Source: Martelella lutilitoris (GTDB lineage Bacteria > Pseudomonadota > Alphaproteobacteria > Rhizobiales > Rhizobiaceae). From it: DNA of 64,000 nucleotides. Of this stretch, positions 1 to 64,000 are shown piece by piece (position 1 is the first letter of the stretch; the number at the start of each line of letters is the position of its first letter). The stretch is taken from the NCBI RefSeq assembly GCF_016598595.1, contig NZ_CP066786.1, positions 2,255,501-2,319,500 on the forward strand, written 5' to 3'. The notes under the pieces are model-generated. The model was not told where the DNA came from. It saw only the letters and a program-made list of their open reading frames with translations, and did no database searches. Made by a program: the position numbers and the translations under genes.

Positions 1-2
1 GC

Positions 3-917
3 GACGGCAAGACCATCCGCATGGCCCAGGCCGACTGGGACACCGGCTGGTTCCAGGCTGAAATCTACAAGCAGATGTTCGAGGACCTCGGCTACACCGT
101 GACCGGCCCGATGACCCTTGGCGCCTCGGCCTTCTATCAGGCCGTCTCGCAGGGCGACGTCGACCTCTGGGTCAACGGCTGGTTCCCGCTGCACAGGACC
201 TATGAATCGACCTTCGAAGGCAAGGCCAGCGTCGACGGCGCGGTTGCCAAGGGCGGCGCGCTTCAGGGTTACCTCGTCGACAAGGCGGCCATCGAAGAGT
301 TCGACATCAAGACGCTTGACGATTTCAAGCGCGATGAAGTCAAGGAAGCCTTCGACCGCAATGGCGACGGCAAGGCCGATCTGGTCGCCTGCCCGCCGGG
401 CTGGGGCTGCGAGCTGACGATTTCGCAGCACATGGAAGACTTTGATCTCGGCGACTCGATCAACCCGATCAAGGCCGGCTACTCCGCCTCCATGGCCGAT
501 GCGATCGCCGCCTACCAGAACGGCGAGCACATCCTGTTCTACACCTGGACGCCGAACTGGACCGTTGACCAGCTCGCACCCGGCAAGGACGTGATGTGGA
601 TCGAAGTGCCGCAGAAGGAAGGCGTCGAACTGCCGGCTCCGGCCAAGGGCCTCGACACCTGCGTCGCCGATCCCTGCTACATGGGCTTTGTCGCCAACGA
701 CATCGTTCCGGTCGTCAATGACGCGTTCCTCGCCGACAACCCGGCCGTCGATGCGCTTCTGAAGGAAGTATCGATCCCGCTGCCGGATATCTTCGCGCAG
801 AACTCCGCCATGAACAACGGCGATGATGATGTTCAGGCCCAGGCCGCCAAGTGGATCGAGGACAATCAGGACCAGGTCAACACCTGGCTTGAAGCCGCCC
901 GCTCCGCTGCCAACTGA
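3..917 (+). CDS. proX: glycine betaine/proline ABC transporter substrate-binding protein ProX (5' partial)
   Basis: Periplasmic binding protein of the ProU/Opu-type osmoprotectant importer; it captures glycine betaine or a related quaternary amine and hands it to the ProW/ProV complex. The reading frame is open to the window edge, so the signal peptide and true start lie upstream. The visible 304 residues are recognisably ProX-like: an NxDGxAD-type segment (NGDGKADLVAC), PGWGCE, an aromatic FYTWTPNW box and a second cysteine pair (DTCVADPCY). Aromatic residues of such proteins form the cage for the quaternary ammonium group. The gene ends in TGA followed by a strong terminator, so it is probably the last gene of its operon. 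The exact ligand (betaine, choline or proline betaine) cannot be told from this fragment. Confidence 0.93.
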   Translation, partial: DGKTIRMAQADWDTGWFQAEIYKQMFEDLGYTVTGPMTLGASAFYQAVSQGDVDLWVNGWFPLHRTYESTFEGKASVDGAVAKGGALQGYLVDKAAIEEFDIKTLDDFKRDEVKEAFDRNGDGKADLVACPPGWGCELTISQHMEDFDLGDSINPIKAGYSASMADAIAAYQNGEHILFYTWTPNWTVDQLAPGKDVMWIEVPQKEGVELPAPAKGLDTCVADPCYMGFVANDIVPVVNDAFLADNPAVDALLKEVSIPLPDIFAQNSAMNNGDDDVQAQAAKWIEDNQDQVNTWLEAARSAAN

Positions 918-940
918 TAGCGGTTCGCGGAAAAGAAGAG

Positions 941-971
941 AGCCCGGTCTCGGCAACGAGGCCGGGCTTTT
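941..971 (+). terminator. intrinsic terminator after proX
   Basis: A 12-bp hairpin, with one G-T pair and a GCAA tetraloop (arms 941-952 and 957-968), is followed by TTTT. It sits between the convergent proX and MFS genes. The opposite strand has a T-rich stretch after the stem, so it may serve both. Confidence 0.88.
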
Positions 972-980
972 ACTATGGTC

Positions 981-2453
981 TCAATGGTGGCCGTCAAGAC
1001 TGATGCCGCGCGTCTCGATGCGGAAGAAGAAGGTTACCGCCGCGCCGAGCAGCGAAGTCGCGACCAGACCGTAGAGCAGCGCCGTCGTGCCGATATCGGC
1101 CAGCAGGACCGGGAACAGGAAGGCCGTCATGCAGGCGCCGATCTTGGCGAAGGAGGCGGCAAATCCCGCGCCCGTGCCGCGGATATGGGTTGGAAACACC
1201 TCGCCCGCGATCAGGTATGTCTGGGCGTTCGGGCCGAGATTGGTCATGAAGTTGAACAGCATGAAACCGGTGAAGATCAGAGCCGTCTGCGTCGGGCCCG
1301 AGTAGCTTCCGGCCTGCGCGGCGATGAACAGGCCGACGGCGCAGCCGATGAAGCCGAAGACCTGCAGGCGGATGCGGCCGATGCGATCGGCAAGCAGAAC
1401 GGCGCCGATGATGCCGACCAGAAGCAGAAGGTCGAGCAGCGCCGTTCCCTTGGCGGCGATCAGGTCGTTGTTCACCAGATCGGCGACATTGCGGACATGT
1501 TCGGTCTTGTGGCCAACGGTCGCGGCCAGAATGGTGGGCGTGAAGATGCCGATGCCATAGGTACCGAGATCCTGAAGGAACCACGGCACGGAGGACAGGA
1601 TCAGCGGCCGCAGATTGTGCCTCTGGAACAGCGCGCGATAGCCGGTCCTCTTCTTGTGCGCGAGTTGCGGCGGCTCGGAGACGCTGACCTTGGTCGGATA
1701 GGCCGGCACCCGTTTCAGAAGCTTCTGCAGCTCCGACTCGGCCTCCTTGCCGCGGCCATGGACGGCAAGCCAATGCGGGCTTTCGGGGATGAAGAACCGG
1801 CCGATGAACACGGCGAGCGCCGGAATGATCGCCACGCCGTACATCCAGCGCCATGCCCCGATCGAGGGATCGAGGGTCAGGATGACATAGCCGAGCAGCG
1901 TGCCGAAGATCGCGCCGACGGCCTGAAAACCGAAGGCCGACAGCACCAGCCCGCCCCGTGTCTTCGACGGCGTGCTTTCGGAAATCACCAGATGCGCGGT
2001 CGGGTAGTCGCATCCGAGCGCCAGCCCCATGCCGAACAGGCAGACGATCAGCCAGGAGAAGCTCTGGGTGAAGATGATCGCCGTAAGGAAGGCGATGAAG
2101 AGGCCGAGTTCCATGATGAAGACACGCTTGCGGCCGAACCGGTCCGCAAGCCCGCCAAGCGCGCTGGCGCCGATGAGAATGCCGAACAGAGAAGCCGAAC
2201 CGACCATGCCGTGCTGCGTCGCGTTCAGGCTGAATTCCGATGCGATCAGCGGCATGGCGACGCCCGTCATGAACACCACCAGACCTTCGAAAAACTTGCC
2301 GGCGACCGACAGCCACCAGATGCGCCACTGGGTTCCCGTCATTTTCGGAGGCGGCGCTTCCGTGCCGTCAACCCAGTAGGGACGTTCGTCGATATAGAAC
2401 TGAACGCTTCTGGCCCGGTCCAGGCGACCGTGGTCAGTCGACATCTCATTCAT
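981..2453 (-). CDS. MFS transporter, sugar/organic-acid porter type
   Basis: A 490-residue inner-membrane secondary transporter with about 12 hydrophobic segments. The conserved cytoplasmic loop between helices 2 and 3 is visible as LADRFGRKR and repeated in the second half as LADRIGRIR. PESPHWL matches the PESPRWL signature after helix 6 of the sugar-porter family. A hydrophilic N-terminus of about 60 residues precedes the first helix. The ATG at 2453 was chosen because GAGAGGAA lies just upstream; an open frame continues to 2510 but lacks a ribosome site. It is monocistronic and divergent from the hemerythrin-like gene. The substrate is unknown: sugars, aromatic acids and other carboxylates are all carried by relatives. 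Confidence 0.85.
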   Translation of the reverse strand: MNEMSTDHGRLDRARSVQFYIDERPYWVDGTEAPPPKMTGTQWRIWWLSVAGKFFEGLVVFMTGVAMPLIASEFSLNATQHGMVGSASLFGILIGASALGGLADRFGRKRVFIMELGLFIAFLTAIIFTQSFSWLIVCLFGMGLALGCDYPTAHLVISESTPSKTRGGLVLSAFGFQAVGAIFGTLLGYVILTLDPSIGAWRWMYGVAIIPALAVFIGRFFIPESPHWLAVHGRGKEAESELQKLLKRVPAYPTKVSVSEPPQLAHKKRTGYRALFQRHNLRPLILSSVPWFLQDLGTYGIGIFTPTILAATVGHKTEHVRNVADLVNNDLIAAKGTALLDLLLLVGIIGAVLLADRIGRIRLQVFGFIGCAVGLFIAAQAGSYSGPTQTALIFTGFMLFNFMTNLGPNAQTYLIAGEVFPTHIRGTGAGFAASFAKIGACMTAFLFPVLLADIGTTALLYGLVATSLLGAAVTFFFRIETRGISLDGHH

Positions 2454-2595
2454 GGCATTTCCTCTCGGTCTGCTCATATACCTTTTACGGGAATGTCTTA
2501 TCCGTCGCACTTGTGAGTTTCATGACATTTGCAGGCCTTCCGGGCATCAGCAATGCACAGCGTTCACGCGCGGGGAAGCGGCAACATCGCCATTC

Positions 2596-2609
2596 TTGAC
2601 CTAAGTCAA
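2596..2609. promoter_or_regulatory. FNR/FixK-type box upstream of hemerythrin-like gene
   Basis: TTGAC-CTAA-GTCAA is a perfect 5-bp dyad with a 4-bp spacer, close to the FNR/FixK consensus TTGAT-N4-ATCAA. Its centre is 70.5 bp before the start codon at 2673, almost the same distance as for the hemN box. It could also act on the divergent MFS gene. Confidence 0.7.
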
Positions 2610-2672
2610 TGAAGGCGGAGCGCATTTGACCGCAAATGGCGCATGAACGGTCGAGTCAGCAGGGAGGAACGC

Positions 2673-3158
2673 ATGACGGCCGAAACCCTCGCGACTGATT
2701 GCCTGGACACGCAATTGACCCAGCAGATACCCGAAACGAACAACCCGGCAAGCGTGGCGATGGGCGAGGCCCACGCCGCGATCCGGCGCCTGTGCGAAGC
2801 ACTGGAAGACGTTGCCGACTCGCTTCCCGCCAATGTCAATCGCGGCGACTGTCGGCGACTGGCCGAAGAACTGGTGCCGGCGCTGCGCACGGCGCAGGAA
2901 ACGGAAGAAATGCAGGTTTTTCCGGCGATCCGCCGCGCGGCCGGCGCACGCGCCGTCGCCGAGGCGCTCGACCGACTGACCTATGAACACTTCGAAGACC
3001 TTTGCTTTGCCGAAGAGGTCACCGACGTCCTGCGCCGGCTTGCAAACGGCAGCACGGTCAATACCGAAGCGGTCGGCTACATGCTGCGCGGCCTTTTCGG
3101 CGCGTTGAGGCGCCACCTGTCTTTCGAACAGGAGCTCGTTGCCGGACGCCTGAGATAA
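2673..3158 (+). CDS. hemerythrin-like (HHE) protein
   Basis: A 161-residue cytosolic, mostly helical protein of the hemerythrin HHE cation-binding type. Candidate iron ligands are His34, the Glu78-Glu79 pair, His106 with Glu109, and His148 with Glu152, spaced as in a four-helix bundle with a di-iron centre. Relatives sense or buffer oxygen or nitric oxide. The ATG at 2673 follows AGGGAGGA; an earlier in-frame ATG at 2643 has no ribosome site. The FNR-type box 70 bp upstream suggests induction at low oxygen by the FnrN encoded 7.7 kb away. It converges on lpxXL with a 19-bp gap. The iron centre is inferred from residue spacing only. Confidence 0.75.
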   Translation: MTAETLATDCLDTQLTQQIPETNNPASVAMGEAHAAIRRLCEALEDVADSLPANVNRGDCRRLAEELVPALRTAQETEEMQVFPAIRRAAGARAVAEALDRLTYEHFEDLCFAEEVTDVLRRLANGSTVNTEAVGYMLRGLFGALRRHLSFEQELVAGRLR

Positions 3159-3177
3159 TCGGGCGTCGTCCGCTCCG

Positions 3178-4104
3178 CTATCGTTTGCGGCGCGCCCAGC
3201 GGTCGTGGTACCAGAGCCATTGCTCCGGGTATTCGCGCACCCAGCTTTCCACCTTGTCGTTCAGCGCCTGGGCCGTGGCGGCCACGTCCACCGCGCCCTT
3301 CTCCGTCCGGGGAAGCGGCATTTCCTCTTCGAGCTCGAGGCGGAAGCGGTTGTCCGGCAGCCTGATGCAGCGCGCGGGAAATATCTTGCAATCGAACTGG
3401 CGCGCAAGTTTGGCGAGAAGCGGGTTGGTGCGCACCTCCTGGCCGAAATAGGACGACGGCGAACCGCGCTTGAACTTCTGGTCGACAAGGACGCCAACCC
3501 CCCTGCCCGCATCGAGCGCGCTGGCGAGCGCAAAGGCGGAGCCCGCATGGGAGGGCACGAGTTCGCCCATGCGCTTGCGGCGAAAGCGGAAGACCTTCTC
3601 GGCGATATAGGGATTGTTCGGCGGGCGGAAGAGGACCGAGACGTTGAGCCCGAAAGATGCGGCAGCGACCGGAAGCAGCTCGAAATTCGCCGTATGGGCC
3701 GTGAACACGATGAACGGCTTGTCGAGTGCCAAAAGATCCATGAAACGTTCCACGCCCGCCACTTCGATGCGGCCCGCGTCCGGCCTTTCCGGATCGAAAT
3801 CGAAAAGCTCGTCGAGAAATACGTATTCCGCCGCGAGCCGGCCGATATGGCCCCAGCTGGCAAGCGCGATCCGCTCGACTTCCGCCTCCTCCATCTCGGG
3901 AAAGGCGCAGCGCAGGTTTTCAAGCACCAGCTTGTGCCGGCCGGTATAGGGTCCGATCTTGCGCATCGCCCAGTCGGCAAACCTGATCGAACCGTCCGCC
4001 GGAAACAGTTTCATCACGGAGAGAAGTCCGAATACCAGATAGGCTATCAGCCATTGCTGGAACTGTCGGGCCTTGAGCACGATGCGGGTGATGGAGGATT
4101 TCAC
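3178..4104 (-). CDS. lpxXL: lipid A very-long-chain acyltransferase LpxXL
   Basis: Membrane-bound acyltransferase of the LpxL/HtrB family, 308 residues. In rhizobia LpxXL moves the 27-hydroxyoctacosanoyl group from AcpXL onto lipid A. One N-terminal hydrophobic segment lies near residues 17-33, and the catalytic HX4(D/E) motif is His137-Thr-Ala-Asn-Phe-Glu142. A second conserved block RPPNNPY follows near residue 159. It is the last gene of the acpXL cluster, in the same order as in Rhizobium leguminosarum, which is why LpxXL is preferred over generic LpxL. The start is GTG (4102-4104) with a weak ribosome site; the next Met is inside the membrane helix. A 150-bp gap with a strong hairpin separates it from adh2XL. 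Confidence 0.9.
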   Translation of the reverse strand: MKSSITRIVLKARQFQQWLIAYLVFGLLSVMKLFPADGSIRFADWAMRKIGPYTGRHKLVLENLRCAFPEMEEAEVERIALASWGHIGRLAAEYVFLDELFDFDPERPDAGRIEVAGVERFMDLLALDKPFIVFTAHTANFELLPVAAASFGLNVSVLFRPPNNPYIAEKVFRFRRKRMGELVPSHAGSAFALASALDAGRGVGVLVDQKFKRGSPSSYFGQEVRTNPLLAKLARQFDCKIFPARCIRLPDNRFRLELEEEMPLPRTEKGAVDVAATAQALNDKVESWVREYPEQWLWYHDRWARRKR

Positions 4105-4127
4105 GAATCAGGATCCCAGAATTGACT

Positions 4128-4158
4128 GCGGGCAGCGCGAATAAACCGCGCTGCCCGC
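4128..4158. promoter_or_regulatory. 12-bp hairpin between adh2XL and lpxXL
   Basis: Perfect arms 4128-4139 and 4147-4158 around a 7-nt loop. On the plus strand it is followed by CTTTT; on the minus strand, the direction of the operon, no T-run follows. It may be an mRNA processing or stability element, or a terminator for transcripts coming from the hemerythrin-like side. Confidence 0.6.
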
Positions 4159-4254
4159 CTTTTAACGACGATTCTTGTTTACGCCAAGCTTAACAACACC
4201 GGACGCCTGAAGTGTCCCTTGTGCCTCCATTCGGATGCAAGAAGCACGACGCGC

Positions 4255-5286
4255 TCAGTCGCCGATCTGAAGCACGATCTTGCCGAAGACCTGGCGGCTT
4301 TCCATCCGCTCCAGCGCCTTGTCGATGCCGTCGAAATCGACAAGCGTATCGATGACCGGGTGGATGATGCCCTGCGCCATCTTCTGCATGGCGTCCGCCA
4401 TGTTCTCCATCCGGCAGCCGAAGGAGCCGAAGAATTTCAGTTGCTGCTGGAAAAGCATCATCAGATTGACGTTGGTGGAAACGCCCGAGGTCGACCCGCA
4501 GGTCACAAGGCGACCGCCGCGCTTCATCGACAGCATGGATCCGGCCCAGGTTTCCGCGCCGACATGCTCGAAAACGACGTCGACGCCCTTCTTCTTCGTC
4601 AGCTTGCGGACCACGCCCTCGAACCGGTCTTCGCGGTAATTGATCACATGATCCGCGCCAAGCGCGCGCGCCTTTTCCATCTTGTCTTCGGAGCCCACTG
4701 TGGTGATCACCGTGCAGCCCATCTTCTTTGCAAGCTGGATCGCCGCCGAGCCGATGCCCGAACCGCCGGCGTGCACCAGGATGGTCTCGCCCGGCTGGAG
4801 CTTCGCATTGTCGAACAGCATGTGCTCCACCGTGCCGAAGGTCACCGGCGCCAGCGCTGCGGCAATCGCGTCAACGCCGGGCGGCGCGACAACGAGCTGG
4901 CGGGCGGGAATGTTGATCCTGTCTCGGGCGAAGCCGTCGAGATGGAAACCATGGACGCCGCCCACATGTTCGCACAGATTGTCCCGGCCCTCACGACAGG
5001 CCTTGCAACGCCCGCAGACCCGCGCGCCATAGATCGAGACGAGATCACCCGGCAGAACATTGGAAACACCGGGGCCGATCGCTTCGACAATGGCGGAGGC
5101 TTCCGCACCGATGGTGAGCGGCAGCTTGCGCTTGGCAAAGGCCATGCCGCGCCAGCCCCAGACATCGATATGGTTGAGCGCCACCGCCTTCGGTCGCAGC
5201 GTCACCTCGCCCGGACCGGGCGCTTCCGGCTCGGAAACATCCATAAGCTCGATCTTGCGGTCGTCTGTCAGCTGCAATGCGCGCAT
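4255..5286 (-). CDS. adh2XL: zinc-binding alcohol dehydrogenase of the VLCFA cluster (Adh2XL)
   Basis: A 343-residue medium-chain dehydrogenase/reductase. The structural zinc site is visible as four cysteines (91, 94, 97 and 105), and the Rossmann fold shows as HAGGSGIGSAAIQLA. In the rhizobial acpXL cluster this position encodes a dehydrogenase or reductase, possibly the enoyl reductase step or a step in making the omega-1 oxygenated C28 chain; the exact reaction is not settled. The ATG at 5286 is preceded by GAAGGAA. It lies 69 bp after fabF1XL and before lpxXL, all on the minus strand, so co-transcription is likely. By sequence alone it could be any quinone-oxidoreductase-like MDR protein; the neighbours give the assignment. 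Confidence 0.85.
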   Translation of the reverse strand: MRALQLTDDRKIELMDVSEPEAPGPGEVTLRPKAVALNHIDVWGWRGMAFAKRKLPLTIGAEASAIVEAIGPGVSNVLPGDLVSIYGARVCGRCKACREGRDNLCEHVGGVHGFHLDGFARDRINIPARQLVVAPPGVDAIAAALAPVTFGTVEHMLFDNAKLQPGETILVHAGGSGIGSAAIQLAKKMGCTVITTVGSEDKMEKARALGADHVINYREDRFEGVVRKLTKKKGVDVVFEHVGAETWAGSMLSMKRGGRLVTCGSTSGVSTNVNLMMLFQQQLKFFGSFGCRMENMADAMQKMAQGIIHPVIDTLVDFDGIDKALERMESRQVFGKIVLQIGD

Positions 5287-5355
5287 GGGTCATTCCTTCA
5301 ACATTTCGAAAAGACGGCCTTAGGCCGACTCGCAAACTTACGGCGCGATCCTCCC

Positions 5356-6636
5356 TCAGGAGGGTTCGCGCGTCATCACCAGGCAGGCATTCTGCCCGCC
5401 GAATCCGAACGAGTTGGAAAGCACGGAGGAGACGCTTGCCTCTCGCTTCACATTCGGCACGACGTCGAGCTCGATCGTCGGGTCCGGCGTGTTGTAGTTG
5501 ATCGTCGGCGGCAGCACGCCCGTCAGCATGGTCTGCAACGAGAACACCGCCTCGACTGCGCCGGCCGCCGTCAGCGTGTGGCCGATCATCGACTTGTTCG
5601 ACGACAGCGGGATGGACGGCATCATCTCCTCGCCGAAGACGGCCTTGAGCGATGAATATTCCATCTTGTCGTTTTCCGGCGTCGACGTGCCATGGGCGTT
5701 GATATAGTCGAGCCTGTCAATGCCGAGGCCGGCATCCTCAAGCGCCGCGCGGATGGTGGCGATCGCCGGTCCGCCATCGGGCGAGGACCGCGTGCGGTGG
5801 AAATGGTCCGCCTTCTCGCCGCAGCCGCGGATGATGCCGTAAACGGTCGCGCCGCGGGCATGGGCGGCTTCCAGCGATTCGAGAATGAGCGTTGCCGCCC
5901 CTTCCGCAATCACAAAGCCGTCGCGATCCTTGCTGAACGGCTTGGAGGCCTTTTCCGGCGGATCGTTCTGGGTCGAAAGCGCGGACAGAAGCGAGAAGCG
6001 CACCAGCGCTTCGGCCGTCACCGAACCATCGGTGGCAACGGTCATCGCCCTGTCGGTGCGGCCCTGGCGGATAGCCTCGACGCCGAGCTGGATCGCGGTG
6101 GCGCCGGAAGCACAGGCTGTCGACAGCGTCACCGGCAGGCCGCGCGTGCCGAATCGCTCGGCAATCCGCTCCGAGATCGAACCGAACATCACGGCCTCGT
6201 GGAAGGCCGGATCGGCCTTTTCGCGCATGGCGGCCAGAAAGCGGATATAGGCGTCGTTGTCTTCGCTGGGCGGCGGCGCGCGGTCGGCAAGGTCGAAACG
6301 CATCGACCATTCCGGCTCGACCGGCGGAGCGGCAAGAAACAGCGGCGCATCGAAATCGCCGGAAAGCCCGGCCATCTCCAGCGCTTCCTCGATCGTCGCC
6401 TCGGCAAAGGCGTAGGAACGGGCGACAGGGTTTGCCTCCGACGGGATGAAGTCCACCGTGCCGGCAATGCGCGTGGACAGGTGGTCGGTCGGAAAGCGCG
6501 AGATCGCGTGTATGCCGGAAACGCCGCCGGTCAGCTTCTTCCAGTTGTCCGCAAGACCGCGCCCGAGCGAGGTGACGACGCCCATGCCGGTGACGGCAAC
6601 CAGCGGACGGCCAAGGTGATCGGTAAATTTGCTCAT
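5356..6636 (-). CDS. fabF1XL: beta-ketoacyl-ACP synthase, active subunit (FabF1XL)
   Basis: A 426-residue condensing enzyme of the KAS II (FabF) family that elongates acyl-ACP with malonyl-ACP. The full catalytic triad is present: Cys175 in TACASGA, His315 in NAHGTSTP and His353 in SMIGHT. It sits beside a degenerate paralogue, fabF2XL, and presumably works with it to build the C26-C28 chain on AcpXL. The ATG at 6636 was chosen for its AGAGGA ribosome site. An in-frame Met at 6654 would overlap the fabF2XL stop codon (6651-6653) and has no site. The gap to fabF2XL is 14 bp, consistent with one operon. Confidence 0.93.
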   Translation of the reverse strand: MSKFTDHLGRPLVAVTGMGVVTSLGRGLADNWKKLTGGVSGIHAISRFPTDHLSTRIAGTVDFIPSEANPVARSYAFAEATIEEALEMAGLSGDFDAPLFLAAPPVEPEWSMRFDLADRAPPPSEDNDAYIRFLAAMREKADPAFHEAVMFGSISERIAERFGTRGLPVTLSTACASGATAIQLGVEAIRQGRTDRAMTVATDGSVTAEALVRFSLLSALSTQNDPPEKASKPFSKDRDGFVIAEGAATLILESLEAAHARGATVYGIIRGCGEKADHFHRTRSSPDGGPAIATIRAALEDAGLGIDRLDYINAHGTSTPENDKMEYSSLKAVFGEEMMPSIPLSSNKSMIGHTLTAAGAVEAVFSLQTMLTGVLPPTINYNTPDPTIELDVVPNVKREASVSSVLSNSFGFGGQNACLVMTREPS

Positions 6637-6650
6637 CTGCCCGTCCTCTC

Positions 6651-7853
6651 TCACTTCTCGCCGACAAGCACGGCAACACCTTCGCCGCGCTGCAGGCCGA
6701 CGGTGGTCACGGCGATCTTCTCGGCCCGCGCCGACATCGATGCCTCTCCGTCATTGAAGACGGGCACCGGCGCCTTGGCATCGAGCGAAAGTGCGGCCAG
6801 CGCAATGCCGAGGGGGAAATTGGCCTCCATGGCGTGGCCGGTGATGCCGGTATAGCCGCGCAGCGGCGTTGCCGGGAAACTTGTCCTCAGGAAGTCGGCT
6901 TCCTGCTTCGTCAGCGAGCTCAGACCGGTGGCGCCGGAGAAGACGGCCTCGCCCTCTCCGCCCGCAAAGCCCGCATCGGCAAAGAGCCGGCCCAGCCGCT
7001 TTTCAAACCTGCCGTCATCCCGTTTGCCGCGATCGCCCTCGACGCCGGCAAGCGTTGCGTAGACATGCGCGCCGCGCGCCTCGGCATAGGCGCGGGATTC
7101 GAGTACCAGGAACGCGCCTGCCGAACCCATGACCATACCGCCATCGTCCTCGGCGGCCCTGTCCCAGAGCGGCGCCCATTTGCCGCGCGACAGCGCATGA
7201 ACCGCCTCGAACATCAACAGGATGTCGCGCCGCTCGGCCACGAAGGAGGCGCCGACGAGCGTATGCGTCGACTGGCCGGCGAGTATGCGGGCATATGCCG
7301 TGGCAACAGCCGAAATGCCAGCGGCTTCCTCGCCCATGAAGGTGCGCGACGAACCGGTGACCTTGTGGACGATCGAGATATTGCCGGCAACCAGATTGGC
7401 GAGCTGCGCGAGAAAAAGCGTCGGGCGCAGTTCGGTCGTCAGCTTTTCATTCAGCAGGATTTCGCGGTCGGTGCGCTCGCGCGCCTCGTTGACGATCATC
7501 GTGTCGACGGCAATGTCGCGCTCGCCGCCGCCGGCGGCCACGATCATGTCCATGGTCGAGCAGATGTCTTCATTGCCCTTCACGCCGGCGTCATCGAGTG
7601 CCAGACCGGCGGCATAGACGCCGAGGCGCTGCCAGTTCTCCATCTGGCGCTGGTCGCCGCGCTTCGGGATCTGGTCTTTCCAGTCGATCTCGGGCAGCGG
7701 ATGCACCGGATAGGGCGCGCAGATTTCGTCATCGACGCGCATATCGGGCGCCGCGCCGCCGGTCAGCATGGCGACATGCGGCGCCTGGCCGACGCCGAAA
7801 CTGGTCACAAGCCCGATACCGGTGACAACGACATCATTGTCCGATTTCGTCAT
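6651..7853 (-). CDS. fabF2XL: degenerate beta-ketoacyl-ACP synthase (FabF2XL), KS-beta-like
   Basis: A 400-residue protein with the thiolase fold of FabF (N-terminal VVVTGIGLVTSFG, C-terminal GITGHAMEANFPLG). The catalytic cysteine position is replaced: where FabF1XL has TACASGA, this protein has VTGSSRTF (residues 165-172), with no cysteine. The NAHGTST histidine motif is replaced by SGATG (307-311). Only the last histidine, His340, remains. It therefore cannot condense by the normal mechanism and resembles the chain-length-factor (KS-beta) partner of type II polyketide synthases. The start at 7853 lies one base after the fabZXL stop, so translation is probably coupled; an upstream in-frame Met at 7952 is inside fabZXL. 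Confidence 0.88.
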   Translation of the reverse strand: MTKSDNDVVVTGIGLVTSFGVGQAPHVAMLTGGAAPDMRVDDEICAPYPVHPLPEIDWKDQIPKRGDQRQMENWQRLGVYAAGLALDDAGVKGNEDICSTMDMIVAAGGGERDIAVDTMIVNEARERTDREILLNEKLTTELRPTLFLAQLANLVAGNISIVHKVTGSSRTFMGEEAAGISAVATAYARILAGQSTHTLVGASFVAERRDILLMFEAVHALSRGKWAPLWDRAAEDDGGMVMGSAGAFLVLESRAYAEARGAHVYATLAGVEGDRGKRDDGRFEKRLGRLFADAGFAGGEGEAVFSGATGLSSLTKQEADFLRTSFPATPLRGYTGITGHAMEANFPLGIALAALSLDAKAPVPVFNDGEASMSARAEKIAVTTVGLQRGEGVAVLVGEK

Positions 7854-7854
7854 T

Positions 7855-8343
7855 TCAGGACCTTTCCACGGTCTGGCCGTTCTCGATCGCGGCGAAGAGG
7901 CCGACTTCCTCGGCCCGTCGCCTGACGATCGGCGCCAGATCATTGTCTTCAAAAGAAAGCGTGCGGAATTTCAGCTGCGCACTGGCGATCGGCTTGCCCG
8001 CGGAGGCGATCTTCGCCTTGGTCACGGCAAAGCCCGAGCCTTCGTGCTCCAGCGCCGCCTCGATATCGAGCACGGCATGCGGCTCGACGAAGCTGCGCAG
8101 CTTGGCGCTGTCGACCATCATCAGGAAGGGCATGGCCGAACAGTTGTTCACGCCCAGAAGCAGCATGCCGGAGGCCTGCGCCATGGTCTCGATCAACAGC
8201 ACACCCGGCACAAGCGGCATGCCGGGAAAATGCCCTTCGAACACGGGGCTCTTCTCCGGCACCGTCGAACGCGCGACGATCCGGCCCGCGGAAATGTCCA
8301 CGGACACGATCTCGTCGATCATCTGGAAGTATTCGAGCAGCAT
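7855..8343 (-). CDS. fabZXL: 3-hydroxyacyl-ACP dehydratase FabZXL
   Basis: A 162-residue hot-dog-fold dehydratase that removes water from 3-hydroxyacyl-ACP during chain elongation. Catalytic His38 lies in FEGHFPG and the acidic partner Glu52 in LIETMAQ, both typical of FabZ. The ATG at 8343 follows GAAGG by seven bases. It sits second in the cluster after acpXL, as in rhizobia. Its length is slightly above housekeeping FabZ (about 150 residues), through a C-terminal extension of about 15 residues. Confidence 0.92.
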   Translation of the reverse strand: MLLEYFQMIDEIVSVDISAGRIVARSTVPEKSPVFEGHFPGMPLVPGVLLIETMAQASGMLLLGVNNCSAMPFLMMVDSAKLRSFVEPHAVLDIEAALEHEGSGFAVTKAKIASAGKPIASAQLKFRTLSFEDNDLAPIVRRRAEEVGLFAAIENGQTVERS

Positions 8344-8443
8344 GAATGCCTTCAGCCTCTCCCGCCTGCATCGTTCACGGCCAGGAAACGGAAGCCACGG
8401 CAGGCCCCGAAGCTTGTCCGCAGAAGAGGGCTGCCTGACGAAA

Positions 8444-8725
8444 TCAGGCGTTCTTGGCCGCTCTCAGCTCGTCGATCTTGGCGCAGAGATTCTTCAGGAT
8501 GAAGTATTCATCTGCATCGACCTTGCCCTCATTGACTTCCTGAGTCCATTTTTCGAGCGGAATCTTGATACCGAATTCCTTGTCGATGGCAAAGACGATA
8601 TCGAGGAAATCAAGACTGTCGATGCCCAGATCGTCAATCGTGTTGCTTTCCGGCGTAATCTTGTCGCGGTCGATTTCGCTCGTTTCAGCGATGATATCGG
8701 CAACTTTATCGAATGTAGCGCTCAC
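8444..8725 (-). CDS. acpXL: specialised acyl carrier protein AcpXL
   Basis: A 93-residue acidic acyl carrier protein. Ser37 in GIDSLDFLD is the site for 4'-phosphopantetheine. It carries the growing very-long-chain fatty acid, which LpxXL then moves to lipid A. It is longer than AcpP (about 78 residues) and has the aromatic WTQEV and YFILKNLC segments of AcpXL. The start is GTG (8723-8725) after AAGAGG. It heads the cluster. hemN lies upstream on the same strand, with 102 bp that include a small hairpin (8773-8789), so acpXL probably has its own promoter there. Confidence 0.95.
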
Positions 8726-8827
8726 GCCTGTACCTCTTCAAACTATCAATTCAGCCCTTCTCATAGGCAAAGATTGGCGAAAAGCCAATGGCCACGGGGC
8801 ATCGGATGCTCATTTTTCGACATTTGA

Positions 8828-10180
8828 TCAGACCGCCGAGGAATGTCGTCCCCGGCCGCCTTCCAGATAGGTATCAAAAGTCGCGGCAACAGAGCGGGCG
8901 AAGGGAAATGCCGCATTTTCCAGACGAAAACCGAAGGCGTCGAAGCGACAGATCTCGGGATTGTGACGCGCATAGGCCCTTGCCTCGGCCATCACGTGCT
9001 CGGCCGCCTCGCCGAAACGGGCACGCAGCTCGCAGGCGGAAAAGCCATAGGCGCACATGACCCTCTCGATGACGAAGCGGCGCAGCCGGTCCTCGTCATC
9101 AAGCGCAATGCCGCGCACGACCGGCAGTTCGCCGGCCTCCGCCAGACGGCGATATTCGCCGATCGCCGGAATATTCTGCCAGTAGCCCTCCTTCACCTCG
9201 CTGATCGAAGAGGCTCCGAGCCCGATCAATGCATCCGCGCCGTCATCTGTATAACCCTGGAAGTTGCGATGCAGCCTTCCTGTTCTCGCCGCAGCCGCCA
9301 GGCTGTCGCCGGGAAGCGCGAAATGGTCGATACCGATCGGCTGATAGCCGGCCGCCGCCAGCATATCGCCGGCAAGGGTCATCTGCTCGAACCGGGCCTC
9401 TGCATCCGGCAACGCGTCCTCGGGAATCAGCGTCTGGTGCTTCTTCATCCACGGAACATGCGCATAACCGAAAAGCGCGATCCGGTCCGGGCGAAGTGAA
9501 ATGATCTGCTTGACGGTGCGCGACAGCGTCTCAAGGTTCTGGTGCGGCAGGCCGTAGAGCAGGTCGCAATTGACCGAGCGCACGCCGCGCGCGCGCATGG
9601 CGGCAATCACGGCGGCCGTCTGCTCGAAGCTCTGCAGACGGTTTATGGTCTTTTGCACACGCTCGTCGAAATCCTGAACGCCGAGGCTTGCGCGGGTCAC
9701 GCCGATCCCGGCAAGCGCATCGTAGCGCGCCTCGTCGAGATCGTTCGGATCCATCTCGACGCTGATCTCCGCGTCATCGGCGAAGTCGAATGCGTTCCGC
9801 AACCACCCCATCAGCCGGCGCATGTCGTCCGGTGTCAGCATCGTTGGCGATCCGCCGCCCCAATGCAGGGCGGTAACCCTGACGCCGGACGGGACCATTG
9901 CGCCGACGCTCTTGATTTCGTCGCGGAGACTTTCCAGATAGGCAGTGATCGGCTCGTAGCGCAGCGTATGCTTCGTGTGACAGGCACAGAACCAACAGAG
10001 CCGGTCGCAATAGGGAATATGGACGTAGAGCGAAAGCTTGTCTTCCCGGGAAAGCGCCCTCACCCAGGAACTGACGTCCGCTCCCGAAATCCCGCCGTGA
10101 AAATGCGGCGCCGTCGGATAGCTCGTATAGCGCGGAACGGGGCGCGAAAACGTCTTCAGCAACTGCCGGCTGGATGTCAT
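8828..10180 (-). CDS. hemN: oxygen-independent coproporphyrinogen III oxidase HemN
   Basis: A 450-residue cytosolic radical-SAM enzyme that converts coproporphyrinogen III to protoporphyrinogen IX without oxygen, for haem synthesis. The [4Fe-4S]/SAM motif is Cys58-x3-Cys62-x2-Cys65-x-Cys67, with the YVHIPYC prefix and the extra cysteine typical of true HemN rather than HemW. The length matches the family. An FNR-type box is centred about 70 bp upstream of the ATG at 10180, and the divergent gene encodes FnrN, so induction at low oxygen is very likely. The ribosome site is weak. Confidence 0.95.
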   Translation of the reverse strand: MTSSRQLLKTFSRPVPRYTSYPTAPHFHGGISGADVSSWVRALSREDKLSLYVHIPYCDRLCWFCACHTKHTLRYEPITAYLESLRDEIKSVGAMVPSGVRVTALHWGGGSPTMLTPDDMRRLMGWLRNAFDFADDAEISVEMDPNDLDEARYDALAGIGVTRASLGVQDFDERVQKTINRLQSFEQTAAVIAAMRARGVRSVNCDLLYGLPHQNLETLSRTVKQIISLRPDRIALFGYAHVPWMKKHQTLIPEDALPDAEARFEQMTLAGDMLAAAGYQPIGIDHFALPGDSLAAAARTGRLHRNFQGYTDDGADALIGLGASSISEVKEGYWQNIPAIGEYRRLAEAGELPVVRGIALDDEDRLRRFVIERVMCAYGFSACELRARFGEAAEHVMAEARAYARHNPEICRFDAFGFRLENAAFPFARSVAATFDTYLEGGRGRHSSAV

Positions 10181-10242
10181 GGCGAAAAACCCTTGCTCAT
10201 GCGGAACCAGATTGTCGTTATCGCCTTGCGCTCACCCCGGCT

Positions 10243-10256
10243 TTGACTTTAATCAA
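10243..10256. promoter_or_regulatory. FNR/FixK-type box between hemN and fnrN
   Basis: TTGAC-TTTA-ATCAA differs from a perfect FNR/FixK dyad at one position. It is centred 69.5 bp before hemN and 127 bp before fnrN. In Rhizobium, FnrN controls hemN and its own gene, which fits a shared site here. No second box was seen near fnrN. Confidence 0.8.
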
Positions 10257-10376
10257 GGAATGAAGATGTCATCCGTCCGCGCCGGCCGCTAAACGGTTGC
10301 GCGCCGGGCAAAGGGCGTCTAGACGGGTCGAAAGATTGAAGGCAGCCTCGAAAACGGGCTGCGATTTGGTGAAACC

Positions 10377-11105
10377 ATGGATGAGAAGCCGCATTTCGCA
10401 ACCGATGATGACGTCATACCCCAGGTCTGCCGGGCCTGCGAGGCGCGCCATGGCGGCATTTGCTCGGTCCTCAACGGTTCACAGCTGGCTGCACTCAACA
10501 AGCAGTCCTCGAAGCGGACGATCGATCCCGGCACGGAGGTCGTCGGCCAGGGCGAGAACGTCAACAGCTACTCCAATATCCTGCGCGGGGTGGTCAAGCT
10601 CTCCAAGATGATGGCGGACGGCCGCCAGCAGATTGTCGGCCTGCAGTTCGCGCCCGATTTTCTCGGCCGGCCGTTCTCCCGCGAAAGCTCGCTTACGGCG
10701 GAAGCGGCGACGGCGACGGAAATCTGCGCCTTTCCCCGCGCCGCAATCGAGCGGATGATCGCCGACACGCCCGGCCTGGAACACAAGCTCTACGACCAGT
10801 CGCTGAAGGAGCTCGACGAGGCGCGCGACTGGATGCTGACGCTCGGCCGCAAGACCGCGCGCGAGAAGGTCGCCTCGTTCCTGCATCTGATCGCCACCCA
10901 TATCGACCCGGAGGCCGACGACGGCTGCACCTTCGACCTGCCGCTGTCGCGCGCCGACATCGCCGACTTTCTCGGCCTGACCATCGAGACGGTCAGCCGC
11001 CAGATGACAAAGCTGCGCAAGGAAAAGGTGATTCTCGTGGAAAACAACCGGCATGTCACCGTGCCGGATATCGACCGCCTGAACGCCGCCGCCGGCAACG
11101 ACTGA
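10377..11105 (+). CDS. fnrN: FNR-type oxygen-sensing transcriptional regulator FnrN
   Basis: A 242-residue regulator of the CRP/FNR family. N-terminal cysteines 18, 21 and 29 (CRACEARHGGIC) plus Cys117 (TEICAFP) form the [4Fe-4S] cluster site of FNR. This separates it from FixK, which lacks them. The C-terminal winged helix has the recognition element Glu204-Thr-Val-Ser207-Arg208, which reads TTGAT half-sites. In low oxygen it should bind the two boxes seen at 2596-2609 and 10243-10256, activating the hemerythrin-like gene, hemN and perhaps itself. It is divergent from hemN and convergent with the LOG-family gene. Confidence 0.94.
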   Translation: MDEKPHFATDDDVIPQVCRACEARHGGICSVLNGSQLAALNKQSSKRTIDPGTEVVGQGENVNSYSNILRGVVKLSKMMADGRQQIVGLQFAPDFLGRPFSRESSLTAEAATATEICAFPRAAIERMIADTPGLEHKLYDQSLKELDEARDWMLTLGRKTAREKVASFLHLIATHIDPEADDGCTFDLPLSRADIADFLGLTIETVSRQMTKLRKEKVILVENNRHVTVPDIDRLNAAAGND

Positions 11106-11142
11106 GCGTCAAGCCGCGCGCACGACGCGACGGCTGACCGAA

Positions 11143-11784
11143 TCAGAGACGGCTGATGATATGGCTCTCGCCCTCGTCATCGGCATCCTGTTCGGCCCAC
11201 AGCGCCTCGATCGTCGGCAGGATGTCGCCAACGTCATCGATCATGCGCGGCCGAACCTGATGACTGGTATGAAGGAATCCCTCGCCGCTCATATGTTCGA
11301 GCAGCTGGATCATCGGGTTCCAGAAACCGTCGACATTGCCGAAGATCATAGGCTTCGAATGCCGACCGAGCTGCGCCCAGGTCATGATCTCGACAATTTC
11401 CTCCAGCGTGCCTATACCGCCCGGCAGCGCGACGAAGGCATCGGCGCGTTCGAACATGGTGTGCTTGCGAACGTGCATGTCCGGCGTGATCAGCAATTCG
11501 TCAAGCGCCTCGAGCTGATGGCGGGTCGCCTCCATGTCCACCAGAAACTCCGGGATAATGCCGACCACATGGCCGTCATTTTCCAGCACGCCCTCGGCGA
11601 CGGCGCCCATGATACCCTTCGTGCCGCCGCCATAGACGAGGCGGTAGCCGGCCTTGGCGATGGCCGTTCCGAGCGCCTTGCCGGCGGCCATATAGGTCGC
11701 GGATGTTCCGGGTCTCGAGCCGCAATATACGCATACGGATCGAATCGTGTCGTGTTCGCTTGTCATGGTTTTAATGAACCCCAT
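11143..11784 (-). CDS. LOG-family protein (TIGR00730), cytokinin-type nucleoside 5'-monophosphate phosphoribohydrolase fold
   Basis: About 213 residues with a Rossmann-like fold. Visible signatures are CVYCGSRPG, the GGGTKGIMG phosphate-binding loop and PGGIGTLEE, which defines the LOG family. Members release the base from nucleoside 5'-monophosphates, including cytokinin precursors; bacterial ones may simply recycle AMP. The start is uncertain: 11784 follows a GGGAA, but Met codons at 11766 and 11808 are also possible. It converges on fnrN with a 37-bp gap. Confidence 0.85.
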   Translation of the reverse strand: MGFIKTMTSEHDTIRSVCVYCGSRPGTSATYMAAGKALGTAIAKAGYRLVYGGGTKGIMGAVAEGVLENDGHVVGIIPEFLVDMEATRHQLEALDELLITPDMHVRKHTMFERADAFVALPGGIGTLEEIVEIMTWAQLGRHSKPMIFGNVDGFWNPMIQLLEHMSGEGFLHTSHQVRPRMIDDVGDILPTIEALWAEQDADDEGESHIISRL

Positions 11785-11948
11785 TTGGCTGTTCCCGGTC
11801 AAGCGCATTGCAAATCGACCACAATCAGGCGTTTACCTTGTTCACGCTTTCCCGCAGGCGCGAATGAACACTTGTGTATAAACCGCACTATCGCTAGCGT
11901 TTTCAGCGAATTGACGTCGTCTGCGTGACGCCGTGTCTGGAGTGACGA

Positions 11949-13424
11949 ATGAAGAACAACAACACACGTGTCATCATTGCCGTGCTTGTCCTGCTGCTGG
12001 TTGCGGCGGGCGCCTATTTTGCGCTGCGCGACCGGGGCGAGGATGTTTCCGCCGACCGGCAACCTGCTCCGAGCACGCAGACTGCTGCACCGCAAACGGA
12101 GCCCCCCAGTCCCGACATGCAGGAAGAGGTCTCGCGCAAGGAACCGAAGGACGAGGCCGCAACCGCCGAACCGGATGCCGGAGTGACCGAGGATACGGAA
12201 GAGCAAACGGTTGAGCAGCAGCAGGCGACGCTACGGATTCCCACATTCGACCTCCTGCGCGTCGAACCTGATGGCACCGCCGTGATCGCCGGCGGCGCCG
12301 AGCCGCTCGGTGTTCTGGACGTAAAGGAGGAGGAAAACGTCCTCGCCTCCTCCGATGTCACCGAATCCGGCGATTTCGTCGCCATCGTCGAGACCCCGCT
12401 TTCACCCGGCGATCATCTGCTCTATCTGAGCGTCACCATGCCGGACGGACGGACGGTGCGCTCCGAGCAAACGGCTACGGTTTCCATACCCGACGGCAAT
12501 AATGGCGAGCTTCTTGCGTTGATCACCGAGCCCGGCAAGGCCTCGGAAATCATTTCCGCGCCGGAACTGCAGACGACAACAACGCCCGAGAATACTGTCG
12601 TAGCGACCCGCGAGACCGACGGAAACGATCAAAAGGCCGGCGCGCCGGACAATGGTCAGGATCGCGACATGCTCACCGGCGAGACGTCCGGCGACCGCGA
12701 CACGGAAACCAACCTTCCCGCCGTCAACGTCGAGACGCGCGGCGGCGACCGCGACACGGCCGAGGCGGTCACGGCGGCGCAGGAACCCCTATCCGACCAG
12801 AAGCCCGTCGCCGTCACCGTCAGCATCAAGGCGGTGGAGATCGAGGACGACACGCTGTTCGTCGCCGGCGAAGGCGAGATCGGCGCGACCATTCGCGGCT
12901 ATGTCGACGATGCGCTCGTGGCCGAGGGCTCGGTCAATGTCGAGGGCAATTACGTGCTCGAGGCGAAGACCGATGTTTCCGTCGGGCTCCACACCATCCG
13001 CGTCGACATGCTCGATGCCGACAACCGGGTGGTCGCCCGCGCCGTGGTGCCCTTCGACCGGCCGCCCGGCAACCAGATTGCCGCGATCTCGACCAATGCC
13101 GACGGCACCAGCGCCGAGCAGACCGACGGCACCCGGACCTTCGTCCAGCCGCAGCTTCAGGGCAGCGACAATGCCGTCATCATTCGCCGCGGCGACAATC
13201 TGTGGCGGATCTCGCGCCGGGTCTACGGTCGCGGCGTCCGCTACACCACGATTTACCTCGCCAACGAAACCCAGATCGTCAATCCGGACCTCATTCTTCC
13301 CGGACAGGTGTTCTCCGTGCCCGTCGAGCCACTGCCGGACAGCGAGGCGGAAACCATCCACCGCCGCCTGCTGGAAGGCATGCCGGTGGGCCCGGAATAC
13401 CAGCTTCCGCCGGCCGATCAATAA
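11949..13424 (+). CDS. membrane-anchored LysM-domain protein
   Basis: A 491-residue envelope protein. Residues 8-25 form one membrane helix after a short basic N-terminus, so most of the chain is periplasmic. A long acidic Pro/Thr/Glu-rich linker follows (about 30-95). Next come two Ig-like stretches (about 95-175 and 280-355), each with PDGxxVxSE or DxxLFVxGEG features. A C-terminal LysM domain (about 405-455: RRGDNLWRISRRVYGRGVRYTTIYLAN) should bind peptidoglycan. The duplicated phrase GDRDTxT occurs twice in the linker. The ATG is preceded by CTGGAG. It stands alone between the divergent LOG gene and a terminator. This architecture is common in rhizobia but has no assigned function; a scaffold or cell-wall tether is likely. 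Confidence 0.8.
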   Translation: MKNNNTRVIIAVLVLLLVAAGAYFALRDRGEDVSADRQPAPSTQTAAPQTEPPSPDMQEEVSRKEPKDEAATAEPDAGVTEDTEEQTVEQQQATLRIPTFDLLRVEPDGTAVIAGGAEPLGVLDVKEEENVLASSDVTESGDFVAIVETPLSPGDHLLYLSVTMPDGRTVRSEQTATVSIPDGNNGELLALITEPGKASEIISAPELQTTTTPENTVVATRETDGNDQKAGAPDNGQDRDMLTGETSGDRDTETNLPAVNVETRGGDRDTAEAVTAAQEPLSDQKPVAVTVSIKAVEIEDDTLFVAGEGEIGATIRGYVDDALVAEGSVNVEGNYVLEAKTDVSVGLHTIRVDMLDADNRVVARAVVPFDRPPGNQIAAISTNADGTSAEQTDGTRTFVQPQLQGSDNAVIIRRGDNLWRISRRVYGRGVRYTTIYLANETQIVNPDLILPGQVFSVPVEPLPDSEAETIHRRLLEGMPVGPEYQLPPADQ

Positions 13425-13492
13425 GGCGCAATTGCGGCAAACACGCCGTGCCGGCATTGCAATCGGTCGCAGACGACCCTATCTCGCATGAC

Positions 13493-13517
13493 AAAACGAC
13501 GCCCTGTGCGTCGTTTT
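13493..13517 (+). terminator. intrinsic terminator after the LysM gene
   Basis: A 10-bp perfect hairpin (13493-13502 with 13508-13517) with a 5-nt loop ends in TTTT and starts with AAAA, so it can work in both directions. Confidence 0.85.
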
Positions 13518-13577
13518 CCCGTCTTTGAACCTTATTTGTTTTGGCTCGGCAAACCCGCCTTGAGCCGGGGGATTAAC

Positions 13578-15464
13578 ATGGCAGACCGCCAGAAAACCGT
13601 TTCAGCGGATTCAGCCAATCCGCTTCAGACCATCATCAATCTCTGGCCCTATATCTGGCCGTCCACCCGCCCGGACCTGAAACGCCGCGTCGTCTATGCG
13701 ACGATCGCCCTGGTGATCGCCAAGCTGATCCTGCTCATGGTCCCCTACTCCTTCAAATGGGCGACCAATGCGCTGACCGGCGAACTGGAGATCAACACCA
13801 TCCTGCCGGCCTTCCTGTTCGGCGCGATCACGCTGGTGCTGTTCTACAACCTCGCCCGCATCGGCCAGCTCGGCTTCAACCAGCTGCGCGACGCGCTCTT
13901 TGCCAGCGTCGGCCAATATGCCGTGCGCCAGCTCGCCCACCGCGTCTTCGTGCACATGCACAGGCTGGCGCTGCGCTTCCACCTGTCGCGCAAGACCGGT
14001 GGACTTTCGCGTATCATCGAGCGCGGCACCAAGGGCATCGAAACCATCGTCCGGTTCACCATCCTTGCCACGCTGCCGACCGTGCTGGAATTCGTCCTGG
14101 TCGCGATCATCTTCTGGTGGGGCTACGGCTTCGACTATCTGGCGATCACCGCCGTTACCGTCGTGCTCTATGTCTGGTTCACCATCAAGGCCAGCGACTG
14201 GCGCATCGCCATCCGCCGGCAGATGAACGACAGCGACACCGACGCCAACACCAAGGCAATCGACTCGCTCCTGAATTATGAAACCGTCAAATATTTCGGC
14301 AATGAGGACATGGAAGCCAGCCGCTATGACGCCTCCATGGCCCGTTACGAAACGGCGGCGACCCGCATCTGGACCTCGCTCGGCTGGCTGAACTTCGGCC
14401 AGGGCGTCATCTTCGGCGCCGGCATGACGGTGATGATGGTTCTTTCGGCAATCGCGGTGAAGAACGGCACGCAGACGATCGGCGACTTTGTCTTCGTCAA
14501 TGCGATGCTGATCCAGCTGGCCATACCGCTCAACTTCATCGGCTCGGTCTACCGCGAAATCCGCCAGGGACTGACCGATATCGAGGAGATGTTCCATATC
14601 CTCGAGGTCGACCCGGAAATCACCGACAAGCCCGATGCCGAGGACTTGCAGATCCGCCAGGGCGCGATCGCCTTCAAGGATGTGCACTTCGCCTATGATC
14701 CTGCGCGACCGATCCTCAAGGGCGTCTCCTTCGAGGTGCCGGCCGGCAAGACGGTGGCGATCGTCGGGCCGACAGGCGCGGGCAAATCAACGATTTCCCG
14801 GCTTCTGTTCCGCTTCTACGACGTCAACGAGGGCGCGATCACGATCGACGGGCAGGACCTGCGCGAGGTGCGCCAGCATTCGCTCAGGGAAGCGATAGGC
14901 ATGGTGCCCCAGGACACCGTGCTGTTCAACGACACGATCGCCTACAATATCCGCTACGGCCGGACGTCGGCGACCGACGAGGAAGTGAATGCGGCGGCCG
15001 AACTTGCCCAGGTGGGCGATTTCATCCGGCAACTGCCGGAAGGTTTCGACACCCAGGTCGGCGAGCGGGGGCTGAAGCTTTCGGGCGGCGAGAAGCAGCG
15101 CGTCGCCATCGCCCGCACGATCCTCAAGGCCCCGCCGATCCTCGTGCTCGACGAGGCGACCTCGGCGCTCGATACCCATACGGAGCGCGAAATCCAGGCC
15201 GCTCTCGATGTCGTCTCGAAGAACCGCACGACGCTCGTCATCGCCCACCGGCTTTCCACCGTCATCGGCGCCGACGAGATCATCGTTCTGAAGCGCGGCG
15301 AGATCGCCGAGCGCGGCACCCATGACGACCTGATCGCCATGAACGGCCTTTATGCGCAGATGTGGGAACGCCAGCGGGAAGCGACGCTTGCCGAGGAACA
15401 CCTGCGCGAAGTGCGGGAAAGCGACGATATGGGCGTGATCATGCGGCTCGATCCGGCCAATTGA
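13578..15464 (+). CDS. Atm1/HMT1-type ABC exporter (permease-ATPase fusion)
   Basis: A 628-residue half-transporter that works as a homodimer in the inner membrane. The N-terminal membrane domain (about 40-340) has six helices and carries NYETVKYFGNE, a hallmark of the Atm1/ABCB7 group. The nucleotide-binding domain has Walker A GPTGAGKST (397-405), signature LSGGEKQR, Walker B ILVLDEAT and switch AHRLST. Relatives export glutathione-bound sulfur species or metal-thiol conjugates. The ATG at 13578 has GGGGGA upstream; an in-frame Met at 13488 overlaps the terminator of the preceding gene. It is followed 115 bp later by psd. Confidence 0.9.
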   Translation: MADRQKTVSADSANPLQTIINLWPYIWPSTRPDLKRRVVYATIALVIAKLILLMVPYSFKWATNALTGELEINTILPAFLFGAITLVLFYNLARIGQLGFNQLRDALFASVGQYAVRQLAHRVFVHMHRLALRFHLSRKTGGLSRIIERGTKGIETIVRFTILATLPTVLEFVLVAIIFWWGYGFDYLAITAVTVVLYVWFTIKASDWRIAIRRQMNDSDTDANTKAIDSLLNYETVKYFGNEDMEASRYDASMARYETAATRIWTSLGWLNFGQGVIFGAGMTVMMVLSAIAVKNGTQTIGDFVFVNAMLIQLAIPLNFIGSVYREIRQGLTDIEEMFHILEVDPEITDKPDAEDLQIRQGAIAFKDVHFAYDPARPILKGVSFEVPAGKTVAIVGPTGAGKSTISRLLFRFYDVNEGAITIDGQDLREVRQHSLREAIGMVPQDTVLFNDTIAYNIRYGRTSATDEEVNAAAELAQVGDFIRQLPEGFDTQVGERGLKLSGGEKQRVAIARTILKAPPILVLDEATSALDTHTEREIQAALDVVSKNRTTLVIAHRLSTVIGADEIIVLKRGEIAERGTHDDLIAMNGLYAQMWERQREATLAEEHLREVRESDDMGVIMRLDPAN

Positions 15465-15579
15465 CCGCCCGCGCCCGCCGTCGCGGAGAACCATTTTCAA
15501 GACACGGGGGAACCTGTAAGCTTCCCGCGCGTCAACCACAGGAACGGCGCAAAACAGCGCCCCGGAGCCAAGGATTAAG

Positions 15580-16278
15580 ATGACCGTTTTCGATTCGATC
15601 AGGAAGGCGATCGTACCCATCCACAAGGAGGGTTACCCCTTCATCGCGATCTTTCTCGTCGCGACGCTCATTCTCGGCTGGATCGCCGATCCGCTGTTCT
15701 GGATCGGTCTGTTCGCCACGCTCTGGTGCGCCTATTTCTTCCGCGATCCCGAGCGCGTCGTGCCGCAGGATGACGACATCGTGATCAGCCCTGCCGACGG
15801 TCTCGTCTCCTCCGTCAGCGAGGAGATCCCGCCGCAGGAAATGGGTCTCGGAAGCGAGCCGATGCTCAGGATCTGCGTGTTCATGAACGTGTTCAACTGC
15901 CATGTGAACCGCGCCCCCATGGCCGGCACGGTGCGCGGCATTCACTATCGCCCGGGCAAGTTCCTCAATGCCGAACTCGACAAGGCGAGCGAGGACAATG
16001 AGCGCAACGGCGTGGTGCTGGAAACGGCCCATGGGTCCATCGGCGTCGTCCAGATCGCCGGTCTCGTCGCCCGCCGCATCGTCTGCTTCGTCGAAAACGG
16101 CGATGTGGTCGACGCCGGCGAGCGTTTCGGCCTCATCCGTTTCGGCTCCAGGCTTGACGTTTACCTTCCCGCCGGCGCCACGCCGCGCGTCGCGGTCGGT
16201 CAGACGGCGACCGCGGGCGAAACGGTTCTCGCCGTTTTCGGTGACTTTGAACTGCCTGTGGCCGGACGGCGGATCTGA
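15580..16278 (+). CDS. psd: phosphatidylserine decarboxylase proenzyme
   Basis: A 232-residue short-type Psd that makes phosphatidylethanolamine from phosphatidylserine at the inner membrane. Self-cleavage is expected between Gly189 and Ser190 (RFGSRLD), giving the pyruvoyl group; this GS form replaces LGST of the long enzymes. Residues 20-52 include two hydrophobic segments. Its stop codon overlaps the start of pssA (TGATG), so the two enzymes of the pathway are translationally coupled. Confidence 0.95.
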
Positions 16279-17168
16279 TGAGTCGGAATGAGACCGACGG
16301 CCCCCTCGCGACGCGGAAGACATCCGGCTCGGACCTGTCCGGCCGGGGTCCGCGTCTGCGCGAAATTCCGCTGCGCCTGATCCTCCCCAATCTCGTCACC
16401 GTCCTTGCCATCTGTGCCGGACTTTCCGGCATCAGGCAGGCGATCGAGGGGAAGTTCCCCGAAGCCGTGATGATGCTGCTGATCGCAGCCTTTCTCGACG
16501 GCATCGACGGCCGGCTGGCGCGGCTTCTGAAAGCATCTTCGAAATTCGGCGAGCAGATGGATTCGCTTGCCGACATCGTCAATTTCGGCATCGCTCCGGC
16601 GCTGGTCTCCTATATCTATCTGCTTGACAATGCCGGAACGCCGGGCTGGATCGCCGCGCTGCTCTATGCGATTGCCGCCGCGCTGCGCCTTGCGCGCTTC
16701 AACGTGATGGCCGACCGCAAGCGCAAGGCCAGCTGGCAGGGCGAGTATTTCGTCGGCGTGCCTGCGCCTGCGGGCGCGATCATCGTGCTTCTGCCGGTCT
16801 ATCTCGGCTTTCTCGGCATGGAGCCGAGCCGCGGCATCGCGCTTGCCGCGTCGCTCTATACGGTGCTCATCGGCTTCCTCCTGATCAGCCGCCTGCCTGT
16901 CTGGTCGGGCAAGAGCCTCGGCCTCAATGTCCGTCGCGAATTCGCGCTGCCGATGATGCTGCTGGCCGTTCTCTCGGTCGCGCTTCTCGTGGCCTATACC
17001 TGGCATATGATGATTGCCGGCTCCGCGCTCTACCTTGCGGCCCTGCCGCTCGGCGCCCGCGCCTGGCACTCGAAATACGGCACGCTGGTGATGGAGGAGG
17101 ACGGCGATGACGATGACGAGGACGATCCGGACCACCCGCGCAAGAACCGGCTCGATCTCGATATCTGA
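16278..17168 (+). CDS. pssA: CDP-diacylglycerol-serine O-phosphatidyltransferase
   Basis: A 296-residue polytopic membrane enzyme that makes phosphatidylserine from CDP-diacylglycerol and serine, feeding Psd. The CDP-alcohol phosphotransferase motif D-G-x2-A-R-x8-G-x3-D-x3-D is complete from Asp77 to Asp99. Several hydrophobic helices follow, then a very acidic C-terminal tail (DDDDEDDPDHPRK). The start overlaps the psd stop codon. The product converges on the SRAP gene with a 24-bp gap. Confidence 0.95.
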   Translation: MSRNETDGPLATRKTSGSDLSGRGPRLREIPLRLILPNLVTVLAICAGLSGIRQAIEGKFPEAVMMLLIAAFLDGIDGRLARLLKASSKFGEQMDSLADIVNFGIAPALVSYIYLLDNAGTPGWIAALLYAIAAALRLARFNVMADRKRKASWQGEYFVGVPAPAGAIIVLLPVYLGFLGMEPSRGIALAASLYTVLIGFLLISRLPVWSGKSLGLNVRREFALPMMLLAVLSVALLVAYTWHMMIAGSALYLAALPLGARAWHSKYGTLVMEEDGDDDDEDDPDHPRKNRLDLDI

Positions 17169-17192
17169 CCCGACCTTCCGGATGCGGGCGCC

Positions 17193-17939
17193 TCAGAAGA
17201 GGTCCATCTGTTCGCCGGACCGCGGCTCCGGCGCGTCCGGCAGAAGCGCGGGTCCGATGGGCTCGATCAGATCCGCGCCCAGATTGCGGGCATTGCTGAC
17301 AGCCTTTGAAACTGGAAAGGCCTCGAAGAAGTCATCCGGCGCCGGCTTCATCAGGTCGGCCACATGGCGCGGCTCGAGATCGCGGCAATCAAGCCAGCGT
17401 TCGAAATCCTCCGGCATGATGATCACCGGCGAGCGGTCGTGCAGTTTCGCCACCACGCCGCTTGCCTGCGTGGTCAGGATCGTGCCGGTATCAAGCTCCG
17501 TGCCGTCCGCGCCCTGCCAGGGCGACATCAGGCCGGCGAAGGCGATGAGTCCGCCATGGCGCGGGCGGATCCAGTAGGGCTGGGCCGTGCCCTTGCCGCC
17601 CGCCTTGCGCCACTCGAAGAAGCCGCTTGCCGGCACCAGCGTGCGGAAATGGCGCAGGGCGCCGCGAAAGGCCGGCTTTTCCGCAGCGCTTTCCGCGCGC
17701 GCATTGAAAAGAAGCGGGAAGTCCCGGCCATCCTTCACCCAGGCCGGAATAAGCCCCCAGCGCACCAGAAGCGCCGTCCGTCCTTGACCGCCGCCGGTCA
17801 GTTCCGAGGCGTTGACAACCATCAGGATCGGTTGCGAGGGGGCGATATTGTAGCGTGGCGGAAACGGGTCGATCCCGGTCAGATCGAAGGCTTCCGCTGT
17901 CGCCTCTGGGCTTGTTATCAATCCGAAACGTCCGCACAT
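17193..17939 (-). CDS. SOS response-associated peptidase (SRAP, YedK/HMCES family)
   Basis: A 248-residue protein that caps abasic sites in single-stranded DNA by a thiazolidine link through its N-terminal cysteine. Key residues are present: Cys2 (after Met removal), Asn in RYNIAP, Glu in GFFEW and His in KLHDRSP. Its C-terminus, EQMDLF, resembles a clamp-binding peptide (QMDLF), which would tie it to the replication clamp; that last point is inference. It is monocistronic, divergent from the Nudix gene. Confidence 0.93.
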   Translation of the reverse strand: MCGRFGLITSPEATAEAFDLTGIDPFPPRYNIAPSQPILMVVNASELTGGGQGRTALLVRWGLIPAWVKDGRDFPLLFNARAESAAEKPAFRGALRHFRTLVPASGFFEWRKAGGKGTAQPYWIRPRHGGLIAFAGLMSPWQGADGTELDTGTILTTQASGVVAKLHDRSPVIIMPEDFERWLDCRDLEPRHVADLMKPAPDDFFEAFPVSKAVSNARNLGADLIEPIGPALLPDAPEPRSGEQMDLF

Positions 17940-18004
17940 TCTGAATAGATTTCATCTTGCGCGGCGGAAGACAAGGTCCGTCAACGCATGCCGGAAGGAC
18001 TATC

Positions 18005-18421
18005 ATGACCGTTTCACCCAAACCCGCCTCCTCCGTGATCGTCAGACGCGGCGAGAAATTCCTGCTCGTGCGCAGGGCCAATCCGCCGGCGCAGGCGATG
18101 TATGCCTTTCCCGGCGGCAAGGCAGAGGAAGGCGAGACGGCCGAACAGGCCGCAATCCGCGAACTGGCCGAGGAAACGGGGCTTATTGCCGCGTCCGCCC
18201 GAAGATATGCCGTCTACGACCTGATCGACCGCGACGACGATGGGCGCATCACGAGCTTCTACCGGCTGAGCGTCTTTCTCGCGGATGTCGATGGGGCAGC
18301 CGTCGCGGCCGCTGCCGACGATGCCGATGACCTCGGCTGGTACGCGCTTGAGGAAATCCGCGTCCTGAACGTGCCGACCAGCGTGCTCGAATGCGCCGAA
18401 AGGCTCGCATCGCCGGATTGA
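18005..18421 (+). CDS. Nudix hydrolase
   Basis: A 138-residue hydrolase of nucleoside diphosphates linked to another moiety. The Nudix box G-x5-E-x7-R-E-x2-E-E-x-G is complete (GGKAEEGETAEQAAIRELAEETGL, about 37-60). The length and SVIVRRGEKFLLVRRA start resemble ADP-ribose or NADH-type pyrophosphatases, but the substrate cannot be told. The ATG at 18005 follows GGAAGGA; an earlier in-frame Met at 17957 has no site. Confidence 0.9.
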   Translation: MTVSPKPASSVIVRRGEKFLLVRRANPPAQAMYAFPGGKAEEGETAEQAAIRELAEETGLIAASARRYAVYDLIDRDDDGRITSFYRLSVFLADVDGAAVAAAADDADDLGWYALEEIRVLNVPTSVLECAERLASPD

Positions 18422-18581
18422 ACTGTGGCGCGGGCGTCACAGCAACGCGGGAACAATCGCGGCGATGCCGTCGCGTTAACCGGCTGTTCACTTTTTATGG
18501 CAGCGCCGCTGACAGAACGACCAAAATGTTGATACGGTAGTGACCGAACGACCAAGAACGAGAAGCCAGCAAGGAACAGAG

Positions 18582-18839
18582 ATGAAGCCGAATGCCAATG
18601 AAATCGACGACATGATCGTGCGCGAAAAGATGCAGGCGGCTCTCGAATACCAGAACGAAGCTTGGGCCGACGGCGTTGCCGACGGCATCGAACCCGAGAT
18701 CATCGCCGATGCGGCGCTGGCGCTCGCCATGCGTGAAACCGTCCGCATGATCGGCGAGGAAGGCGCGGAGGCGATGCTGGAATCGCTGCGCGAGCGCATG
18801 CTGGCCGGTGAGTTCTCGCCCGATCGCATCCTTCAGTAA
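18582..18839 (+). CDS. conserved hypothetical protein, 85 aa
   Basis: A small, acidic, probably all-helical cytosolic protein with many Ala, Glu and Met residues (GVADGIEPEIIADAALALAMRETVRMIGEEGAEAM). No signal peptide, membrane helix or catalytic motif is seen. The ATG at 18582 follows AAGGAACAGAG. It lies 160 bp after the Nudix gene and about 108 bp before ygfZ, on the same strand. Codon use matches the neighbours. Function unknown. Confidence 0.7.
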   Translation: MKPNANEIDDMIVREKMQAALEYQNEAWADGVADGIEPEIIADAALALAMRETVRMIGEEGAEAMLESLRERMLAGEFSPDRILQ

Positions 18840-18947
18840 TCCCGGCCTGGCTGCCGAGCCGCCCTCCTCCCCGCATTGACGAATGCCGCTTCGCGCGTGA
18901 CAAATCGGATCGCGATTCGATCCGCGCCGCGCATGAAAGGGACGACA

Positions 18948-19787
18948 ATGGCATTGATCCATCTTCCGGACAGAGCCTTCATCACGCTTGAGGGCGAAGA
19001 CGCCGAAGCGTTTCTGCAGAACCTGATCACCACCAACATCGATGGGCTTGCCCCCGGCGAGGCCTGGCCCGGCGCGCTGTTGACGCCACAGGGCAAGATC
19101 ATGTTCGATTTCCTGATTTCGCGCGGTCCGGCGGGTTTTCTGATCGAGACCCATGCCGGGGACCAGGCCGCGCTCGCCAAGCGGCTGATGCTTTACAAGC
19201 TACGCGCCAAGGTGACGATCGGCACGCCGGCTCATGACGGCGTCACGGCGATCGTCGGCGAGGACACTATTCCGGACAGCGCTGTTGCGGACAGGCGCTT
19301 TTCGCTCTCCGATGTCGCGCTCTTCCGCCTGCCCGATCGACTGGACGGCGCAGCGGATGACCCCGAGACTTATACTGCCTTACGGATCGAAGCCGGCGCG
19401 GCGGAGATGCACGCGGATTTCGCCGCCGAAGACGCCTTTCCCCATGACGTGCTGTTCGACAGGAATGGCGGTCTCAACTTCCGCAAGGGCTGCTATGTCG
19501 GCCAGGAAGTGGTCTCGCGCATGCAGCATCGCGGCACGGCGCGGCGAAGGCTGGTGCGGCTGGAGGCCTCCGAACCCTTCAACACGGATCAGGGCACTGT
19601 CGAGGCCGGCGGCAAGTATGCCGGCAGCCTCGGTTCGGTCAGCGGACATGCCGCCATGGCGATCGTGCGCATCGACCGGATCGCGGCGGCCGCCGGCGAT
19701 GTCAGCGTCGGCGGCTTACCGGTCAGCGTCACGCCCTATGCCTGGAGCGGCGTATCGCTCGAGCCGACCGGCGCGGAGCCCGAGTAA
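18948..19787 (+). CDS. ygfZ: folate-binding protein YgfZ/CAF17 family
   Basis: A 279-residue GcvT-like protein that uses tetrahydrofolate and assists maturation or repair of Fe-S enzymes. The family signature K-G-C-Y-x-G-Q-E is visible (RKGCYVGQEVVSRMQHRG, about residues 180-197). The start at 18948 follows AAAGGGACGAC; an in-frame Met at 18876 lacks a site. Two bases separate its stop from the HD hydrolase ATG, so a small operon ygfZ-HD-phosphatase is likely. Confidence 0.92.
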   Translation: MALIHLPDRAFITLEGEDAEAFLQNLITTNIDGLAPGEAWPGALLTPQGKIMFDFLISRGPAGFLIETHAGDQAALAKRLMLYKLRAKVTIGTPAHDGVTAIVGEDTIPDSAVADRRFSLSDVALFRLPDRLDGAADDPETYTALRIEAGAAEMHADFAAEDAFPHDVLFDRNGGLNFRKGCYVGQEVVSRMQHRGTARRRLVRLEASEPFNTDQGTVEAGGKYAGSLGSVSGHAAMAIVRIDRIAAAAGDVSVGGLPVSVTPYAWSGVSLEPTGAEPE

Positions 19788-19789
19788 CC

Positions 19790-20419
19790 ATGGCCAAGAC
19801 TGATGCCCGAGCCTGGCAGCGCATGCTTTCCGGCCGCCGGCTGGACCTGCTCGATCCCTCCCCGCTTGATGTCGAGATCTCCGACATCGCCCACGGGCTG
19901 GCCCGCGTTGCCCGCTGGAACGGCCAGACGGTCGGCGCCCACGCCTATTCCGTTGCCCAGCACAGCCTTGTTGTCGAGACGATCTTCGTCCATTGCCACA
20001 AGGCAAGCCCCGAAGACTGCCAGATGGCGCTTCTGCACGATGCGCCCGAATATGTGATCGGCGACATGATCTCTCCGTTCAAGGCAGTCGTCGGCGGCGG
20101 ATACAAGAGTGTCGAGAAGCGGCTGGAATCGGCCGTTCACCTGCGCTTCGGCCTGCCGCCGCATCCCTCGCGCACGCTGAAGGCGCGAATCAAGGCTGCC
20201 GACCGCATCGCCGCCTATTTCGAGGCGATCACCCTTGCCGGCTTTTCGCGTGCCGAGGCAAAGCGCTTTTTCGGCGAGCCCAACGGGGTGTCGATCGAGA
20301 TGCTCGCGATCGAGCCGATGGCGACAACCGACGCCCAGACGCGGTTCTTGGCCCGGTTCTCCGAGATCGAGGCCGAGCGCGCCAGCCGGGAGGCGACGGC
20401 GAAGGGGAGCGTCGGATGA
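19790..20419 (+). CDS. HD-domain phosphohydrolase (YfbR-like 5'-deoxynucleotidase)
   Basis: A 209-residue metal-dependent HD hydrolase. Ligands are visible as the early His in AHAYSVAQH, the HD pair in LLHDAPEY and a late Asp in KAADRIAAYFE. YfbR-type enzymes dephosphorylate deoxynucleoside 5'-monophosphates. It starts two bases after ygfZ and overlaps the next gene by ATGA, so the three are co-translated. The specific substrate is inferred from family resemblance. Confidence 0.87.
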   Translation: MAKTDARAWQRMLSGRRLDLLDPSPLDVEISDIAHGLARVARWNGQTVGAHAYSVAQHSLVVETIFVHCHKASPEDCQMALLHDAPEYVIGDMISPFKAVVGGGYKSVEKRLESAVHLRFGLPPHPSRTLKARIKAADRIAAYFEAITLAGFSRAEAKRFFGEPNGVSIEMLAIEPMATTDAQTRFLARFSEIEAERASREATAKGSVG

Positions 20420-20976
20420 GTTCAGCCATCGTCGTCAGCCCGCTGGCGCGCATCGGCGAGATGGCTGCCCGTCACAAGTGCCGGTCCATGCTGTCGCTGA
20501 TGGCGAACGGCCATGACTTTTCTCGGCCTGGGGTGATCGATCCGGCCCGGCACCTGACGTTGCGGATGAACGATATCGCCTTTGCCGGCAGCGGCAAGCT
20601 GGTTGCGCCGGAGGCTTCTCACGTCGAAGAGATCATCCGCTTTGCACGGGTCTCCGATGGTCCCCTGCTTGTCCACTGCTGGATGGGCGTATCCCGCTCT
20701 CCGGCCGCAGCGCTGATCGCGGCGCTGGCGCGCGCGCCTCTGCTCGATGATCTTGCGCTGGCAAAGGCGCTGAGGGCGGCATCGCCCTTTGCCACGCCGA
20801 ATGCGCGTCTCATTGCCCTTGGCGACGAGGCGCTCGATCGGAAGGGGCGCCTTGCCGAAGCGGTCAGCGCGATCGGGCGCGGGCGCGACTGCCAGCTGAA
20901 CCTGCCCTTCGTGCTGGAACCGCAGCGGCTTTTCGATGACGGTGGCGAAGTTGCAGCGATGCGCGAGTTTTCGTAG
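20416..20976 (+). CDS. protein tyrosine phosphatase-like protein
   Basis: A 186-residue protein with the cysteine phosphatase loop H-C-x2-G-x-S-R-S (Cys88 to Arg94: HCWMGVSRS). This is the CX5R active site of dual-specificity or tyrosine phosphatases. The start codon overlaps the HD gene stop (ATGA at 20416-20419), so translation is coupled. Rhizobial homologues are annotated only as phosphatases; the substrate is unknown. The tail QLNLPFVLEPQRLFDD is typical of this group. Confidence 0.82.
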   Translation: MSSAIVVSPLARIGEMAARHKCRSMLSLMANGHDFSRPGVIDPARHLTLRMNDIAFAGSGKLVAPEASHVEEIIRFARVSDGPLLVHCWMGVSRSPAAALIAALARAPLLDDLALAKALRAASPFATPNARLIALGDEALDRKGRLAEAVSAIGRGRDCQLNLPFVLEPQRLFDDGGEVAAMREFS

Positions 20977-21048
20977 CATGGACTTACGCTGAAAACGCCC
21001 TAGCTAGGCAATAACTCAACTCGAACTTCCCAAGACAAGGCATTTTCA

Positions 21049-21957
21049 ATGGATGGTATAGAGCAACAGGTCGGCGACATGTTCAAGGCGTCTGGCGATT
21101 TCGCCAACGCCATGTGGGCGCTGGTCATCACCTACACATTTTCGGTTCTGGGCGCCGTCATCCTGCTGATCGTCGGATGGATCGTGGCCGCGCTGGTGCA
21201 GCGATCGATCAAGAACGCATTCCTCAAATTCGAGAATGTCGACCGCACGCTTGCCGGTTTCTTCGGCAACATAGCGCGCTACGGCATACTGACCATCGTC
21301 ATCATCATGGTGCTCGGCCAGTTCGGCGTGCAGACGGCCTCCATCCTTGCCGCTCTCGGCGCCGCCGGCCTGGCCATCGGTCTCGCCCTGCAGGGAACGC
21401 TGCAGAATATCGCGGCGGGCATCATGCTTCTCGTGTTGCGCCCCTTCCGCGTCGGCGAATATATCAGCACCGGCTCGATCGACGGCACGGTGCAGGAAGT
21501 CGGTCTTTTCGCCACCGAACTGAAGACGTTTGACGGCCTCTTCCGCCTGGCCCCGAACTCGACGCTCTGGAACGTCTCGATCACCAATTATTCGCGCGTC
21601 ACCCAGCGCATGCACGAGCTTGCCATCGGTATCGGCTATGACGATGACCTGAAGAAGGCGATCGAGATCCTGCTCGATCTCGCCCGGAACAATGAGAACG
21701 TTCTCGCCGATCCCGAGCCCTACGCCTTCGTCAAGGAGCTCGGCGACAGCGCCGTTGTCGTCGCGATGCGCTACTGGGCACCGGGCCCCGTGTGGTGGAA
21801 GACGACGCATATCATGACCCGCGATGCCAAGCTCGCCTTCGACGAGGCCGGCATTTCCATTCCCTTCCCGCAGGTCACGCTGTCGACTCTGGACGGCGAC
21901 GAACAGCTCCTCGAAAAAGGGGACGAGGCCGGAGACAAACCGGCGGAGAAGAGCTAG
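21049..21957 (+). CDS. small-conductance mechanosensitive channel, MscS family
   Basis: A 302-residue inner-membrane channel that opens on osmotic downshock. Three N-terminal helices (about 20-50, 70-90 and 95-125) end in the pore helix rich in Gly and Ala (AALGAAGLAIGLALQGTLQNIAAG). The beta-domain PFRVGEYI and the C-terminal vestibule follow. The overall size matches E. coli MscS (286). The C-terminal 20 residues are acidic. It is monocistronic, ended by a terminator at 21974-21999. Confidence 0.93.
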   Translation: MDGIEQQVGDMFKASGDFANAMWALVITYTFSVLGAVILLIVGWIVAALVQRSIKNAFLKFENVDRTLAGFFGNIARYGILTIVIIMVLGQFGVQTASILAALGAAGLAIGLALQGTLQNIAAGIMLLVLRPFRVGEYISTGSIDGTVQEVGLFATELKTFDGLFRLAPNSTLWNVSITNYSRVTQRMHELAIGIGYDDDLKKAIEILLDLARNNENVLADPEPYAFVKELGDSAVVVAMRYWAPGPVWWKTTHIMTRDAKLAFDEAGISIPFPQVTLSTLDGDEQLLEKGDEAGDKPAEKS

Positions 21958-21973
21958 GATCAGGAACAAAGTT

Positions 21974-21999
21974 GCCGGCCTCGCGCCGGCTTCTTTTTT
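21974..21999 (+). terminator. intrinsic terminator after the MscS gene
   Basis: GCCGGC (21974-21979) pairs with GCCGGC (21985-21990) around a 5-nt loop, followed by TTCTTTTTT. Confidence 0.88.
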
Positions 22000-22022
22000 G
22001 ATCCTTTACGCCGGAGCCTGTC

Positions 22023-22871
22023 ATGAAGATTGCCGCCCTCAACATCTACCCGCTGAAAAGCGCGCGCGGGATCGCGCTTGAGGAAAGCCAGTGCGGCCCT
22101 TCGGGACTTGTCGGCGACAGGACCGCGGTGATCACGGACGCGGCCGGTCGGTTCATTACCCAGCGCGACATGCCGGCGCTGGCCCGGCTTTCCGCTGTCC
22201 GTCAGGACGACGGGCTGGTGCTCGCGATGGACGGTTCAAAACCGATTTTTGCTGCTCCGCGCCATGCCGACAGGCTTGATGTCACAGTGTGGAGAGACAC
22301 GGTCAATGCCGCAACCGCCTCGAAAGACGTCGATGAGACGCTCTCGGAATGGCTCGATCGCCCGGTTCGCCTTGCCTTCTTTGACGATTCTGCCCGCCGC
22401 GTCGCAAGTCGCGACTGGGTTGAAACGGACACGCCGGTGTCCTTCGCCGACGGCTTCCAGCTTCTGGTGACCACAACGGGTTCGCTCGCCGCGCTCAATG
22501 CCGATCTTAGGGCCCACGGGGCCGAAACGGTCGGCATGGAGCGGTTCCGGCCGAATATCGTGCTCGACTGCGCGGAACCCTGGGCGGAGGACGGCTGGAC
22601 CGGTATCGAGATTGCCGGAATCCGGTTCGACTTCGTCAAACCCTGCGCCCGCTGTATCATGACCACGCAGGACCAGGCGACCGGATCGCGCGACGGCGCC
22701 AATCCGCTACCGGCGATGGGGCGCATCCGCATGTCGGCGGACAGGCGGGTGCCCGGTCCGCTGTTCGGCTGGAACGCCGTGCCGCGCGGCGAAGGTCTGC
22801 TGCGGGTCGGCGACGCGGTGAAAGTCTCCGGAACGCGGGACGAGCGCTGGCCGCTGAGGCGGCGGGGCTGA
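22023..22871 (+). CDS. MOSC domain protein (YcbX/mARC-like)
   Basis: A 282-residue molybdenum cofactor protein with an N-terminal MOSC_N barrel (NIYPLKSARGI) and a MOSC domain (about 130-270). The cysteine that would hold molybdenum lies in KPCARC, and MERFRPNIV is the usual preceding motif. Relatives reduce N-hydroxylated bases with electrons from a ferredoxin or reductase. E. coli YcbX carries its own ferredoxin domain; this one does not, so it needs an outside electron donor. It converges on recO with a 3-bp gap. Confidence 0.88.
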   Translation: MKIAALNIYPLKSARGIALEESQCGPSGLVGDRTAVITDAAGRFITQRDMPALARLSAVRQDDGLVLAMDGSKPIFAAPRHADRLDVTVWRDTVNAATASKDVDETLSEWLDRPVRLAFFDDSARRVASRDWVETDTPVSFADGFQLLVTTTGSLAALNADLRAHGAETVGMERFRPNIVLDCAEPWAEDGWTGIEIAGIRFDFVKPCARCIMTTQDQATGSRDGANPLPAMGRIRMSADRRVPGPLFGWNAVPRGEGLLRVGDAVKVSGTRDERWPLRRRG

Positions 22872-22874
22872 AGT

Positions 22875-23618
22875 TCAGGTCGTTTCCTGTCTCTCCAGCG
22901 CCTTCAGCGTTGCCGCAATGAAACTGTCGCGGGCGCCGTCCGGCTTGATCCCGCGCGGCTCGTAGACGTGACGATCGAGAAAGAAACCGGTCAAGCGAAA
23001 GCCAGCGGAAAGACCATTCGGATCGGCGGCCGCGTTGAGATCGGTCCTCAGAAAATCCGGAAGCGCCAGCATCCGGTCGGCATAGGGCGCGCCGGCATCC
23101 CGCGACACCGCCCTGCCCGATTTCGGCGACACATAGACAAGATCGACCACGGAACCGTTGGCGGCGCAGCGCGCCAGATCAAGCCCGAAACCGAGTTCGT
23201 TCAGAAGCGCCAGTTCGAAGCGAACGAAAAGCTCGCCCGCCGATGCCGGGTCATCGAGATGGGCGATGATCACCTCGACGGCCTCGCACAGGTGCCGGTG
23301 CGGATCGCGTTCCGGAAGCAGGCGCAGCAGCGCCGCCATGGCCCGCATGCCGTGCAGCGCGGTTGCCGACTGCATCAGGAGCCCAGCACGCTGGCTGAGC
23401 GGCTCCACCCGGAACTCGCCGAGATGCTCGGAAAGCCTGGCCCGCCAGATGAGCGAGACCCGGTTACCGGGTTGCAGAACCGGCCGCATGGCGCGCGAGC
23501 GTCCGCCGCGCACCAGCCCCAGATGCCGGCCATGGGCAAGCGTCATCACCTCGGCAATGGCGCTGGTCTCGCCGTGGCGGCGCACGCCCAGAACAATGCC
23601 TTCGTCCTGCCACTCCAT
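22875..23618 (-). CDS. recO: DNA repair protein RecO
   Basis: A 247-residue mediator that loads RecA onto SSB-coated DNA with RecF and RecR. The N-terminal OB fold begins [17 protein letters not shown], the usual alphaproteobacterial RecO start, followed by the helical domain. A canonical zinc cysteine cluster is not evident; one cysteine is in DLARCAANG. It is the last gene of the conserved lepB-rnc-era-recO run, 19 bp after era. Confidence 0.93.
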
Positions 23619-23637
23619 TGCTTACACCGCCCGGCTT

Positions 23638-24561
23638 TCACTGCGAATAGTCGAGCCCCATCTCGCGGTAGCGCTCAGGATCGTCGCCCCAGTTCTCGCG
23701 CACCTTGACGAACAGGAACAGGTGGACCTTCTGTTCGAGGATCTCGGACAGCTCCTTGCGGGCGGCCATGGAAATCGACTTGATCGCCTCGCCGCCCTTG
23801 CCAAGCGCGATCTTCTTCTGGCTGTGGCGTTCCAGATAGACCACCTGCTCGATGCGCACCGAACCGTCCTTGCGCTCCTCCCACTTCTCGGTTTCGACAT
23901 GGGCAGAGTAAGGCAGTTCCTGGTGAAGCCTAAGGAACAGTTTTTCGCGGGTGATTTCGGCGGCAAGCTGGCGCATCGGCAGATCGGAGATCTGATCCTC
24001 GGGATAGTACCACGGGCCCTCCGGCAGGGCCTTCGCCAGATAGTCCATCAGGTCGTCACAGCCCGAGCCATTGGTGGCCGAGATCATGAAGGTCTGCTCG
24101 AAGCCGATCGCCTCGTTGGCGGCCGCCGCAAGCTTCAGCAGGTCTTCATGACGCACGCGGTCGATCTTGTTGAGCACCAGGATCTTCGGCTGGCGGACCT
24201 CTTTCAGACCTTCGAGAATGGCTTCCGCGTCGCCCTTAAGCCCGCGCTCGGCATCGATCAGCATCATGATGAGATCGGCATCGCGCGCGCCGCTCCAGGC
24301 CGCCAGCACCATGGCGCGGTCCAGCCTGCGGCGCGGCTTGAAGATGCCGGGCGTATCCATGAACACGATCTGGGCATTGTCATGAATGGCGATGCCGCGC
24401 AGCGTGGCGCGCGTGGTCTGCACCTTATGGCTGACGATCGAGACCTTGGCGCCGACGAGCCGGTTGACCAATGTCGATTTGCCGGCATTGGTCGGGCCTA
24501 TCAGCGCGACGAAGCCGGAGCGGGTCGCGGCTATCTCTGCACCAGTTTCTTCGTCTGTCAT
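23638..24561 (-). CDS. era: GTPase Era
   Basis: A 307-residue GTPase needed for 16S rRNA maturation and 30S assembly. G1 is GPTNAGKST, G3 is DTPG and G4 is NKID. The C-terminal KH domain carries the GKGGEAIKSI loop for RNA binding. Its position after rnc is the classic arrangement. It is 103 bp downstream of rnc and 19 bp before recO. Confidence 0.97.
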   Translation of the reverse strand: MTDEETGAEIAATRSGFVALIGPTNAGKSTLVNRLVGAKVSIVSHKVQTTRATLRGIAIHDNAQIVFMDTPGIFKPRRRLDRAMVLAAWSGARDADLIMMLIDAERGLKGDAEAILEGLKEVRQPKILVLNKIDRVRHEDLLKLAAAANEAIGFEQTFMISATNGSGCDDLMDYLAKALPEGPWYYPEDQISDLPMRQLAAEITREKLFLRLHQELPYSAHVETEKWEERKDGSVRIEQVVYLERHSQKKIALGKGGEAIKSISMAARKELSEILEQKVHLFLFVKVRENWGDDPERYREMGLDYSQ

Positions 24562-24664
24562 TTGTTTCTCCTGCGGCTCACGCCAGAAAGCGAAAGACGA
24601 TAAAACATTTTGAATTCAGTAAATTACTACGCCAAACTAAACGCACTCATGAATGCGAGAAGCA

Positions 24665-25372
24665 TCAGCTCCCGGCTGTCCAGACGCCTTCGCGCTCCAG
24701 GAGCTTTGTAGCGGCAACCTGCTCGGCCGCGCGCTTGGAGCGGTCAACGCCGACCTCCGGCGCGACGCCCTTTACAGTGACCTTGACAGTAAACCGCGGT
24801 TCATGATCCGGCCCCGACCTGTCCTCGACGTGATAGGCCGGTGTTTCGCCGTGTTTGGCATGCGCCCATTCCTGCAGTTCCGTCTTGGCGTCGCGTCGCA
24901 GTTTGACGCCATCGGCAAAGAGCGGCTTCCAGTGCGTCTCGATGAAGCGGCGCGCCGGCTCCAGTCCGCCTTCCAGGTAGATCGCCGCGATCACGCTCTC
25001 GACCACGTCGGCGCGGATGGAGAGAACGCGTTTGCCCGTCAGCTTCTTCACGTCCTGGCCGGTCTTGATGAAGCGGTGCAGGCCGAGATCGTCGGCGACC
25101 CGGGCGCAGGCCTCCGCACTCACCAACTGGTTGAGGCGCACGGAAAGCTCGCCCTCGCTCGCCGTCGGAAAAAGCTTGAACAGGTTCTCCGCAATCACCA
25201 GCCCCAGCACGCGGTCGCCGAGAAACTCCAGCCGCTCGTAATTGCCGTCCTTGCCGTTGCGCGCGCTCGAATGGGTCAGCGCCCGCGCGATGCGCTCGCG
25301 ATCGGCAAACGCGAAGCCGATCAGACTCGCCAGCGCATCGACGTCTTCCTCTCTTGCGTCCCGTGCCGCCAT
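24665..25372 (-). CDS. rnc: ribonuclease III
   Basis: A 235-residue endonuclease for double-stranded RNA in rRNA and mRNA processing. The catalytic signature is YERLEFLGDRVLGL, and the C-terminal double-stranded RNA-binding domain ends near KRAAEQVAATKLLE. Its ATG directly abuts the lepB stop (TGA then ATG), so translation is coupled. Length matches the family. Confidence 0.97.
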   Translation of the reverse strand: MAARDAREEDVDALASLIGFAFADRERIARALTHSSARNGKDGNYERLEFLGDRVLGLVIAENLFKLFPTASEGELSVRLNQLVSAEACARVADDLGLHRFIKTGQDVKKLTGKRVLSIRADVVESVIAAIYLEGGLEPARRFIETHWKPLFADGVKLRRDAKTELQEWAHAKHGETPAYHVEDRSGPDHEPRFTVKVTVKGVAPEVGVDRSKRAAEQVAATKLLEREGVWTAGS

Positions 25373-26119
25373 TCAGCCACCGATGACCTTAAACAGGCGA
25401 TCCCAGCGCATGTTGAACGGCCACTTCCAGATTTCAGCGAAGGACGTGTCGTTGCCGAGCGAGAAGAAAATCAGGCTGGCGCGGCCGATCAGGTTCTCCG
25501 CCGGCACGAAGCCGACATCGAAACGGCTGTCGAGCGAATTGTCGCGGTTGTCGCCCATCATGAAGTAGTGCCCCTCGGGCACGATGAATTCGCGGGTGTT
25601 GTCGCCGGGCGAATTGCGGATCTCGTCAAGCGTGTCATAGCTCACGCCATCGGGAAGGGTCTCGCGGAAGACCGGAATGTCGCGGCCCGGATCCCGGCGA
25701 TAGTCGGAGGTGAAGGTGCCGTCAGCGGTACGCGGAACCGGCTCGCCGTTCAGGTAGAGAATGCCGTTCTGCACCTGCACCCGGTCGCCTGGAAGACCGA
25801 TCACGCGCTTGATGTAGTCGACACTCGGATTCGGCGGATAGCGAAACACCACAACGTCGCCGCGATCGGGATCGGAGCCGAAAATGCGGCCCTCGAAAAG
25901 GTTGGGCGAGAACGGCAGAGAATAGCGCGAATAGCCGTAGGAGAACTTGTTGACGAACAGATAGTCGCCCACCAGCAGCGTCGGCATCATCGAACCGGAA
26001 GGAATGGTGAAGGGCTGAAACAAAAATGTCTTGATGACAAGAGCGAGAAGCAGCGCCTGAACAATGACTTTGACATTGCTCCAGAGCGAGCTCTCCTTTT
26101 TTTCTTCTTCTTCGGCCAC
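25373..26119 (-). CDS. lepB: signal peptidase I
   Basis: A 248-residue membrane protease that removes signal peptides from secreted proteins. One N-terminal membrane helix (about 18-32) is followed by catalytic Ser43 in IPSGSMMPTL and Lys104 in YIKRVIGLPGD; GDNRDNSLDSR is the conserved C-terminal box. The start is taken as GTG at 26119 because AAGGAAACAAAGC precedes it and the length then fits rhizobial LepB. An ATG at 26176 in the same frame has no ribosome site. Confidence 0.95.
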   Translation of the reverse strand: MAEEEEKKESSLWSNVKVIVQALLLALVIKTFLFQPFTIPSGSMMPTLLVGDYLFVNKFSYGYSRYSLPFSPNLFEGRIFGSDPDRGDVVVFRYPPNPSVDYIKRVIGLPGDRVQVQNGILYLNGEPVPRTADGTFTSDYRRDPGRDIPVFRETLPDGVSYDTLDEIRNSPGDNTREFIVPEGHYFMMGDNRDNSLDSRFDVGFVPAENLIGRASLIFFSLGNDTSFAEIWKWPFNMRWDRLFKVIGG

Positions 26120-26213
26120 GCTTTGTTTCCTTCTTACACCCAGGTAGTCCGTTTGCCTGAGCTTTAGCCCCTCCATGCGGCACGGGCAATGTTTTTAAAC
26201 GAAATTGCCGCCT

Positions 26214-26606
26214 CTACACAGCTTCGATGATGACGAAGGCCTGGGCGAGCGGGTAGTCATCGGTGATCGTCAGGTGGATGCGCGCCGTCATCCCATCCGG
26301 CGTCAACCCGGCAAGGTGCTCGGCGGCCCGGCCGGTCAGTTCCATGGTCGGCTTTCCGCCGTCAAGATTGACCACGCCCATCTCCCGCCAGAACACGCCG
26401 CGGGCGATACCCGTGCCGAGCGCCTTGGCGCAGGCCTCCTTGGCGGCGAAGCGCTTGGCGTAGGATGCGGCGCGATTGCGGCGCGCGTCAGACCGTTGCT
26501 GCTCGATCTGCGTGAAACAGCGCGCGGTGAAGCGATCGCCGTGGCGCTCGATCGATTTCTCGATCCGCCTGATATCGATGAGATCACTGCCCATTCCGAG
26601 GATCAT
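26214..26606 (-). CDS. acpS: holo-[acyl-carrier-protein] synthase
   Basis: A 130-residue enzyme that transfers phosphopantetheine from CoA to acyl carrier proteins, and so should activate AcpP and perhaps the AcpXL encoded in this window. Signatures are [13 protein letters not shown] with the metal-binding Asp and [14 protein letters not shown]. It lies between the DUF2062 gene and lepB on the same strand. Confidence 0.96.
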
Positions 26607-26627
26607 CGTCTTGTTCTCCGCATCGGA

Positions 26628-27212
26628 TCAGCTCTTGCTGCCCTCGGCGGCCCGGTTTTCCTGCGGCTTGTTGCCGCGCGCCTCGAGCATGGCCTGGCGT
26701 CGCTGCTGGAAGGACTGCACGGCAAAATAGGTCAGCCCGTAGAACAAGGCGCCGCTCAAGAGCGCCGGCAGCACCGCGCCGACGACCATCGGCTCCAGCA
26801 GGGGGCGCCAGAGATCGGAGAGCTCGAAGCGATGGACCATGTCGACAAGGTCGATATGATCGCGTCCGCCGACATCACGCCCGAGCAGCGCGCTGCCGAA
26901 CCGCCAGGTGGAGAGCCAGATGAAGGGAAAGGTGAGCGGATTGCCAAAAGCCGTGCCGAGGGCCGCCGCTGCGTAATTGCCGCCGAAGAGGAAGGCCAGC
27001 AGAAAGGCCGAGAGAAAATGACCGCCGATGAAAGGCGTCCATGAGACGGCGACGCCGGCCGCAATGCCCATGGCAATCGCATGCGGCGTCGCCCTCAGCC
27101 GCACTGTGCGGTGATAAAGATAGACCGGCACGCGCCAGAAGCCCTTCCTGGGCCAGATCGCGGCGCGAAACCGTTGCCAATAGTTTGCCTGGGAACGTCT
27201 CTTAAAAAGCAT
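26628..27212 (-). CDS. DUF2062 membrane protein
   Basis: A 194-residue protein with a basic N-terminus and hydrophobic segments near 45-75, 80-100 and 140-165. The segment ATPHAIAMGIAAGVAVSWTPFIGGH is typical of DUF2062. Function unknown; in other bacteria it can be fused to glycosyltransferases. It sits just upstream of acpS (21 bp), probably in one operon, as in other alphaproteobacteria. Confidence 0.82.
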   Translation of the reverse strand: MLFKRRSQANYWQRFRAAIWPRKGFWRVPVYLYHRTVRLRATPHAIAMGIAAGVAVSWTPFIGGHFLSAFLLAFLFGGNYAAAALGTAFGNPLTFPFIWLSTWRFGSALLGRDVGGRDHIDLVDMVHRFELSDLWRPLLEPMVVGAVLPALLSGALFYGLTYFAVQSFQQRRQAMLEARGNKPQENRAAEGSKS

Positions 27213-27383
27213 CGCCTACTTTTGACATCTGGCGGGGGGATTGCAAGGGCGTAGACGGTTTCTTCGCCCGCTGCAACACCGATCGCCGGGCACGGCGACG
27301 GCGGGGCCGAGACAAGGCGCAATCAAGCGCATATCTGTCCGCCGGCTTCACACGCCAGATGTCGCCTGTCGGGGACCGGCCGG

Positions 27384-27545
27384 TCAATTTTCCTTCTGTT
27401 CGCCGGAACGGTGTTGCGGCGTCGGCCGGTTGGGGTCGAAGCTGTGGTCGATATTGTCGATCACATGCTTCACGCCGTCGACCTCCTTGTCGGTGACCTT
27501 GGGACTGGTAAAGCGCTTGAAGAAGCGCGTCAGACGATCCAGCAT
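27384..27545 (-). CDS. small basic protein, 53 aa, unknown function
   Basis: A short reading frame with a strong GGAAAGGAAGG ribosome site seven bases before its ATG. The product begins MLDRLTRFFKRFTSPKV, a basic amphipathic helix, and continues with DGVKHVIDNIDHSFDPNRPTP. No membrane helix or motif is recognised. It lies in the 438-bp gap between rel and the DUF2062 gene on the same strand, with codon use like its neighbours. The good ribosome site and composition support a real gene; function cannot be stated. Confidence 0.6.
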   Translation of the reverse strand: MLDRLTRFFKRFTSPKVTDKEVDGVKHVIDNIDHSFDPNRPTPQHRSGEQKEN

Positions 27546-27650
27546 CTCATACCTTCCTTTCCTCGTTCGCTATGTCCGAGAGACACAACAAGCGTTAACA
27601 GAAAGACGCGGCGAAATCGTGGAAAGTTCCATATTTTCGCGGTTGCCGCG

Positions 27651-29855
27651 CTATTCGAAAAGACGGTTTACCGTTGCAACGCAATCGAGCGCCTTGAGCT
27701 GGTTCAATGTCTGCGTCAACTGGCGCAGGTCCCAGACTTCCATATCCATCGTCACCTCGGCGAAATCCTCGGCGACGACCTTCATCTGGATCGCGCGGAT
27801 ATTGACGCCGAGCGTCGCGATCGTCTCCGTGATACGGGCGAGCGTGCCCGGCTCGTTCAGGACGCTGATGCCGACGCGGGCGCGGAAGCGCTTGTCATTG
27901 GTGGAATCGATGTCCCAGCGGATGTCGATCCAGCGATCGGGCTCATCGTCGAAATGCTGCAGGTCCGGGGACTGGATCGGGTAGACGGTGATGCTGCCGT
28001 CATCGCCCGCAATGCCGACGATCCGGTCCCCCGGCACGGCGCCCGACGGCGCGAAGCGCACGGTTGCCCCGGCATCCAGACCGCGCAGTGGAAAGCCTGC
28101 CCCGGCCTCGCCGCCGTCTGCAGGTTCGGGAAGCTTGAAGGCCATGCCCTCGCCCTTCGGCAGGTTGACCCAACCCTCCTCGATGCTCGGCTTGATGGTG
28201 ACGCGCTCATCCTTGTGATCGGGAAAGACAGCGCGCAGCACATCGCTCGACGACATTTCGTTGCGGCCAACCGCGGCGATCACGTCCTCGACATCGCTCT
28301 GCCCGAGACGATGCAGCACGGTCGACAGCACCTCGCGCGAAAAGGTCTTTCCGGAGCGGGCGAAGGTGCGCTCCAGGATGCGGTAGCCGAGGCCGCTGTA
28401 CTGTTTGCGGATTGCCGCCCGCGTGGCGCGGCGAATGGCCGCGCGCGCCTTGCCGGTGACCACGATGCCTTCCCAGGCGGGCGGGGGAACCTGAACACCC
28501 GAGCGGATGATCTCGACCTCGTCGCCATTGTTGAGCCTGGTGACGAGCGGCATCATCCGTCCGTTCACCTTGGCGCCCACGCAGGTGTCGCCCACATTGG
28601 TGTGCACCGCATAGGCAAAGTCGATCGGCGTCGCGTCCTTCGGCAGGGCGATCAGCTTGCCCTTCGGCGTGAAGCAGAACACCTGATCCTGGAAGAGTTC
28701 CAGCTTGGTATGCTCGAGGAATTCCTCCGGACTGTCGCCCTCCGCCAACGCCTCGATCGTCTTGCGGAACCATGAGAAGACGCTGGTCTCCTCGTCCCCG
28801 ACCTGCCCCTTGACGGTCTTGCCGTCCTTGTAGAGCGAATGCGCGGCAATACCGTATTCGGCGATCTCGTGCATGTGCTTGGTGCGGATCTGCAGTTCGA
28901 TGCGCTGGCGCATCGGCCCGACGATGGTCGTATGCAGGGACTGGTAGCCGTTCTGCTTGGGGTTGGAGATATAGTCCTTGAACCGCTCCGGCACCATCCG
29001 CCAGGTGGTGTGCACGAGGCCGAGCGCCCGGTAGCAGGTCTCCACCTCGTCGACAATGATGCGGAATCCGTAGAGGTCCGACATCTGCTCGAAGGAGAGC
29101 GATTTCGACTGCATCTTGTTGAATATCGAAAAAGGCTTCTTCTGCCGGCCCTTGACCTTGACGTCCTCCAGTCCGTTCTTCTGCAGAAGCGCCTTCAGTT
29201 CGTCCTCGATGCTCTTGACCAGGGCCTCGTTCTGGCCGGAGAGGTCCTGCAGCTTGCCCTTGATGGTCTGGTAGGCATCCGGATTGATATACTGGAAGGA
29301 AAGGTCCTCCAGTTCCTCGCGCATGTCCTGCATGCCCATGCGGCCGGCGAGCGGCGCATAGATTTCCATCGTTTCCTCGGAAATACGCCGGCGCTTGTCC
29401 GGGCGCATGTAATAGAGCGTGCGCATATTGTGCAGCCGGTCGGCAAGCTTGACCAGCAACACGCGCACGTCATCGGCAACGGACAGGAGCAGCTTGCGCA
29501 GGTTCTCCGCCTGCTGGGCCTTGCGGGAGACGAGGTCGAGCCGCTTGATCTTGGTCAGCCCCTCGACCAGCGCGCCGATCTCGTCGCCGAAAAACGCGTC
29601 GATCTCGGCCCTCGTCGCCGACGTGTCCTCGATCGTGTCATGCAAAAGCGCGACCGCGATCGTGGACTCGTCCATATGCAGCTCGGTCAGGATCGCCGCG
29701 ACTTCCAGCGGATGCGAGATGTAGGGGTCGCCGCTCGCGCGCCTCTGTCGGCCATGCTTCTGCATGGCGTAGACATAGGCTTTGTTGAGCAGTGCTATGT
29801 CGGCGTCAGGCTTGTATTTCTGTACCCGCTCAACAAGTTCGTATTGCCGCATCAT
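27651..29855 (-). CDS. rel: bifunctional (p)ppGpp synthase/hydrolase Rel
   Basis: A 734-residue stringent-response enzyme that makes and degrades (p)ppGpp. The hydrolase HD domain (about 25-190) contains HDTIEDT, the synthetase domain (about 230-360) has GFRIIVDE and ELQIRT, then come TGS (about 400-460) and C-terminal ACT (about 655-734) domains. The intact HD motif shows hydrolase activity is kept. It follows rpoZ by 106 bp, the usual arrangement. Confidence 0.96.
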   Translation of the reverse strand: MMRQYELVERVQKYKPDADIALLNKAYVYAMQKHGRQRRASGDPYISHPLEVAAILTELHMDESTIAVALLHDTIEDTSATRAEIDAFFGDEIGALVEGLTKIKRLDLVSRKAQQAENLRKLLLSVADDVRVLLVKLADRLHNMRTLYYMRPDKRRRISEETMEIYAPLAGRMGMQDMREELEDLSFQYINPDAYQTIKGKLQDLSGQNEALVKSIEDELKALLQKNGLEDVKVKGRQKKPFSIFNKMQSKSLSFEQMSDLYGFRIIVDEVETCYRALGLVHTTWRMVPERFKDYISNPKQNGYQSLHTTIVGPMRQRIELQIRTKHMHEIAEYGIAAHSLYKDGKTVKGQVGDEETSVFSWFRKTIEALAEGDSPEEFLEHTKLELFQDQVFCFTPKGKLIALPKDATPIDFAYAVHTNVGDTCVGAKVNGRMMPLVTRLNNGDEVEIIRSGVQVPPPAWEGIVVTGKARAAIRRATRAAIRKQYSGLGYRILERTFARSGKTFSREVLSTVLHRLGQSDVEDVIAAVGRNEMSSSDVLRAVFPDHKDERVTIKPSIEEGWVNLPKGEGMAFKLPEPADGGEAGAGFPLRGLDAGATVRFAPSGAVPGDRIVGIAGDDGSITVYPIQSPDLQHFDDEPDRWIDIRWDIDSTNDKRFRARVGISVLNEPGTLARITETIATLGVNIRAIQMKVVAEDFAEVTMDMEVWDLRQLTQTLNQLKALDCVATVNRLFE

Positions 29856-29961
29856 GGCTGAAAGACCAGGCCCGGTCGGGCGAAATACGGGTCAGGCGCG
29901 GCCCGTTCTGACAGGAAAGGGAAATGCGGTGCGGGGCGCATGGACCCCGCATCACGGGCAA

Positions 29962-30366
29962 TCAGTAGTCGTCGCCCTTTTCCGGCGGAACCAGACCCTC
30001 GATCCCGGCGCGCAGCTCTTCCTCCGACATCTGGTCGAAGGGGATGGCTTCGGGCTGGTCGGGGCGGTCTGCGGTCTCTGCGCCGACATCGTCCTCGGAA
30101 GCGGCGCTCTGCGTCTGTTCGGCTTCCGGCTCGTCCACCTCGACGTGACGCTGCAGGGAGTGAATCAGGTCTTCCTTGAGGTCGTCGGGCGAAAGTGTCT
30201 CGTCAGCGATTTCACGCAGCGCGACAACGGGGTTCTTGTCGTTATCGCGGTCGACAGTGATCGGAGCGCCCTGGGAGATGAGACGCGCACGATGTCCGGC
30301 GAGCAGAACCAGGTCGAACCGGTTGTCAACTTTGTCGATACAGTCTTCAACTGTGACACGTGCCAT
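29962..30366 (-). CDS. rpoZ: RNA polymerase omega subunit
   Basis: A 134-residue subunit that helps assemble RNA polymerase and contributes a ppGpp site. The conserved core [28 protein letters not shown] is followed by an acidic C-terminal tail typical of alphaproteobacteria. The start at 30366 follows AAAGGACAG. Pairing with rel downstream links ppGpp synthesis and its target. Confidence 0.96.
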
Positions 30367-30521
30367 TGACTGTCCTTTTAGGTGATTTCTGTGGAAATGC
30401 CTCTCATAGAGACTCACATATCGGAATTCAAGAGCGCATTTTCAATCCCGCCAGGGGGTTTCGGAACAAACGGAGCTTTTGTCCGTTCACGGGATATAAC
30501 TATGGGTTGAATGTTTCCGCA

Positions 30522-30540
30522 TACGTGATTACATCACGTA
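30522..30540. promoter_or_regulatory. 19-bp palindrome, candidate operator
   Basis: TACGTGAT-TAC-ATCACGTA is a perfect 8-bp dyad with a 3-bp spacer. It lies between rpoZ (start 30366) and the NYN gene (start 30649) in a 282-bp divergent spacer that is AT-richer than its surroundings. It is not followed by a T-run, so it is more likely a protein-binding site than a terminator. The binding factor is unknown. Confidence 0.55.
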
Positions 30541-30648
30541 AAAGTGCGACTGGCATTTTCGAGCTGCTGCCTTTATTTTGAAGGTTCTTTATTTATCGCA
30601 ATTCGGGCCCGGCCCACGCAAAACTGGTTTTAGTGAAGGGTATTTTGC

Positions 30649-31227
30649 ATGTTTGATCCGCGCGAAAAGATTGCGCTTTTTATTGATGGAGCGAACCTCT
30701 ATGCCGCTTCGAAAAGCCTGGGATTCGACATCGATTATCGGAAGCTGCTGAAAACGTTCAACAACAAGGCTTATCTCCTGCGTGCCTACTATTATACCGC
30801 GCTGATCGAGGATCAGGAATACTCCTCGATCAGGCCGTTGATCGACTGGCTCGACTACAATGGCTACAAGGTGGTGACCAAGCCGGCCAAGGAGTTCACC
30901 GATTCCATGGGACGCCGGAAGATCAAGGGCAACATGGACATAGAGCTGGCGATCGACGCGATGGAACAGTCCGCCACGGTGGACCATCTCGTCATCTTCT
31001 CCGGCGACGGCGACTTCACCACCCTTGTCGAGGCGCTGCAACGCAAGGGGCGCAAGGTTTCCGTCGTTTCCACCATGTCGACCCAGCCGCCGATGATCGC
31101 CGATGACCTGCGCCGCCAGGCGGACCATTTCATCGATCTGGTCTCGCTGCGCAGCGAAGTCGGACGTGAACCTTCAGAGCGTCCGCAGCGGCAGGCGGAA
31201 GTCGTCTCATCGGATTTCGACGACTGA
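30649..31227 (+). CDS. NYN-domain (LabA/DUF88) protein
   Basis: A 192-residue protein of the PIN-like NYN superfamily of predicted RNases. Acidic residues for metal are visible in LFIDGANLY, NMDIELAIDAM and FSGDGDFTTL. It is cytosolic. It is monocistronic, in front of a 282-bp upstream region that carries a perfect palindrome. Relatives may degrade RNA or couple to signalling; the natural substrate is unknown. Confidence 0.87.
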   Translation: MFDPREKIALFIDGANLYAASKSLGFDIDYRKLLKTFNNKAYLLRAYYYTALIEDQEYSSIRPLIDWLDYNGYKVVTKPAKEFTDSMGRRKIKGNMDIELAIDAMEQSATVDHLVIFSGDGDFTTLVEALQRKGRKVSVVSTMSTQPPMIADDLRRQADHFIDLVSLRSEVGREPSERPQRQAEVVSSDFDD

Positions 31228-31320
31228 CGACCAGACCCGCGCAACCGCGCGGCTCTGCCGCGCTCCGACTGACAGCGTTAACAGAGACCGCCTTAAAACA
31301 ACCTTAAGGCGAAGAAATTA

Positions 31321-31800
31321 TCAGCCAAGCTGCTTCAGAAGCCTGCTCTTTTCGCGATTCCAGTCGCGCTTCTTGACCGTCTCGCGCTTGTCGTGCGCCT
31401 TCTTGCCCTTGCCCAGCGCTAACTGCAGCTTCGCCAGTCCCCGTTCATTGAAATAGAGCTTCAACGGAATAAGCGTCATGCCCTCGCGGTTGACCGCCGA
31501 GCGCAACCGGTTGATCTCCCGTCGGCCGAGAAGCAGTTTCCGGCGGCGGCGGGGTTGGTGGTTGAAGCGATTGCCCTGCAGATATTCAGGCAGATAGGAG
31601 TTGATCAGCCACATCTCGCCATCCTCGTCGGAGGCATAGGATTCGGCGATATTGGCCTTGCCTTCGCGCAACGACTTGACCTCGGTTCCGGTCAGAACCA
31701 GGCCTGCCTCGAGCGTGTCGAGGATTTCGTAATTGAACCGCGCCTTGCGGTTTTCGGCGACCGTCTTGAAAGCGTCGCCCTTGCTGCCCTTCGGAGCCAT
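31321..31800 (-). CDS. smpB: SsrA-binding protein SmpB
   Basis: A 159-residue RNA-binding protein that delivers tmRNA to stalled ribosomes. Signatures are [26 protein letters not shown] and a basic, disordered C-terminus ([21 protein letters not shown]). The start at 31800 is the MAPKGSK methionine usual in alphaproteobacteria; the frame is open to 31857 without a better site. It lies downstream of dapA on the same strand, as commonly found. Confidence 0.96.
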
Positions 31801-31977
31801 GGTCTTTTCCGTATGCCTGAGCGGCGCTTGCCTGCGGCTGGACCATTGGGCGCTCATTATGAAGCGCCCGATGATCTCGTTTCTTTCCCTTGTCGCGCCG
31901 GTCGAAAAAAAACGGGTTCCGCTTTTACGACCGACGTTCTAACTTATTGAATTCAATCCGACTTCCGGAGCGATACG

Positions 31978-32859
31978 CTAGTCGATCAACCCGGCGTGGC
32001 GCAGGGCGGCATCGATGGCGCCGGCCGTGCGTTCCTCCACGCCGAGAAGCGGCAGACGCACGGCGTCGCTCATCCGTCCGATTCTCTTGAGCGCATATTT
32101 AGTGCCGCTGACGCCGGGTTCAAGAAACAGCGCCTTGTGCAGCGGCATCAGCCGGTCCTGATAGGAAAGCGCGGTCTTGAAATCCCCCTTCATCAAGGCC
32201 GTCTGGAACGCGCAGCAAAGCTTCGGCGCCACATTGGCCGTCACCGAGATGCAGCCGACGCCGCCGTGGGCGACAAAGCCGAGCGCGGTGGCGTCCTCGC
32301 CGGATATCTGGATGAAATCCGGGCCGCAGGAGATGCGCTGTTCGGAAACGCGCTCGATCTTGCCGGTGGCGTCCTTCACGCCGACGATATTCGGACAGTC
32401 CCTGGCAAGCTGGCCCATCGTTTCCGGCAGCATGTCGATAACCGAGCGCGGCGGGATGTTGTAAATGATGATCGGCAGCGTGATGGCCTCGGCAACAGCG
32501 GCAAAATGGGCATAAAGGCCCTTCTGGGTCGGCTTGTTGTAATAGGGCGTCACCACCAGAACGGCGTCCGCGCCGGCCTTCTCCGCATGCTGCGCGAGCT
32601 CGATCGCCTCGCGCGTATTGTTGGATCCCGCGCCGGCAATGACGGGCACGCGGCCCGCAGCAGCCTCGACGCACAGATCGACGACGCGCCGATGCTCGTC
32701 GTGGCTGAGCGTCGGCGATTCGCCGGTGGTCCCGACCGGCACGAGCCCGTGGCTGCCTTCGTCGATCATCCAGTTGACGTGATCGACAAAGCCCGCCTCG
32801 TCCAACGCTCCGTTCTCGGCAAACGGGGTGACAAGGGCGGGAATGGACCCCTTGAACAT
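31978..32859 (-). CDS. dapA: 4-hydroxy-tetrahydrodipicolinate synthase
   Basis: A 293-residue class I aldolase that condenses pyruvate and aspartate semialdehyde in lysine/diaminopimelate synthesis. The Schiff-base Lys162 lies in VGVKDATGK, Tyr133 in IIYNIPPRS and Thr44-Thr45 in VGTTGES. The ATG at 32859 follows AGGAGA; the frame stays open upstream to 33165 without a ribosome site. The product feeds peptidoglycan synthesis, and the divergent gene encodes a peptidoglycan lyase. Confidence 0.96.
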
Positions 32860-33067
32860 GCGGCTTCTCCTGGCGGCATTCATTTTAAAGCCGCATTCCT
32901 GTTTCAAAATCGATCGCACCATAATGCCGGACATGGGGCACTGCAAGCATTGCGTTCGGCATTGGAGGGGTCTTCCGCAGCCCTTGAAATTCGTCAGGGT
33001 TAAGCCGATTTTAACCGAGGAGACCGATAGTTTCAGGCGCTGTTGAATTCGTTCCCGGGACGCTCGA

Positions 33068-35131
33068 ATGAAGAAAACCCTGTTGATGCTCTCGCTCGCC
33101 GCTTCCGTGGCCGTGACCGACTTTGCGCTTGCCGCCGCGCAGGAGTTTCCCTCCGTCGCCCCCATTCCCTATGCCAGACCCGATGGCTTGGCCGGAACAC
33201 CCTCCATGGAGATCACCGGCGCAATCACCCAGCCCGTGGCGAACCCCGCCTCAAGCTCGATCCTGAAGCACGGACTCGACGCGCTGAAGGAATCCGACGT
33301 CTCGACCGCTCTGCGCGACCGCAACCGTCTTCCCGAAAACTCGCTCGACCACCAGATCCTCAGCTGGGCGATCGCGCTTTCAGGCGACAAGGGCGTCCCC
33401 TCCTCCGAGATCGCCGAGGCGCAGCAGGAACTGAAGGGATGGCCCGGACTTTCTGCCTTGAGGGCCCATTCCGAGCGCGCCTTCGCCGATGAGAACCCTT
33501 CCCCCAGCGCCGTCATCGCCGCCTTCGGCAATTCCCTGCCGGAGACGTCGGAAGGCACGCTGCTGCTCGGCAAAGCCCTGCTCGCGAGCGGCCAGCGCCA
33601 GAAGGCGCATGACATCGTCAACCGCGCCTGGAGCGGGTGGGCGCTCGACACGGCGACGGAAAACCAGTTCATCAACGCCTTCGGTTCGATCCTTTCGCAG
33701 GAGGATCACAAGAACCGCATGATCTACCTGCTCTACCGCGACCGCGCGACGCAGGCCAAGCGCTTCTCCGAATACGGCAACGCGCAGTCCTTCTACAATG
33801 CCTGGGCGGCCGTGATCCGCCGCCAGTCCAATGCCGACAGCCTGATCAACGCCGTCCATTCCTCCTGGCGCAGCGATCCGGGCTTTCTCTATATCCAGAT
33901 CCGCAATGCCCGGCAGAACAACCGTTTCGACACGGCCGCCGCACTGCTGAAGAAGATGCCGCGCAACCAGGCGGCGCTCGTCAACCCGGACCAGTGGTGG
34001 GATGAAAGCCGCATTGTCGGCCGCCACTTCTATGAGGAGGGCAATCCGCGCCAGGCCTACCAGATCGTAGCAGCGGCCATGCCCGACGGGCGTCTGGACC
34101 AGCTGGACGAGGCCTTCCACGCCGGCTGGATCGCGCTGCGCGGCCTCAATGACGGTCGCACCGCCGCCGGTCATTTCGCCAAGATCGTCGAGATTTCGCC
34201 GACGCCGATCTCGGCCGCACGCTCCTATTACTGGCAGGGCCGCGCGGCCGAAGCCGGAGGGCCGGGCAATGCGCGCGATTTCTATCGCCGCGCCGGACAG
34301 TACCCGACAACCTTCTACGGCCAGCTTGCCCTGCAGAAGCTCGGCCAGACGCAGTTTGACGTCGACTATCCGAGCCCGACGCCGGCCGACCGCGCCAGTT
34401 TCCAGAAGAACCCCGCCGTGCAGGCCATCAACCGGCTGCAATCGGTCGGCCACGGCTGGCGCGCCGACCGGCTTTACCTTGCACTTGCCGACGAACTGAC
34501 CAGTCCCGGCGAACTGGCGATCCTCGCCTATCAGGCCGAGCAGGACCGCACCCACTCGCTTTCGCTGCAGATCGGCAAGATTGCCTACGGGCGCGGGATC
34601 GATGTGGCGGCGCTTGCCTTCCCCATCGGCGTCATTCCGACGGATGCCAATATTTCCGGCTCCGGCATGGCGCTTGCCTATGCGATCGCGCGTCAGGAAA
34701 GCGCCTTCAATCCGGGCGCCGTTTCACCTGCCGATGCGCGCGGCCTGCTGCAGCTTCTGCCGACGACGGCCCAGCGCGTGGCAAGCCGTCACGGCCTTGC
34801 CTATTCCGCAAGCCGCCTGACGACCGATCCCGCCTATAACGCGACGCTCGGCGCCCATTATCTCGGCGAGCAGATCGACCGTTTCGACGGTTCCTACATC
34901 CTCACCTTCGTCGCCTACAATGCCGGCCCCGCGCGCGTGCCGCAATGGATCGAACGCTTCGGCGACCCGCGCGGCAAGAACCTCGATTTCGTCATCGACT
35001 GGATCGAATCGATCCCCTATCCGGAAACGCGCAACTACGTTCAACGCATCATGGAGAACTACGAAATCTACAAGGCCCGCCTCGGCCAACCGACGGACAT
35101 CGCACGGGATTTGATCTACGGGCGGACGTGA
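33068..35131 (+). CDS. soluble lytic murein transglycosylase (Slt family)
   Basis: A 687-residue periplasmic enzyme that cleaves peptidoglycan to 1,6-anhydro-muropeptides. A signal peptide ([25 protein letters not shown]) is followed by a long helical superhelix (about 60-500) and a C-terminal SLT domain. The catalytic Glu lies in [12 protein letters not shown], with [11 protein letters not shown] and FVAYNAGP as later motifs. Size and layout match Slt70. It is divergent from dapA and monocistronic, with a palindromic repeat after it. Confidence 0.94.
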
Positions 35132-35204
35132 GGTCTTTGCGGATGAAGGCTTGGCTGTTGGGTGACCATTCGCCAGACCAGCCGCAGAAATGACGTGCCT
35201 TGGG

Positions 35205-35239
35205 GCCTGGATCCTCGGGCTTGACCCGAGGATCCAGGC
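35205..35239. repeat. 15-bp palindrome with 5-nt loop, rhizobial intergenic repeat type
   Basis: Arms 35205-35219 and 35225-35239 are perfect complements built around CTGGATCCTCGGG. This matches the palindromic intergenic sequence very common in rhizobial and related genomes. It lies between the transglycosylase and ettA genes, which converge, and may also stop transcription. Confidence 0.75.
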
Positions 35240-35416
35240 GGCATTTCAAGGCCTTTGAGGCAGTCGTCCCGCGAACGTTGCGCTCAGCCCCGCAAACACG
35301 TCACGCTGGTCAAGGCAGTGGCGATGAAAGCTCGGGCCAGCCTCACAGCGGGTGAGCGTTGTTTCAATAAACCAGCGGCGAGCCTGAGGCCCGCCACCTG
35401 TTTGTTCCGGCCTCGG

Positions 35417-37066
35417 TTACCGCGTCAGCCGCTTGTACGTCACCCGCTTCGGGTTGACGCTGTCCGGGCCGAGCCTTCTGATCTTGTCGGCTTCATAGTC
35501 GGCGAAGTTGCCCTCGAACCATTCCACATGGCTGTCGCCCTCGAAGGCGAGGATGTGGGTGGCGAGGCGGTCGAGGAACATGCGGTCGTGGCTGATGACC
35601 ACGGCGCAGCCGGCGAAGTTTTCCAGCGCGTCTTCCAGCGCCGCCAGCGTCTCGGTGTCGAGGTCGTTGGTGGGCTCGTCGAGGAGCAGCACGTTGGAAC
35701 CGGATTTCAGCATCTTGGCAAGGTGCACGCGGTTGCGCTGGCCGCCTGAAAGCGTGCCGACCTTCTGCTGCTGGTCGCCGCCCTTGAAGTTGAACGAGCC
35801 ACAATAGGCGCGGCTGTTGACCTCGTGGCTGCCGAGCTTGATCACGTCATTGCCGCCGGAAATCTCTTCCCAGACCGTCTTGCTGCCGTCGAGCGTATCG
35901 CGGCTCTGGTCGACATAGCCGAGATCGACCGTCTCGCCGACGCGGATTTCGCCGGCGTCCGGCGTTTCCTGGCCGGTGATCATGCGGAACAGCGTCGATT
36001 TGCCGGCGCCGTTCGGGCCGATAATGCCGACAATGCCGCCGGGCGGCAGCTTGAAGGACAGATCGTCGATCAGCAGGCGGTCGCCATAACCCTTGGAAAG
36101 CCCCTCGGCCTCGATGACAACCTGGCCGAGACGCTCGCCCATCGGGATGACGATCTGGGCGTCGCCCGGACGGCGATCGGCCGCCGACTTGACGAGATCG
36201 TCATAGGCGCGGATACGGGCTTTCGACTTGGTCTGGCGGGCCTTGGGATTGGAGGAAATCCATTCCTGCTCGCGCGAAATCGCCTTCTGGCGGGCGGCAT
36301 CCTCGCGGCCCTCCTGGGCCATGCGCTTGGCCTTGGCCTGCAGGTAGGCGGTGTAGTTGCCCTCATAGGGAATGCCGCGGCCGCGGTCGAGTTCGAGGAT
36401 CCAGCCGGTGACATTGTCGAGGAAGTAGCGGTCATGGGTGATCATCAGGACGGCGCCCGGATATTCGCGCAGATGCTTTTCCAGCCAGGCGATGGTCTCG
36501 GCGTCGAGATGGTTGGTCGGCTCGTCGAGGAGCAGGAGGTCGGGCTGCGACAGCAGCAGGCGGCAGAGCGCCACGCGGCGTTTCTCGCCGCCGGAGAGGT
36601 TGACGACATTGGCGTCGCCCGGCGGGCAGCGCAGCGCGTCCATGGCCATTTCGACCTGGCTTTCAAGGTCCCAGAGGTTCTGGCTGTCGATGACATCCTG
36701 CAGCTTGGCGGCCTCGTCGGCCGTCTCGTCGGAATAGTTCATCATCAGTTCGTTGTAGCGGTCGAGGACGGCCTGTTTCTCGGCAACGCCTTCCATGGCG
36801 TTTTCCAGCACCGTCTTTTCCGCATCAAGCTCCGGCTCCTGCGGCAGGTAGCCAACGGTCGCGCCGTCCGCCACCCAGGCCTCGCCGGTATACTCCTTGT
36901 CGAGGCCGGCCATGATGCGCAGAACCGTCGACTTACCGGCGCCGTTCGGGCCCAGAATGCCGATCTTGGCATCCGGATAGAAGGACAGGTGAATGTTCTC
37001 CAGAACCTTCTTGTTGCCATAGGCCTTGTTGAGGCCTGCCATGTGATAGATGAACTGACGTGCCAT
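35417..37066 (-). CDS. ettA: ABC-F ATPase, energy-dependent translational throttle protein EttA
   Basis: A 549-residue soluble protein with two nucleotide-binding domains and no membrane part. Both Walker A loops read GPNGAGKST, signatures are [10 protein letters not shown] and [10 protein letters not shown], and Walker B motifs [12 protein letters not shown] and [12 protein letters not shown]. The start MARQFIYHM and the overall length are those of EttA, which gates the ribosome E site according to ATP/ADP ratio. It is monocistronic and divergent from the BON gene. Confidence 0.93.
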
Positions 37067-37267
37067 ATGCCGCGTGATCCTGATTTGAGATTCTTCGGGT
37101 TCTCGGGCCGCTATTTAGGCGAAACGCGCCTCATTAACAATGCGCCTTGAGAGAATTGACCGATTTGTCCATGCCCCATGGAGGCCTTGCTCAGGTCACG
37201 AATTGAACAATCGCCGCCGTCATACGTTTTGTTCTTACGCGAAAACGAGAAGAGGAAGGACGCGACG

Positions 37268-37594
37268 ATGGTGCAGAAGAAAGCAGCTTTCTTCGGTAAA
37301 CCGGTTGAAAACACCGGGGAGTGGAAGGACAGCGCCCAAAAGGAAGACGCAATCGCCACCGAGCTGGCTGCCTCCGGCCTTGTGGACGCGACCGAGGTGC
37401 AGGTTGCCGTCGAAGGCGACGAGGCACGGCTGACCGGCGACGTCTACCTGCGCGAGGAGATCGCCACTGCCGGCAATATCGCACTTGGCGTCGAGGGCAT
37501 CAGCCGCGTCAGGAACGCGCTGAGAGCGCGCGAGCACTCGATCCAGAGCAAGGGCAAGGAAGCCGACGCCCGCGCCCAGACACGCACGCTCTGA
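37268..37594 (+). CDS. BON-domain protein
   Basis: A 108-residue protein with one BON domain (about 30-95: GLVDATEVQVAVEGDEARLTGDVYLREEIATAGNIALGVEGISRVRNAL). BON domains bind membranes or lipids. No signal peptide is evident, so it may be cytosolic, like YgaU-type proteins. The ATG at 37268 follows GGAAGGAC; an in-frame Met at 37178 has a weaker site. It converges on the RNase T2 gene with a 5-bp gap. The role may be envelope or osmotic stress, but this is inference. Confidence 0.78.
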   Translation: MVQKKAAFFGKPVENTGEWKDSAQKEDAIATELAASGLVDATEVQVAVEGDEARLTGDVYLREEIATAGNIALGVEGISRVRNALRAREHSIQSKGKEADARAQTRTL

Positions 37595-37599
37595 CGAAA

Positions 37600-38316
37600 C
37601 TATTGCAGACCGGCGGGGTCGACGATCCCGCCGTCGCATCCGATCGCAGTCCTGCCGGCGCCCTGTATCAAATCTTCCAGAGACGTCCCCGGCGCATACT
37701 TGTCGGATAGACCTATCGTGATCTCGTCTATCAACTGGCGATCTCCATCAGTAACGCAGCTGATCTTGATGCGATCCTTGGCACCGCGCCCGAATGCGCT
37801 ATCAAACGCCTTGGCAATCTCGTCGGCCGAGAGTTCCCTGCCGATATTCGACTGAAACAGCCTGGCGACCTCCGAACCGTTCAATTGCTCAAGCAGGTCC
37901 ACAGACGTCTGGAAGTAGTTTCCCGGCGTGAATCTGGTGCACGCGCCGTGCTTTATCCATTCGTGGCGCTGTAGATTGGATTGTGTCCCCGGCATGACCT
38001 TCTCCAGCGTTTGACGAAGGTCATCGCTCAGCGACAGCGCCGGCAAGGCGTTCCAATTCCCGTTTTCATCTTCGGCGCGGACATCCGCCGCAACGCCGCA
38101 ATAGTTCTCGCCGAGCGGCCAGAGCCCATGCAGCGCGAAATGACCGGCATCAAAGCGGCTTTCCGTCTGGCTCTGGCACTCGGGCTTGTCCTGATGGCCT
38201 TCGCAGAAGGCCGGCTGCCAGCTAACGGCCAGGATCGCCACGGTTTCCCGCGCCATCGCCGGCATCGCCGCAGTCGCCATCATCGATATTCCGATCAAAG
38301 CTGCCTTGATTTTCAT
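37600..38316 (-). CDS. secreted RNase T2 family endoribonuclease
   Basis: A 238-residue protein with a signal peptide (about 1-22). Both active-site blocks are intact: CAS I His63 in FALHGLWP and CAS II His118-Glu119-x-x-Lys122-His123 in RHEWIKHGAC. Six cysteines are available for disulfides in the mature protein. RNase T2 enzymes degrade RNA without metal through 2',3'-cyclic phosphates and act in the periplasm or outside. In this window cpdB, the periplasmic enzyme that consumes such cyclic phosphates, lies 11 kb away. It is not in an operon with its neighbours. Confidence 0.9.
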   Translation of the reverse strand: MKIKAALIGISMMATAAMPAMARETVAILAVSWQPAFCEGHQDKPECQSQTESRFDAGHFALHGLWPLGENYCGVAADVRAEDENGNWNALPALSLSDDLRQTLEKVMPGTQSNLQRHEWIKHGACTRFTPGNYFQTSVDLLEQLNGSEVARLFQSNIGRELSADEIAKAFDSAFGRGAKDRIKISCVTDGDRQLIDEITIGLSDKYAPGTSLEDLIQGAGRTAIGCDGGIVDPAGLQ

Positions 38317-38395
38317 TTCTCCCCCCGATCACCCAAAGTTGAAACCGACGCAGGATACCTGCCGGCTGCAGAGTTTTTAATACAAGTCGCGGGAA

Positions 38396-38422
38396 AATGG
38401 CCTGGTTGAGCGCCAGGCCATT
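38396..38422 (-). terminator. intrinsic terminator after the RidA gene
   Basis: A 10-bp perfect hairpin (38396-38405 with 38413-38422). On the minus strand it continues into TTTTCCCG, about 25 bases after the ridA stop. Confidence 0.78.
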
Positions 38423-38444
38423 CCAGTCCAAACGGCGTCGCGGA

Positions 38445-38789
38445 TCAGTCGAGCGCCGCCGTCACGGTAAACTCGACGAGAATCTCGGGCTTGGCGAGTT
38501 CGGCCTGGCTGGTGGCGCGCGCCGGCGGGTTTTCCGGATCGATCCAGTCCTTCCACACGGCGTTCATCTCGGCGAAATCGCCCATGTCCTTCAGGTAGAT
38601 CAGCGTCTGCAGAAGCTTCGACTTGTCGCTGCCGGCGGCGGCAAGCAGCCGGTCAACCTTGGCAAGGCAATCCTTCGCCTGCTCAGTCACGGTCGCGCCC
38701 GAACCGGTCTGGCCGGACAGATAGACGGTGTTGCCATGAACCACGGCGCCGGTCATCAAAGGGCCAGTTTCGATACGTTTTACAGTCAT
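38445..38789 (-). CDS. RidA/YjgF family protein
   Basis: A 114-residue trimeric enamine/imine deaminase-like protein. The conserved arginine lies in PPARATSQAELAKPEILVEF, where canonical RidA has PxRxxVxxxxLP; the Thr-Ser change suggests a subfamily other than classical RidA. Such proteins destroy reactive 2-aminoacrylate. It is 36 bp after the DUF442 gene on the same strand, so an operon is likely. The terminator at 38396-38422 ends it. Confidence 0.88.
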   Translation of the reverse strand: MTVKRIETGPLMTGAVVHGNTVYLSGQTGSGATVTEQAKDCLAKVDRLLAAAGSDKSKLLQTLIYLKDMGDFAEMNAVWKDWIDPENPPARATSQAELAKPEILVEFTVTAALD

Positions 38790-38825
38790 TTATGCGATCT
38801 TTCCAAAGTTGTTTGTAAACTGTCG

Positions 38826-39164
38826 TCAGCCGCGGAACCGCTTCGCCTCTTCGTAGATGCGGGTGGAGCGGGCACCGGACCGGCAATAGCCGAGCACCGG
38901 CTTTTCGAGATCATCCAGCGCGTCGACCATGCCGGTCACCGCGTCCGGGGTCAGTCCCATGCCGCCGACCGGCACATGGGCGACGTAAAGGCCTTCCTTC
39001 TCGGCGGCAGCCGCGACCTCAGCAAAGGCGGGTTGGCCGGGCTCCTCCTCGTCGGGCCTGTGGCAGACGATGGACCTGTAGCCGGCCGCCTTGATCTCGG
39101 CGACGTCTTCCGGGGTGATCTGCTCGCTTACGGCATAAAAATCATCGATCGGACGGATATTCAT
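38826..39164 (-). CDS. DUF442/TIGR01244 phosphatase-like (Blh N-terminal type) protein
   Basis: A 112-residue protein with the cysteine phosphatase-like loop Cys94-Arg-Ser-Gly-Ala-Arg99-Ser. The same domain is fused to a lactamase-fold sulfide/persulfide dioxygenase in Blh proteins, linking it to sulfide metabolism or signalling. Here it stands alone. Opening segment NIRPIDDFYAVSEQITPEDV is typical of TIGR01244. It lies upstream of ridA in a probable two-gene operon. Substrate unknown. Confidence 0.85.
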   Translation of the reverse strand: MNIRPIDDFYAVSEQITPEDVAEIKAAGYRSIVCHRPDEEEPGQPAFAEVAAAAEKEGLYVAHVPVGGMGLTPDAVTGMVDALDDLEKPVLGYCRSGARSTRIYEEAKRFRG

Positions 39165-39229
39165 TCCGGCACTCCTTGCGTTTTGTCAGGAAATTAAGAC
39201 AAAAGCGCATCAATGCAAGGGCGTAGGGC

Positions 39230-40066
39230 TCAAGAGAAACGGATGCGCAGGCGAAACGTCCGGGATTCGTCCGGCGAAAGCGGCGCCAGGGCGCCCTCCT
39301 CCGCCAGTTTCCGCCGGCTGGTCCAGCGATGCGAGGCAGGCTCGATGCCGACGATATGGGCCGGCGCTTCCTGGTTACGCCAGACCTGCAGGAAAGGCAG
39401 CGTCGCCGTATCCACCTCGAGATGGAACGACAACCCGCCAAGGGCGGCGATCGGGCCGAAACGCGTCGCCGACCAGCCGTCTTCGCCGGCGACCGCCGGC
39501 ACGCAGAAAATGCCGTGGTCACCCTCGCCGAAGCGCCAGGGCAGCGATTTTTCCGGCAGCGAGCGGCTCTCCAGCCGCACGCCGTCATCGAGGTGCCTGG
39601 CTCCGAAATTGATATGATACATCATCATCGCCGGCAGCGGGCGATCCGACTTGTTGATCACGACGTCGGTGAGTTCCAGAACGCCTGAGGTCCCGTTCAG
39701 CGTCCACTGACGCTCGATTAGCATCTCGCCGCCATTGGCGGTAGCGACCGGGATATGGCAGACGCATTCCGCGCCCATATCGCTGATCTCCAACGATTTC
39801 ACCGCCGCCGCGTTGCCTGAGGCGGAGCCATGCAGCGGAAAGAAACGGCCCTCGTCCCCCTCCACCGGTTCGGGATGACGGATATGGTCCGGACCGCAGG
39901 TGAACAGAAAGCCTTCGAGCGAATGATCGATCCGGGCATCGCCGTCATCGGGAATCGCCCGCTTCGGCGCGATGTCGATGCCGGCGACGACACAGCCGGC
40001 GATATCCATGACGGAGGTGGGATCAAGAAAGACGCGGGGACCGTTACCGGCGGCAAATTCGATCAT
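39230..40066 (-). CDS. aldose-epimerase-like protein (DUF4432 type)
   Basis: A 278-residue beta-rich protein with the galactose mutarotase-like fold: RHPEPVEGDEGRFFPLHGSASGN, an internal MMMYHINFGARHLDDG box and C-terminal SRTFRLRIRFS. The HGSASG and YHINFG motifs hold histidines where mutarotases place catalytic and sugar-binding residues. The substrate is not known. The ATG at 40066 is chosen; a TTG at 40099 in the same frame has no better site. It is monocistronic and divergent from the L,D-transpeptidase. Confidence 0.75.
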   Translation of the reverse strand: MIEFAAGNGPRVFLDPTSVMDIAGCVVAGIDIAPKRAIPDDGDARIDHSLEGFLFTCGPDHIRHPEPVEGDEGRFFPLHGSASGNAAAVKSLEISDMGAECVCHIPVATANGGEMLIERQWTLNGTSGVLELTDVVINKSDRPLPAMMMYHINFGARHLDDGVRLESRSLPEKSLPWRFGEGDHGIFCVPAVAGEDGWSATRFGPIAALGGLSFHLEVDTATLPFLQVWRNQEAPAHIVGIEPASHRWTSRRKLAEEGALAPLSPDESRTFRLRIRFS

Positions 40067-40198
40067 CTTTTTAACCAAGTCTCGAGATAACGGAAACAAG
40101 CGCGTTCAGCGAGCGTTCACCTGACAAGCGCCTGAATAGGCAGAGGCCACGCTAGGCGAAACACCGCGCCAATAACAGCGACAAAATGCATCGAGACC

Positions 40199-41515
40199 AT
40201 GAAAAAAGCGACGTTTTACACTATTCCCTTGATGATCGCCGCGCTCGCCCTGCCGGCAACCGCCGCCCATGCGCATGAACCGCTCTACAAGAACGGGCGG
40301 CAGATCTTCCTTGTCGCGCCGGACGGAAGCCTGCTCGACTACATCCCCGAATATGGAAGCGTGGTGATGGGGCGGGACGGCCGGGGACGGCCGATCCTGC
40401 TTGATCGAAACGGCAATCTGGTTGCAACCGAGATGTCTGCCGGCGATTACCGCGCTATTCGCGACAGCTATGGCGGCGCGCCGGCCCCGGCGGCCAACGG
40501 CTGGGGCCGCAGGGACTGGCGGCAGAACGACGACCGCTTCGCCGAAACGCCGCCGCCGCGCTGGAATGACGGCCCGCGTGCAGCTTTCCCCCAGGCGCCC
40601 GCGATCCCGGCGCCGGCCAATCCCGATACCTCGGGGGAGCGCCCAGCCGCGAGAACGAGCAGCGCGAAGGCCGACATGAATGTTGTCGCGCTTCAGGTGT
40701 TTCTCGACCGCAACGGCACATCGCCCGGCGTTATCGACGGGCTGATGGGCGACAATGTCCGCAAGGCGCTTGAGGCCTATGCCGAGAAGAGCGGTCGCGC
40801 GATCGACCCGGAGGCCGACAAGGAGACCATCCTGCAATCGCTGTCGCTGGAGGGCGGCCTGCCGGTGCGGACCTATACGATCACCGCCGAAGACGCGGCC
40901 GGCCCCTATGTCGCGAGCATCCCCTCGGACTATGGCGAGAAGGCGCAACTACCCGCGCTTTCCTATACTTCTGTTTCCGAGATGCTGGCCGAGAAATTCC
41001 ATATGGATGAAGCTCTCCTCAAGACGCTCAACCCCGATGCCGATTTCTCCCGACCGGGCACCGTCATCAAGGTGGTCACCCCCGGCGGAAAGCAGAAGGG
41101 CGCCGTAGCCCGCATCATCGCCGACAAGGGCCGCAAGCAGCTGTTCGCCTATGATGCGGAGGGCGGGCTCGTCGCCGCTTATCCGGCCACCATCGGCTCC
41201 AACGACACGCCCTCGCCCTCCGGCACCGTCACCGTCGAGCGGATCGCGATCGATCCGAACTATACCTATGACCCGAAAAAGAACTTCAAGCAGGGCGACA
41301 ATGACCGGGTTCTGACCATCAATCCGGGTCCGAACGGGCCGGTCGGCAATGTCTGGATCGCGCTGTCGAAGCCGAGCTACGGCATCCACGGCACGCCCGA
41401 CCCCGACAGGATCGGCAAGACCTCCAGCCACGGTTGCGTGCGCTTGACAAACTGGGACGCGCAGGAACTGGCCGGCATGGTCAGCCCGGGCGTCACGGTC
41501 GAGTTCATCGACTGA
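40199..41515 (+). CDS. L,D-transpeptidase (YkuD family)
   Basis: A 438-residue periplasmic enzyme with a signal peptide (about 1-25). A DUF-like N-terminal part (about 30-85), a Pro-rich linker (about 90-155) and a peptidoglycan-binding-like region (about 160-220) precede the YkuD domain (about 305-438). The catalytic motif reads HGTPDPDRIGKTSSHGCVRL, with His about 395 and Cys413. Such enzymes make 3-3 peptidoglycan cross-links or attach outer-membrane proteins, both important in rhizobia. It is monocistronic. Confidence 0.92.
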   Translation: MKKATFYTIPLMIAALALPATAAHAHEPLYKNGRQIFLVAPDGSLLDYIPEYGSVVMGRDGRGRPILLDRNGNLVATEMSAGDYRAIRDSYGGAPAPAANGWGRRDWRQNDDRFAETPPPRWNDGPRAAFPQAPAIPAPANPDTSGERPAARTSSAKADMNVVALQVFLDRNGTSPGVIDGLMGDNVRKALEAYAEKSGRAIDPEADKETILQSLSLEGGLPVRTYTITAEDAAGPYVASIPSDYGEKAQLPALSYTSVSEMLAEKFHMDEALLKTLNPDADFSRPGTVIKVVTPGGKQKGAVARIIADKGRKQLFAYDAEGGLVAAYPATIGSNDTPSPSGTVTVERIAIDPNYTYDPKKNFKQGDNDRVLTINPGPNGPVGNVWIALSKPSYGIHGTPDPDRIGKTSSHGCVRLTNWDAQELAGMVSPGVTVEFID

Positions 41516-41712
41516 GCCGTCCTCAAACGAACGACCGCCGCCGCCATTCAGCCGGGGTGACGTTGACCGTTTACAAAAACAGGCGCGCCCCGTCTTCGCA
41601 AATGCGAAATCTTCGTTTATGTTCGGACCTATAGTTTAGCAAATTCCGATATTTCAAAACTCATTGCGGCTTCCGCTGCAGCGGCGGTCAGATTTAGCGG
41701 CTGGTTCCGGAC

Positions 41713-42336
41713 ATGAACGATATTACCTCCTTCGAGATCATAGGCATGTTTTCCGAAATCGCGGCGGCTGTGTCGTGCAACAGCCACTGGCTGAGCCGGC
41801 TCGACGCGGTGGCCGGGGACGGCGACCATGGCGAGGTCATGGCAGCCGCCTTCACGGCGATGGAACAGCAACTTGCGGCACTCGACCCCTCCTCCGTCAC
41901 GCCGGCGCGCGTGTTCGACATGGCGGCGGAAACCTTCCTGACCATCGATTCGGCCTCGGCCCGGCTTTACGCCTCAGCTTTCCGCCGCGCGGGCAGCACG
42001 CTTCCAGGCCGGCATGTGATCACCGAGGCGGAGTTCGACCGCGCCTTCGAGGCAATGGCGAACGGGATCATCGCGCATGGTCAGGCGAATGCACCGCACA
42101 AGAACATGGTCGATGCCTGGCAGCCGGCCCTCTCGGCCTATCTTTCGGCAAGAAACAATGGCGGCGACCTCGGCGCCTGTCTGACGGAGGCCGCCGACGC
42201 AGCGCTTGCTGGCGCTGATCCGGATCCGCTGAGGCCAGACCCCCTGCCCTTTGCCCACCCGGACAGGGTGATGGACCCGGGCTGCGCCTCTGCCGTGCTT
42301 ATCATCCGTTCGATTCGCTACGCCCTGCAGGACTGA
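41713..42336 (+). CDS. stand-alone DhaL-like (dihydroxyacetone kinase subunit L) protein
   Basis: A 207-residue helical barrel protein. The ADP/Mg site is visible as Asp31, Asp36 and Asp38 in LDAVAGDGDHG, and KNMVDAWQPAL matches the conserved DhaL helix. DhaL normally works with DhaK and a phosphotransferase protein or with a fused kinase. No DhaK or DhaM is nearby. It may therefore be a partner for a kinase encoded elsewhere, or have a new substrate. The 197-bp upstream region has no clear signal. Confidence 0.78.
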   Translation: MNDITSFEIIGMFSEIAAAVSCNSHWLSRLDAVAGDGDHGEVMAAAFTAMEQQLAALDPSSVTPARVFDMAAETFLTIDSASARLYASAFRRAGSTLPGRHVITEAEFDRAFEAMANGIIAHGQANAPHKNMVDAWQPALSAYLSARNNGGDLGACLTEAADAALAGADPDPLRPDPLPFAHPDRVMDPGCASAVLIIRSIRYALQD

Positions 42337-42421
42337 CGCCGGACACGATCAAAAGCTTCGGGTCTTTTCTCGCGCGACGCCGGCCCTACATCATGGCCAT
42401 TCATCGCCGTGACGGGACGCC

Positions 42422-43852
42422 ATGCCAGACAAGACACCTGCCATCTACTGGATCCGCAAGGACCTCCGCCTCACCGACAATCGCGCGCTTCTTGCTGCCT
42501 GCGAAGACGCGCGGCCGGTTATCCCGGTCTTCATCCGCGAAGACGACAGCGCCGGCGCGCTTGGCGGCGCGCAGGCCTGGTGGCTGGAACGCTCGCTCGC
42601 CCGCCTTGCAGAAGCTTACGAGAAGAGCGGCTCCAGGCTGATCCTGAAAAGCGGCGATCCGGCAGACGTCATCTTCGCGCTGATCGCGGAAACCGGCGCG
42701 CAATCCGTCTTCTGGAACCGGCGCTATACGCCGGACGGCATCGAGACCGACACGGCGCTGAAGAAGAAACTCAAGGATGCGGGTCTTCACGTCGAAAGCT
42801 TTGCCGGCCACATTCTGCATGAACCCTCGAAATTCAAGACCAAGTCTGGCGGGCCCTACAAGGTCTATACGCCCTTCTGGAAGGCATTTTCCGCAGAATC
42901 TAGCGTGCCGGATCCGCTCGACGCGCCGGAAAAACTGACGGCAGCGAAGACGATGCCGGAAAGCGAGAAACTCTCCGACTGGGGACTTTATCCCGGAAAG
43001 CCCGACTGGGCGGCAGACTTCGATGCGCTCTGGACGCCGGGGGAAGCCGGGGCCCGCGACAGGTTGGAGCGCTTCATTGACGAAATCGCCGAACACTATG
43101 CCGCTTCGCGCGACCGGCCGGATATCGAGGCGACCTCCATGCTCTCTCCGCATCTGGCGCTCGGCGAGATTTCGCCGGCGACCATCTGGCATCGGATCGA
43201 CAGCGCCAAAAATCTCTCGGCGGAAAACAGGAAGAAATTCCTGCAGGAACTGGTCTGGCGGGATTTCTGCCACCACCTTCTGTTCCACGCCCCCGCGCTC
43301 GCGACCAAGAACTGGAACGACCGCTTCGACGGCTTTGAATGGGTCGAGGACGACAACGCCCTTGCGGCCTGGAGGAAGGGCGAGACCGGCTATCCGATCG
43401 TCGATGCCGGCCTGCGCCAGCTCTGGCGCGAAGGCACGATGCACAACCGGGTGCGGATGATCGCCGCCTCCTTCCTGGTCAAGGACCTGATGATCGACTG
43501 GCGCAAGGGGGAAGAATGGTTCCGCGACACGCTGGTCGATGCCGATCCCGCTTCCAATCCGGCCAACTGGCAGTGGGTGGCCGGCTCCGGCGCGGATGCC
43601 TCGCCCTTCTTCCGTATTTTCAATCCGGTGCTGCAGGGCGAGAAATTCGATCCCGACGGCGCCTATGTCCGCCGGTACGTGCCGGAGCTTGCGGCATTGC
43701 CGGCAAAACACATCCACGCGCCCTTCGATGCGCCGAAAGCCGTACTGGAGGAAGCCGGCGTCACGCTCGGCGAGACCTATCCGGAGCCGATCGTCGATCA
43801 CAAGGCGGCCCGCAAACGCGCGCTTGCGGCCTTCGAAAAGATCAAGGACTGA
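42422..43852 (+). CDS. phrB: deoxyribodipyrimidine photolyase
   Basis: A 476-residue FAD enzyme that uses blue light to split cyclobutane pyrimidine dimers. The N-terminal antenna domain starts IYWIRKDLRLTDN, and the FAD-binding C-terminal half has EGTMHNRVRMIAASFL and NWQWVAGSGADASPFFRIFNP. These are class I CPD photolyase features. Length matches the family. It is 85 bp after the DhaL gene and 99 bp before cysK. Confidence 0.95.
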   Translation: MPDKTPAIYWIRKDLRLTDNRALLAACEDARPVIPVFIREDDSAGALGGAQAWWLERSLARLAEAYEKSGSRLILKSGDPADVIFALIAETGAQSVFWNRRYTPDGIETDTALKKKLKDAGLHVESFAGHILHEPSKFKTKSGGPYKVYTPFWKAFSAESSVPDPLDAPEKLTAAKTMPESEKLSDWGLYPGKPDWAADFDALWTPGEAGARDRLERFIDEIAEHYAASRDRPDIEATSMLSPHLALGEISPATIWHRIDSAKNLSAENRKKFLQELVWRDFCHHLLFHAPALATKNWNDRFDGFEWVEDDNALAAWRKGETGYPIVDAGLRQLWREGTMHNRVRMIAASFLVKDLMIDWRKGEEWFRDTLVDADPASNPANWQWVAGSGADASPFFRIFNPVLQGEKFDPDGAYVRRYVPELAALPAKHIHAPFDAPKAVLEEAGVTLGETYPEPIVDHKAARKRALAAFEKIKD

Positions 43853-43951
43853 AATCAGTTTGCGCCGACACGGACAATCGCGCAATGGTTTTCCTTGGCA
43901 GGGCCCGCCCGTCCGGTCCATAGCAGGCCAAACATCAAGGATTTTACGACC

Positions 43952-44983
43952 ATGACGACACACAACACGGTCATCGATCTCATCGGCAACACGCCGCTGG
44001 TCAAGCTGAAGGCGGCTTCGGAGGCGACGGGCTGCGCCATCTACGGCAAGGCCGAGTTTTTGAACCCCGGCCAGTCGGTCAAGGACCGCGCTGCGCTCTA
44101 TATCATCCGCGATGCCGAGCGGCGGGGCCTGATCGCGCCCGGCGGCACCATTGTCGAAGGAACGGCCGGCAATACCGGCATCGGCTTTGCCATGGTCGCC
44201 AACGCGCTCGGCTACAAGACTGTGATCGTTATTCCCGAAACCCAGGCCGAGGAGAAGAAGGACGCGCTGCGCCTCCTCGGCGCGAAGCTCGTCGAGGTGC
44301 CGGCGAAACCCTATCGCGACCCGAACAACTACGTGAAGCTTTCCGGCCGTCTCGCCGAGCAGTTGGCGAAGAGCGAGCCGAACGGCGCAATCTGGGCCAA
44401 CCAGTTTGACAATACCGCCAACCGCAATGCCCATATCGAGACGACGGCGGAGGAGATCTGGCGCGATACGGACGGCAAGATCGACGGGTTCATCTGCGCC
44501 GTCGGCTCGGGCGGCACGCTTGCCGGCACCGCCATGGGGCTGAAGGCGAAGAACAGGGATATCAAGATCGGCATTGCCGACCCCGAGGGCGCCGCGCTTT
44601 TCGAATATTACACGAATGGCGAACTGAAGAGCGAGGGCGGCTCCATCACCGAGGGCATCGGCCAGGGCCGCATCACCGCCAATCTCGAGGGCTTTGCGCC
44701 CGACTTCGCCTTCCGCATCGCCGACAGCGAGGCCCTGCCGCTGATATTCGATCTGGTCGCCCATGAGGGCTTGTGCCTTGGCGGTTCATCGGGCATCAAT
44801 ATAGCCGGCGCCATCCGGCTTGCGCGCGAGCTCGGCCCCGGCCACACCATCGTCACCGTGCTCTGTGACTATGGTAACCGGTACCAGTCGAAGCTCTACA
44901 ACCCTTCCTTCCTCAAGGAAAAGGGCCTGCCCGTGCCGGAATGGCTGACGGCGCAAACGGAGATCGCCGTACCGTTCGAATAG
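43952..44983 (+). CDS. cysK: cysteine synthase (O-acetylserine sulfhydrylase)
   Basis: A 343-residue pyridoxal-phosphate enzyme of the beta family that makes cysteine from O-acetylserine and sulfide. The PLP lysine is Lys44 in NPGQSVKDRAA; the phosphate loop reads GTAGNTGIG and GSGGTLAG. It is longer than classical CysK (about 310-320) by a C-terminal stretch (TQTEIAVPFE end). The ATG at 43952 follows AAGGA; an in-frame Met at 43895 lacks a site. Two palindromic repeats follow the stop. Confidence 0.93.
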   Translation: MTTHNTVIDLIGNTPLVKLKAASEATGCAIYGKAEFLNPGQSVKDRAALYIIRDAERRGLIAPGGTIVEGTAGNTGIGFAMVANALGYKTVIVIPETQAEEKKDALRLLGAKLVEVPAKPYRDPNNYVKLSGRLAEQLAKSEPNGAIWANQFDNTANRNAHIETTAEEIWRDTDGKIDGFICAVGSGGTLAGTAMGLKAKNRDIKIGIADPEGAALFEYYTNGELKSEGGSITEGIGQGRITANLEGFAPDFAFRIADSEALPLIFDLVAHEGLCLGGSSGINIAGAIRLARELGPGHTIVTVLCDYGNRYQSKLYNPSFLKEKGLPVPEWLTAQTEIAVPFE

Positions 44984-45031
44984 AGCGTTTCCGGGAAAAA
45001 CGGATACCGGTTTTCCGTCCGGAAACGCGCT
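44984..45031. repeat. palindromic repeat element 1 between cysK and alaX
   Basis: Outer arms AGCGTTTCCGG (44984-44994) and CCGGAAACGCGCT (45019-45031) with an inner near-palindrome around ACGGATACCGG. It is of the type scattered in rhizobial and related genomes. Confidence 0.65.
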
Positions 45032-45045
45032 AAAACAAAGAGGTA

Positions 45046-45081
45046 GAGCGCTTTCGCAATCCGGTGAAAGCGGAAGCGCTC
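45046..45081. repeat. palindromic repeat element 2 between cysK and alaX
   Basis: Arms GAGCGCTT (45046-45053) and AAGCGCTC (45074-45081) are perfect complements around a 20-nt interior. It lies 14 bp after element 1 and 13 bp before the alaX ATG, so it would be in the alaX leader. Confidence 0.6.
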
Positions 45082-45094
45082 CAGAAAGTGACCC

Positions 45095-45817
45095 ATGCCT
45101 GTTGATGCCCTCTTCCGCGACGATTTCTACCTTCAACGGTGCGATGCGGTGGTCACGACGGTGCATGAGGACGGTACGTTCGAAACCGACCGGACCTGTT
45201 TCTACGCAACCTCCGGTGGCCAGCCGGGCGATACGGGCACGGCCGTTCGTGCCGACGGTTCGACGCTTCGCCTCGACGTGACCCGCAACGGCGACGGCAA
45301 GGACGTCATCCTCCATGTTCCCGCGGAAGGCGAAGCCCCGCCATCCCCCGGCGAAAACCTGTCGCTTGCGATCGACTGGCCGCGCCGGTTGAAGCTGATG
45401 CGCATGCACACCGCCTGTCACCTTCTCTCGGTCGTCTGTCCCTTTCCGATCACCGGCGCAGCCGTCGGCGAGGACGAATCGCGCGTCGATTTCGACATGA
45501 GCGAGACCGTCGACAAGCAGGCGGTGACCGAAGCGATGATGAGGCTCGTCGATGAGAATCATCCGGTCTACGTGCAGTGGATCAGCGACGAAGAGCTTGT
45601 CGCCAGTCCCGAAATCGTCAAATCGAAGAATGTCCGCCCGCCCATGGGCATGGGACGGATTTCGCTTGTGTGCATCGGCGAGGGTTCGTCGGTTGACAGC
45701 CAGCCCTGCGGCGGTACCCATGTGGCCTCGACGGGAGAGGTCGGCGCCATCCACATCGGCAAGATCGAAAAGAAGGGCCGCGAGAACCGTCGCTTCCGCA
45801 TCCGCTTCGGCGCGTGA
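45095..45817 (+). CDS. alaX: trans-editing alanyl-tRNA hydrolase AlaX
   Basis: A 240-residue free-standing editing domain that removes wrongly attached serine or glycine from tRNA-Ala. Zinc ligands are His105 and His109 (HTACH) and Cys205 and His209 (CGGTH). The N-terminal FYATSGGQPGDTG loop is the usual AlaRS editing feature. No synthetase domain is present. It is followed 29 bp later by sseA, so the two may be co-transcribed. Confidence 0.93.
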   Translation: MPVDALFRDDFYLQRCDAVVTTVHEDGTFETDRTCFYATSGGQPGDTGTAVRADGSTLRLDVTRNGDGKDVILHVPAEGEAPPSPGENLSLAIDWPRRLKLMRMHTACHLLSVVCPFPITGAAVGEDESRVDFDMSETVDKQAVTEAMMRLVDENHPVYVQWISDEELVASPEIVKSKNVRPPMGMGRISLVCIGEGSSVDSQPCGGTHVASTGEVGAIHIGKIEKKGRENRRFRIRFGA

Positions 45818-45846
45818 GCCCATATTGTTTCAAGGAGTATGATCGA

Positions 45847-46698
45847 ATGAGTGCTGAAAGCCGGTTTGTCGTTTCGCCGGATTGGGTGACCGAGCGCCTG
45901 AACAGGCCCGGATTTTCCGTCATCGACGCCTCCTGGTATCTGCCCGCCCACAACCGCGACGGCAAGGCCGAATACGCCGAGGGTCATATTCCCGGCGCCG
46001 TCTTCTTCGATCACGACGAAATCGCTGACACCACGACGGGCCTGCCGCACTCCCTGCCCGCGCCGGAATTCTTCGCCGCCGAAATGGGAAAGCGCGGCAT
46101 CAGCGAACGCCATACCGTCGTCGTCTATGACGGGCCCGGCTTCTTCTCCGCGCCGCGCCTGTGGTGGCTGCTGCGGGTCATGGGCGCAAGCGACGTCTAT
46201 GTGCTGAACGGCGGCTTTGATGGCTGGAAGGCGAAAGGTCACCCGGTCGAAACCGGACTGCCGGAGCCGCAGCCAGCGACCTTCACGCCGCGCCTTGCCG
46301 CCGAAAGGATCACGTCGTTTTCCGCAATGCGCGATATCGTCGCTTCCGGCAGCCGCCAGATCGCCGATGCGCGCGGCCCCGGCCGGTTTGCCGCCGAAGA
46401 CCCCGAACCCCGGCCGGGCATGCGCGCGGGCCATATGCCCGGCGCGAAAAACCTGCCCGCCGCCGCCTTTTCGAAGGACGGCCGGTTTCTCGCCAATGAC
46501 GAGTTGAAGGCGCTTTTCGATGATGCCGGGATCGATCTTGATCGCCCGGTGGTGACCAGTTGCGGCTCCGGCGTGACGGCGGCGATCATCACGCTGGCGC
46601 TTGAAAGCCTCGGCCACGAGGACAACAGTCTCTATGACGGCTCCTGGTCGGAATGGGGTGGTCGCGACGACACCGCCATTGTTACCGGAAAGGCATAA
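45847..46698 (+). CDS. sseA: 3-mercaptopyruvate sulfurtransferase
   Basis: A 283-residue two-domain rhodanese that moves sulfur from 3-mercaptopyruvate to acceptors such as thioredoxin. The active loop is Cys239-Gly-Ser-Gly-Val-Thr, the CG(S/T)GVT signature that separates mercaptopyruvate sulfurtransferase from thiosulfate rhodanese. The ATG at 45847 follows AAGGAG; the in-frame Met at 45814 overlaps alaX. Its role fits with the nearby cysteine synthase. Confidence 0.95.
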   Translation: MSAESRFVVSPDWVTERLNRPGFSVIDASWYLPAHNRDGKAEYAEGHIPGAVFFDHDEIADTTTGLPHSLPAPEFFAAEMGKRGISERHTVVVYDGPGFFSAPRLWWLLRVMGASDVYVLNGGFDGWKAKGHPVETGLPEPQPATFTPRLAAERITSFSAMRDIVASGSRQIADARGPGRFAAEDPEPRPGMRAGHMPGAKNLPAAAFSKDGRFLANDELKALFDDAGIDLDRPVVTSCGSGVTAAIITLALESLGHEDNSLYDGSWSEWGGRDDTAIVTGKA

Positions 46699-46701
46699 GG
46701 C

Positions 46702-47268
46702 ATGAGCAAGAGCAAGGCGCAGAAGCCGATCCGGATCCATGTCACGGAGCTGGAGATGACGGCCCCGCCGAAAACGCATATGATCGCGCCCTCCAACCTG
46801 CATATCGCGCTGATGCGTGTGCCGGAAATTCCGCTTCCCTTCTACCGCTTCCTGTATCGCCAGGTCGGCACGCGCTGGGAATGGGTGGACCGGGTGCGGA
46901 TGGACGACGACGAGCTTTCGGCCAACATCCACAATCAGCGCACCACGATCACGGTCTTCTATCTCGAGGGCGCGCCTGCCGGTTTCTACGAATATCAGCA
47001 GCAGGATGACGGGGTTACGGAACTCGTTCATTTCGGCCTGTTCGAGCGCGCGCTCGGCCTCGGCGTCGGCAAGTGGTTCCTGCTGCAAGGGCTGAAGGCG
47101 ATGTGGGCCGACAAGCCGGAAAAGATCATCACCGCAACCAACAGCCTCGACCATCCGCGCGCCCTGCAGCTTTACCAGCAGTTCGGCTTCTCCCCGGTCG
47201 CCACGTACGAAAGCGAGATCACCCCGCTTTCGGATGCCGAACTGCTCGCCTTCGCCAGGAAGCTCTGA
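46702..47268 (+). CDS. GNAT-family N-acetyltransferase
   Basis: A 188-residue acetyl-CoA-dependent acetyltransferase. The GNAT motif A lies near FERALGLGVGKWFLLQGL, followed by the LDHPRALQLYQQFGF strand-helix. Substrate unknown. It starts 3 bp after the sseA stop, so it is the last gene of an alaX-sseA-GNAT operon ending at the terminator at 47280. Confidence 0.85.
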   Translation: MSKSKAQKPIRIHVTELEMTAPPKTHMIAPSNLHIALMRVPEIPLPFYRFLYRQVGTRWEWVDRVRMDDDELSANIHNQRTTITVFYLEGAPAGFYEYQQQDDGVTELVHFGLFERALGLGVGKWFLLQGLKAMWADKPEKIITATNSLDHPRALQLYQQFGFSPVATYESEITPLSDAELLAFARKL

Positions 47269-47279
47269 ACCAATACAAG

Positions 47280-47322
47280 CCACCCGCCGCGAGAGTGAGA
47301 CCGCAGCGGGTGGATATTGTTT
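47280..47322 (+). terminator. terminator between the GNAT and padR genes
   Basis: Arms CCACCCGC (47280-47287) and GCGGGTGG (47306-47313), then ATATTGTTTTT. It separates two convergent genes. Confidence 0.7.
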
Positions 47323-47973
47323 TTACGCGTCGGGCGTTTCGTCCGATGGCATCGCCGTGCCGGCGTCCTCGATACGCTCGGCCATCGCCAGAAGTTCCGC
47401 GACAATCGCGCTCGCGGCGCCGGCATCGCGTTCAAGGCGCCGGTCAATCACCTCGCGCAGGTTCAGGAAGGCCGCCTCGACGCTGCGCGGCAGGTTGTCG
47501 CCGCCGCGGGCGCGCTCGCGTTTGCGCTCGCGTGCGCCAAGGCGTTCAGCGACCGCCTTCAGCGCCTTCACCGCCATTTCGGCTTCCGGCGCTTCAGCTT
47601 CGAGATAGGCCCGGCCTGCTTCCGTGATCGCATAGGACTTCTTGTTGCCGTCGGCCGAGACCGCGACATAGCCGCCGTCCTCGAGAAAGGAGAGCGTCGG
47701 ATAGATCACGCCGGGGCTCGGCGAATAGAAGCCCCCGCTCAGTTCCTCGATCGCCTTGATGATATCGTAGCCGTGACGCGGTTCGTCGGCGATCAGCTGC
47801 AGCACGAGAAAGCGGATGCGACCCTGGCCGAGAAATCGGCCGATCCGGCCGCCGCCATCCTCCCCGCCGAAACCGTGACCGCCGCCGCGGCCCCCGCGTC
47901 CCGCTCCGTGGTCGGGCCCGCGCCCCATGGCAAAGCGCATGGCGTGGCCGTGCTGATGAAAATGAGAATGCAT
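47323..47973 (-). CDS. PadR-family regulator with His/Gly-rich N-terminus
   Basis: A 216-residue winged-helix repressor. The N-terminus is unusual: His2, 4, 6, 8 and 10 followed by a Gly-rich stretch up to residue 48, with more His at 22 and 33. The DNA-binding domain (about 50-125) shows RFLVLQLIADEPRHGYDIIKAIEELSGGFYSPSPGVIYPTLSFLEDGGYV, classic PadR. The C-terminus is a coiled-coil dimer helix. A His-rich extension in E. coli YqjI senses nickel, so metal sensing is a reasonable inference. Repeated AT-rich sites just upstream (47996-48052) suggest autoregulation. Confidence 0.88.
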   Translation of the reverse strand: MHSHFHQHGHAMRFAMGRGPDHGAGRGGRGGGHGFGGEDGGGRIGRFLGQGRIRFLVLQLIADEPRHGYDIIKAIEELSGGFYSPSPGVIYPTLSFLEDGGYVAVSADGNKKSYAITEAGRAYLEAEAPEAEMAVKALKAVAERLGARERKRERARGGDNLPRSVEAAFLNLREVIDRRLERDAGAASAIVAELLAMAERIEDAGTAMPSDETPDA

Positions 47974-47995
47974 GAGGGAACCCTTTCCGATATTA

Positions 47996-48052
47996 TTTCG
48001 ATATATCTAAATATAGATCGGAGTCGCAAAACCGCAAGAATTTCGTTATATC
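47996..48052. promoter_or_regulatory. duplicated 12-bp motif, candidate PadR operator
   Basis: TTTCGATATATC (47996-48007) and TTTCGTTATATC (48041-48052) differ by one base and start 45 bp apart. The second continues to a perfect TTTCG-6-CGAAA dyad. They lie 23-79 bp upstream of the padR start, in a very AT-rich stretch between padR and the divergent lrp-like gene. Confidence 0.5.
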
Positions 48053-48223
48053 GAAAACATATTTTTAGCCGATCAGATCAAGACCACCAGCGGAAAGCCT
48101 GCCGGCCGCAGGTTCCGGGCAATCCGGCCTGAGTAGGATTTCCTTGCGGATAACGGCTTGTCTCACCGCCAAATCAGACTATTATTCGAACAAGAACAAC
48201 AAAATTCGCAGGGAGTTCGAAAA

Positions 48224-48712
48224 TTGGACCTGGATGATATCGATCGTGCGATCCTGAAGACGCTTCAGAACAATGGCCGCATCACCAATGCCGAGCTGGC
48301 CGAGACCGTGGGCCTGTCGCCCTCGGCCTGTTCGCGGCGGCTTGATCTTCTGGAAAAAAGCGGCGTGATCGCGGGCTATACCGCCAGGATCTCCCCCGAT
48401 GCGCTTGGATACAAGATGACGGCGCTGGTCCATATCTCGCTTTCCGGCCAGTTCGCCCGCACGCTTGCCGAATTCGAGGAGGCCGTCAGGCGCTGCCCGA
48501 ACATCATTGTCTGCTACATGGTCTCGGGCCAGTACGACTATATCCTGCGCGTGGCGGCAAAGGACCTGAAGGATTACGAGCGCATCCACCGCGACTGGCT
48601 CTCGGCGCTGCCCCATGTGGTGCAGATCAATTCCTCATTCGCGCTCCGTCCCATCATCGAACGTCTCAACGTCGATGTCGACGAGGCGTTCACCGCGCCA
48701 ACGGCTTCTTGA
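48224..48712 (+). CDS. Lrp/AsnC-family transcriptional regulator
   Basis: A 162-residue regulator with an N-terminal helix-turn-helix (about 5-60: LDDIDRAILKTLQNNGRITNAELAETVGLSPSACSRRLDLLE) and a C-terminal RAM ligand-binding domain. Such proteins respond to amino acids. The TTG at 48224 is chosen because AGGGAG lies eight bases upstream and LDLDDIDRAIL is the usual Lrp beginning; an upstream TTG at 48158 has no such site. It overlaps the convergent GNAT gene by 23 bp at the 3' ends. Confidence 0.92.
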   Translation: MDLDDIDRAILKTLQNNGRITNAELAETVGLSPSACSRRLDLLEKSGVIAGYTARISPDALGYKMTALVHISLSGQFARTLAEFEEAVRRCPNIIVCYMVSGQYDYILRVAAKDLKDYERIHRDWLSALPHVVQINSSFALRPIIERLNVDVDEAFTAPTAS

Positions 48713-49280
48713 TCATCAGCAGCCAGTCGTCACCGTCGGCATGCCAGTCGGGCGCCGTCACCAGGGCCTGCCGCGCCCTTTCCTCAAAACCGAGGCGTTC
48801 ATAGAACCGCCTGGCAGGCGCGTTGGCATCCGAGACGATCAGGCTGATATCGCTGTCTCCAGAGATACGATCCGCCTTGTCGAGGAGAAAGGAGCCGAGT
48901 CCGCGCCCCCGATATTCCGCATAGGCCGCCAGAACATGAATGTGGAAGGTGCCCTCGGCCTGACGTTTCAGATCGCGGAGCGGCGTCACCACGGGATGAT
49001 CGATCTCGCAGCCATAGCCCGGCGCCTGGCCCTCGAGCGGGTAGGCAAGCATCAGCGCGGCGACGTCCGAACCGAGCGTGGCGACCGTGCCATTGGTCCA
49101 GGAAATCGCCCCTTCATCCCGCGCGGCAAGCGTGCGGCCGACCTGCCACGGATCGTCCCGCCCGCCCTCAAGCTGGCCCCAGCACCACAGCGGCAGGCGA
49201 TGACCGGCGATATTGATCAGCCGCACCATGTCCGGCACATCCTCGCGGGCCGCATTTCGGATCGTGAAACTGGTTACCAA
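48690..49280 (-). CDS. GNAT-family N-acetyltransferase
   Basis: A 196-residue acetyltransferase with the acetyl-CoA loop in AYAEYRGRGLGSFLLDKAD (Q/RxxGxG/A as RGRGLG) and the VSDANAPARRFYERLGF motif B. The TTG at 49280 has GGAGGGAAG just before it; an ATG at 49340 has no such site. Substrate unknown. It is divergent from cpdB. Confidence 0.84.
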   Translation of the reverse strand: MVTSFTIRNAAREDVPDMVRLINIAGHRLPLWCWGQLEGGRDDPWQVGRTLAARDEGAISWTNGTVATLGSDVAALMLAYPLEGQAPGYGCEIDHPVVTPLRDLKRQAEGTFHIHVLAAYAEYRGRGLGSFLLDKADRISGDSDISLIVSDANAPARRFYERLGFEERARQALVTAPDWHADGDDWLLMIKKPLAR

Positions 49281-49457
49281 ACTTCCCTCCCGTATTGACG
49301 GCCGGCACGCCCTCCACATAGCGTACCATGATCGTTTCAAAATCGACCCAAGGTTGGTGCTTAATCCCGCCGGATGTCAACCGCCTGTCACATGACGGTG
49401 CGAAGCGATGATGGCGTTCCATAAATTTCCGCGCAAGCGATGAACCCCGGAGCTCTC

Positions 49458-51446
<1,989 letters not shown>

Positions 51447-51479
51447 TCGTTTGATTTTTTGGCAAAGCGGAATAGCAGA

Positions 51480-51509
51480 GGCCGGCCTGAGGGCTGGCCT
51501 TTGTTTTGT
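51480..51509 (+). terminator. intrinsic terminator after cpdB
   Basis: AGGCCGGC (51480-51487) pairs with GCTGGCCT (51494-51501), with one G-T pair, then TTGTTTTGT. It marks the left side of the accessory segment. Confidence 0.82.
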
Positions 51510-51736
51510 CTCCCGATTCCGACTCGGTGTCATCGTCGGTCTTGTTACACGGAAGGCGCAAAGAGGAGTCACCGTTCTCGTCTGGCAGAAAGACGTACGA
51601 AGGGCGGGCAGCGATCTTTTGCGGCAGATTCTATGCACGACCAAGTTGGGGCCGGTTGCGGACTGGCGGACTCGAAGCGTCTATAGTAGAAAAACTGCTA
51701 TTCATTGAGTTGCGTCAATACAAGGATCGGAAGGAT

Positions 51737-52285
51737 ATGGCGTATGACGAAGGGGAGCATGTCAAAGAAGTATTCGCCTATTTCGGTCGGGAATATTACG
51801 AAGCGGGCGTGTTAGAAACGGGACTAGCGATTGCTCTCATGCAGATTAATTTCCTGTGCCGCGTCCACGATCAATATTCGGCTGATCGGGGAAAATCCTT
51901 TGATCGGACACAGTACGAAGCTGAATTCGATCGGTTTATGCAGAACCAACACGCACAGACATTAGGCAATCTCATCAAGCGCGTTTCGGCATTGCCCGAG
52001 CTCAGTGATATCCTAAAAGAAAGGCTTAGGGACGCTAAGAAGCGCAGGGATTTTCTGGGCCATCACTACTTTAGGGAAAGGGCAGTCGAGTTCAGCAATC
52101 GCGCCGGCCGCGACAAGATGATAGCGGAACTTCACAATGACGGTGATATATTTGAAGCGATCGATCGTGATCTTTACGCTGAATTGGCACCAATCCGTGA
52201 GAAGCTTGGAATGGCCGGTGAAAAGTTCAAAAAGTATCTCGCGCAGTTTTATGCTACACATGGCGTGGGGCCTTTGACCGACTAA
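51737..52285 (+). CDS. small HEPN-like protein upstream of helicase
   Basis: A 182-residue, mainly helical cytosolic protein of no named family known to me. The visible motif is R104-x4-H109 (RRDFLGHHYFRERA), the pattern of HEPN RNases, followed by GRDKMIAEL. From residue 77 to 132 it aligns without gaps with residues 61-116 of the protein encoded at 54290 (16 of 56 identical), and 24 N-terminal residues align too (EVFAYFG against ELYAKFG). The two are therefore paralogues. The ATG at 51737 has GGAAGGAT next to it; the frame is open further upstream but has no ribosome site. It has many CTA, TTA and ATA codons unlike its neighbours. RNase activity is inference only. Confidence 0.8.
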   Translation: MAYDEGEHVKEVFAYFGREYYEAGVLETGLAIALMQINFLCRVHDQYSADRGKSFDRTQYEAEFDRFMQNQHAQTLGNLIKRVSALPELSDILKERLRDAKKRRDFLGHHYFRERAVEFSNRAGRDKMIAELHNDGDIFEAIDRDLYAELAPIREKLGMAGEKFKKYLAQFYATHGVGPLTD

Positions 52286-52314
52286 CCGTTGCAGTCAATG
52301 TGTGCACAAGAATC

Positions 52315-52331
52315 TTTTTTTTTGGGGGGGG
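52315..52331 (+). repeat. T9-G8 homopolymer tract at the helicase ribosome-binding site
   Basis: Nine T (52315-52323) followed by eight G (52324-52331), then TGAA and the ATG at 52336. The G run is the only Shine-Dalgarno-like sequence for the helicase. Slippage would change its strength or spacing. Confidence 0.7.
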
Positions 52332-52335
52332 TGAA

Positions 52336-54285
52336 ATGGCTTGGTCTGAGGGGTTAGCACTAGGAAGTCCTGCCTATCAAATTGCAGCGTCAAATAATCT
52401 CCGTGTGCGCGTTGTGGCAGGTCCCGGCACGGGTAAATCGTTCGCGATGAAACGTCGGGTGGCACGGCTCTTGGAACAAGGAATCCCGCCAGCGTCAATC
52501 CTGCCGGTTACGTTTACTCGTGTCGCCGCAGAAGACCTCCATCGTGAGTTAATCAGTATGGACGTGGTAGGTAGCGACAGATTGACGGGCGTTACACTCC
52601 ATAGTCTTGCCATGCGGATGCTGATGCGAAATCACGTGCTAGGCGCAACTGGCAGAGTGCCACGGCCACTCAACGACTTTGAACTGGAACCGCTCATTTG
52701 CGACTTGATGGGCGCACATGGAGGAAAAAAGACGGTAAAGAAGTTCAAGCAAGCGTATGAGGCGGCTTGGGCTCGACTACAACATGAGCAGCCGGGATAT
52801 GTCCTCGATCCTGCAGACGCGGCATTTCAACAGGACCTACTAAATTGGCTCCACTTTCATCGCGCTATGCTAATCGGCGAGGTGATCCCTCAGTTATATC
52901 AGTACCTCCGAAACAACCCGGCAGCGCAGGAGCGCACGGAGTTCCAGCACATATTAGTTGATGAGTATCAGGACCTCAACCGTGCGGAACAATCGGTCAT
53001 CGAGCTTCTTTCTGATGAGGCTCACGTCTGCATTGTCGGCGACGATGACCAGTCGATCTACAGCTTCAAGCATGCTCATCCAGACGGTATTCGCGAATGG
53101 CTCGTTGCAAATTCCGACGCGGATGATCTTGGGCTAGATGATTGTCGCCGTTGCCCGACTTGCGTCGTAGAGATGGCCAACAACCTAATCGGCCACAACC
53201 AAATCAGACCAGTCCCTCGAGCGCTGGTCTCGCTGCCCGCCAATGGGCCGGGCGATGTCCGGATTATTCAATACCAGTCGCTCGCAAATGAGGTGAACGG
53301 CGTTGCGAACATCATCGCGGGGATGGTTACGAACGGTACGCCACCCGGCGACATACTGGTGCTTGCGCAGCGTGGCGTGATCGGAACGCCGATCTATGAG
53401 GCGCTTGTCGCCCTACAGATCCCAGTGCGGTCTTACTATGCGGAAGCGGAACTTGACGCATTAGAAGCTCGCCGCGCGTTCGCGAAGCTGAAACTGCTTA
53501 TCGACAGAGACGACCGTGTCGCCCTGCGATGGCTGGTCGGAATTGATGGCAATAATTGGCACGCGGCAGGCTACCGTCGTGTGCGCGACCATTGCGAGGC
53601 TTCCGGTCTGACGCCGTGGTATGTGCTAGAGCAGATCGCAGCGGGAAACCTTTCTTTGCCTCATACTGGCGGCATCGTCGTCGCTTTCAATGACCTCGTA
53701 ATGGAACTGACGGCGTTGGAGGCGCTTCCGGACTTAGCTTCTATCGTCGATGAGCTATTCCCGGATGGGCAAACCACAACACGTGACATCCGGCAACTGT
53801 CGATCGACATTCTTGCCGAAATGGATATGGAAGAAGGCGCTGAAGGTGAGGAAATCAATGGCGAGTTCCTGGCACGGCTTCAAGAAGCGATAAACCAGCC
53901 CGACATCCCTTCGGAAATCCAAGACGTGCGGATCATGAGCCTTCACAAGAGCAAAGGGCTTAGCGCGCCTGTCACGATCATCGCGGGCTGCATTCAAGGC
54001 TTACTCCCAAAGCAGCCCGACAACGCACTTCCCGCTGCCCAGCAAGTCCTAGCAATGGAAGAGCAACGGCGGCTGTTCTATGTTGGCATCACGCGGGTAA
54101 AAGCAGCGCCAAATGCTGGCAAGCCGGGCACGCTGATTCTGAGCTACTCACAGACAATGCCGGTGGCATCTGCCCTTGGGGCAGGCATCACGCCTGCGCA
54201 GACGCAGTATGGCATCGCGTCTCTTCACGCGAGCCAATTTATCGCCGAGTTAGGTCCGGCAGCGCCGCAGCCAATCGCAGGCTAG
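52336..54285 (+). CDS. UvrD/Rep-type superfamily 1 helicase (short form)
   Basis: A 649-residue ATP-dependent helicase. In order: a Q-type motif (PAYQIAAS), Walker A AGPGTGKS (28-35), motif Ia TFTRVAAEDL (59-68), DEYQD (209-213), motif III GDDDQSIYSFKH (235-246), motif V SLHKSKGL (535-542) and motif VI QRRLFYVGITRVK (577-589). All are intact. It is shorter than UvrD (about 720) and lacks the C-terminal extension; no nuclease domain is seen. The start at 52336 follows the G8 run. It lies 50 bp after one HEPN-like gene and 4 bp before the other, so the three form an operon. Codon use differs from flanking core genes. Its chromosomal role is not clear; a defence function is inferred from the context. 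Confidence 0.9.
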   Translation: MAWSEGLALGSPAYQIAASNNLRVRVVAGPGTGKSFAMKRRVARLLEQGIPPASILPVTFTRVAAEDLHRELISMDVVGSDRLTGVTLHSLAMRMLMRNHVLGATGRVPRPLNDFELEPLICDLMGAHGGKKTVKKFKQAYEAAWARLQHEQPGYVLDPADAAFQQDLLNWLHFHRAMLIGEVIPQLYQYLRNNPAAQERTEFQHILVDEYQDLNRAEQSVIELLSDEAHVCIVGDDDQSIYSFKHAHPDGIREWLVANSDADDLGLDDCRRCPTCVVEMANNLIGHNQIRPVPRALVSLPANGPGDVRIIQYQSLANEVNGVANIIAGMVTNGTPPGDILVLAQRGVIGTPIYEALVALQIPVRSYYAEAELDALEARRAFAKLKLLIDRDDRVALRWLVGIDGNNWHAAGYRRVRDHCEASGLTPWYVLEQIAAGNLSLPHTGGIVVAFNDLVMELTALEALPDLASIVDELFPDGQTTTRDIRQLSIDILAEMDMEEGAEGEEINGEFLARLQEAINQPDIPSEIQDVRIMSLHKSKGLSAPVTIIAGCIQGLLPKQPDNALPAAQQVLAMEEQRRLFYVGITRVKAAPNAGKPGTLILSYSQTMPVASALGAGITPAQTQYGIASLHASQFIAELGPAAPQPIAG

Positions 54286-54289
54286 GACA

Positions 54290-54739
54290 TTGGCGACACG
54301 TGATGAACTCTACGCAAAGTTCGGCATAACGGCGGAAGCCGCACAGCTATTCGAGGTTGAACTAGGCTCTCTGCTTCTCTGCGCCCGCGCGATCGAACAA
54401 GACTGGAGTTTTAAAGCTGACCCCGATAAGGCGCGAAAGCTTCTTCGCGACATCGACCGGAGCACGCTAGGCCACCTGCTTCGCAGCTTGGAAAAATGCG
54501 TAGTGCTTGACGATGGATTGGCTGACCGCTTCGCGTCCGCGCTGCACACGCGGAACAGGTTGTTTCATCGCTTCTATGAATCCCACAACTTCAAAATCCA
54601 GACCGACGCAGGGCGTGATGGTATGATGTCTGACCTTGAGGCGATGCATGTCGAGCTTTTCAACGCTTGGCAGATCGCCAGCAGCATGACCGCTACTGCG
54701 ACAGCATTCTTGCTTAGACTAAGACGCAAGGGAGATTAG
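54290..54739 (+). CDS. small HEPN-like protein downstream of helicase
   Basis: A 149-residue helical protein. R88-x4-H93 in TRNRLFHRFYESH fits the HEPN RNase motif closely, and GRDGMMSDLEAMH follows. It is colinear with the 182-residue protein encoded at 51737. The start is TTG at 54290, four bases after the helicase TAG, with AGGA next to it, so translation is probably coupled to the helicase. This type of protein (AlxxRNRLxHxF) is widely found as a hypothetical next to mobile or defence genes, but I know no characterised member. Function is unproven. Confidence 0.8.
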   Translation: MATRDELYAKFGITAEAAQLFEVELGSLLLCARAIEQDWSFKADPDKARKLLRDIDRSTLGHLLRSLEKCVVLDDGLADRFASALHTRNRLFHRFYESHNFKIQTDAGRDGMMSDLEAMHVELFNAWQIASSMTATATAFLLRLRRKGD

Positions 54740-54861
54740 TCGCTGCGTCGATCTACTGTGTAATTCACCCACGACGTCCGCATTTCGCCGAGAGAAAAGT
54801 CTGCTGGAACGTCCGAAATGAGGGCACAAAGCAGTCGCAAATATTCGCCTCTCTACGACAA

Positions 54862-54890
54862 GGCTTCAGCCGCCCTCGTGGCTGGAAGCC
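54862..54890. repeat. hairpin at the right edge of the accessory segment
   Basis: GGCTTCAGCC (54862-54871) pairs with GGCTGGAAGCC (54880-54890) with one bulged base, then seven C and seven A. It lies between the small HEPN-like gene and the end of cckA. The T-run is on the wrong side for a cckA terminator, so the role is unsure. Confidence 0.45.
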
Positions 54891-54904
54891 CCCCCAAAAA
54901 AACC

Positions 54905-57553
54905 TCACCCCTCCCGCAGCATCTCCCACACGGCCGCCACCAACTGCTTCAGATTATACGGCTTCGGGAGAAACCCGAACTTGGCGTCATCCGGCAGGTT
55001 TTTCGCAAAGGCGTCGTCGGCATAGCCGGAGACGAAGATGAATTTCAGTTCCGGATATTCCTTGCGCGCCTCGCGCAGCAGCGTCGGGCCGTCCATTTCC
55101 GGCATGACCACGTCGGAGACGACGATGTCGACCGCGCCTTCGAGCTTTTCCAGGATCTTCAGCGCATGCACGCCGGTATCGGCCTCGTGCACGGTGAAGC
55201 CGCGCATTTCCAGCATGCGCTTGCCCGAGCGGCGCACGGCGTCCTCGTCTTCCACCAAGAGCACCACGGCCGACTGGCCGGTGAGGTCCATATCCTCCTC
55301 GCGCGGGGCTTCGTTGTCGCTCTCATTGCCCTCGGAGAAGGCCGAGGCGATCGGCTGGCCCTTGTGGTCTTTCGGCGCTTCGACCGTTTCCTCTGTTCCG
55401 ACGCGCACATGGCGCGGCAGGAGGATGATGAAGCGGGTGCCCTTGCCGACCTCGGAGACGGCGTTGAGGAACCCGCCCGACTGGGTGACGATGCCATAGA
55501 CCATGGCAAGGCCGAGCCCGGTGCCCTTGCCCACATCCTTGGTGGTGAAGAAGGGCTCGAAGATCTTGTCCAGCACTTCCGGCGGAATGCCCGTGCCGGT
55601 GTCGGCGACTTCGATTTCCACGTAATCGCGTTCCGGCACCTCGCGCAGGCCAAGGCTCACGACCTCGCCGGCTGCGATATTGCGGGTGCTGATCGTCAGC
55701 GTGCCGCCGTCCGGCATGGCGTCGCGCGCATTGACGCAGAGATTGGTGATCACCTGGCCGAACTGGCCCGGATCGGTGCGCACCGGCCAGAGATCGCGGG
55801 CAAAATCGGTCGTCAGCCGGATATCAGATCCGCCGGTCAGCCGCTCGATCATCATCCGGTTGTCGCCGATGACGTCGTTGAGATCGACCACTTCCGGCCG
55901 CATGGTCTGCTGGCGCGAGAAGGCCAGCAACTGCCGCACCAGGCCCGAGGCGCGGTTGGCATTGCGCTTGATCTCGACCAGATCGGCGAATTCCGGGTCG
56001 GAGGCGCGCGACTGCAGCAGAAGATGATCGGCCGACAGGAGAATGGCCGTCAGCACATTGTTGAAGTCATGGGCGATGCCGCCGGCAAGAGTGGCGACGG
56101 CATTGAGCTTCTGCGTGCGCGCCATCTGCGCCTCGAGCGCCTTCTGCTCGCTGATCTCGATGACATAGACGAGCGCCACGGCATCCGGCCCGCAATCGCG
56201 CGCGGCATGGACGAAAACCCGGAAATGGCGGGCGTCATCGCGCGCATGGCGCACCTCGAAGGGGGCGATCTCGCCCTGCCCGTCGGCGGCAGCCGCCAGC
56301 GCGTCACGCGCCTTCTGCCGGTCGCCCTCCTCGATCAGCCCGCCGATTCCCGCGCCCCGGCCCACTTCCTCGCGCTTCAGGAGGTCGCTGAACATGGCCA
56401 GGAAACGCGCATTGGTGGTCAACAGGCGACCGTCGCGATCAAGCGTGGCAATCGCCATCGGCGTGTCGTCGAAGAAGCGGCCCTGTCCGGCAAGGCCCGT
56501 CTCGGCGTCCCTGCCTTCCTCGCGCTTCAGCACCACGGTGCGGCTTTCGGCCGGGTGGCCGTCGCGGCCTCCGGTCATGTCATGCAGCAAGGTCACCGGC
56601 ATGTGACGCCCGGACGGCAGACGCAGCGAGGCCTCGACCGTCTCGCTCAACCGCTGCCCCGGCTCGGCCTCAAGCGTGTCGAGAAGGGTCATGCCCTCGC
56701 CGCCGATCACATCGGCAAGACGCACCGTCCCGGCGACGAAACCCGCCAGGTCGATGCCGAGCCAGCCGGCGAGCGTGGCGTTCAGATAGCGGATCTTGCC
56801 TTCGCCATCTGAGGTCAGAAAGCCGACCGGCGCATGATCCAGATAATCAATTACCTTCTGCAACTCCTTGAAATAGCGCTCCTGTTCCTGCCTCTCCTCG
56901 GTAATGTCGGAGATCTGCCAGATGTTGAAATTGCGGGTGTGGGCGCGGCTGTCGGTCACCGGAAAGAAACGGGCGCCGAGGCGGTACCAGCGCGCCTCCC
57001 CCTTGCCCGAAAGCGGGTGCGCCAGGCGGAACTCCTCCTGGTCGTCGTCGCCGCCGCGCACAGACTGCGTCAGCCTGTAGAGCACTTCGGAGCTCTCCGG
57101 CTCCTCCGACAGCAGGGCCTCTAGACTGGGCGGCAGGCCGCCATCCGTCGCGCCTGTCAGCCGGCCATAGGCCGCATTGGCGTAGACCATGCGGTCACGG
57201 TGGTCGGTAATGACAACGGCCTGGGGGAACTGATCCAGAAACGGACCGGCAAAGCTGTTCTGCCGGGCGCCGGGAAAGAGCTGGGCCAGGCCGGTCAGCA
57301 CGGCAAGGCCGAAAAACACGCCGAGAACCGCGAAAAGCCCGAGGATCGCGAGCAGGATATCCTCCGGCAGATAGCCGCGATACTGATAGCCGATGGTGAC
57401 GATCACCGCCAGAATGAGCAGAACCAGCGCAAGCTTGGCGACAACGCCGGAGCCGGGCCCTCGCCTGATGACGGGCTTGGCAGCCTTTTCGCTCTGTCGA
57501 TCCATTGCAACCTCATCATCTGCGCTTTCCGGCGGTAAGTCACGGAAGCGCAT
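54905..57553 (-). CDS. cckA: hybrid histidine kinase/phosphatase CckA
   Basis: An 882-residue inner-membrane kinase that controls the master cell-cycle regulator CtrA through ChpT. Two N-terminal membrane helices (about 40-56 and 64-90) are followed by PAS-type domains (about 100-480), a HisKA domain with phosphorylated His495 ([11 protein letters not shown]), a HATPase domain and a C-terminal receiver with Asp814 ([11 protein letters not shown]). The layout is that of alphaproteobacterial CckA. The start at 57553 is uncertain; Met codons at 57634 and 57505 are in frame. No CtrA box (TTAA-N7-TTAA) was seen upstream. Confidence 0.93.
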
Positions 57554-57857
57554 ATTCTCTGCATCTCTTCTTCTGCGGAAAAGGCGACCGACGCCCCTCC
57601 GCCCGGCATGCGCCAGGCCGCCCGCGAGGGGCAAGCTTTAGTCATTCTGACGCGTCAAGATAGGCTGAAATGCTTAAAATTGGGTATTGGACGGGCGAAT
57701 CTCTACAGAGGACGGCGATGCCCTGCAGTTCTGCCTTGAAGGCGCCCGCCAAAAAGTTGATATTCCGGTCACAACGCGCTTGAAACCCTGGCGCGAAATA
57801 CGAAACCGGCCACAATTGATTCCGGCTCCTTGAAGAAGACTGCCGAGCGAAAGACAT
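57554..57857. other. cckA/FliO-like divergent intergenic region, 304 bp
   Basis: Lies between the divergent cckA and FliO-like genes; about 80 bp may be coding if cckA starts at 57634. No hairpin, repeat or clear factor site was found. It must contain both promoters. Confidence 0.6.
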
Positions 57858-58232
57858 ATGATGGGAAACATGACCTTCAGCAACGCCATTTTCGATTTCC
57901 CGCTTCTGTCGCTGGGCGTCATCGTGCTGGCCGTTCTGGCGATCTGGTTCCTGCTGCGCCACAGGCCGCCATCCCCCTTCATCAAGGGCGGAAAGAACAG
58001 AAGGCCGCGGCTCTATGTCGTCGACGCTGCTGCCGTCGACGCGCGCAGGCGCGTCGTGCTTGTGCGGCGCGACAATGTCGAGCATCTGGTGATGATCGGC
58101 GGACCGAACGACATCCTGCTCGAAACCCGGATCCCGGCCCCCATCGGCACGCGCCACAGACCCGAAACGGCTCAGCCGCCGGCAAAGAGCGAGCAGCAGG
58201 CTCCGGCCAAGGCGCAGCCAGAAGCCGAGTGA
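57858..58232 (+). CDS. FliO-like flagellar biosynthesis protein
   Basis: A 124-residue protein with one N-terminal membrane helix (about 15-34), a basic loop (RHRPPSPFIKGGKNRRPR) and the FliO-type segment RRRVVLVRRDNVEHLVMIGGPNDILLETRI. The tail is Ala/Pro/Gln-rich. FliO helps assemble the FliPQR export gate. No other flagellar gene is near, so this is an orphan FliO-domain protein, as seen beside cckA in other rhizobia; its role in motility is inferred. The first Met is taken; Met at 57870 is also possible. Confidence 0.75.
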   Translation: MMGNMTFSNAIFDFPLLSLGVIVLAVLAIWFLLRHRPPSPFIKGGKNRRPRLYVVDAAAVDARRRVVLVRRDNVEHLVMIGGPNDILLETRIPAPIGTRHRPETAQPPAKSEQQAPAKAQPEAE

Positions 58233-58314
58233 TTCGCCAACAGGACGAACACCGCAGGCGATCGCGGGAGACCCCGATCGCAATGGGCATCGCTGCGACA
58301 GCCGCAATATCAAA

Positions 58315-58351
58315 CCAAAAGGCCGCGTCCTGATCGGGCGCGGCCTTTTGG
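58315..58351. terminator. bidirectional terminator between the FliO-like gene and dksA
   Basis: A 13-bp perfect hairpin (58315-58327 with 58339-58351), AAAA on one side and TTTT on the other, between convergent genes. Confidence 0.9.
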
Positions 58352-58360
58352 TGTGTTCTG

Positions 58361-58786
58361 CTATTCGTCGCGGTAGACTTTCTCGCGTCGCTCGTGGCGT
58401 TCCTGCGCCTCGATCGACAAGGTCGCGATCGGCCGCGCATCCAACCGCTTCAGGCCAATCGGCTCGCCGGTCTCCTCGCAATAGCCGTAGGTCCCGTCGT
58501 CGATCCGCCGCAATGCCGCATCGATCTTGGAAATCAGCTTGCGCTGACGGTCTCTCGCCCGCAATTCGATGGATCGGTCGGTTTCGGAAGAGGCCCGGTC
58601 TGCGAGGTCCGGATGATTGGCGCTTTCGGCGGCCAGGTTATCGAGCGTTTCGCGGGCTTCCCGCAAAATGTCATTTTTCCAGGCGATCAGTTTCGCCCGA
58701 AAATAGGCCCGCTGGTTGGGATTCATGAACTCTTCGTTATCGGAGAGAACATAGCTACTAAGATCAATGTTCTTGTTCAAAGCCAT
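58361..58786 (-). CDS. dksA: RNA polymerase-binding transcription factor DksA, zinc-less type
   Basis: A 141-residue regulator that binds the RNA polymerase secondary channel and acts with ppGpp. The coiled-coil has the tip region (SANHPDLADRASSETD) and the globular end reads GYCEETGEPIGLKRLDARPIATLSIEAQ. Of the four zinc cysteines of E. coli DksA only Cys103 remains; the others are Thr106, Ser124 and Ala127. Zinc-independent DksA forms are known in alphaproteobacteria and pseudomonads. The ATG at 58786 follows AGGAGA. rel and rpoZ, its functional partners, are also in this window. Confidence 0.94.
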   Translation of the reverse strand: MALNKNIDLSSYVLSDNEEFMNPNQRAYFRAKLIAWKNDILREARETLDNLAAESANHPDLADRASSETDRSIELRARDRQRKLISKIDAALRRIDDGTYGYCEETGEPIGLKRLDARPIATLSIEAQERHERREKVYRDE

Positions 58787-59188
58787 TCTCCTGAACAACA
58801 CCCCACGGGCGCTGTATATCCCAAACAAACCTGATAATTCAAGTCTCTGCTGTAAATTTGAGCAGCCCAATAAATGTTGAAAAAATAGGCCTGTTTTCCG
58901 GTTTTTCTGCGCGAAAAGAGGGCAACTGCCATAAAACATTCATCGAAGGCCGGCAACGCCCGGTTTTATGCGGCACACGGTCGATTCGTGTGTTCTCCGG
59001 CGCCTGCCTTGCCCGGATTGTGGCCGGGCGACGTGCCGCGCCGTTGCGGAATGGGCTGCGTCCGGCAATAAAAAAAGCAGGCGGGCTTGCCGAAATTTCG
59101 TGATAAGGACATGTTCGAACCCGCTGATCCGCCGGAAACGGCGGATTCCGCACCGCCGAAACCGCTTCATGCCGCTTCGAGATGAGCA
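58787..59188. other. dksA/sixA divergent intergenic region, 402 bp
   Basis: No open frame with a ribosome site was found. Features are a hairpin at 59011-59029 (GCCCGG with CCGGGC), an A-run near 59069 and a perfect 8-bp hairpin with a GAAA tetraloop at 59127-59146, about 40 bp before the sixA ATG. The latter would lie in its leader. Confidence 0.55.
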
Positions 59189-59707
59189 ATGTCGACGATC
59201 AGCCCTCACCCTGAACGGATCTATCTTTTCCGGCACGCGCAGGCCGTCTGGCCGGAACCGACCATGCGCGACTTCGAGCGCCCGCTGTCAAAGCGCGGCG
59301 TCGATGATGCCGCCGAAATCGCCCGCCGGATGAAGGCTGCGGGTTATGTGCCGGAGGTCATCCTTTCGTCCTCCGCGATGCGCTGCCGCCAGACCGCCGA
59401 TGCGGCCTATCGCGCGCTTGATCGCATTCCCTCCTGCCGGTTCATCGACGATTTCTATCAGGCCGCGCCGGTCACCTATATCGAGGCGATTTCCGACCAC
59501 GCCGACCGCCAGTCCGTGCTGATCTGCGGCCACAATCCCGGGATCGAGGAAACGCTCCTGATGCTCGTGGGCTACGAGGCCTTCAACGCCACCTGCCCCT
59601 ATGGCTTTCCCACCGCCGGCATCGCCGTGCTCGACCATGCCGGCGCGCAGCAACAGGCCGGCGACGGAGCGCCCGAATGGAAGGTCACGGCTTTCCTGGC
59701 GCCGTGA
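59189..59707 (+). CDS. SixA-type histidine phosphatase
   Basis: A 172-residue histidine phosphatase. The catalytic loop is LFRHAQAVW (RHxQ rather than RHG), with the second histidine in ICGHNPGIEE, as in SixA. E. coli SixA dephosphorylates a phosphohistidine of a phosphotransferase protein or histidine phosphotransfer protein. It starts 82 bp before ycjX on the same strand. Confidence 0.9.
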   Translation: MSTISPHPERIYLFRHAQAVWPEPTMRDFERPLSKRGVDDAAEIARRMKAAGYVPEVILSSSAMRCRQTADAAYRALDRIPSCRFIDDFYQAAPVTYIEAISDHADRQSVLICGHNPGIEETLLMLVGYEAFNATCPYGFPTAGIAVLDHAGAQQQAGDGAPEWKVTAFLAP

Positions 59708-59789
59708 ACCAGCCGGCGGCATCCTGCCTTTCAACCCGGCCCGGCCCTGCCTATATTGCGGTCAGAACCGGAAAAGGAAGCCGATCTTC

Positions 59790-61265
59790 ATGCCGATCCA
59801 CACGTCGCTTGGCGACAATGCCCGCATAACGCTCGACACGATTTCCGATCGCGCATCCGATCTCATCCAGCCGACGCTGCGCCTGGGCGTCACCGGGCTT
59901 TCGCGCGCGGGCAAGACCGTGTTCATCGCCTCGCTCGTCCACAATCTTCTCCATCGCGGACGGCTGCCGATGTTCGAGGCCATGCGTTCGGGCCGGCTTT
60001 CAAATGTCAGCCTCGACGAGCAGCCGGACGACCAGATTCCGCGCTTCGACTATGAGAGCCATATCGACCGGCTGGTGGATGACAGGATCTGGCCGGAATC
60101 AACCCGTGCGATCTCCGAATTGCGGCTGACCATCGAATTTGAAAGCGCCAGCCGCTGGAACCGGATGTTCTCGCGCGGCAGAATCGCAATCGACATTGTC
60201 GACTATCCGGGCGAATGGCTGCTCGACCTGCCGCTTCTCGGCCAGGATTTTCGTACTTTCTCGGCTGAAACCGAGGCGCGCGCGCAAAGCGGCGCACGCG
60301 CGGCGCTTGCCCGAGGCTGGCTGGAGACCTGCAACGGTCTCGACTATGACGCGCCGGCAGACGAAAAGACGGTCAGGGCCCTGCATGAGACCTTCACGAC
60401 CTATCTGACGGCCTGCCGGGCCGACGAGCACTCTCTTTCCACGCTGCCACCCGGCCGGTTCCTGATGCCGGGAGACCTTGAGGGGTCGCCGGCGCTGACC
60501 TTCGCGCCGCTTGCCGGTCTTGGCGAGGGCACGCCGAAACGCGGCTCGCTCGCCGCCCTGATGGAGCGCCGTTACGAGGCCTACAAGTCCGTGGTCGTCA
60601 AGCCCTTCTTCCGCAATCACTTCGCCCGTCTCGACCGTCAGATCGTTCTGGTCGACACGCTTCAGGCGCTGAGTCGCGGCCCTGAAGCGGTCGCCGACCT
60701 GGAACGCGCGCTCTGCGAGGTCCTCGCCTGTTTCCGGCCGGGCCGCAATAGCTGGCTCTCGTCGCTGGTGCGGCGGCGCATCGACCGGGTTCTGATCGCC
60801 GCGACCAAGGCCGATCACCTGCATCACGAAAGCCATGACCGGCTTGAAAAGCTGACGCGTCGCCTCGTCGACGATGCGGCAAAGACGATCGGCGCCTCGG
60901 GCGCCGGCATCGAGGTGATGGCGCTCGCCTCCGTCCGGGCCACCCGCGAGGCAACGGTCGAAAGCGGCGAAAGCCTGTTGCCGGTGATCGTCGGGACGCC
61001 GATGGAAGGTGAGAAGATCGGCTCGGAAACCTTTGACGGAAAACGGAAAACGGCGATCTTTCCCGGTGACCTTCCGGCCAATCCGGATGCCTTTTTCCGG
61101 CTGTTGCGGCGCGGCGGCAAGGCGCCGGACAATCTGGCGGATATCAATGCCGTGCGATTCCGTCCGCCGGAGATCGACATCGAGGGCCAGGAGGGGCGGC
61201 TTTCGATCCCGCATATCCGCCTCGACCGCGCCCTGCAGTTCCTTCTGGGAGACCGGCTGGCATGA
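59790..61265 (+). CDS. ycjX: YcjX-family GTPase-like stress protein
   Basis: A 491-residue P-loop protein. Walker A is GLSRAGKT, the G3-like loop is DIVDYPGEW, and TKADHLHHESHDRL is the G4-type box (TKAD). YcjX is a dynamin-like GTPase induced with the phage shock response in E. coli, where it is next to ycjF, as here. The ATG at 59790 is the first with a usable ribosome site; the frame stays open to 59601, inside sixA. Start of ycjF overlaps its stop (ATGA). Confidence 0.9.
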   Translation: MPIHTSLGDNARITLDTISDRASDLIQPTLRLGVTGLSRAGKTVFIASLVHNLLHRGRLPMFEAMRSGRLSNVSLDEQPDDQIPRFDYESHIDRLVDDRIWPESTRAISELRLTIEFESASRWNRMFSRGRIAIDIVDYPGEWLLDLPLLGQDFRTFSAETEARAQSGARAALARGWLETCNGLDYDAPADEKTVRALHETFTTYLTACRADEHSLSTLPPGRFLMPGDLEGSPALTFAPLAGLGEGTPKRGSLAALMERRYEAYKSVVVKPFFRNHFARLDRQIVLVDTLQALSRGPEAVADLERALCEVLACFRPGRNSWLSSLVRRRIDRVLIAATKADHLHHESHDRLEKLTRRLVDDAAKTIGASGAGIEVMALASVRATREATVESGESLLPVIVGTPMEGEKIGSETFDGKRKTAIFPGDLPANPDAFFRLLRRGGKAPDNLADINAVRFRPPEIDIEGQEGRLSIPHIRLDRALQFLLGDRLA

Positions 61266-62329
61266 CACCCAATGATCCGCGCAAACCCGGCGCCTTCGAC
61301 ATCGAGGAAGAAAAGCGCGAAGCAGAGAGCGTCCAAAGGCGAAAGCCGCGTCATTTTGACGATCCGGACGTCAGGATGACGCCGGATGAGGAGGACCCCT
61401 TCCTGCGGGAAGCGGAAACCATCGCCGCCGAAGAAGACGAGCCGCCGGTCGCGACCATGAAGAAGCGCGGCTTCTCCTTCTCGAAACTGGCTGCCGCCGC
61501 CTTCGCCATCGTCCTGTCGCTGGCAATCGGGCTCTGGATCGACGATCTGGTGCGCAGCCTGTTCGCTCGCGCCCCATGGCTCGGCTGGCTTGCGCTCGGC
61601 GCGGTCATCGTCGGCGTCCTGGCCGCGATCGTGGTCGCGACGCGGGAGGCGATTGCGATCCTGAGGCTCGGCGCGATCCAGACCATCAAGCTGCGTATCG
61701 CCGAGGCCCACGCCGGCCGCGACGCGGAGGCCGCCCGCAAGGCCGTGGGCGAGCTGGCATCGCTTGTCGCCGGCAAGGCCGAAACCGCCCGCGGACGCAA
61801 GCGCCTCGGCGAACTCGAGGAGTCGATCATCGATGCCCCGCAATTGGTGGAATTTGCCGAGCGCGAAATGATGGCGCCGCTCGATATCAAGGCGCGCGCG
61901 CTGATCCTCAACGCCTCCAAACGCGTCTCCGTGGTCACCGCCATCAGTCCGCGCGCGGCGGTCGATATCCTCTATGTCTTCTACGAATCGATCCGCCTGA
62001 TCCGCAACATGGCCGAGCTATACGGCGGGCGACCGGGTTCGATCGGTCTCTTCCGGCTGATCCGCGACGTGCTCGCACATCTTGCCGTCACCGGTTCGAT
62101 CGCCGTCGGCGACAGCCTCGTGCAGCAAGTGCTCGGCCACGGGCTCGCCTCCAGGCTTTCGGCCCGGTTTGGCGAAGGCATGATCAACGGGCTGATGACG
62201 GCGCGCATCGGCATCGCCGCCATGGATCTCTGCCGCCCGATGCCGTTCACCGCCCTCAAGCGGCCGGGAATCGGCGATTTCATCAACGATCTCGGCCCGG
62301 GCGAGAAGCGCGATCTCTCAACTCCCTGA
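61262..62329 (+). CDS. ycjF: YcjF-family (TIGR01620, DUF697) membrane protein
   Basis: A 355-residue protein with a long acidic N-terminal cytoplasmic part (about 1-75), two adjacent membrane helices (about 80-95 and 105-125) and a C-terminal DUF697 domain (about 225-345) that begins KRVSVVTAISPRAAVDILYVFYESIRLI. It overlaps ycjX by ATGA, so the two are co-translated and likely act together at the membrane. Function beyond envelope stress is not defined. Confidence 0.88.
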   Translation: MTPNDPRKPGAFDIEEEKREAESVQRRKPRHFDDPDVRMTPDEEDPFLREAETIAAEEDEPPVATMKKRGFSFSKLAAAAFAIVLSLAIGLWIDDLVRSLFARAPWLGWLALGAVIVGVLAAIVVATREAIAILRLGAIQTIKLRIAEAHAGRDAEAARKAVGELASLVAGKAETARGRKRLGELEESIIDAPQLVEFAEREMMAPLDIKARALILNASKRVSVVTAISPRAAVDILYVFYESIRLIRNMAELYGGRPGSIGLFRLIRDVLAHLAVTGSIAVGDSLVQQVLGHGLASRLSARFGEGMINGLMTARIGIAAMDLCRPMPFTALKRPGIGDFINDLGPGEKRDLSTP

Positions 62330-62442
62330 CCGCCCATCCACCCGCGATGCGCGCAGACAAACCAAAGCTTAACGTTTCCTCTTCATTCTTGCCGCTCAAC
62401 CGAAACCAGACCTGCCACGCGCAGTTGCCCGGAAACGCCAAG

Positions 62443-62991
62443 ATGAAACGACGGCCAGCACCCCTGTTCAGTTCCGCGATGATCGCCGTAGCCTTCGTCG
62501 CGGCCCTGCCCGCAAACGCCGCCGCGGAAAGCGCCGACAGCGCCTTCTTCCGCAAGGTGGCGGGCAAATGGTCGGGCCCCGGCAAGATCGTCGAGGGTAA
62601 GATGAAGGGCACCCGCTTCCGCTGCGAACTCGACGGGCTTCCCATCGAGGGGGAGAAGGACGGGTTCAAGCTCGACGGCAAATGTCGCGCGGGCCTGTTT
62701 TCCCACCCGATGACCGCCGTGTTCATTCGCGAGGAAGACGGTTACCGCGGTCGCTTTCTCGACGGCGAGGACGGCGACGGCCTGGAGGTGACCGGCGGCT
62801 CGGTCGAAGACGGCAAGGCGGTGATCGAACTCAGACGCGAGGATGTCGAGGGCGCGCTGGTCACCAGCCTGAAAGGCCCGGAAGACCTCAACATCACCCT
62901 CCTGATCAAGGGCGGCACCCGCTACGTCCCGGTCATCGGGCTCTCGCTGAAGCGCCAGACGGACCCGCTTTCGGTCGGATCGATCGACTGA
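62443..62991 (+). CDS. exported protein of unknown function, 182 aa
   Basis: A protein with a signal peptide (RRPAPLFSSAMIAVAFVAALPANAAAE, about 1-28) and a beta-rich mature part containing KVAGKWSGPGKIVEGKMKGTRFRCELDG and DGEDGDGLEVTGGSVEDGKAV. The pattern resembles lipocalin-like or META-type barrels that bind hydrophobic ligands, but no family is sure. The ATG at 62443 follows GGAAACGCC. It is 113 bp after ycjF and convergent with folK. Confidence 0.75.
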   Translation: MKRRPAPLFSSAMIAVAFVAALPANAAAESADSAFFRKVAGKWSGPGKIVEGKMKGTRFRCELDGLPIEGEKDGFKLDGKCRAGLFSHPMTAVFIREEDGYRGRFLDGEDGDGLEVTGGSVEDGKAVIELRREDVEGALVTSLKGPEDLNITLLIKGGTRYVPVIGLSLKRQTDPLSVGSID

Positions 62992-62997
62992 TACGGC

Positions 62998-63510
62998 CTA
63001 GCTTTTCCACCAGTCCCCATCGTCGCTGACGGGATCGATGCCGCCCCTTTCCGCCTCATCACGCCATTCGACGACCGTGCGGCCCGCCACGACGAGGTCC
63101 GGAGCGATCTCGGAAAGCGGCACGAGCACGAAGCCGCGCTCGGTCATGCGCGGGTGCGGGACGGTGAGAAGATCGCTTTCCTGTCTGATGTCGCCGAAGG
63201 TCAGGATGTCGATATCGATGAGGCGCGGTCCCCAGCGCCTGTCGCGCACCCGTTTCAACCGTTTCTCGATATCGAGGCAGAAGCGCATCAATTCTTCGGG
63301 CGCCCGTTGCGTCTCGATCAGGGCACAGCAATTGATGAATGGCGGCTGTTCGACCGGCCCCCAGGGCGGCGTGCGATAAAGGCGCGAGACCGCGATGACC
63401 CGGGTCTGAGGGTCTGCGTCGAGAAGAGCCAGCGCCCGGGCCATGGCTTCGGCCGGTTCCCCCAGATTGCCGCCGAGGCCGAGCGCGGCGCGGATCGTCT
63501 CATTCGACAT
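62998..63510 (-). CDS. folK: 2-amino-4-hydroxy-6-hydroxymethyldihydropteridine diphosphokinase
   Basis: A 170-residue folate-pathway enzyme that pyrophosphorylates 6-hydroxymethyl-7,8-dihydropterin with ATP. Signatures are LGLGGNLGEP, RLYRTPPWGPVEQP, and RRWGPRLIDIDILTFG with the Mg-binding Asp pair, PHPRMTERGFVLVPL. The start at 63510 overlaps the end of folB by 11 bp; an in-frame Met at 63534 lies inside folB. Confidence 0.95.
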   Translation of the reverse strand: MSNETIRAALGLGGNLGEPAEAMARALALLDADPQTRVIAVSRLYRTPPWGPVEQPPFINCCALIETQRAPEELMRFCLDIEKRLKRVRDRRWGPRLIDIDILTFGDIRQESDLLTVPHPRMTERGFVLVPLSEIAPDLVVAGRTVVEWRDEAERGGIDPVSDDGDWWKS

Positions 63511-63871
63511 CGTAGGCGACCTTGGCCTCGGCATGGTCGAGAAGGCCGGGAACGGGGGCGGCGGGCTTGCGCACCGTCACTTCGATCCGCCTGATCGCAT
63601 CGTAGTGGCGCGAAACCGAAACGGCGATCGCATGCGCCAGCGCCTCGATCAGCTTGAAGCGGCGGCCGGTGACAACGTCCTTGGTGATGCGGTAGACCTC
63701 GCCGTAATCGACGGCCTCGGAGAAATCGTCATGCAACACCGCCGCCTCGTCCTCGATATGCATGATGATATCGACATAGAAGCGCTGGCCGAGCCGCTCC
63801 TCCTCCTCCATCACCCCGTGGGTGGAAAAGAAGGCGCAGTTTTTCAGGGTGATCACATAGCGGCCGTTCAT
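63500..63871 (-). CDS. folB: dihydroneopterin aldolase
   Basis: A 123-residue octameric aldolase that cleaves dihydroneopterin to the substrate of FolK. Conserved elements are KNCAFFSTHGVMEEEERLGQRFYVD and LIEALAHAIA, with Glu22-type and Lys-type catalytic residues in the usual places. Its ATG overlaps the folP stop and its end overlaps folK, so folP-folB-folK form one operon. Confidence 0.95.
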   Translation of the reverse strand: MNGRYVITLKNCAFFSTHGVMEEEERLGQRFYVDIIMHIEDEAAVLHDDFSEAVDYGEVYRITKDVVTGRRFKLIEALAHAIAVSVSRHYDAIRRIEVTVRKPAAPVPGLLDHAEAKVAYDVE

Positions 63872-64000
63872 GATGGGTCTCCGGTGTGTCGCGCAATCAT
63901 GGCATCGGCGAATGCGAGCGCCGCGCGGTTGGCGCCGACATTGTGGACACGAAAGATCGCGCCGCCGGCAAGGCGGGTGATCGCGGTGGTCGATGCGGTT
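63868..64000 (-). CDS. folP: dihydropteroate synthase (3' end only)
   Basis: The last 43 residues of a protein whose coding frame runs out of the window. The end reads TASTTAITRLAGGAIFRVHNVGANRAALAFADAMIARHTGDPS, matching the C-terminal strand and helix of FolP (RVHNV motif that binds the pterin phosphate). The TGA overlaps the folB ATG. FolP condenses the product of FolK with 4-aminobenzoate. Confidence 0.88.
   Translation of the reverse strand, partial: TASTTAITRLAGGAIFRVHNVGANRAALAFADAMIARHTGDPS

Follow-up and report, generated by a model that had tools for sequence, protein, structure and literature searches.

A mobile cassette of a UvrD-like helicase gene and two homologous HEPN-like genes in Martelella lutilitoris, a probable anti-phage defence module

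Within the window, a 64,000-nucleotide stretch of Martelella lutilitoris DNA, three adjacent genes, here called A, B and C, move as one cassette in which a superfamily 1 helicase gene lies between the genes of two small proteins that are homologous to each other as judged from their profiles. Because relatives of its parts are found in known anti-virus gene clusters, we propose that A-B-C is probably an undescribed anti-virus defence. That the genes serve anti-phage defence of some kind seems to us fairly likely. The fuller statement, in which B would be the sensor or motor of a defence module and A and C its effector, is evenly balanced, and the particular mechanism in which B would trigger an RNase made of A and C is held more tentatively.

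Gene A (51737..52285, + strand) starts with ATG and encodes a 182-residue protein, predicted to be all-helical and HEPN-like, with the motif R104-x4-H109. Gene B (52336..54285, +), which also starts with ATG, encodes a UvrD/PcrA-like helicase of 649 residues. Gene C (54290..54739, +) starts with TTG and encodes a 149-residue homologue of A, likewise predicted to be all-helical and HEPN-like, that carries R88-x4-H93 and belongs to the phrog_12893 family. The gaps are 50 bp between A and B and 4 bp between B and C, and all three genes lie on the same strand; the close packing and the TTG start of C, which an earlier note on this DNA had reported, were confirmed from the open reading frames. The frame of gene B is open from a GTG at 52300 as well, but M1 at 52336 is shared without exception by the 12 sequences aligned. 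A promoter scan predicted 0 promoters where 1.8 were expected by chance. Pairwise dN/dS values between cassettes ranged from 0.09 to 0.29 for gene A (10 pairs), from 0.09 to 0.15 for gene B (10 pairs) and from 0.10 to 0.31 for gene C (6 pairs), which indicates purifying selection on all three genes.

The DNA that is conserved in other genomes, where the flanks differ, spans 51646..54838 (+), or about 3.2 kb; depending on the comparison, its left edge falls at 51637-51677 and its right edge at 54823-54838, a shift of some tens of bases, and no terminal repeats were seen by eye in the edge alignments. Four other Hyphomicrobiales carry the cassette at unrelated sites: Mesorhizobium LSHC420B00 (locus L007; 90.2% DNA identity over 3194 bases), Pseudochelatococcus lubricantis (L008; 87.3% over 3148 bases), Rhizobium Root1220 (L009; 85.4% over 3192 bases) and Rhizobium CFBP 8762 (L061; 85.3% over 2929 bases), in the last of which the match stops at 54573, within C. 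The G+C content is 0.51-0.58 in the intervals covering 51500-54999, as against 0.60-0.65 in 48500-51499 and 0.64-0.68 in 55000-57499.

The insertion site is itself variable, as seen by comparison with genomes of the same genus. It extends over 51447..54904, with no strand assigned, between an upstream open reading frame (49440-51446, +) and a downstream one (54905-57634, −), which we recognised as, and take to be, cpdB-like and cckA-like, respectively. In one genome of the genus (G222) the flanking genes are 201 bp apart, measured between the aligned protein ends, and in three others (G276, G081 and G161) different genes occupy the site, over 3.8, 4.6 and 2.7 kb. From their reading frames we presume these to be regulators, oxidoreductases, a GGDEF protein, an acetyltransferase and Xre-type regulators. 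None of these four genomes contained B at E <= 1e-100. B is sporadic: within the family, at least 6 of the 297 genomes have it. In a sample of 397 genomes of the order, A was found in at least 3, B in at least 5 and C in at least 1, these counts being lower bounds because the genome searches scored few candidates per genome (up to 8, 3 and 9, respectively); the three occurred together only in the genome of the window itself.

The middle gene had been said to possess intact superfamily 1 helicase motifs, and the Pfam matches (UvrD-helicase, 2.2e-36, 126.4 bits against a cut-off of 23; UvrD_C, 3e-18, 66.8 bits against 25.6) agree with this, as do the Walker A motif GPGTGKS and the DExxQ motif DEYQD, which are conserved across 12 sequences. 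The solved structures closest to B are those of UvrD, PcrA and Rep, and B has at least 2990 relatives at E <= 1e-60. We rejected the idea that B is an orthologue of one of these three helicases; its NCBIfam scores were 158.2 bits for pcrA (cut-off 911.2), 145.4 for uvrD (1144.45) and 127.1 for rep (951.45). The best PADLOC matches to B were GajB models (5e-43). A scan of IMG/VR with B gave 187 candidates, 80 of which were kept; the only close one (L090) stood at 57%, and the remaining listed matches were at most 31% identical. The helicase reading frame of L090 is broken and adjoins a serine-recombinase-type integrase.

Comparison by hhalign of profiles built from 41 A-type and 51 C-type sequences gave a probability of 97.5% (E 6e-12) and placed R88 and H93 of C on R104 and H109 of A; reciprocal HMM searches of A and C agree with their homology. 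Searches found 62 relatives of A and 312 of C, 120 of the latter being listed. Among the A relatives with a residue at the position concerned, R104 was present in 100% of 61 and H109 in 98% of 60, and among 121 C relatives R88 was present in 100% and H93 in 99%, so that the R-x4-H motif previously noticed in both flanking genes is conserved beyond chance. Sixteen diverse A- and C-type proteins were aligned, including gp38 of phage PSP3, copies from three E. coli and two rhizobial prophages, and one plasmid copy each from Pantoea and Tenderia; R88, L91 and H93 (C numbering) were invariant in all 16, in the pattern R-[N/D]-x-L-x-H. The motifs T-L-G and G-R-[D/E] are also common to the two families. 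The HEPN motif has been defined as R-x4-6-H, the residue after R usually being N, D or H (Anantharaman et al. 2013, PMC3710099; this and the other papers are cited here from excerpts of their text), and A and C agree with that definition in having R-x4-H with N or D after R.

Both A and C match phrog_12893 (A, 7.5e-5; C, 5.1e-22), neither has a significant family in Pfam, NCBIfam or PADLOC, and the only weak Pfam matches at E <= 1 were to DUF7403 and DUF3037. The predicted structures (A, pLDDT 91.7 and pTM 0.83; C, pLDDT 91.0 and pTM 0.83) are all-helical and can be superposed on HepT chains along 100-120 residues, with unrelated helical bundles matching at least as well. By hhalign, the HepT profile (PF01934) gave nonsignificant probabilities of 1.4 with C and 0.8 with A, and HepT was also absent from the Pfam matches of A and C themselves; among the relatives, 2 of 51 C-type and 1 of 41 A-type sequences matched it, with best E-values of 0.028 and 0.0056, respectively. 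Foldseek found nothing at E <= 0.001 in the PDB (A and C) or among viral models (C only), a PDB sequence search with the A and C profiles gave chance-level matches only, scans of IMG/VR with the A and C alignments found no relatives, and neither did a search of a phage collection for which A and a prophage relative of it served as queries. The earlier description of the flanking proteins as HEPN-like, thus, holds for the motif and the helical topology and not for a significant profile match to HepT; from the motif and the topology, we regard a HEPN fold of A and C as plausible.

Neighbourhoods were compared at 54 of 58 B loci, after three short fragments (L059, L060 and L062) and one weak partial match (L064) had been dropped. 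Homologues of A or C adjoin B in 10 of the 54. The order A-B-C is found in the four genomes named above and B-C in L036, L038, L039 and L058, while a convergent C lies beside B in L010 and a convergent A in L021. The other 44 loci are without A or C, some of their contig ends being too near for one side to be judged. In a tree of 51 B sequences (the window and 50 of the 54 loci), the association with A/C appears in three separate parts, namely in the clade of the A-B-C loci together with L010 (support 100/100), in the B-C clade of L036, L038, L039 and L058 (100/99), and at L021.

Several relatives of B lie among defence genes. The BREX genes PglX (5.8e-273), PglZ and BrxL are directly upstream of A in L061. 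The other cases are distant B genes. B stands among type I restriction genes in L051 (HsdM-HsdS-B-HsdR), L047 (B-HsdR) and L052 (HsdS-B-Abi_C). RhuM is a neighbour of B in L045 and L054; in L046 B is followed by Mrr_cat, and in L049 it is preceded by a HEPN_RES-RES protein. A PDC-S18 gene is just upstream of B in L016, and type I methylase- or restriction-type genes are nearby on the opposite strand in L016 and L019. Other neighbours are of non-defence kinds: L007 has a LacI regulator and a 6-phosphogluconate dehydrogenase, L008 has a MobA-type relaxase, L031 carries a uracil-DNA glycosylase (UDG)-family gene downstream of B, and L043 has DUF3800. Several further neighbours gave no match. The neighbour proteins were hand-picked (10 + 10 + 9 + 10), and the result is, therefore, a pattern and not an enrichment figure. 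The expectation that the three-gene order would recur at variable sites near defence genes was borne out in part, since four other genomes have it, one of them behind PglX-PglZ-BrxL, whereas two of the five cassettes, those of the window and L007, sit between seemingly ordinary chromosomal genes. The earlier note had also named homologues standing mostly alone and in core positions as an outcome that would speak against the module, and half of that outcome was found, in the many B loci that lack A/C and in A and C families that also occur alone.

Outside the trio, A-type genes were found beside prophage genes, and C-type genes in prophages and on plasmids. PSP3 gp38 is a C-type protein; in this P2-like phage its gene lies at the right end and past the replication gene. 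A DNA search with that gene gave matches of 71-79% identity in 30 of the 5426 E. coli genomes searched. In all four of the 30 E. coli loci that we viewed, the C-type gene lies between the replication endonuclease gene and the portal gene, always last before the portal, while its other neighbours vary. Published work describes the corresponding gpA-gpQ interval of P2 as an anti-phage system hotspot (PMC9122126). Both of the A-type genes found elsewhere in the 397-genome sample adjoin phage portal genes, and C-type genes were present on 7 plasmid records. This prophage-hotspot context, like the A-C homology and the mobility of the cassette, goes beyond what the earlier note saw.

The cassette resembles several known systems in part. 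It shares a UvrD-like helicase with Gabija, whose GajB senses DNA ends and activates a partner nuclease (PMC10952713), but has two HEPN-like proteins in place of the GajA-type OLD/TOPRIM nuclease. The absence of such a nuclease from the unit, stated previously, was upheld, as A and C have no significant Pfam or PADLOC match and the next genes are the flanking open reading frames. The Helicase + DUF2290 system of P4-like satellites likewise combines a UvrD-type helicase with one small protein at prophage and satellite hotspots (PMC9122126, PMC10952713); A-B-C has two small partners, neither of which matches DUF2290 at E <= 1; this comparison covers the partner genes. HepT of the type VII toxin-antitoxin system HepT-MntA is all-helical, as A and C are predicted to be, and shares R-x4-H with them, but A and C carry the additional conserved T-L-G and G-R-[D/E] motifs, and no nucleotidyltransferase domain (MNT) was found by Pfam in A, B or C. 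These three systems were, therefore, set aside because their partner genes are absent. The logic proposed for Hachiman, in which a sensor helicase holds and then activates an effector nuclease, is similar to that considered here; however, HamB is likened to Hel308 and HamA is a DNase (PMC12278908), whereas B is UvrD/PcrA-like and its candidate effector HEPN-like. A DUF4145 HEPN domain fused to a UvrD helicase, and fusions of HEPN with SF-I helicases, have already been listed (PMC3710099), and A-B-C would, therefore, be a variant of helicase-plus-effector defence and not categorically new; it differs from those cases in its separate genes, its short UvrD-like helicase and its pair of homologous HEPN-like proteins, whose family is unclassified. 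Excerpts of the literature on UvrD, HEPN and anti-phage defence, a scope outside which subscription papers and preprints mostly fell, yielded no named system with the A-B-C layout. This, together with the finding that neither A nor C falls into a Pfam, NCBIfam or PADLOC family, accords with the earlier statement that none was known.

The mechanism that we favour, though tentatively, is that B, as a UvrD/PcrA-like 3'-5' motor, would load on abnormal DNA arising during infection, such as ends, gaps, and forked or single-stranded intermediates, and that B in its working state would release or position an effector composed of A and C. In the simplest form, A and C would be a heterodimer whose two R-x4-H motifs form one RNase site; the effector would cut RNA, and the infected cell would stop or die before the phage spreads. 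The HEPN fold, the RNase activity, the dimerisation of A and C and their coupling to B are inferred from the analogy to GajB and to HamB, a DNA-sensing helicase that switches on its partner nuclease (PMC12278908), and the signal for B and the role against phage are likewise presumed.

The chief rival to the defence module is that the three genes are a loose consortium and no single machine, B being a self-sufficient accessory helicase of many defence and mobile elements, and A and C independent phage-type exclusion genes that hitchhike with it. We consider this unlikely. It would explain why 44 of 54 B loci lack A/C, why the few A, B and C genes of the 397-genome sample coincide only in the window's own genome, why C is found alone in P2-like prophages and on plasmids and A alone beside prophage portal genes, and also the truncation of C in L061. 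It is harder to reconcile with homologues of A/C adjoining B at three places in the tree although all of them are rare, with the 4-bp spacing of B and C, or with a complete trio whose DNA is still 85-90% identical where the sites are unrelated.

Two further readings appear highly improbable. In one, A-B-C is a toxin-antitoxin-like unit in which one HEPN-like protein is the toxin, the other is an inactive partner or antitoxin, and B regulates or maintains the element. HEPN domains are common as toxins (PMC3710099) and A and C are homologous, but R and H are kept in both proteins, A- and C-type genes occur apart, the cassette has no MNT-type antitoxin, and toxin-antitoxin pairs do not need a helicase. 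In the other, the unit serves DNA repair or recombination and has no role in phage defence: B is a PcrA-like repair helicase, while A and C are helical proteins that bind DNA or act as regulators. PcrA/UvrD models are indeed nearest to B, and the UDG-family gene in L031 fits such a role; against it, the scores of B lie well short of the curated thresholds for PcrA/UvrD/Rep (158 against 911 bits), B is found only sporadically in the family (6 of 297 genomes, a lower bound) and at a variable site, and some of its relatives occur in BREX loci or in loci of type I restriction.

If the defence module is real, it would be a compact one that couples a repair-type helicase to an RNA-cutting pair and, thus, links DNA surveillance to RNA cleavage, and it would give a testable meaning to phrog_12893, that is, to PSP3 gp38 and its relatives in the gpA-gpQ hotspot of E. 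coli prophages. A single helicase family would also have been re-used with several effector types. We can envision, as a rather doubtful extension, that B founds an unrecognised modular family of defence helicases, a common sensor or motor for exchangeable effectors (A/C, Mrr, HEPN-RES, type I restriction and BREX). A and C would then form a new family of HEPN-like proteins, one that also supplies single inter-phage exclusion genes in P2-like and rhizobial prophages, and A-B-C would be the version whose two homologous HEPN-like proteins pair obligately as a heterodimeric RNase under the control of a DNA motor. On a plasmid of Sinorhizobium K101, a C-type gene lies in an island with a TIR-domain gene, a HEPN-domain gene and a different UvrD-domain gene.

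A short way ahead of the start of the gene for the UvrD/PcrA-like helicase B is a run of nine T and eight G residues (T9-G8; window positions 52315-52331). Comparison of the sequences showed that relatives carry approximately T3-G5 at the corresponding position. One interpretation of this expanded homopolymer tract is that expression of B could be phase-variable.

Two other copies of the cassette differ in the genes for the HEPN-like small proteins A and C. In the Rhizobium CFBP 8762 locus (9955-10323 and 10615-11304), C breaks off at approximately position 54573 of the window; downstream of this truncated C there is a gene of the HTH_21 (IS-type) kind. In the Mesorhizobium LSHC420B00 locus, an ACG codon rather than ATG resides at approximately 7410, where the start of A should fall, and A may therefore be mis-started or silent in this strain.

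Locus L049 carries a gene (6766-7968) with HEPN_RES_NTD1 and RES domains roughly 30 bp upstream of a distant B homologue, which is a second link of the B helicase family to a HEPN-type domain. In L016, a PDC-S18 gene (DUF5655, NucS_C-like) is positioned about 300 bp upstream of B; its BLAST-cluster mate is likewise located about 300 bp upstream of B in L019, and a conserved 86-aa ORF lies between this gene and B in both loci. The viral-collection contig L090 contains, at 1232-4776, a frame-broken B homologue adjoining a large integrase of the serine-recombinase type; this contig probably represents an integrative island and not a phage.

In each of the P2-like prophages L201-L204 and L001, no other gene stands between the C-type gene and the portal/cos end; the neighbours of the C-type gene vary, including an HNH endonuclease, DUF2971, DUF3850 and small ORFs. 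The third contig of the M. lutilitoris genome itself carries a HepT-like gene (G000:C3:78335-78553).
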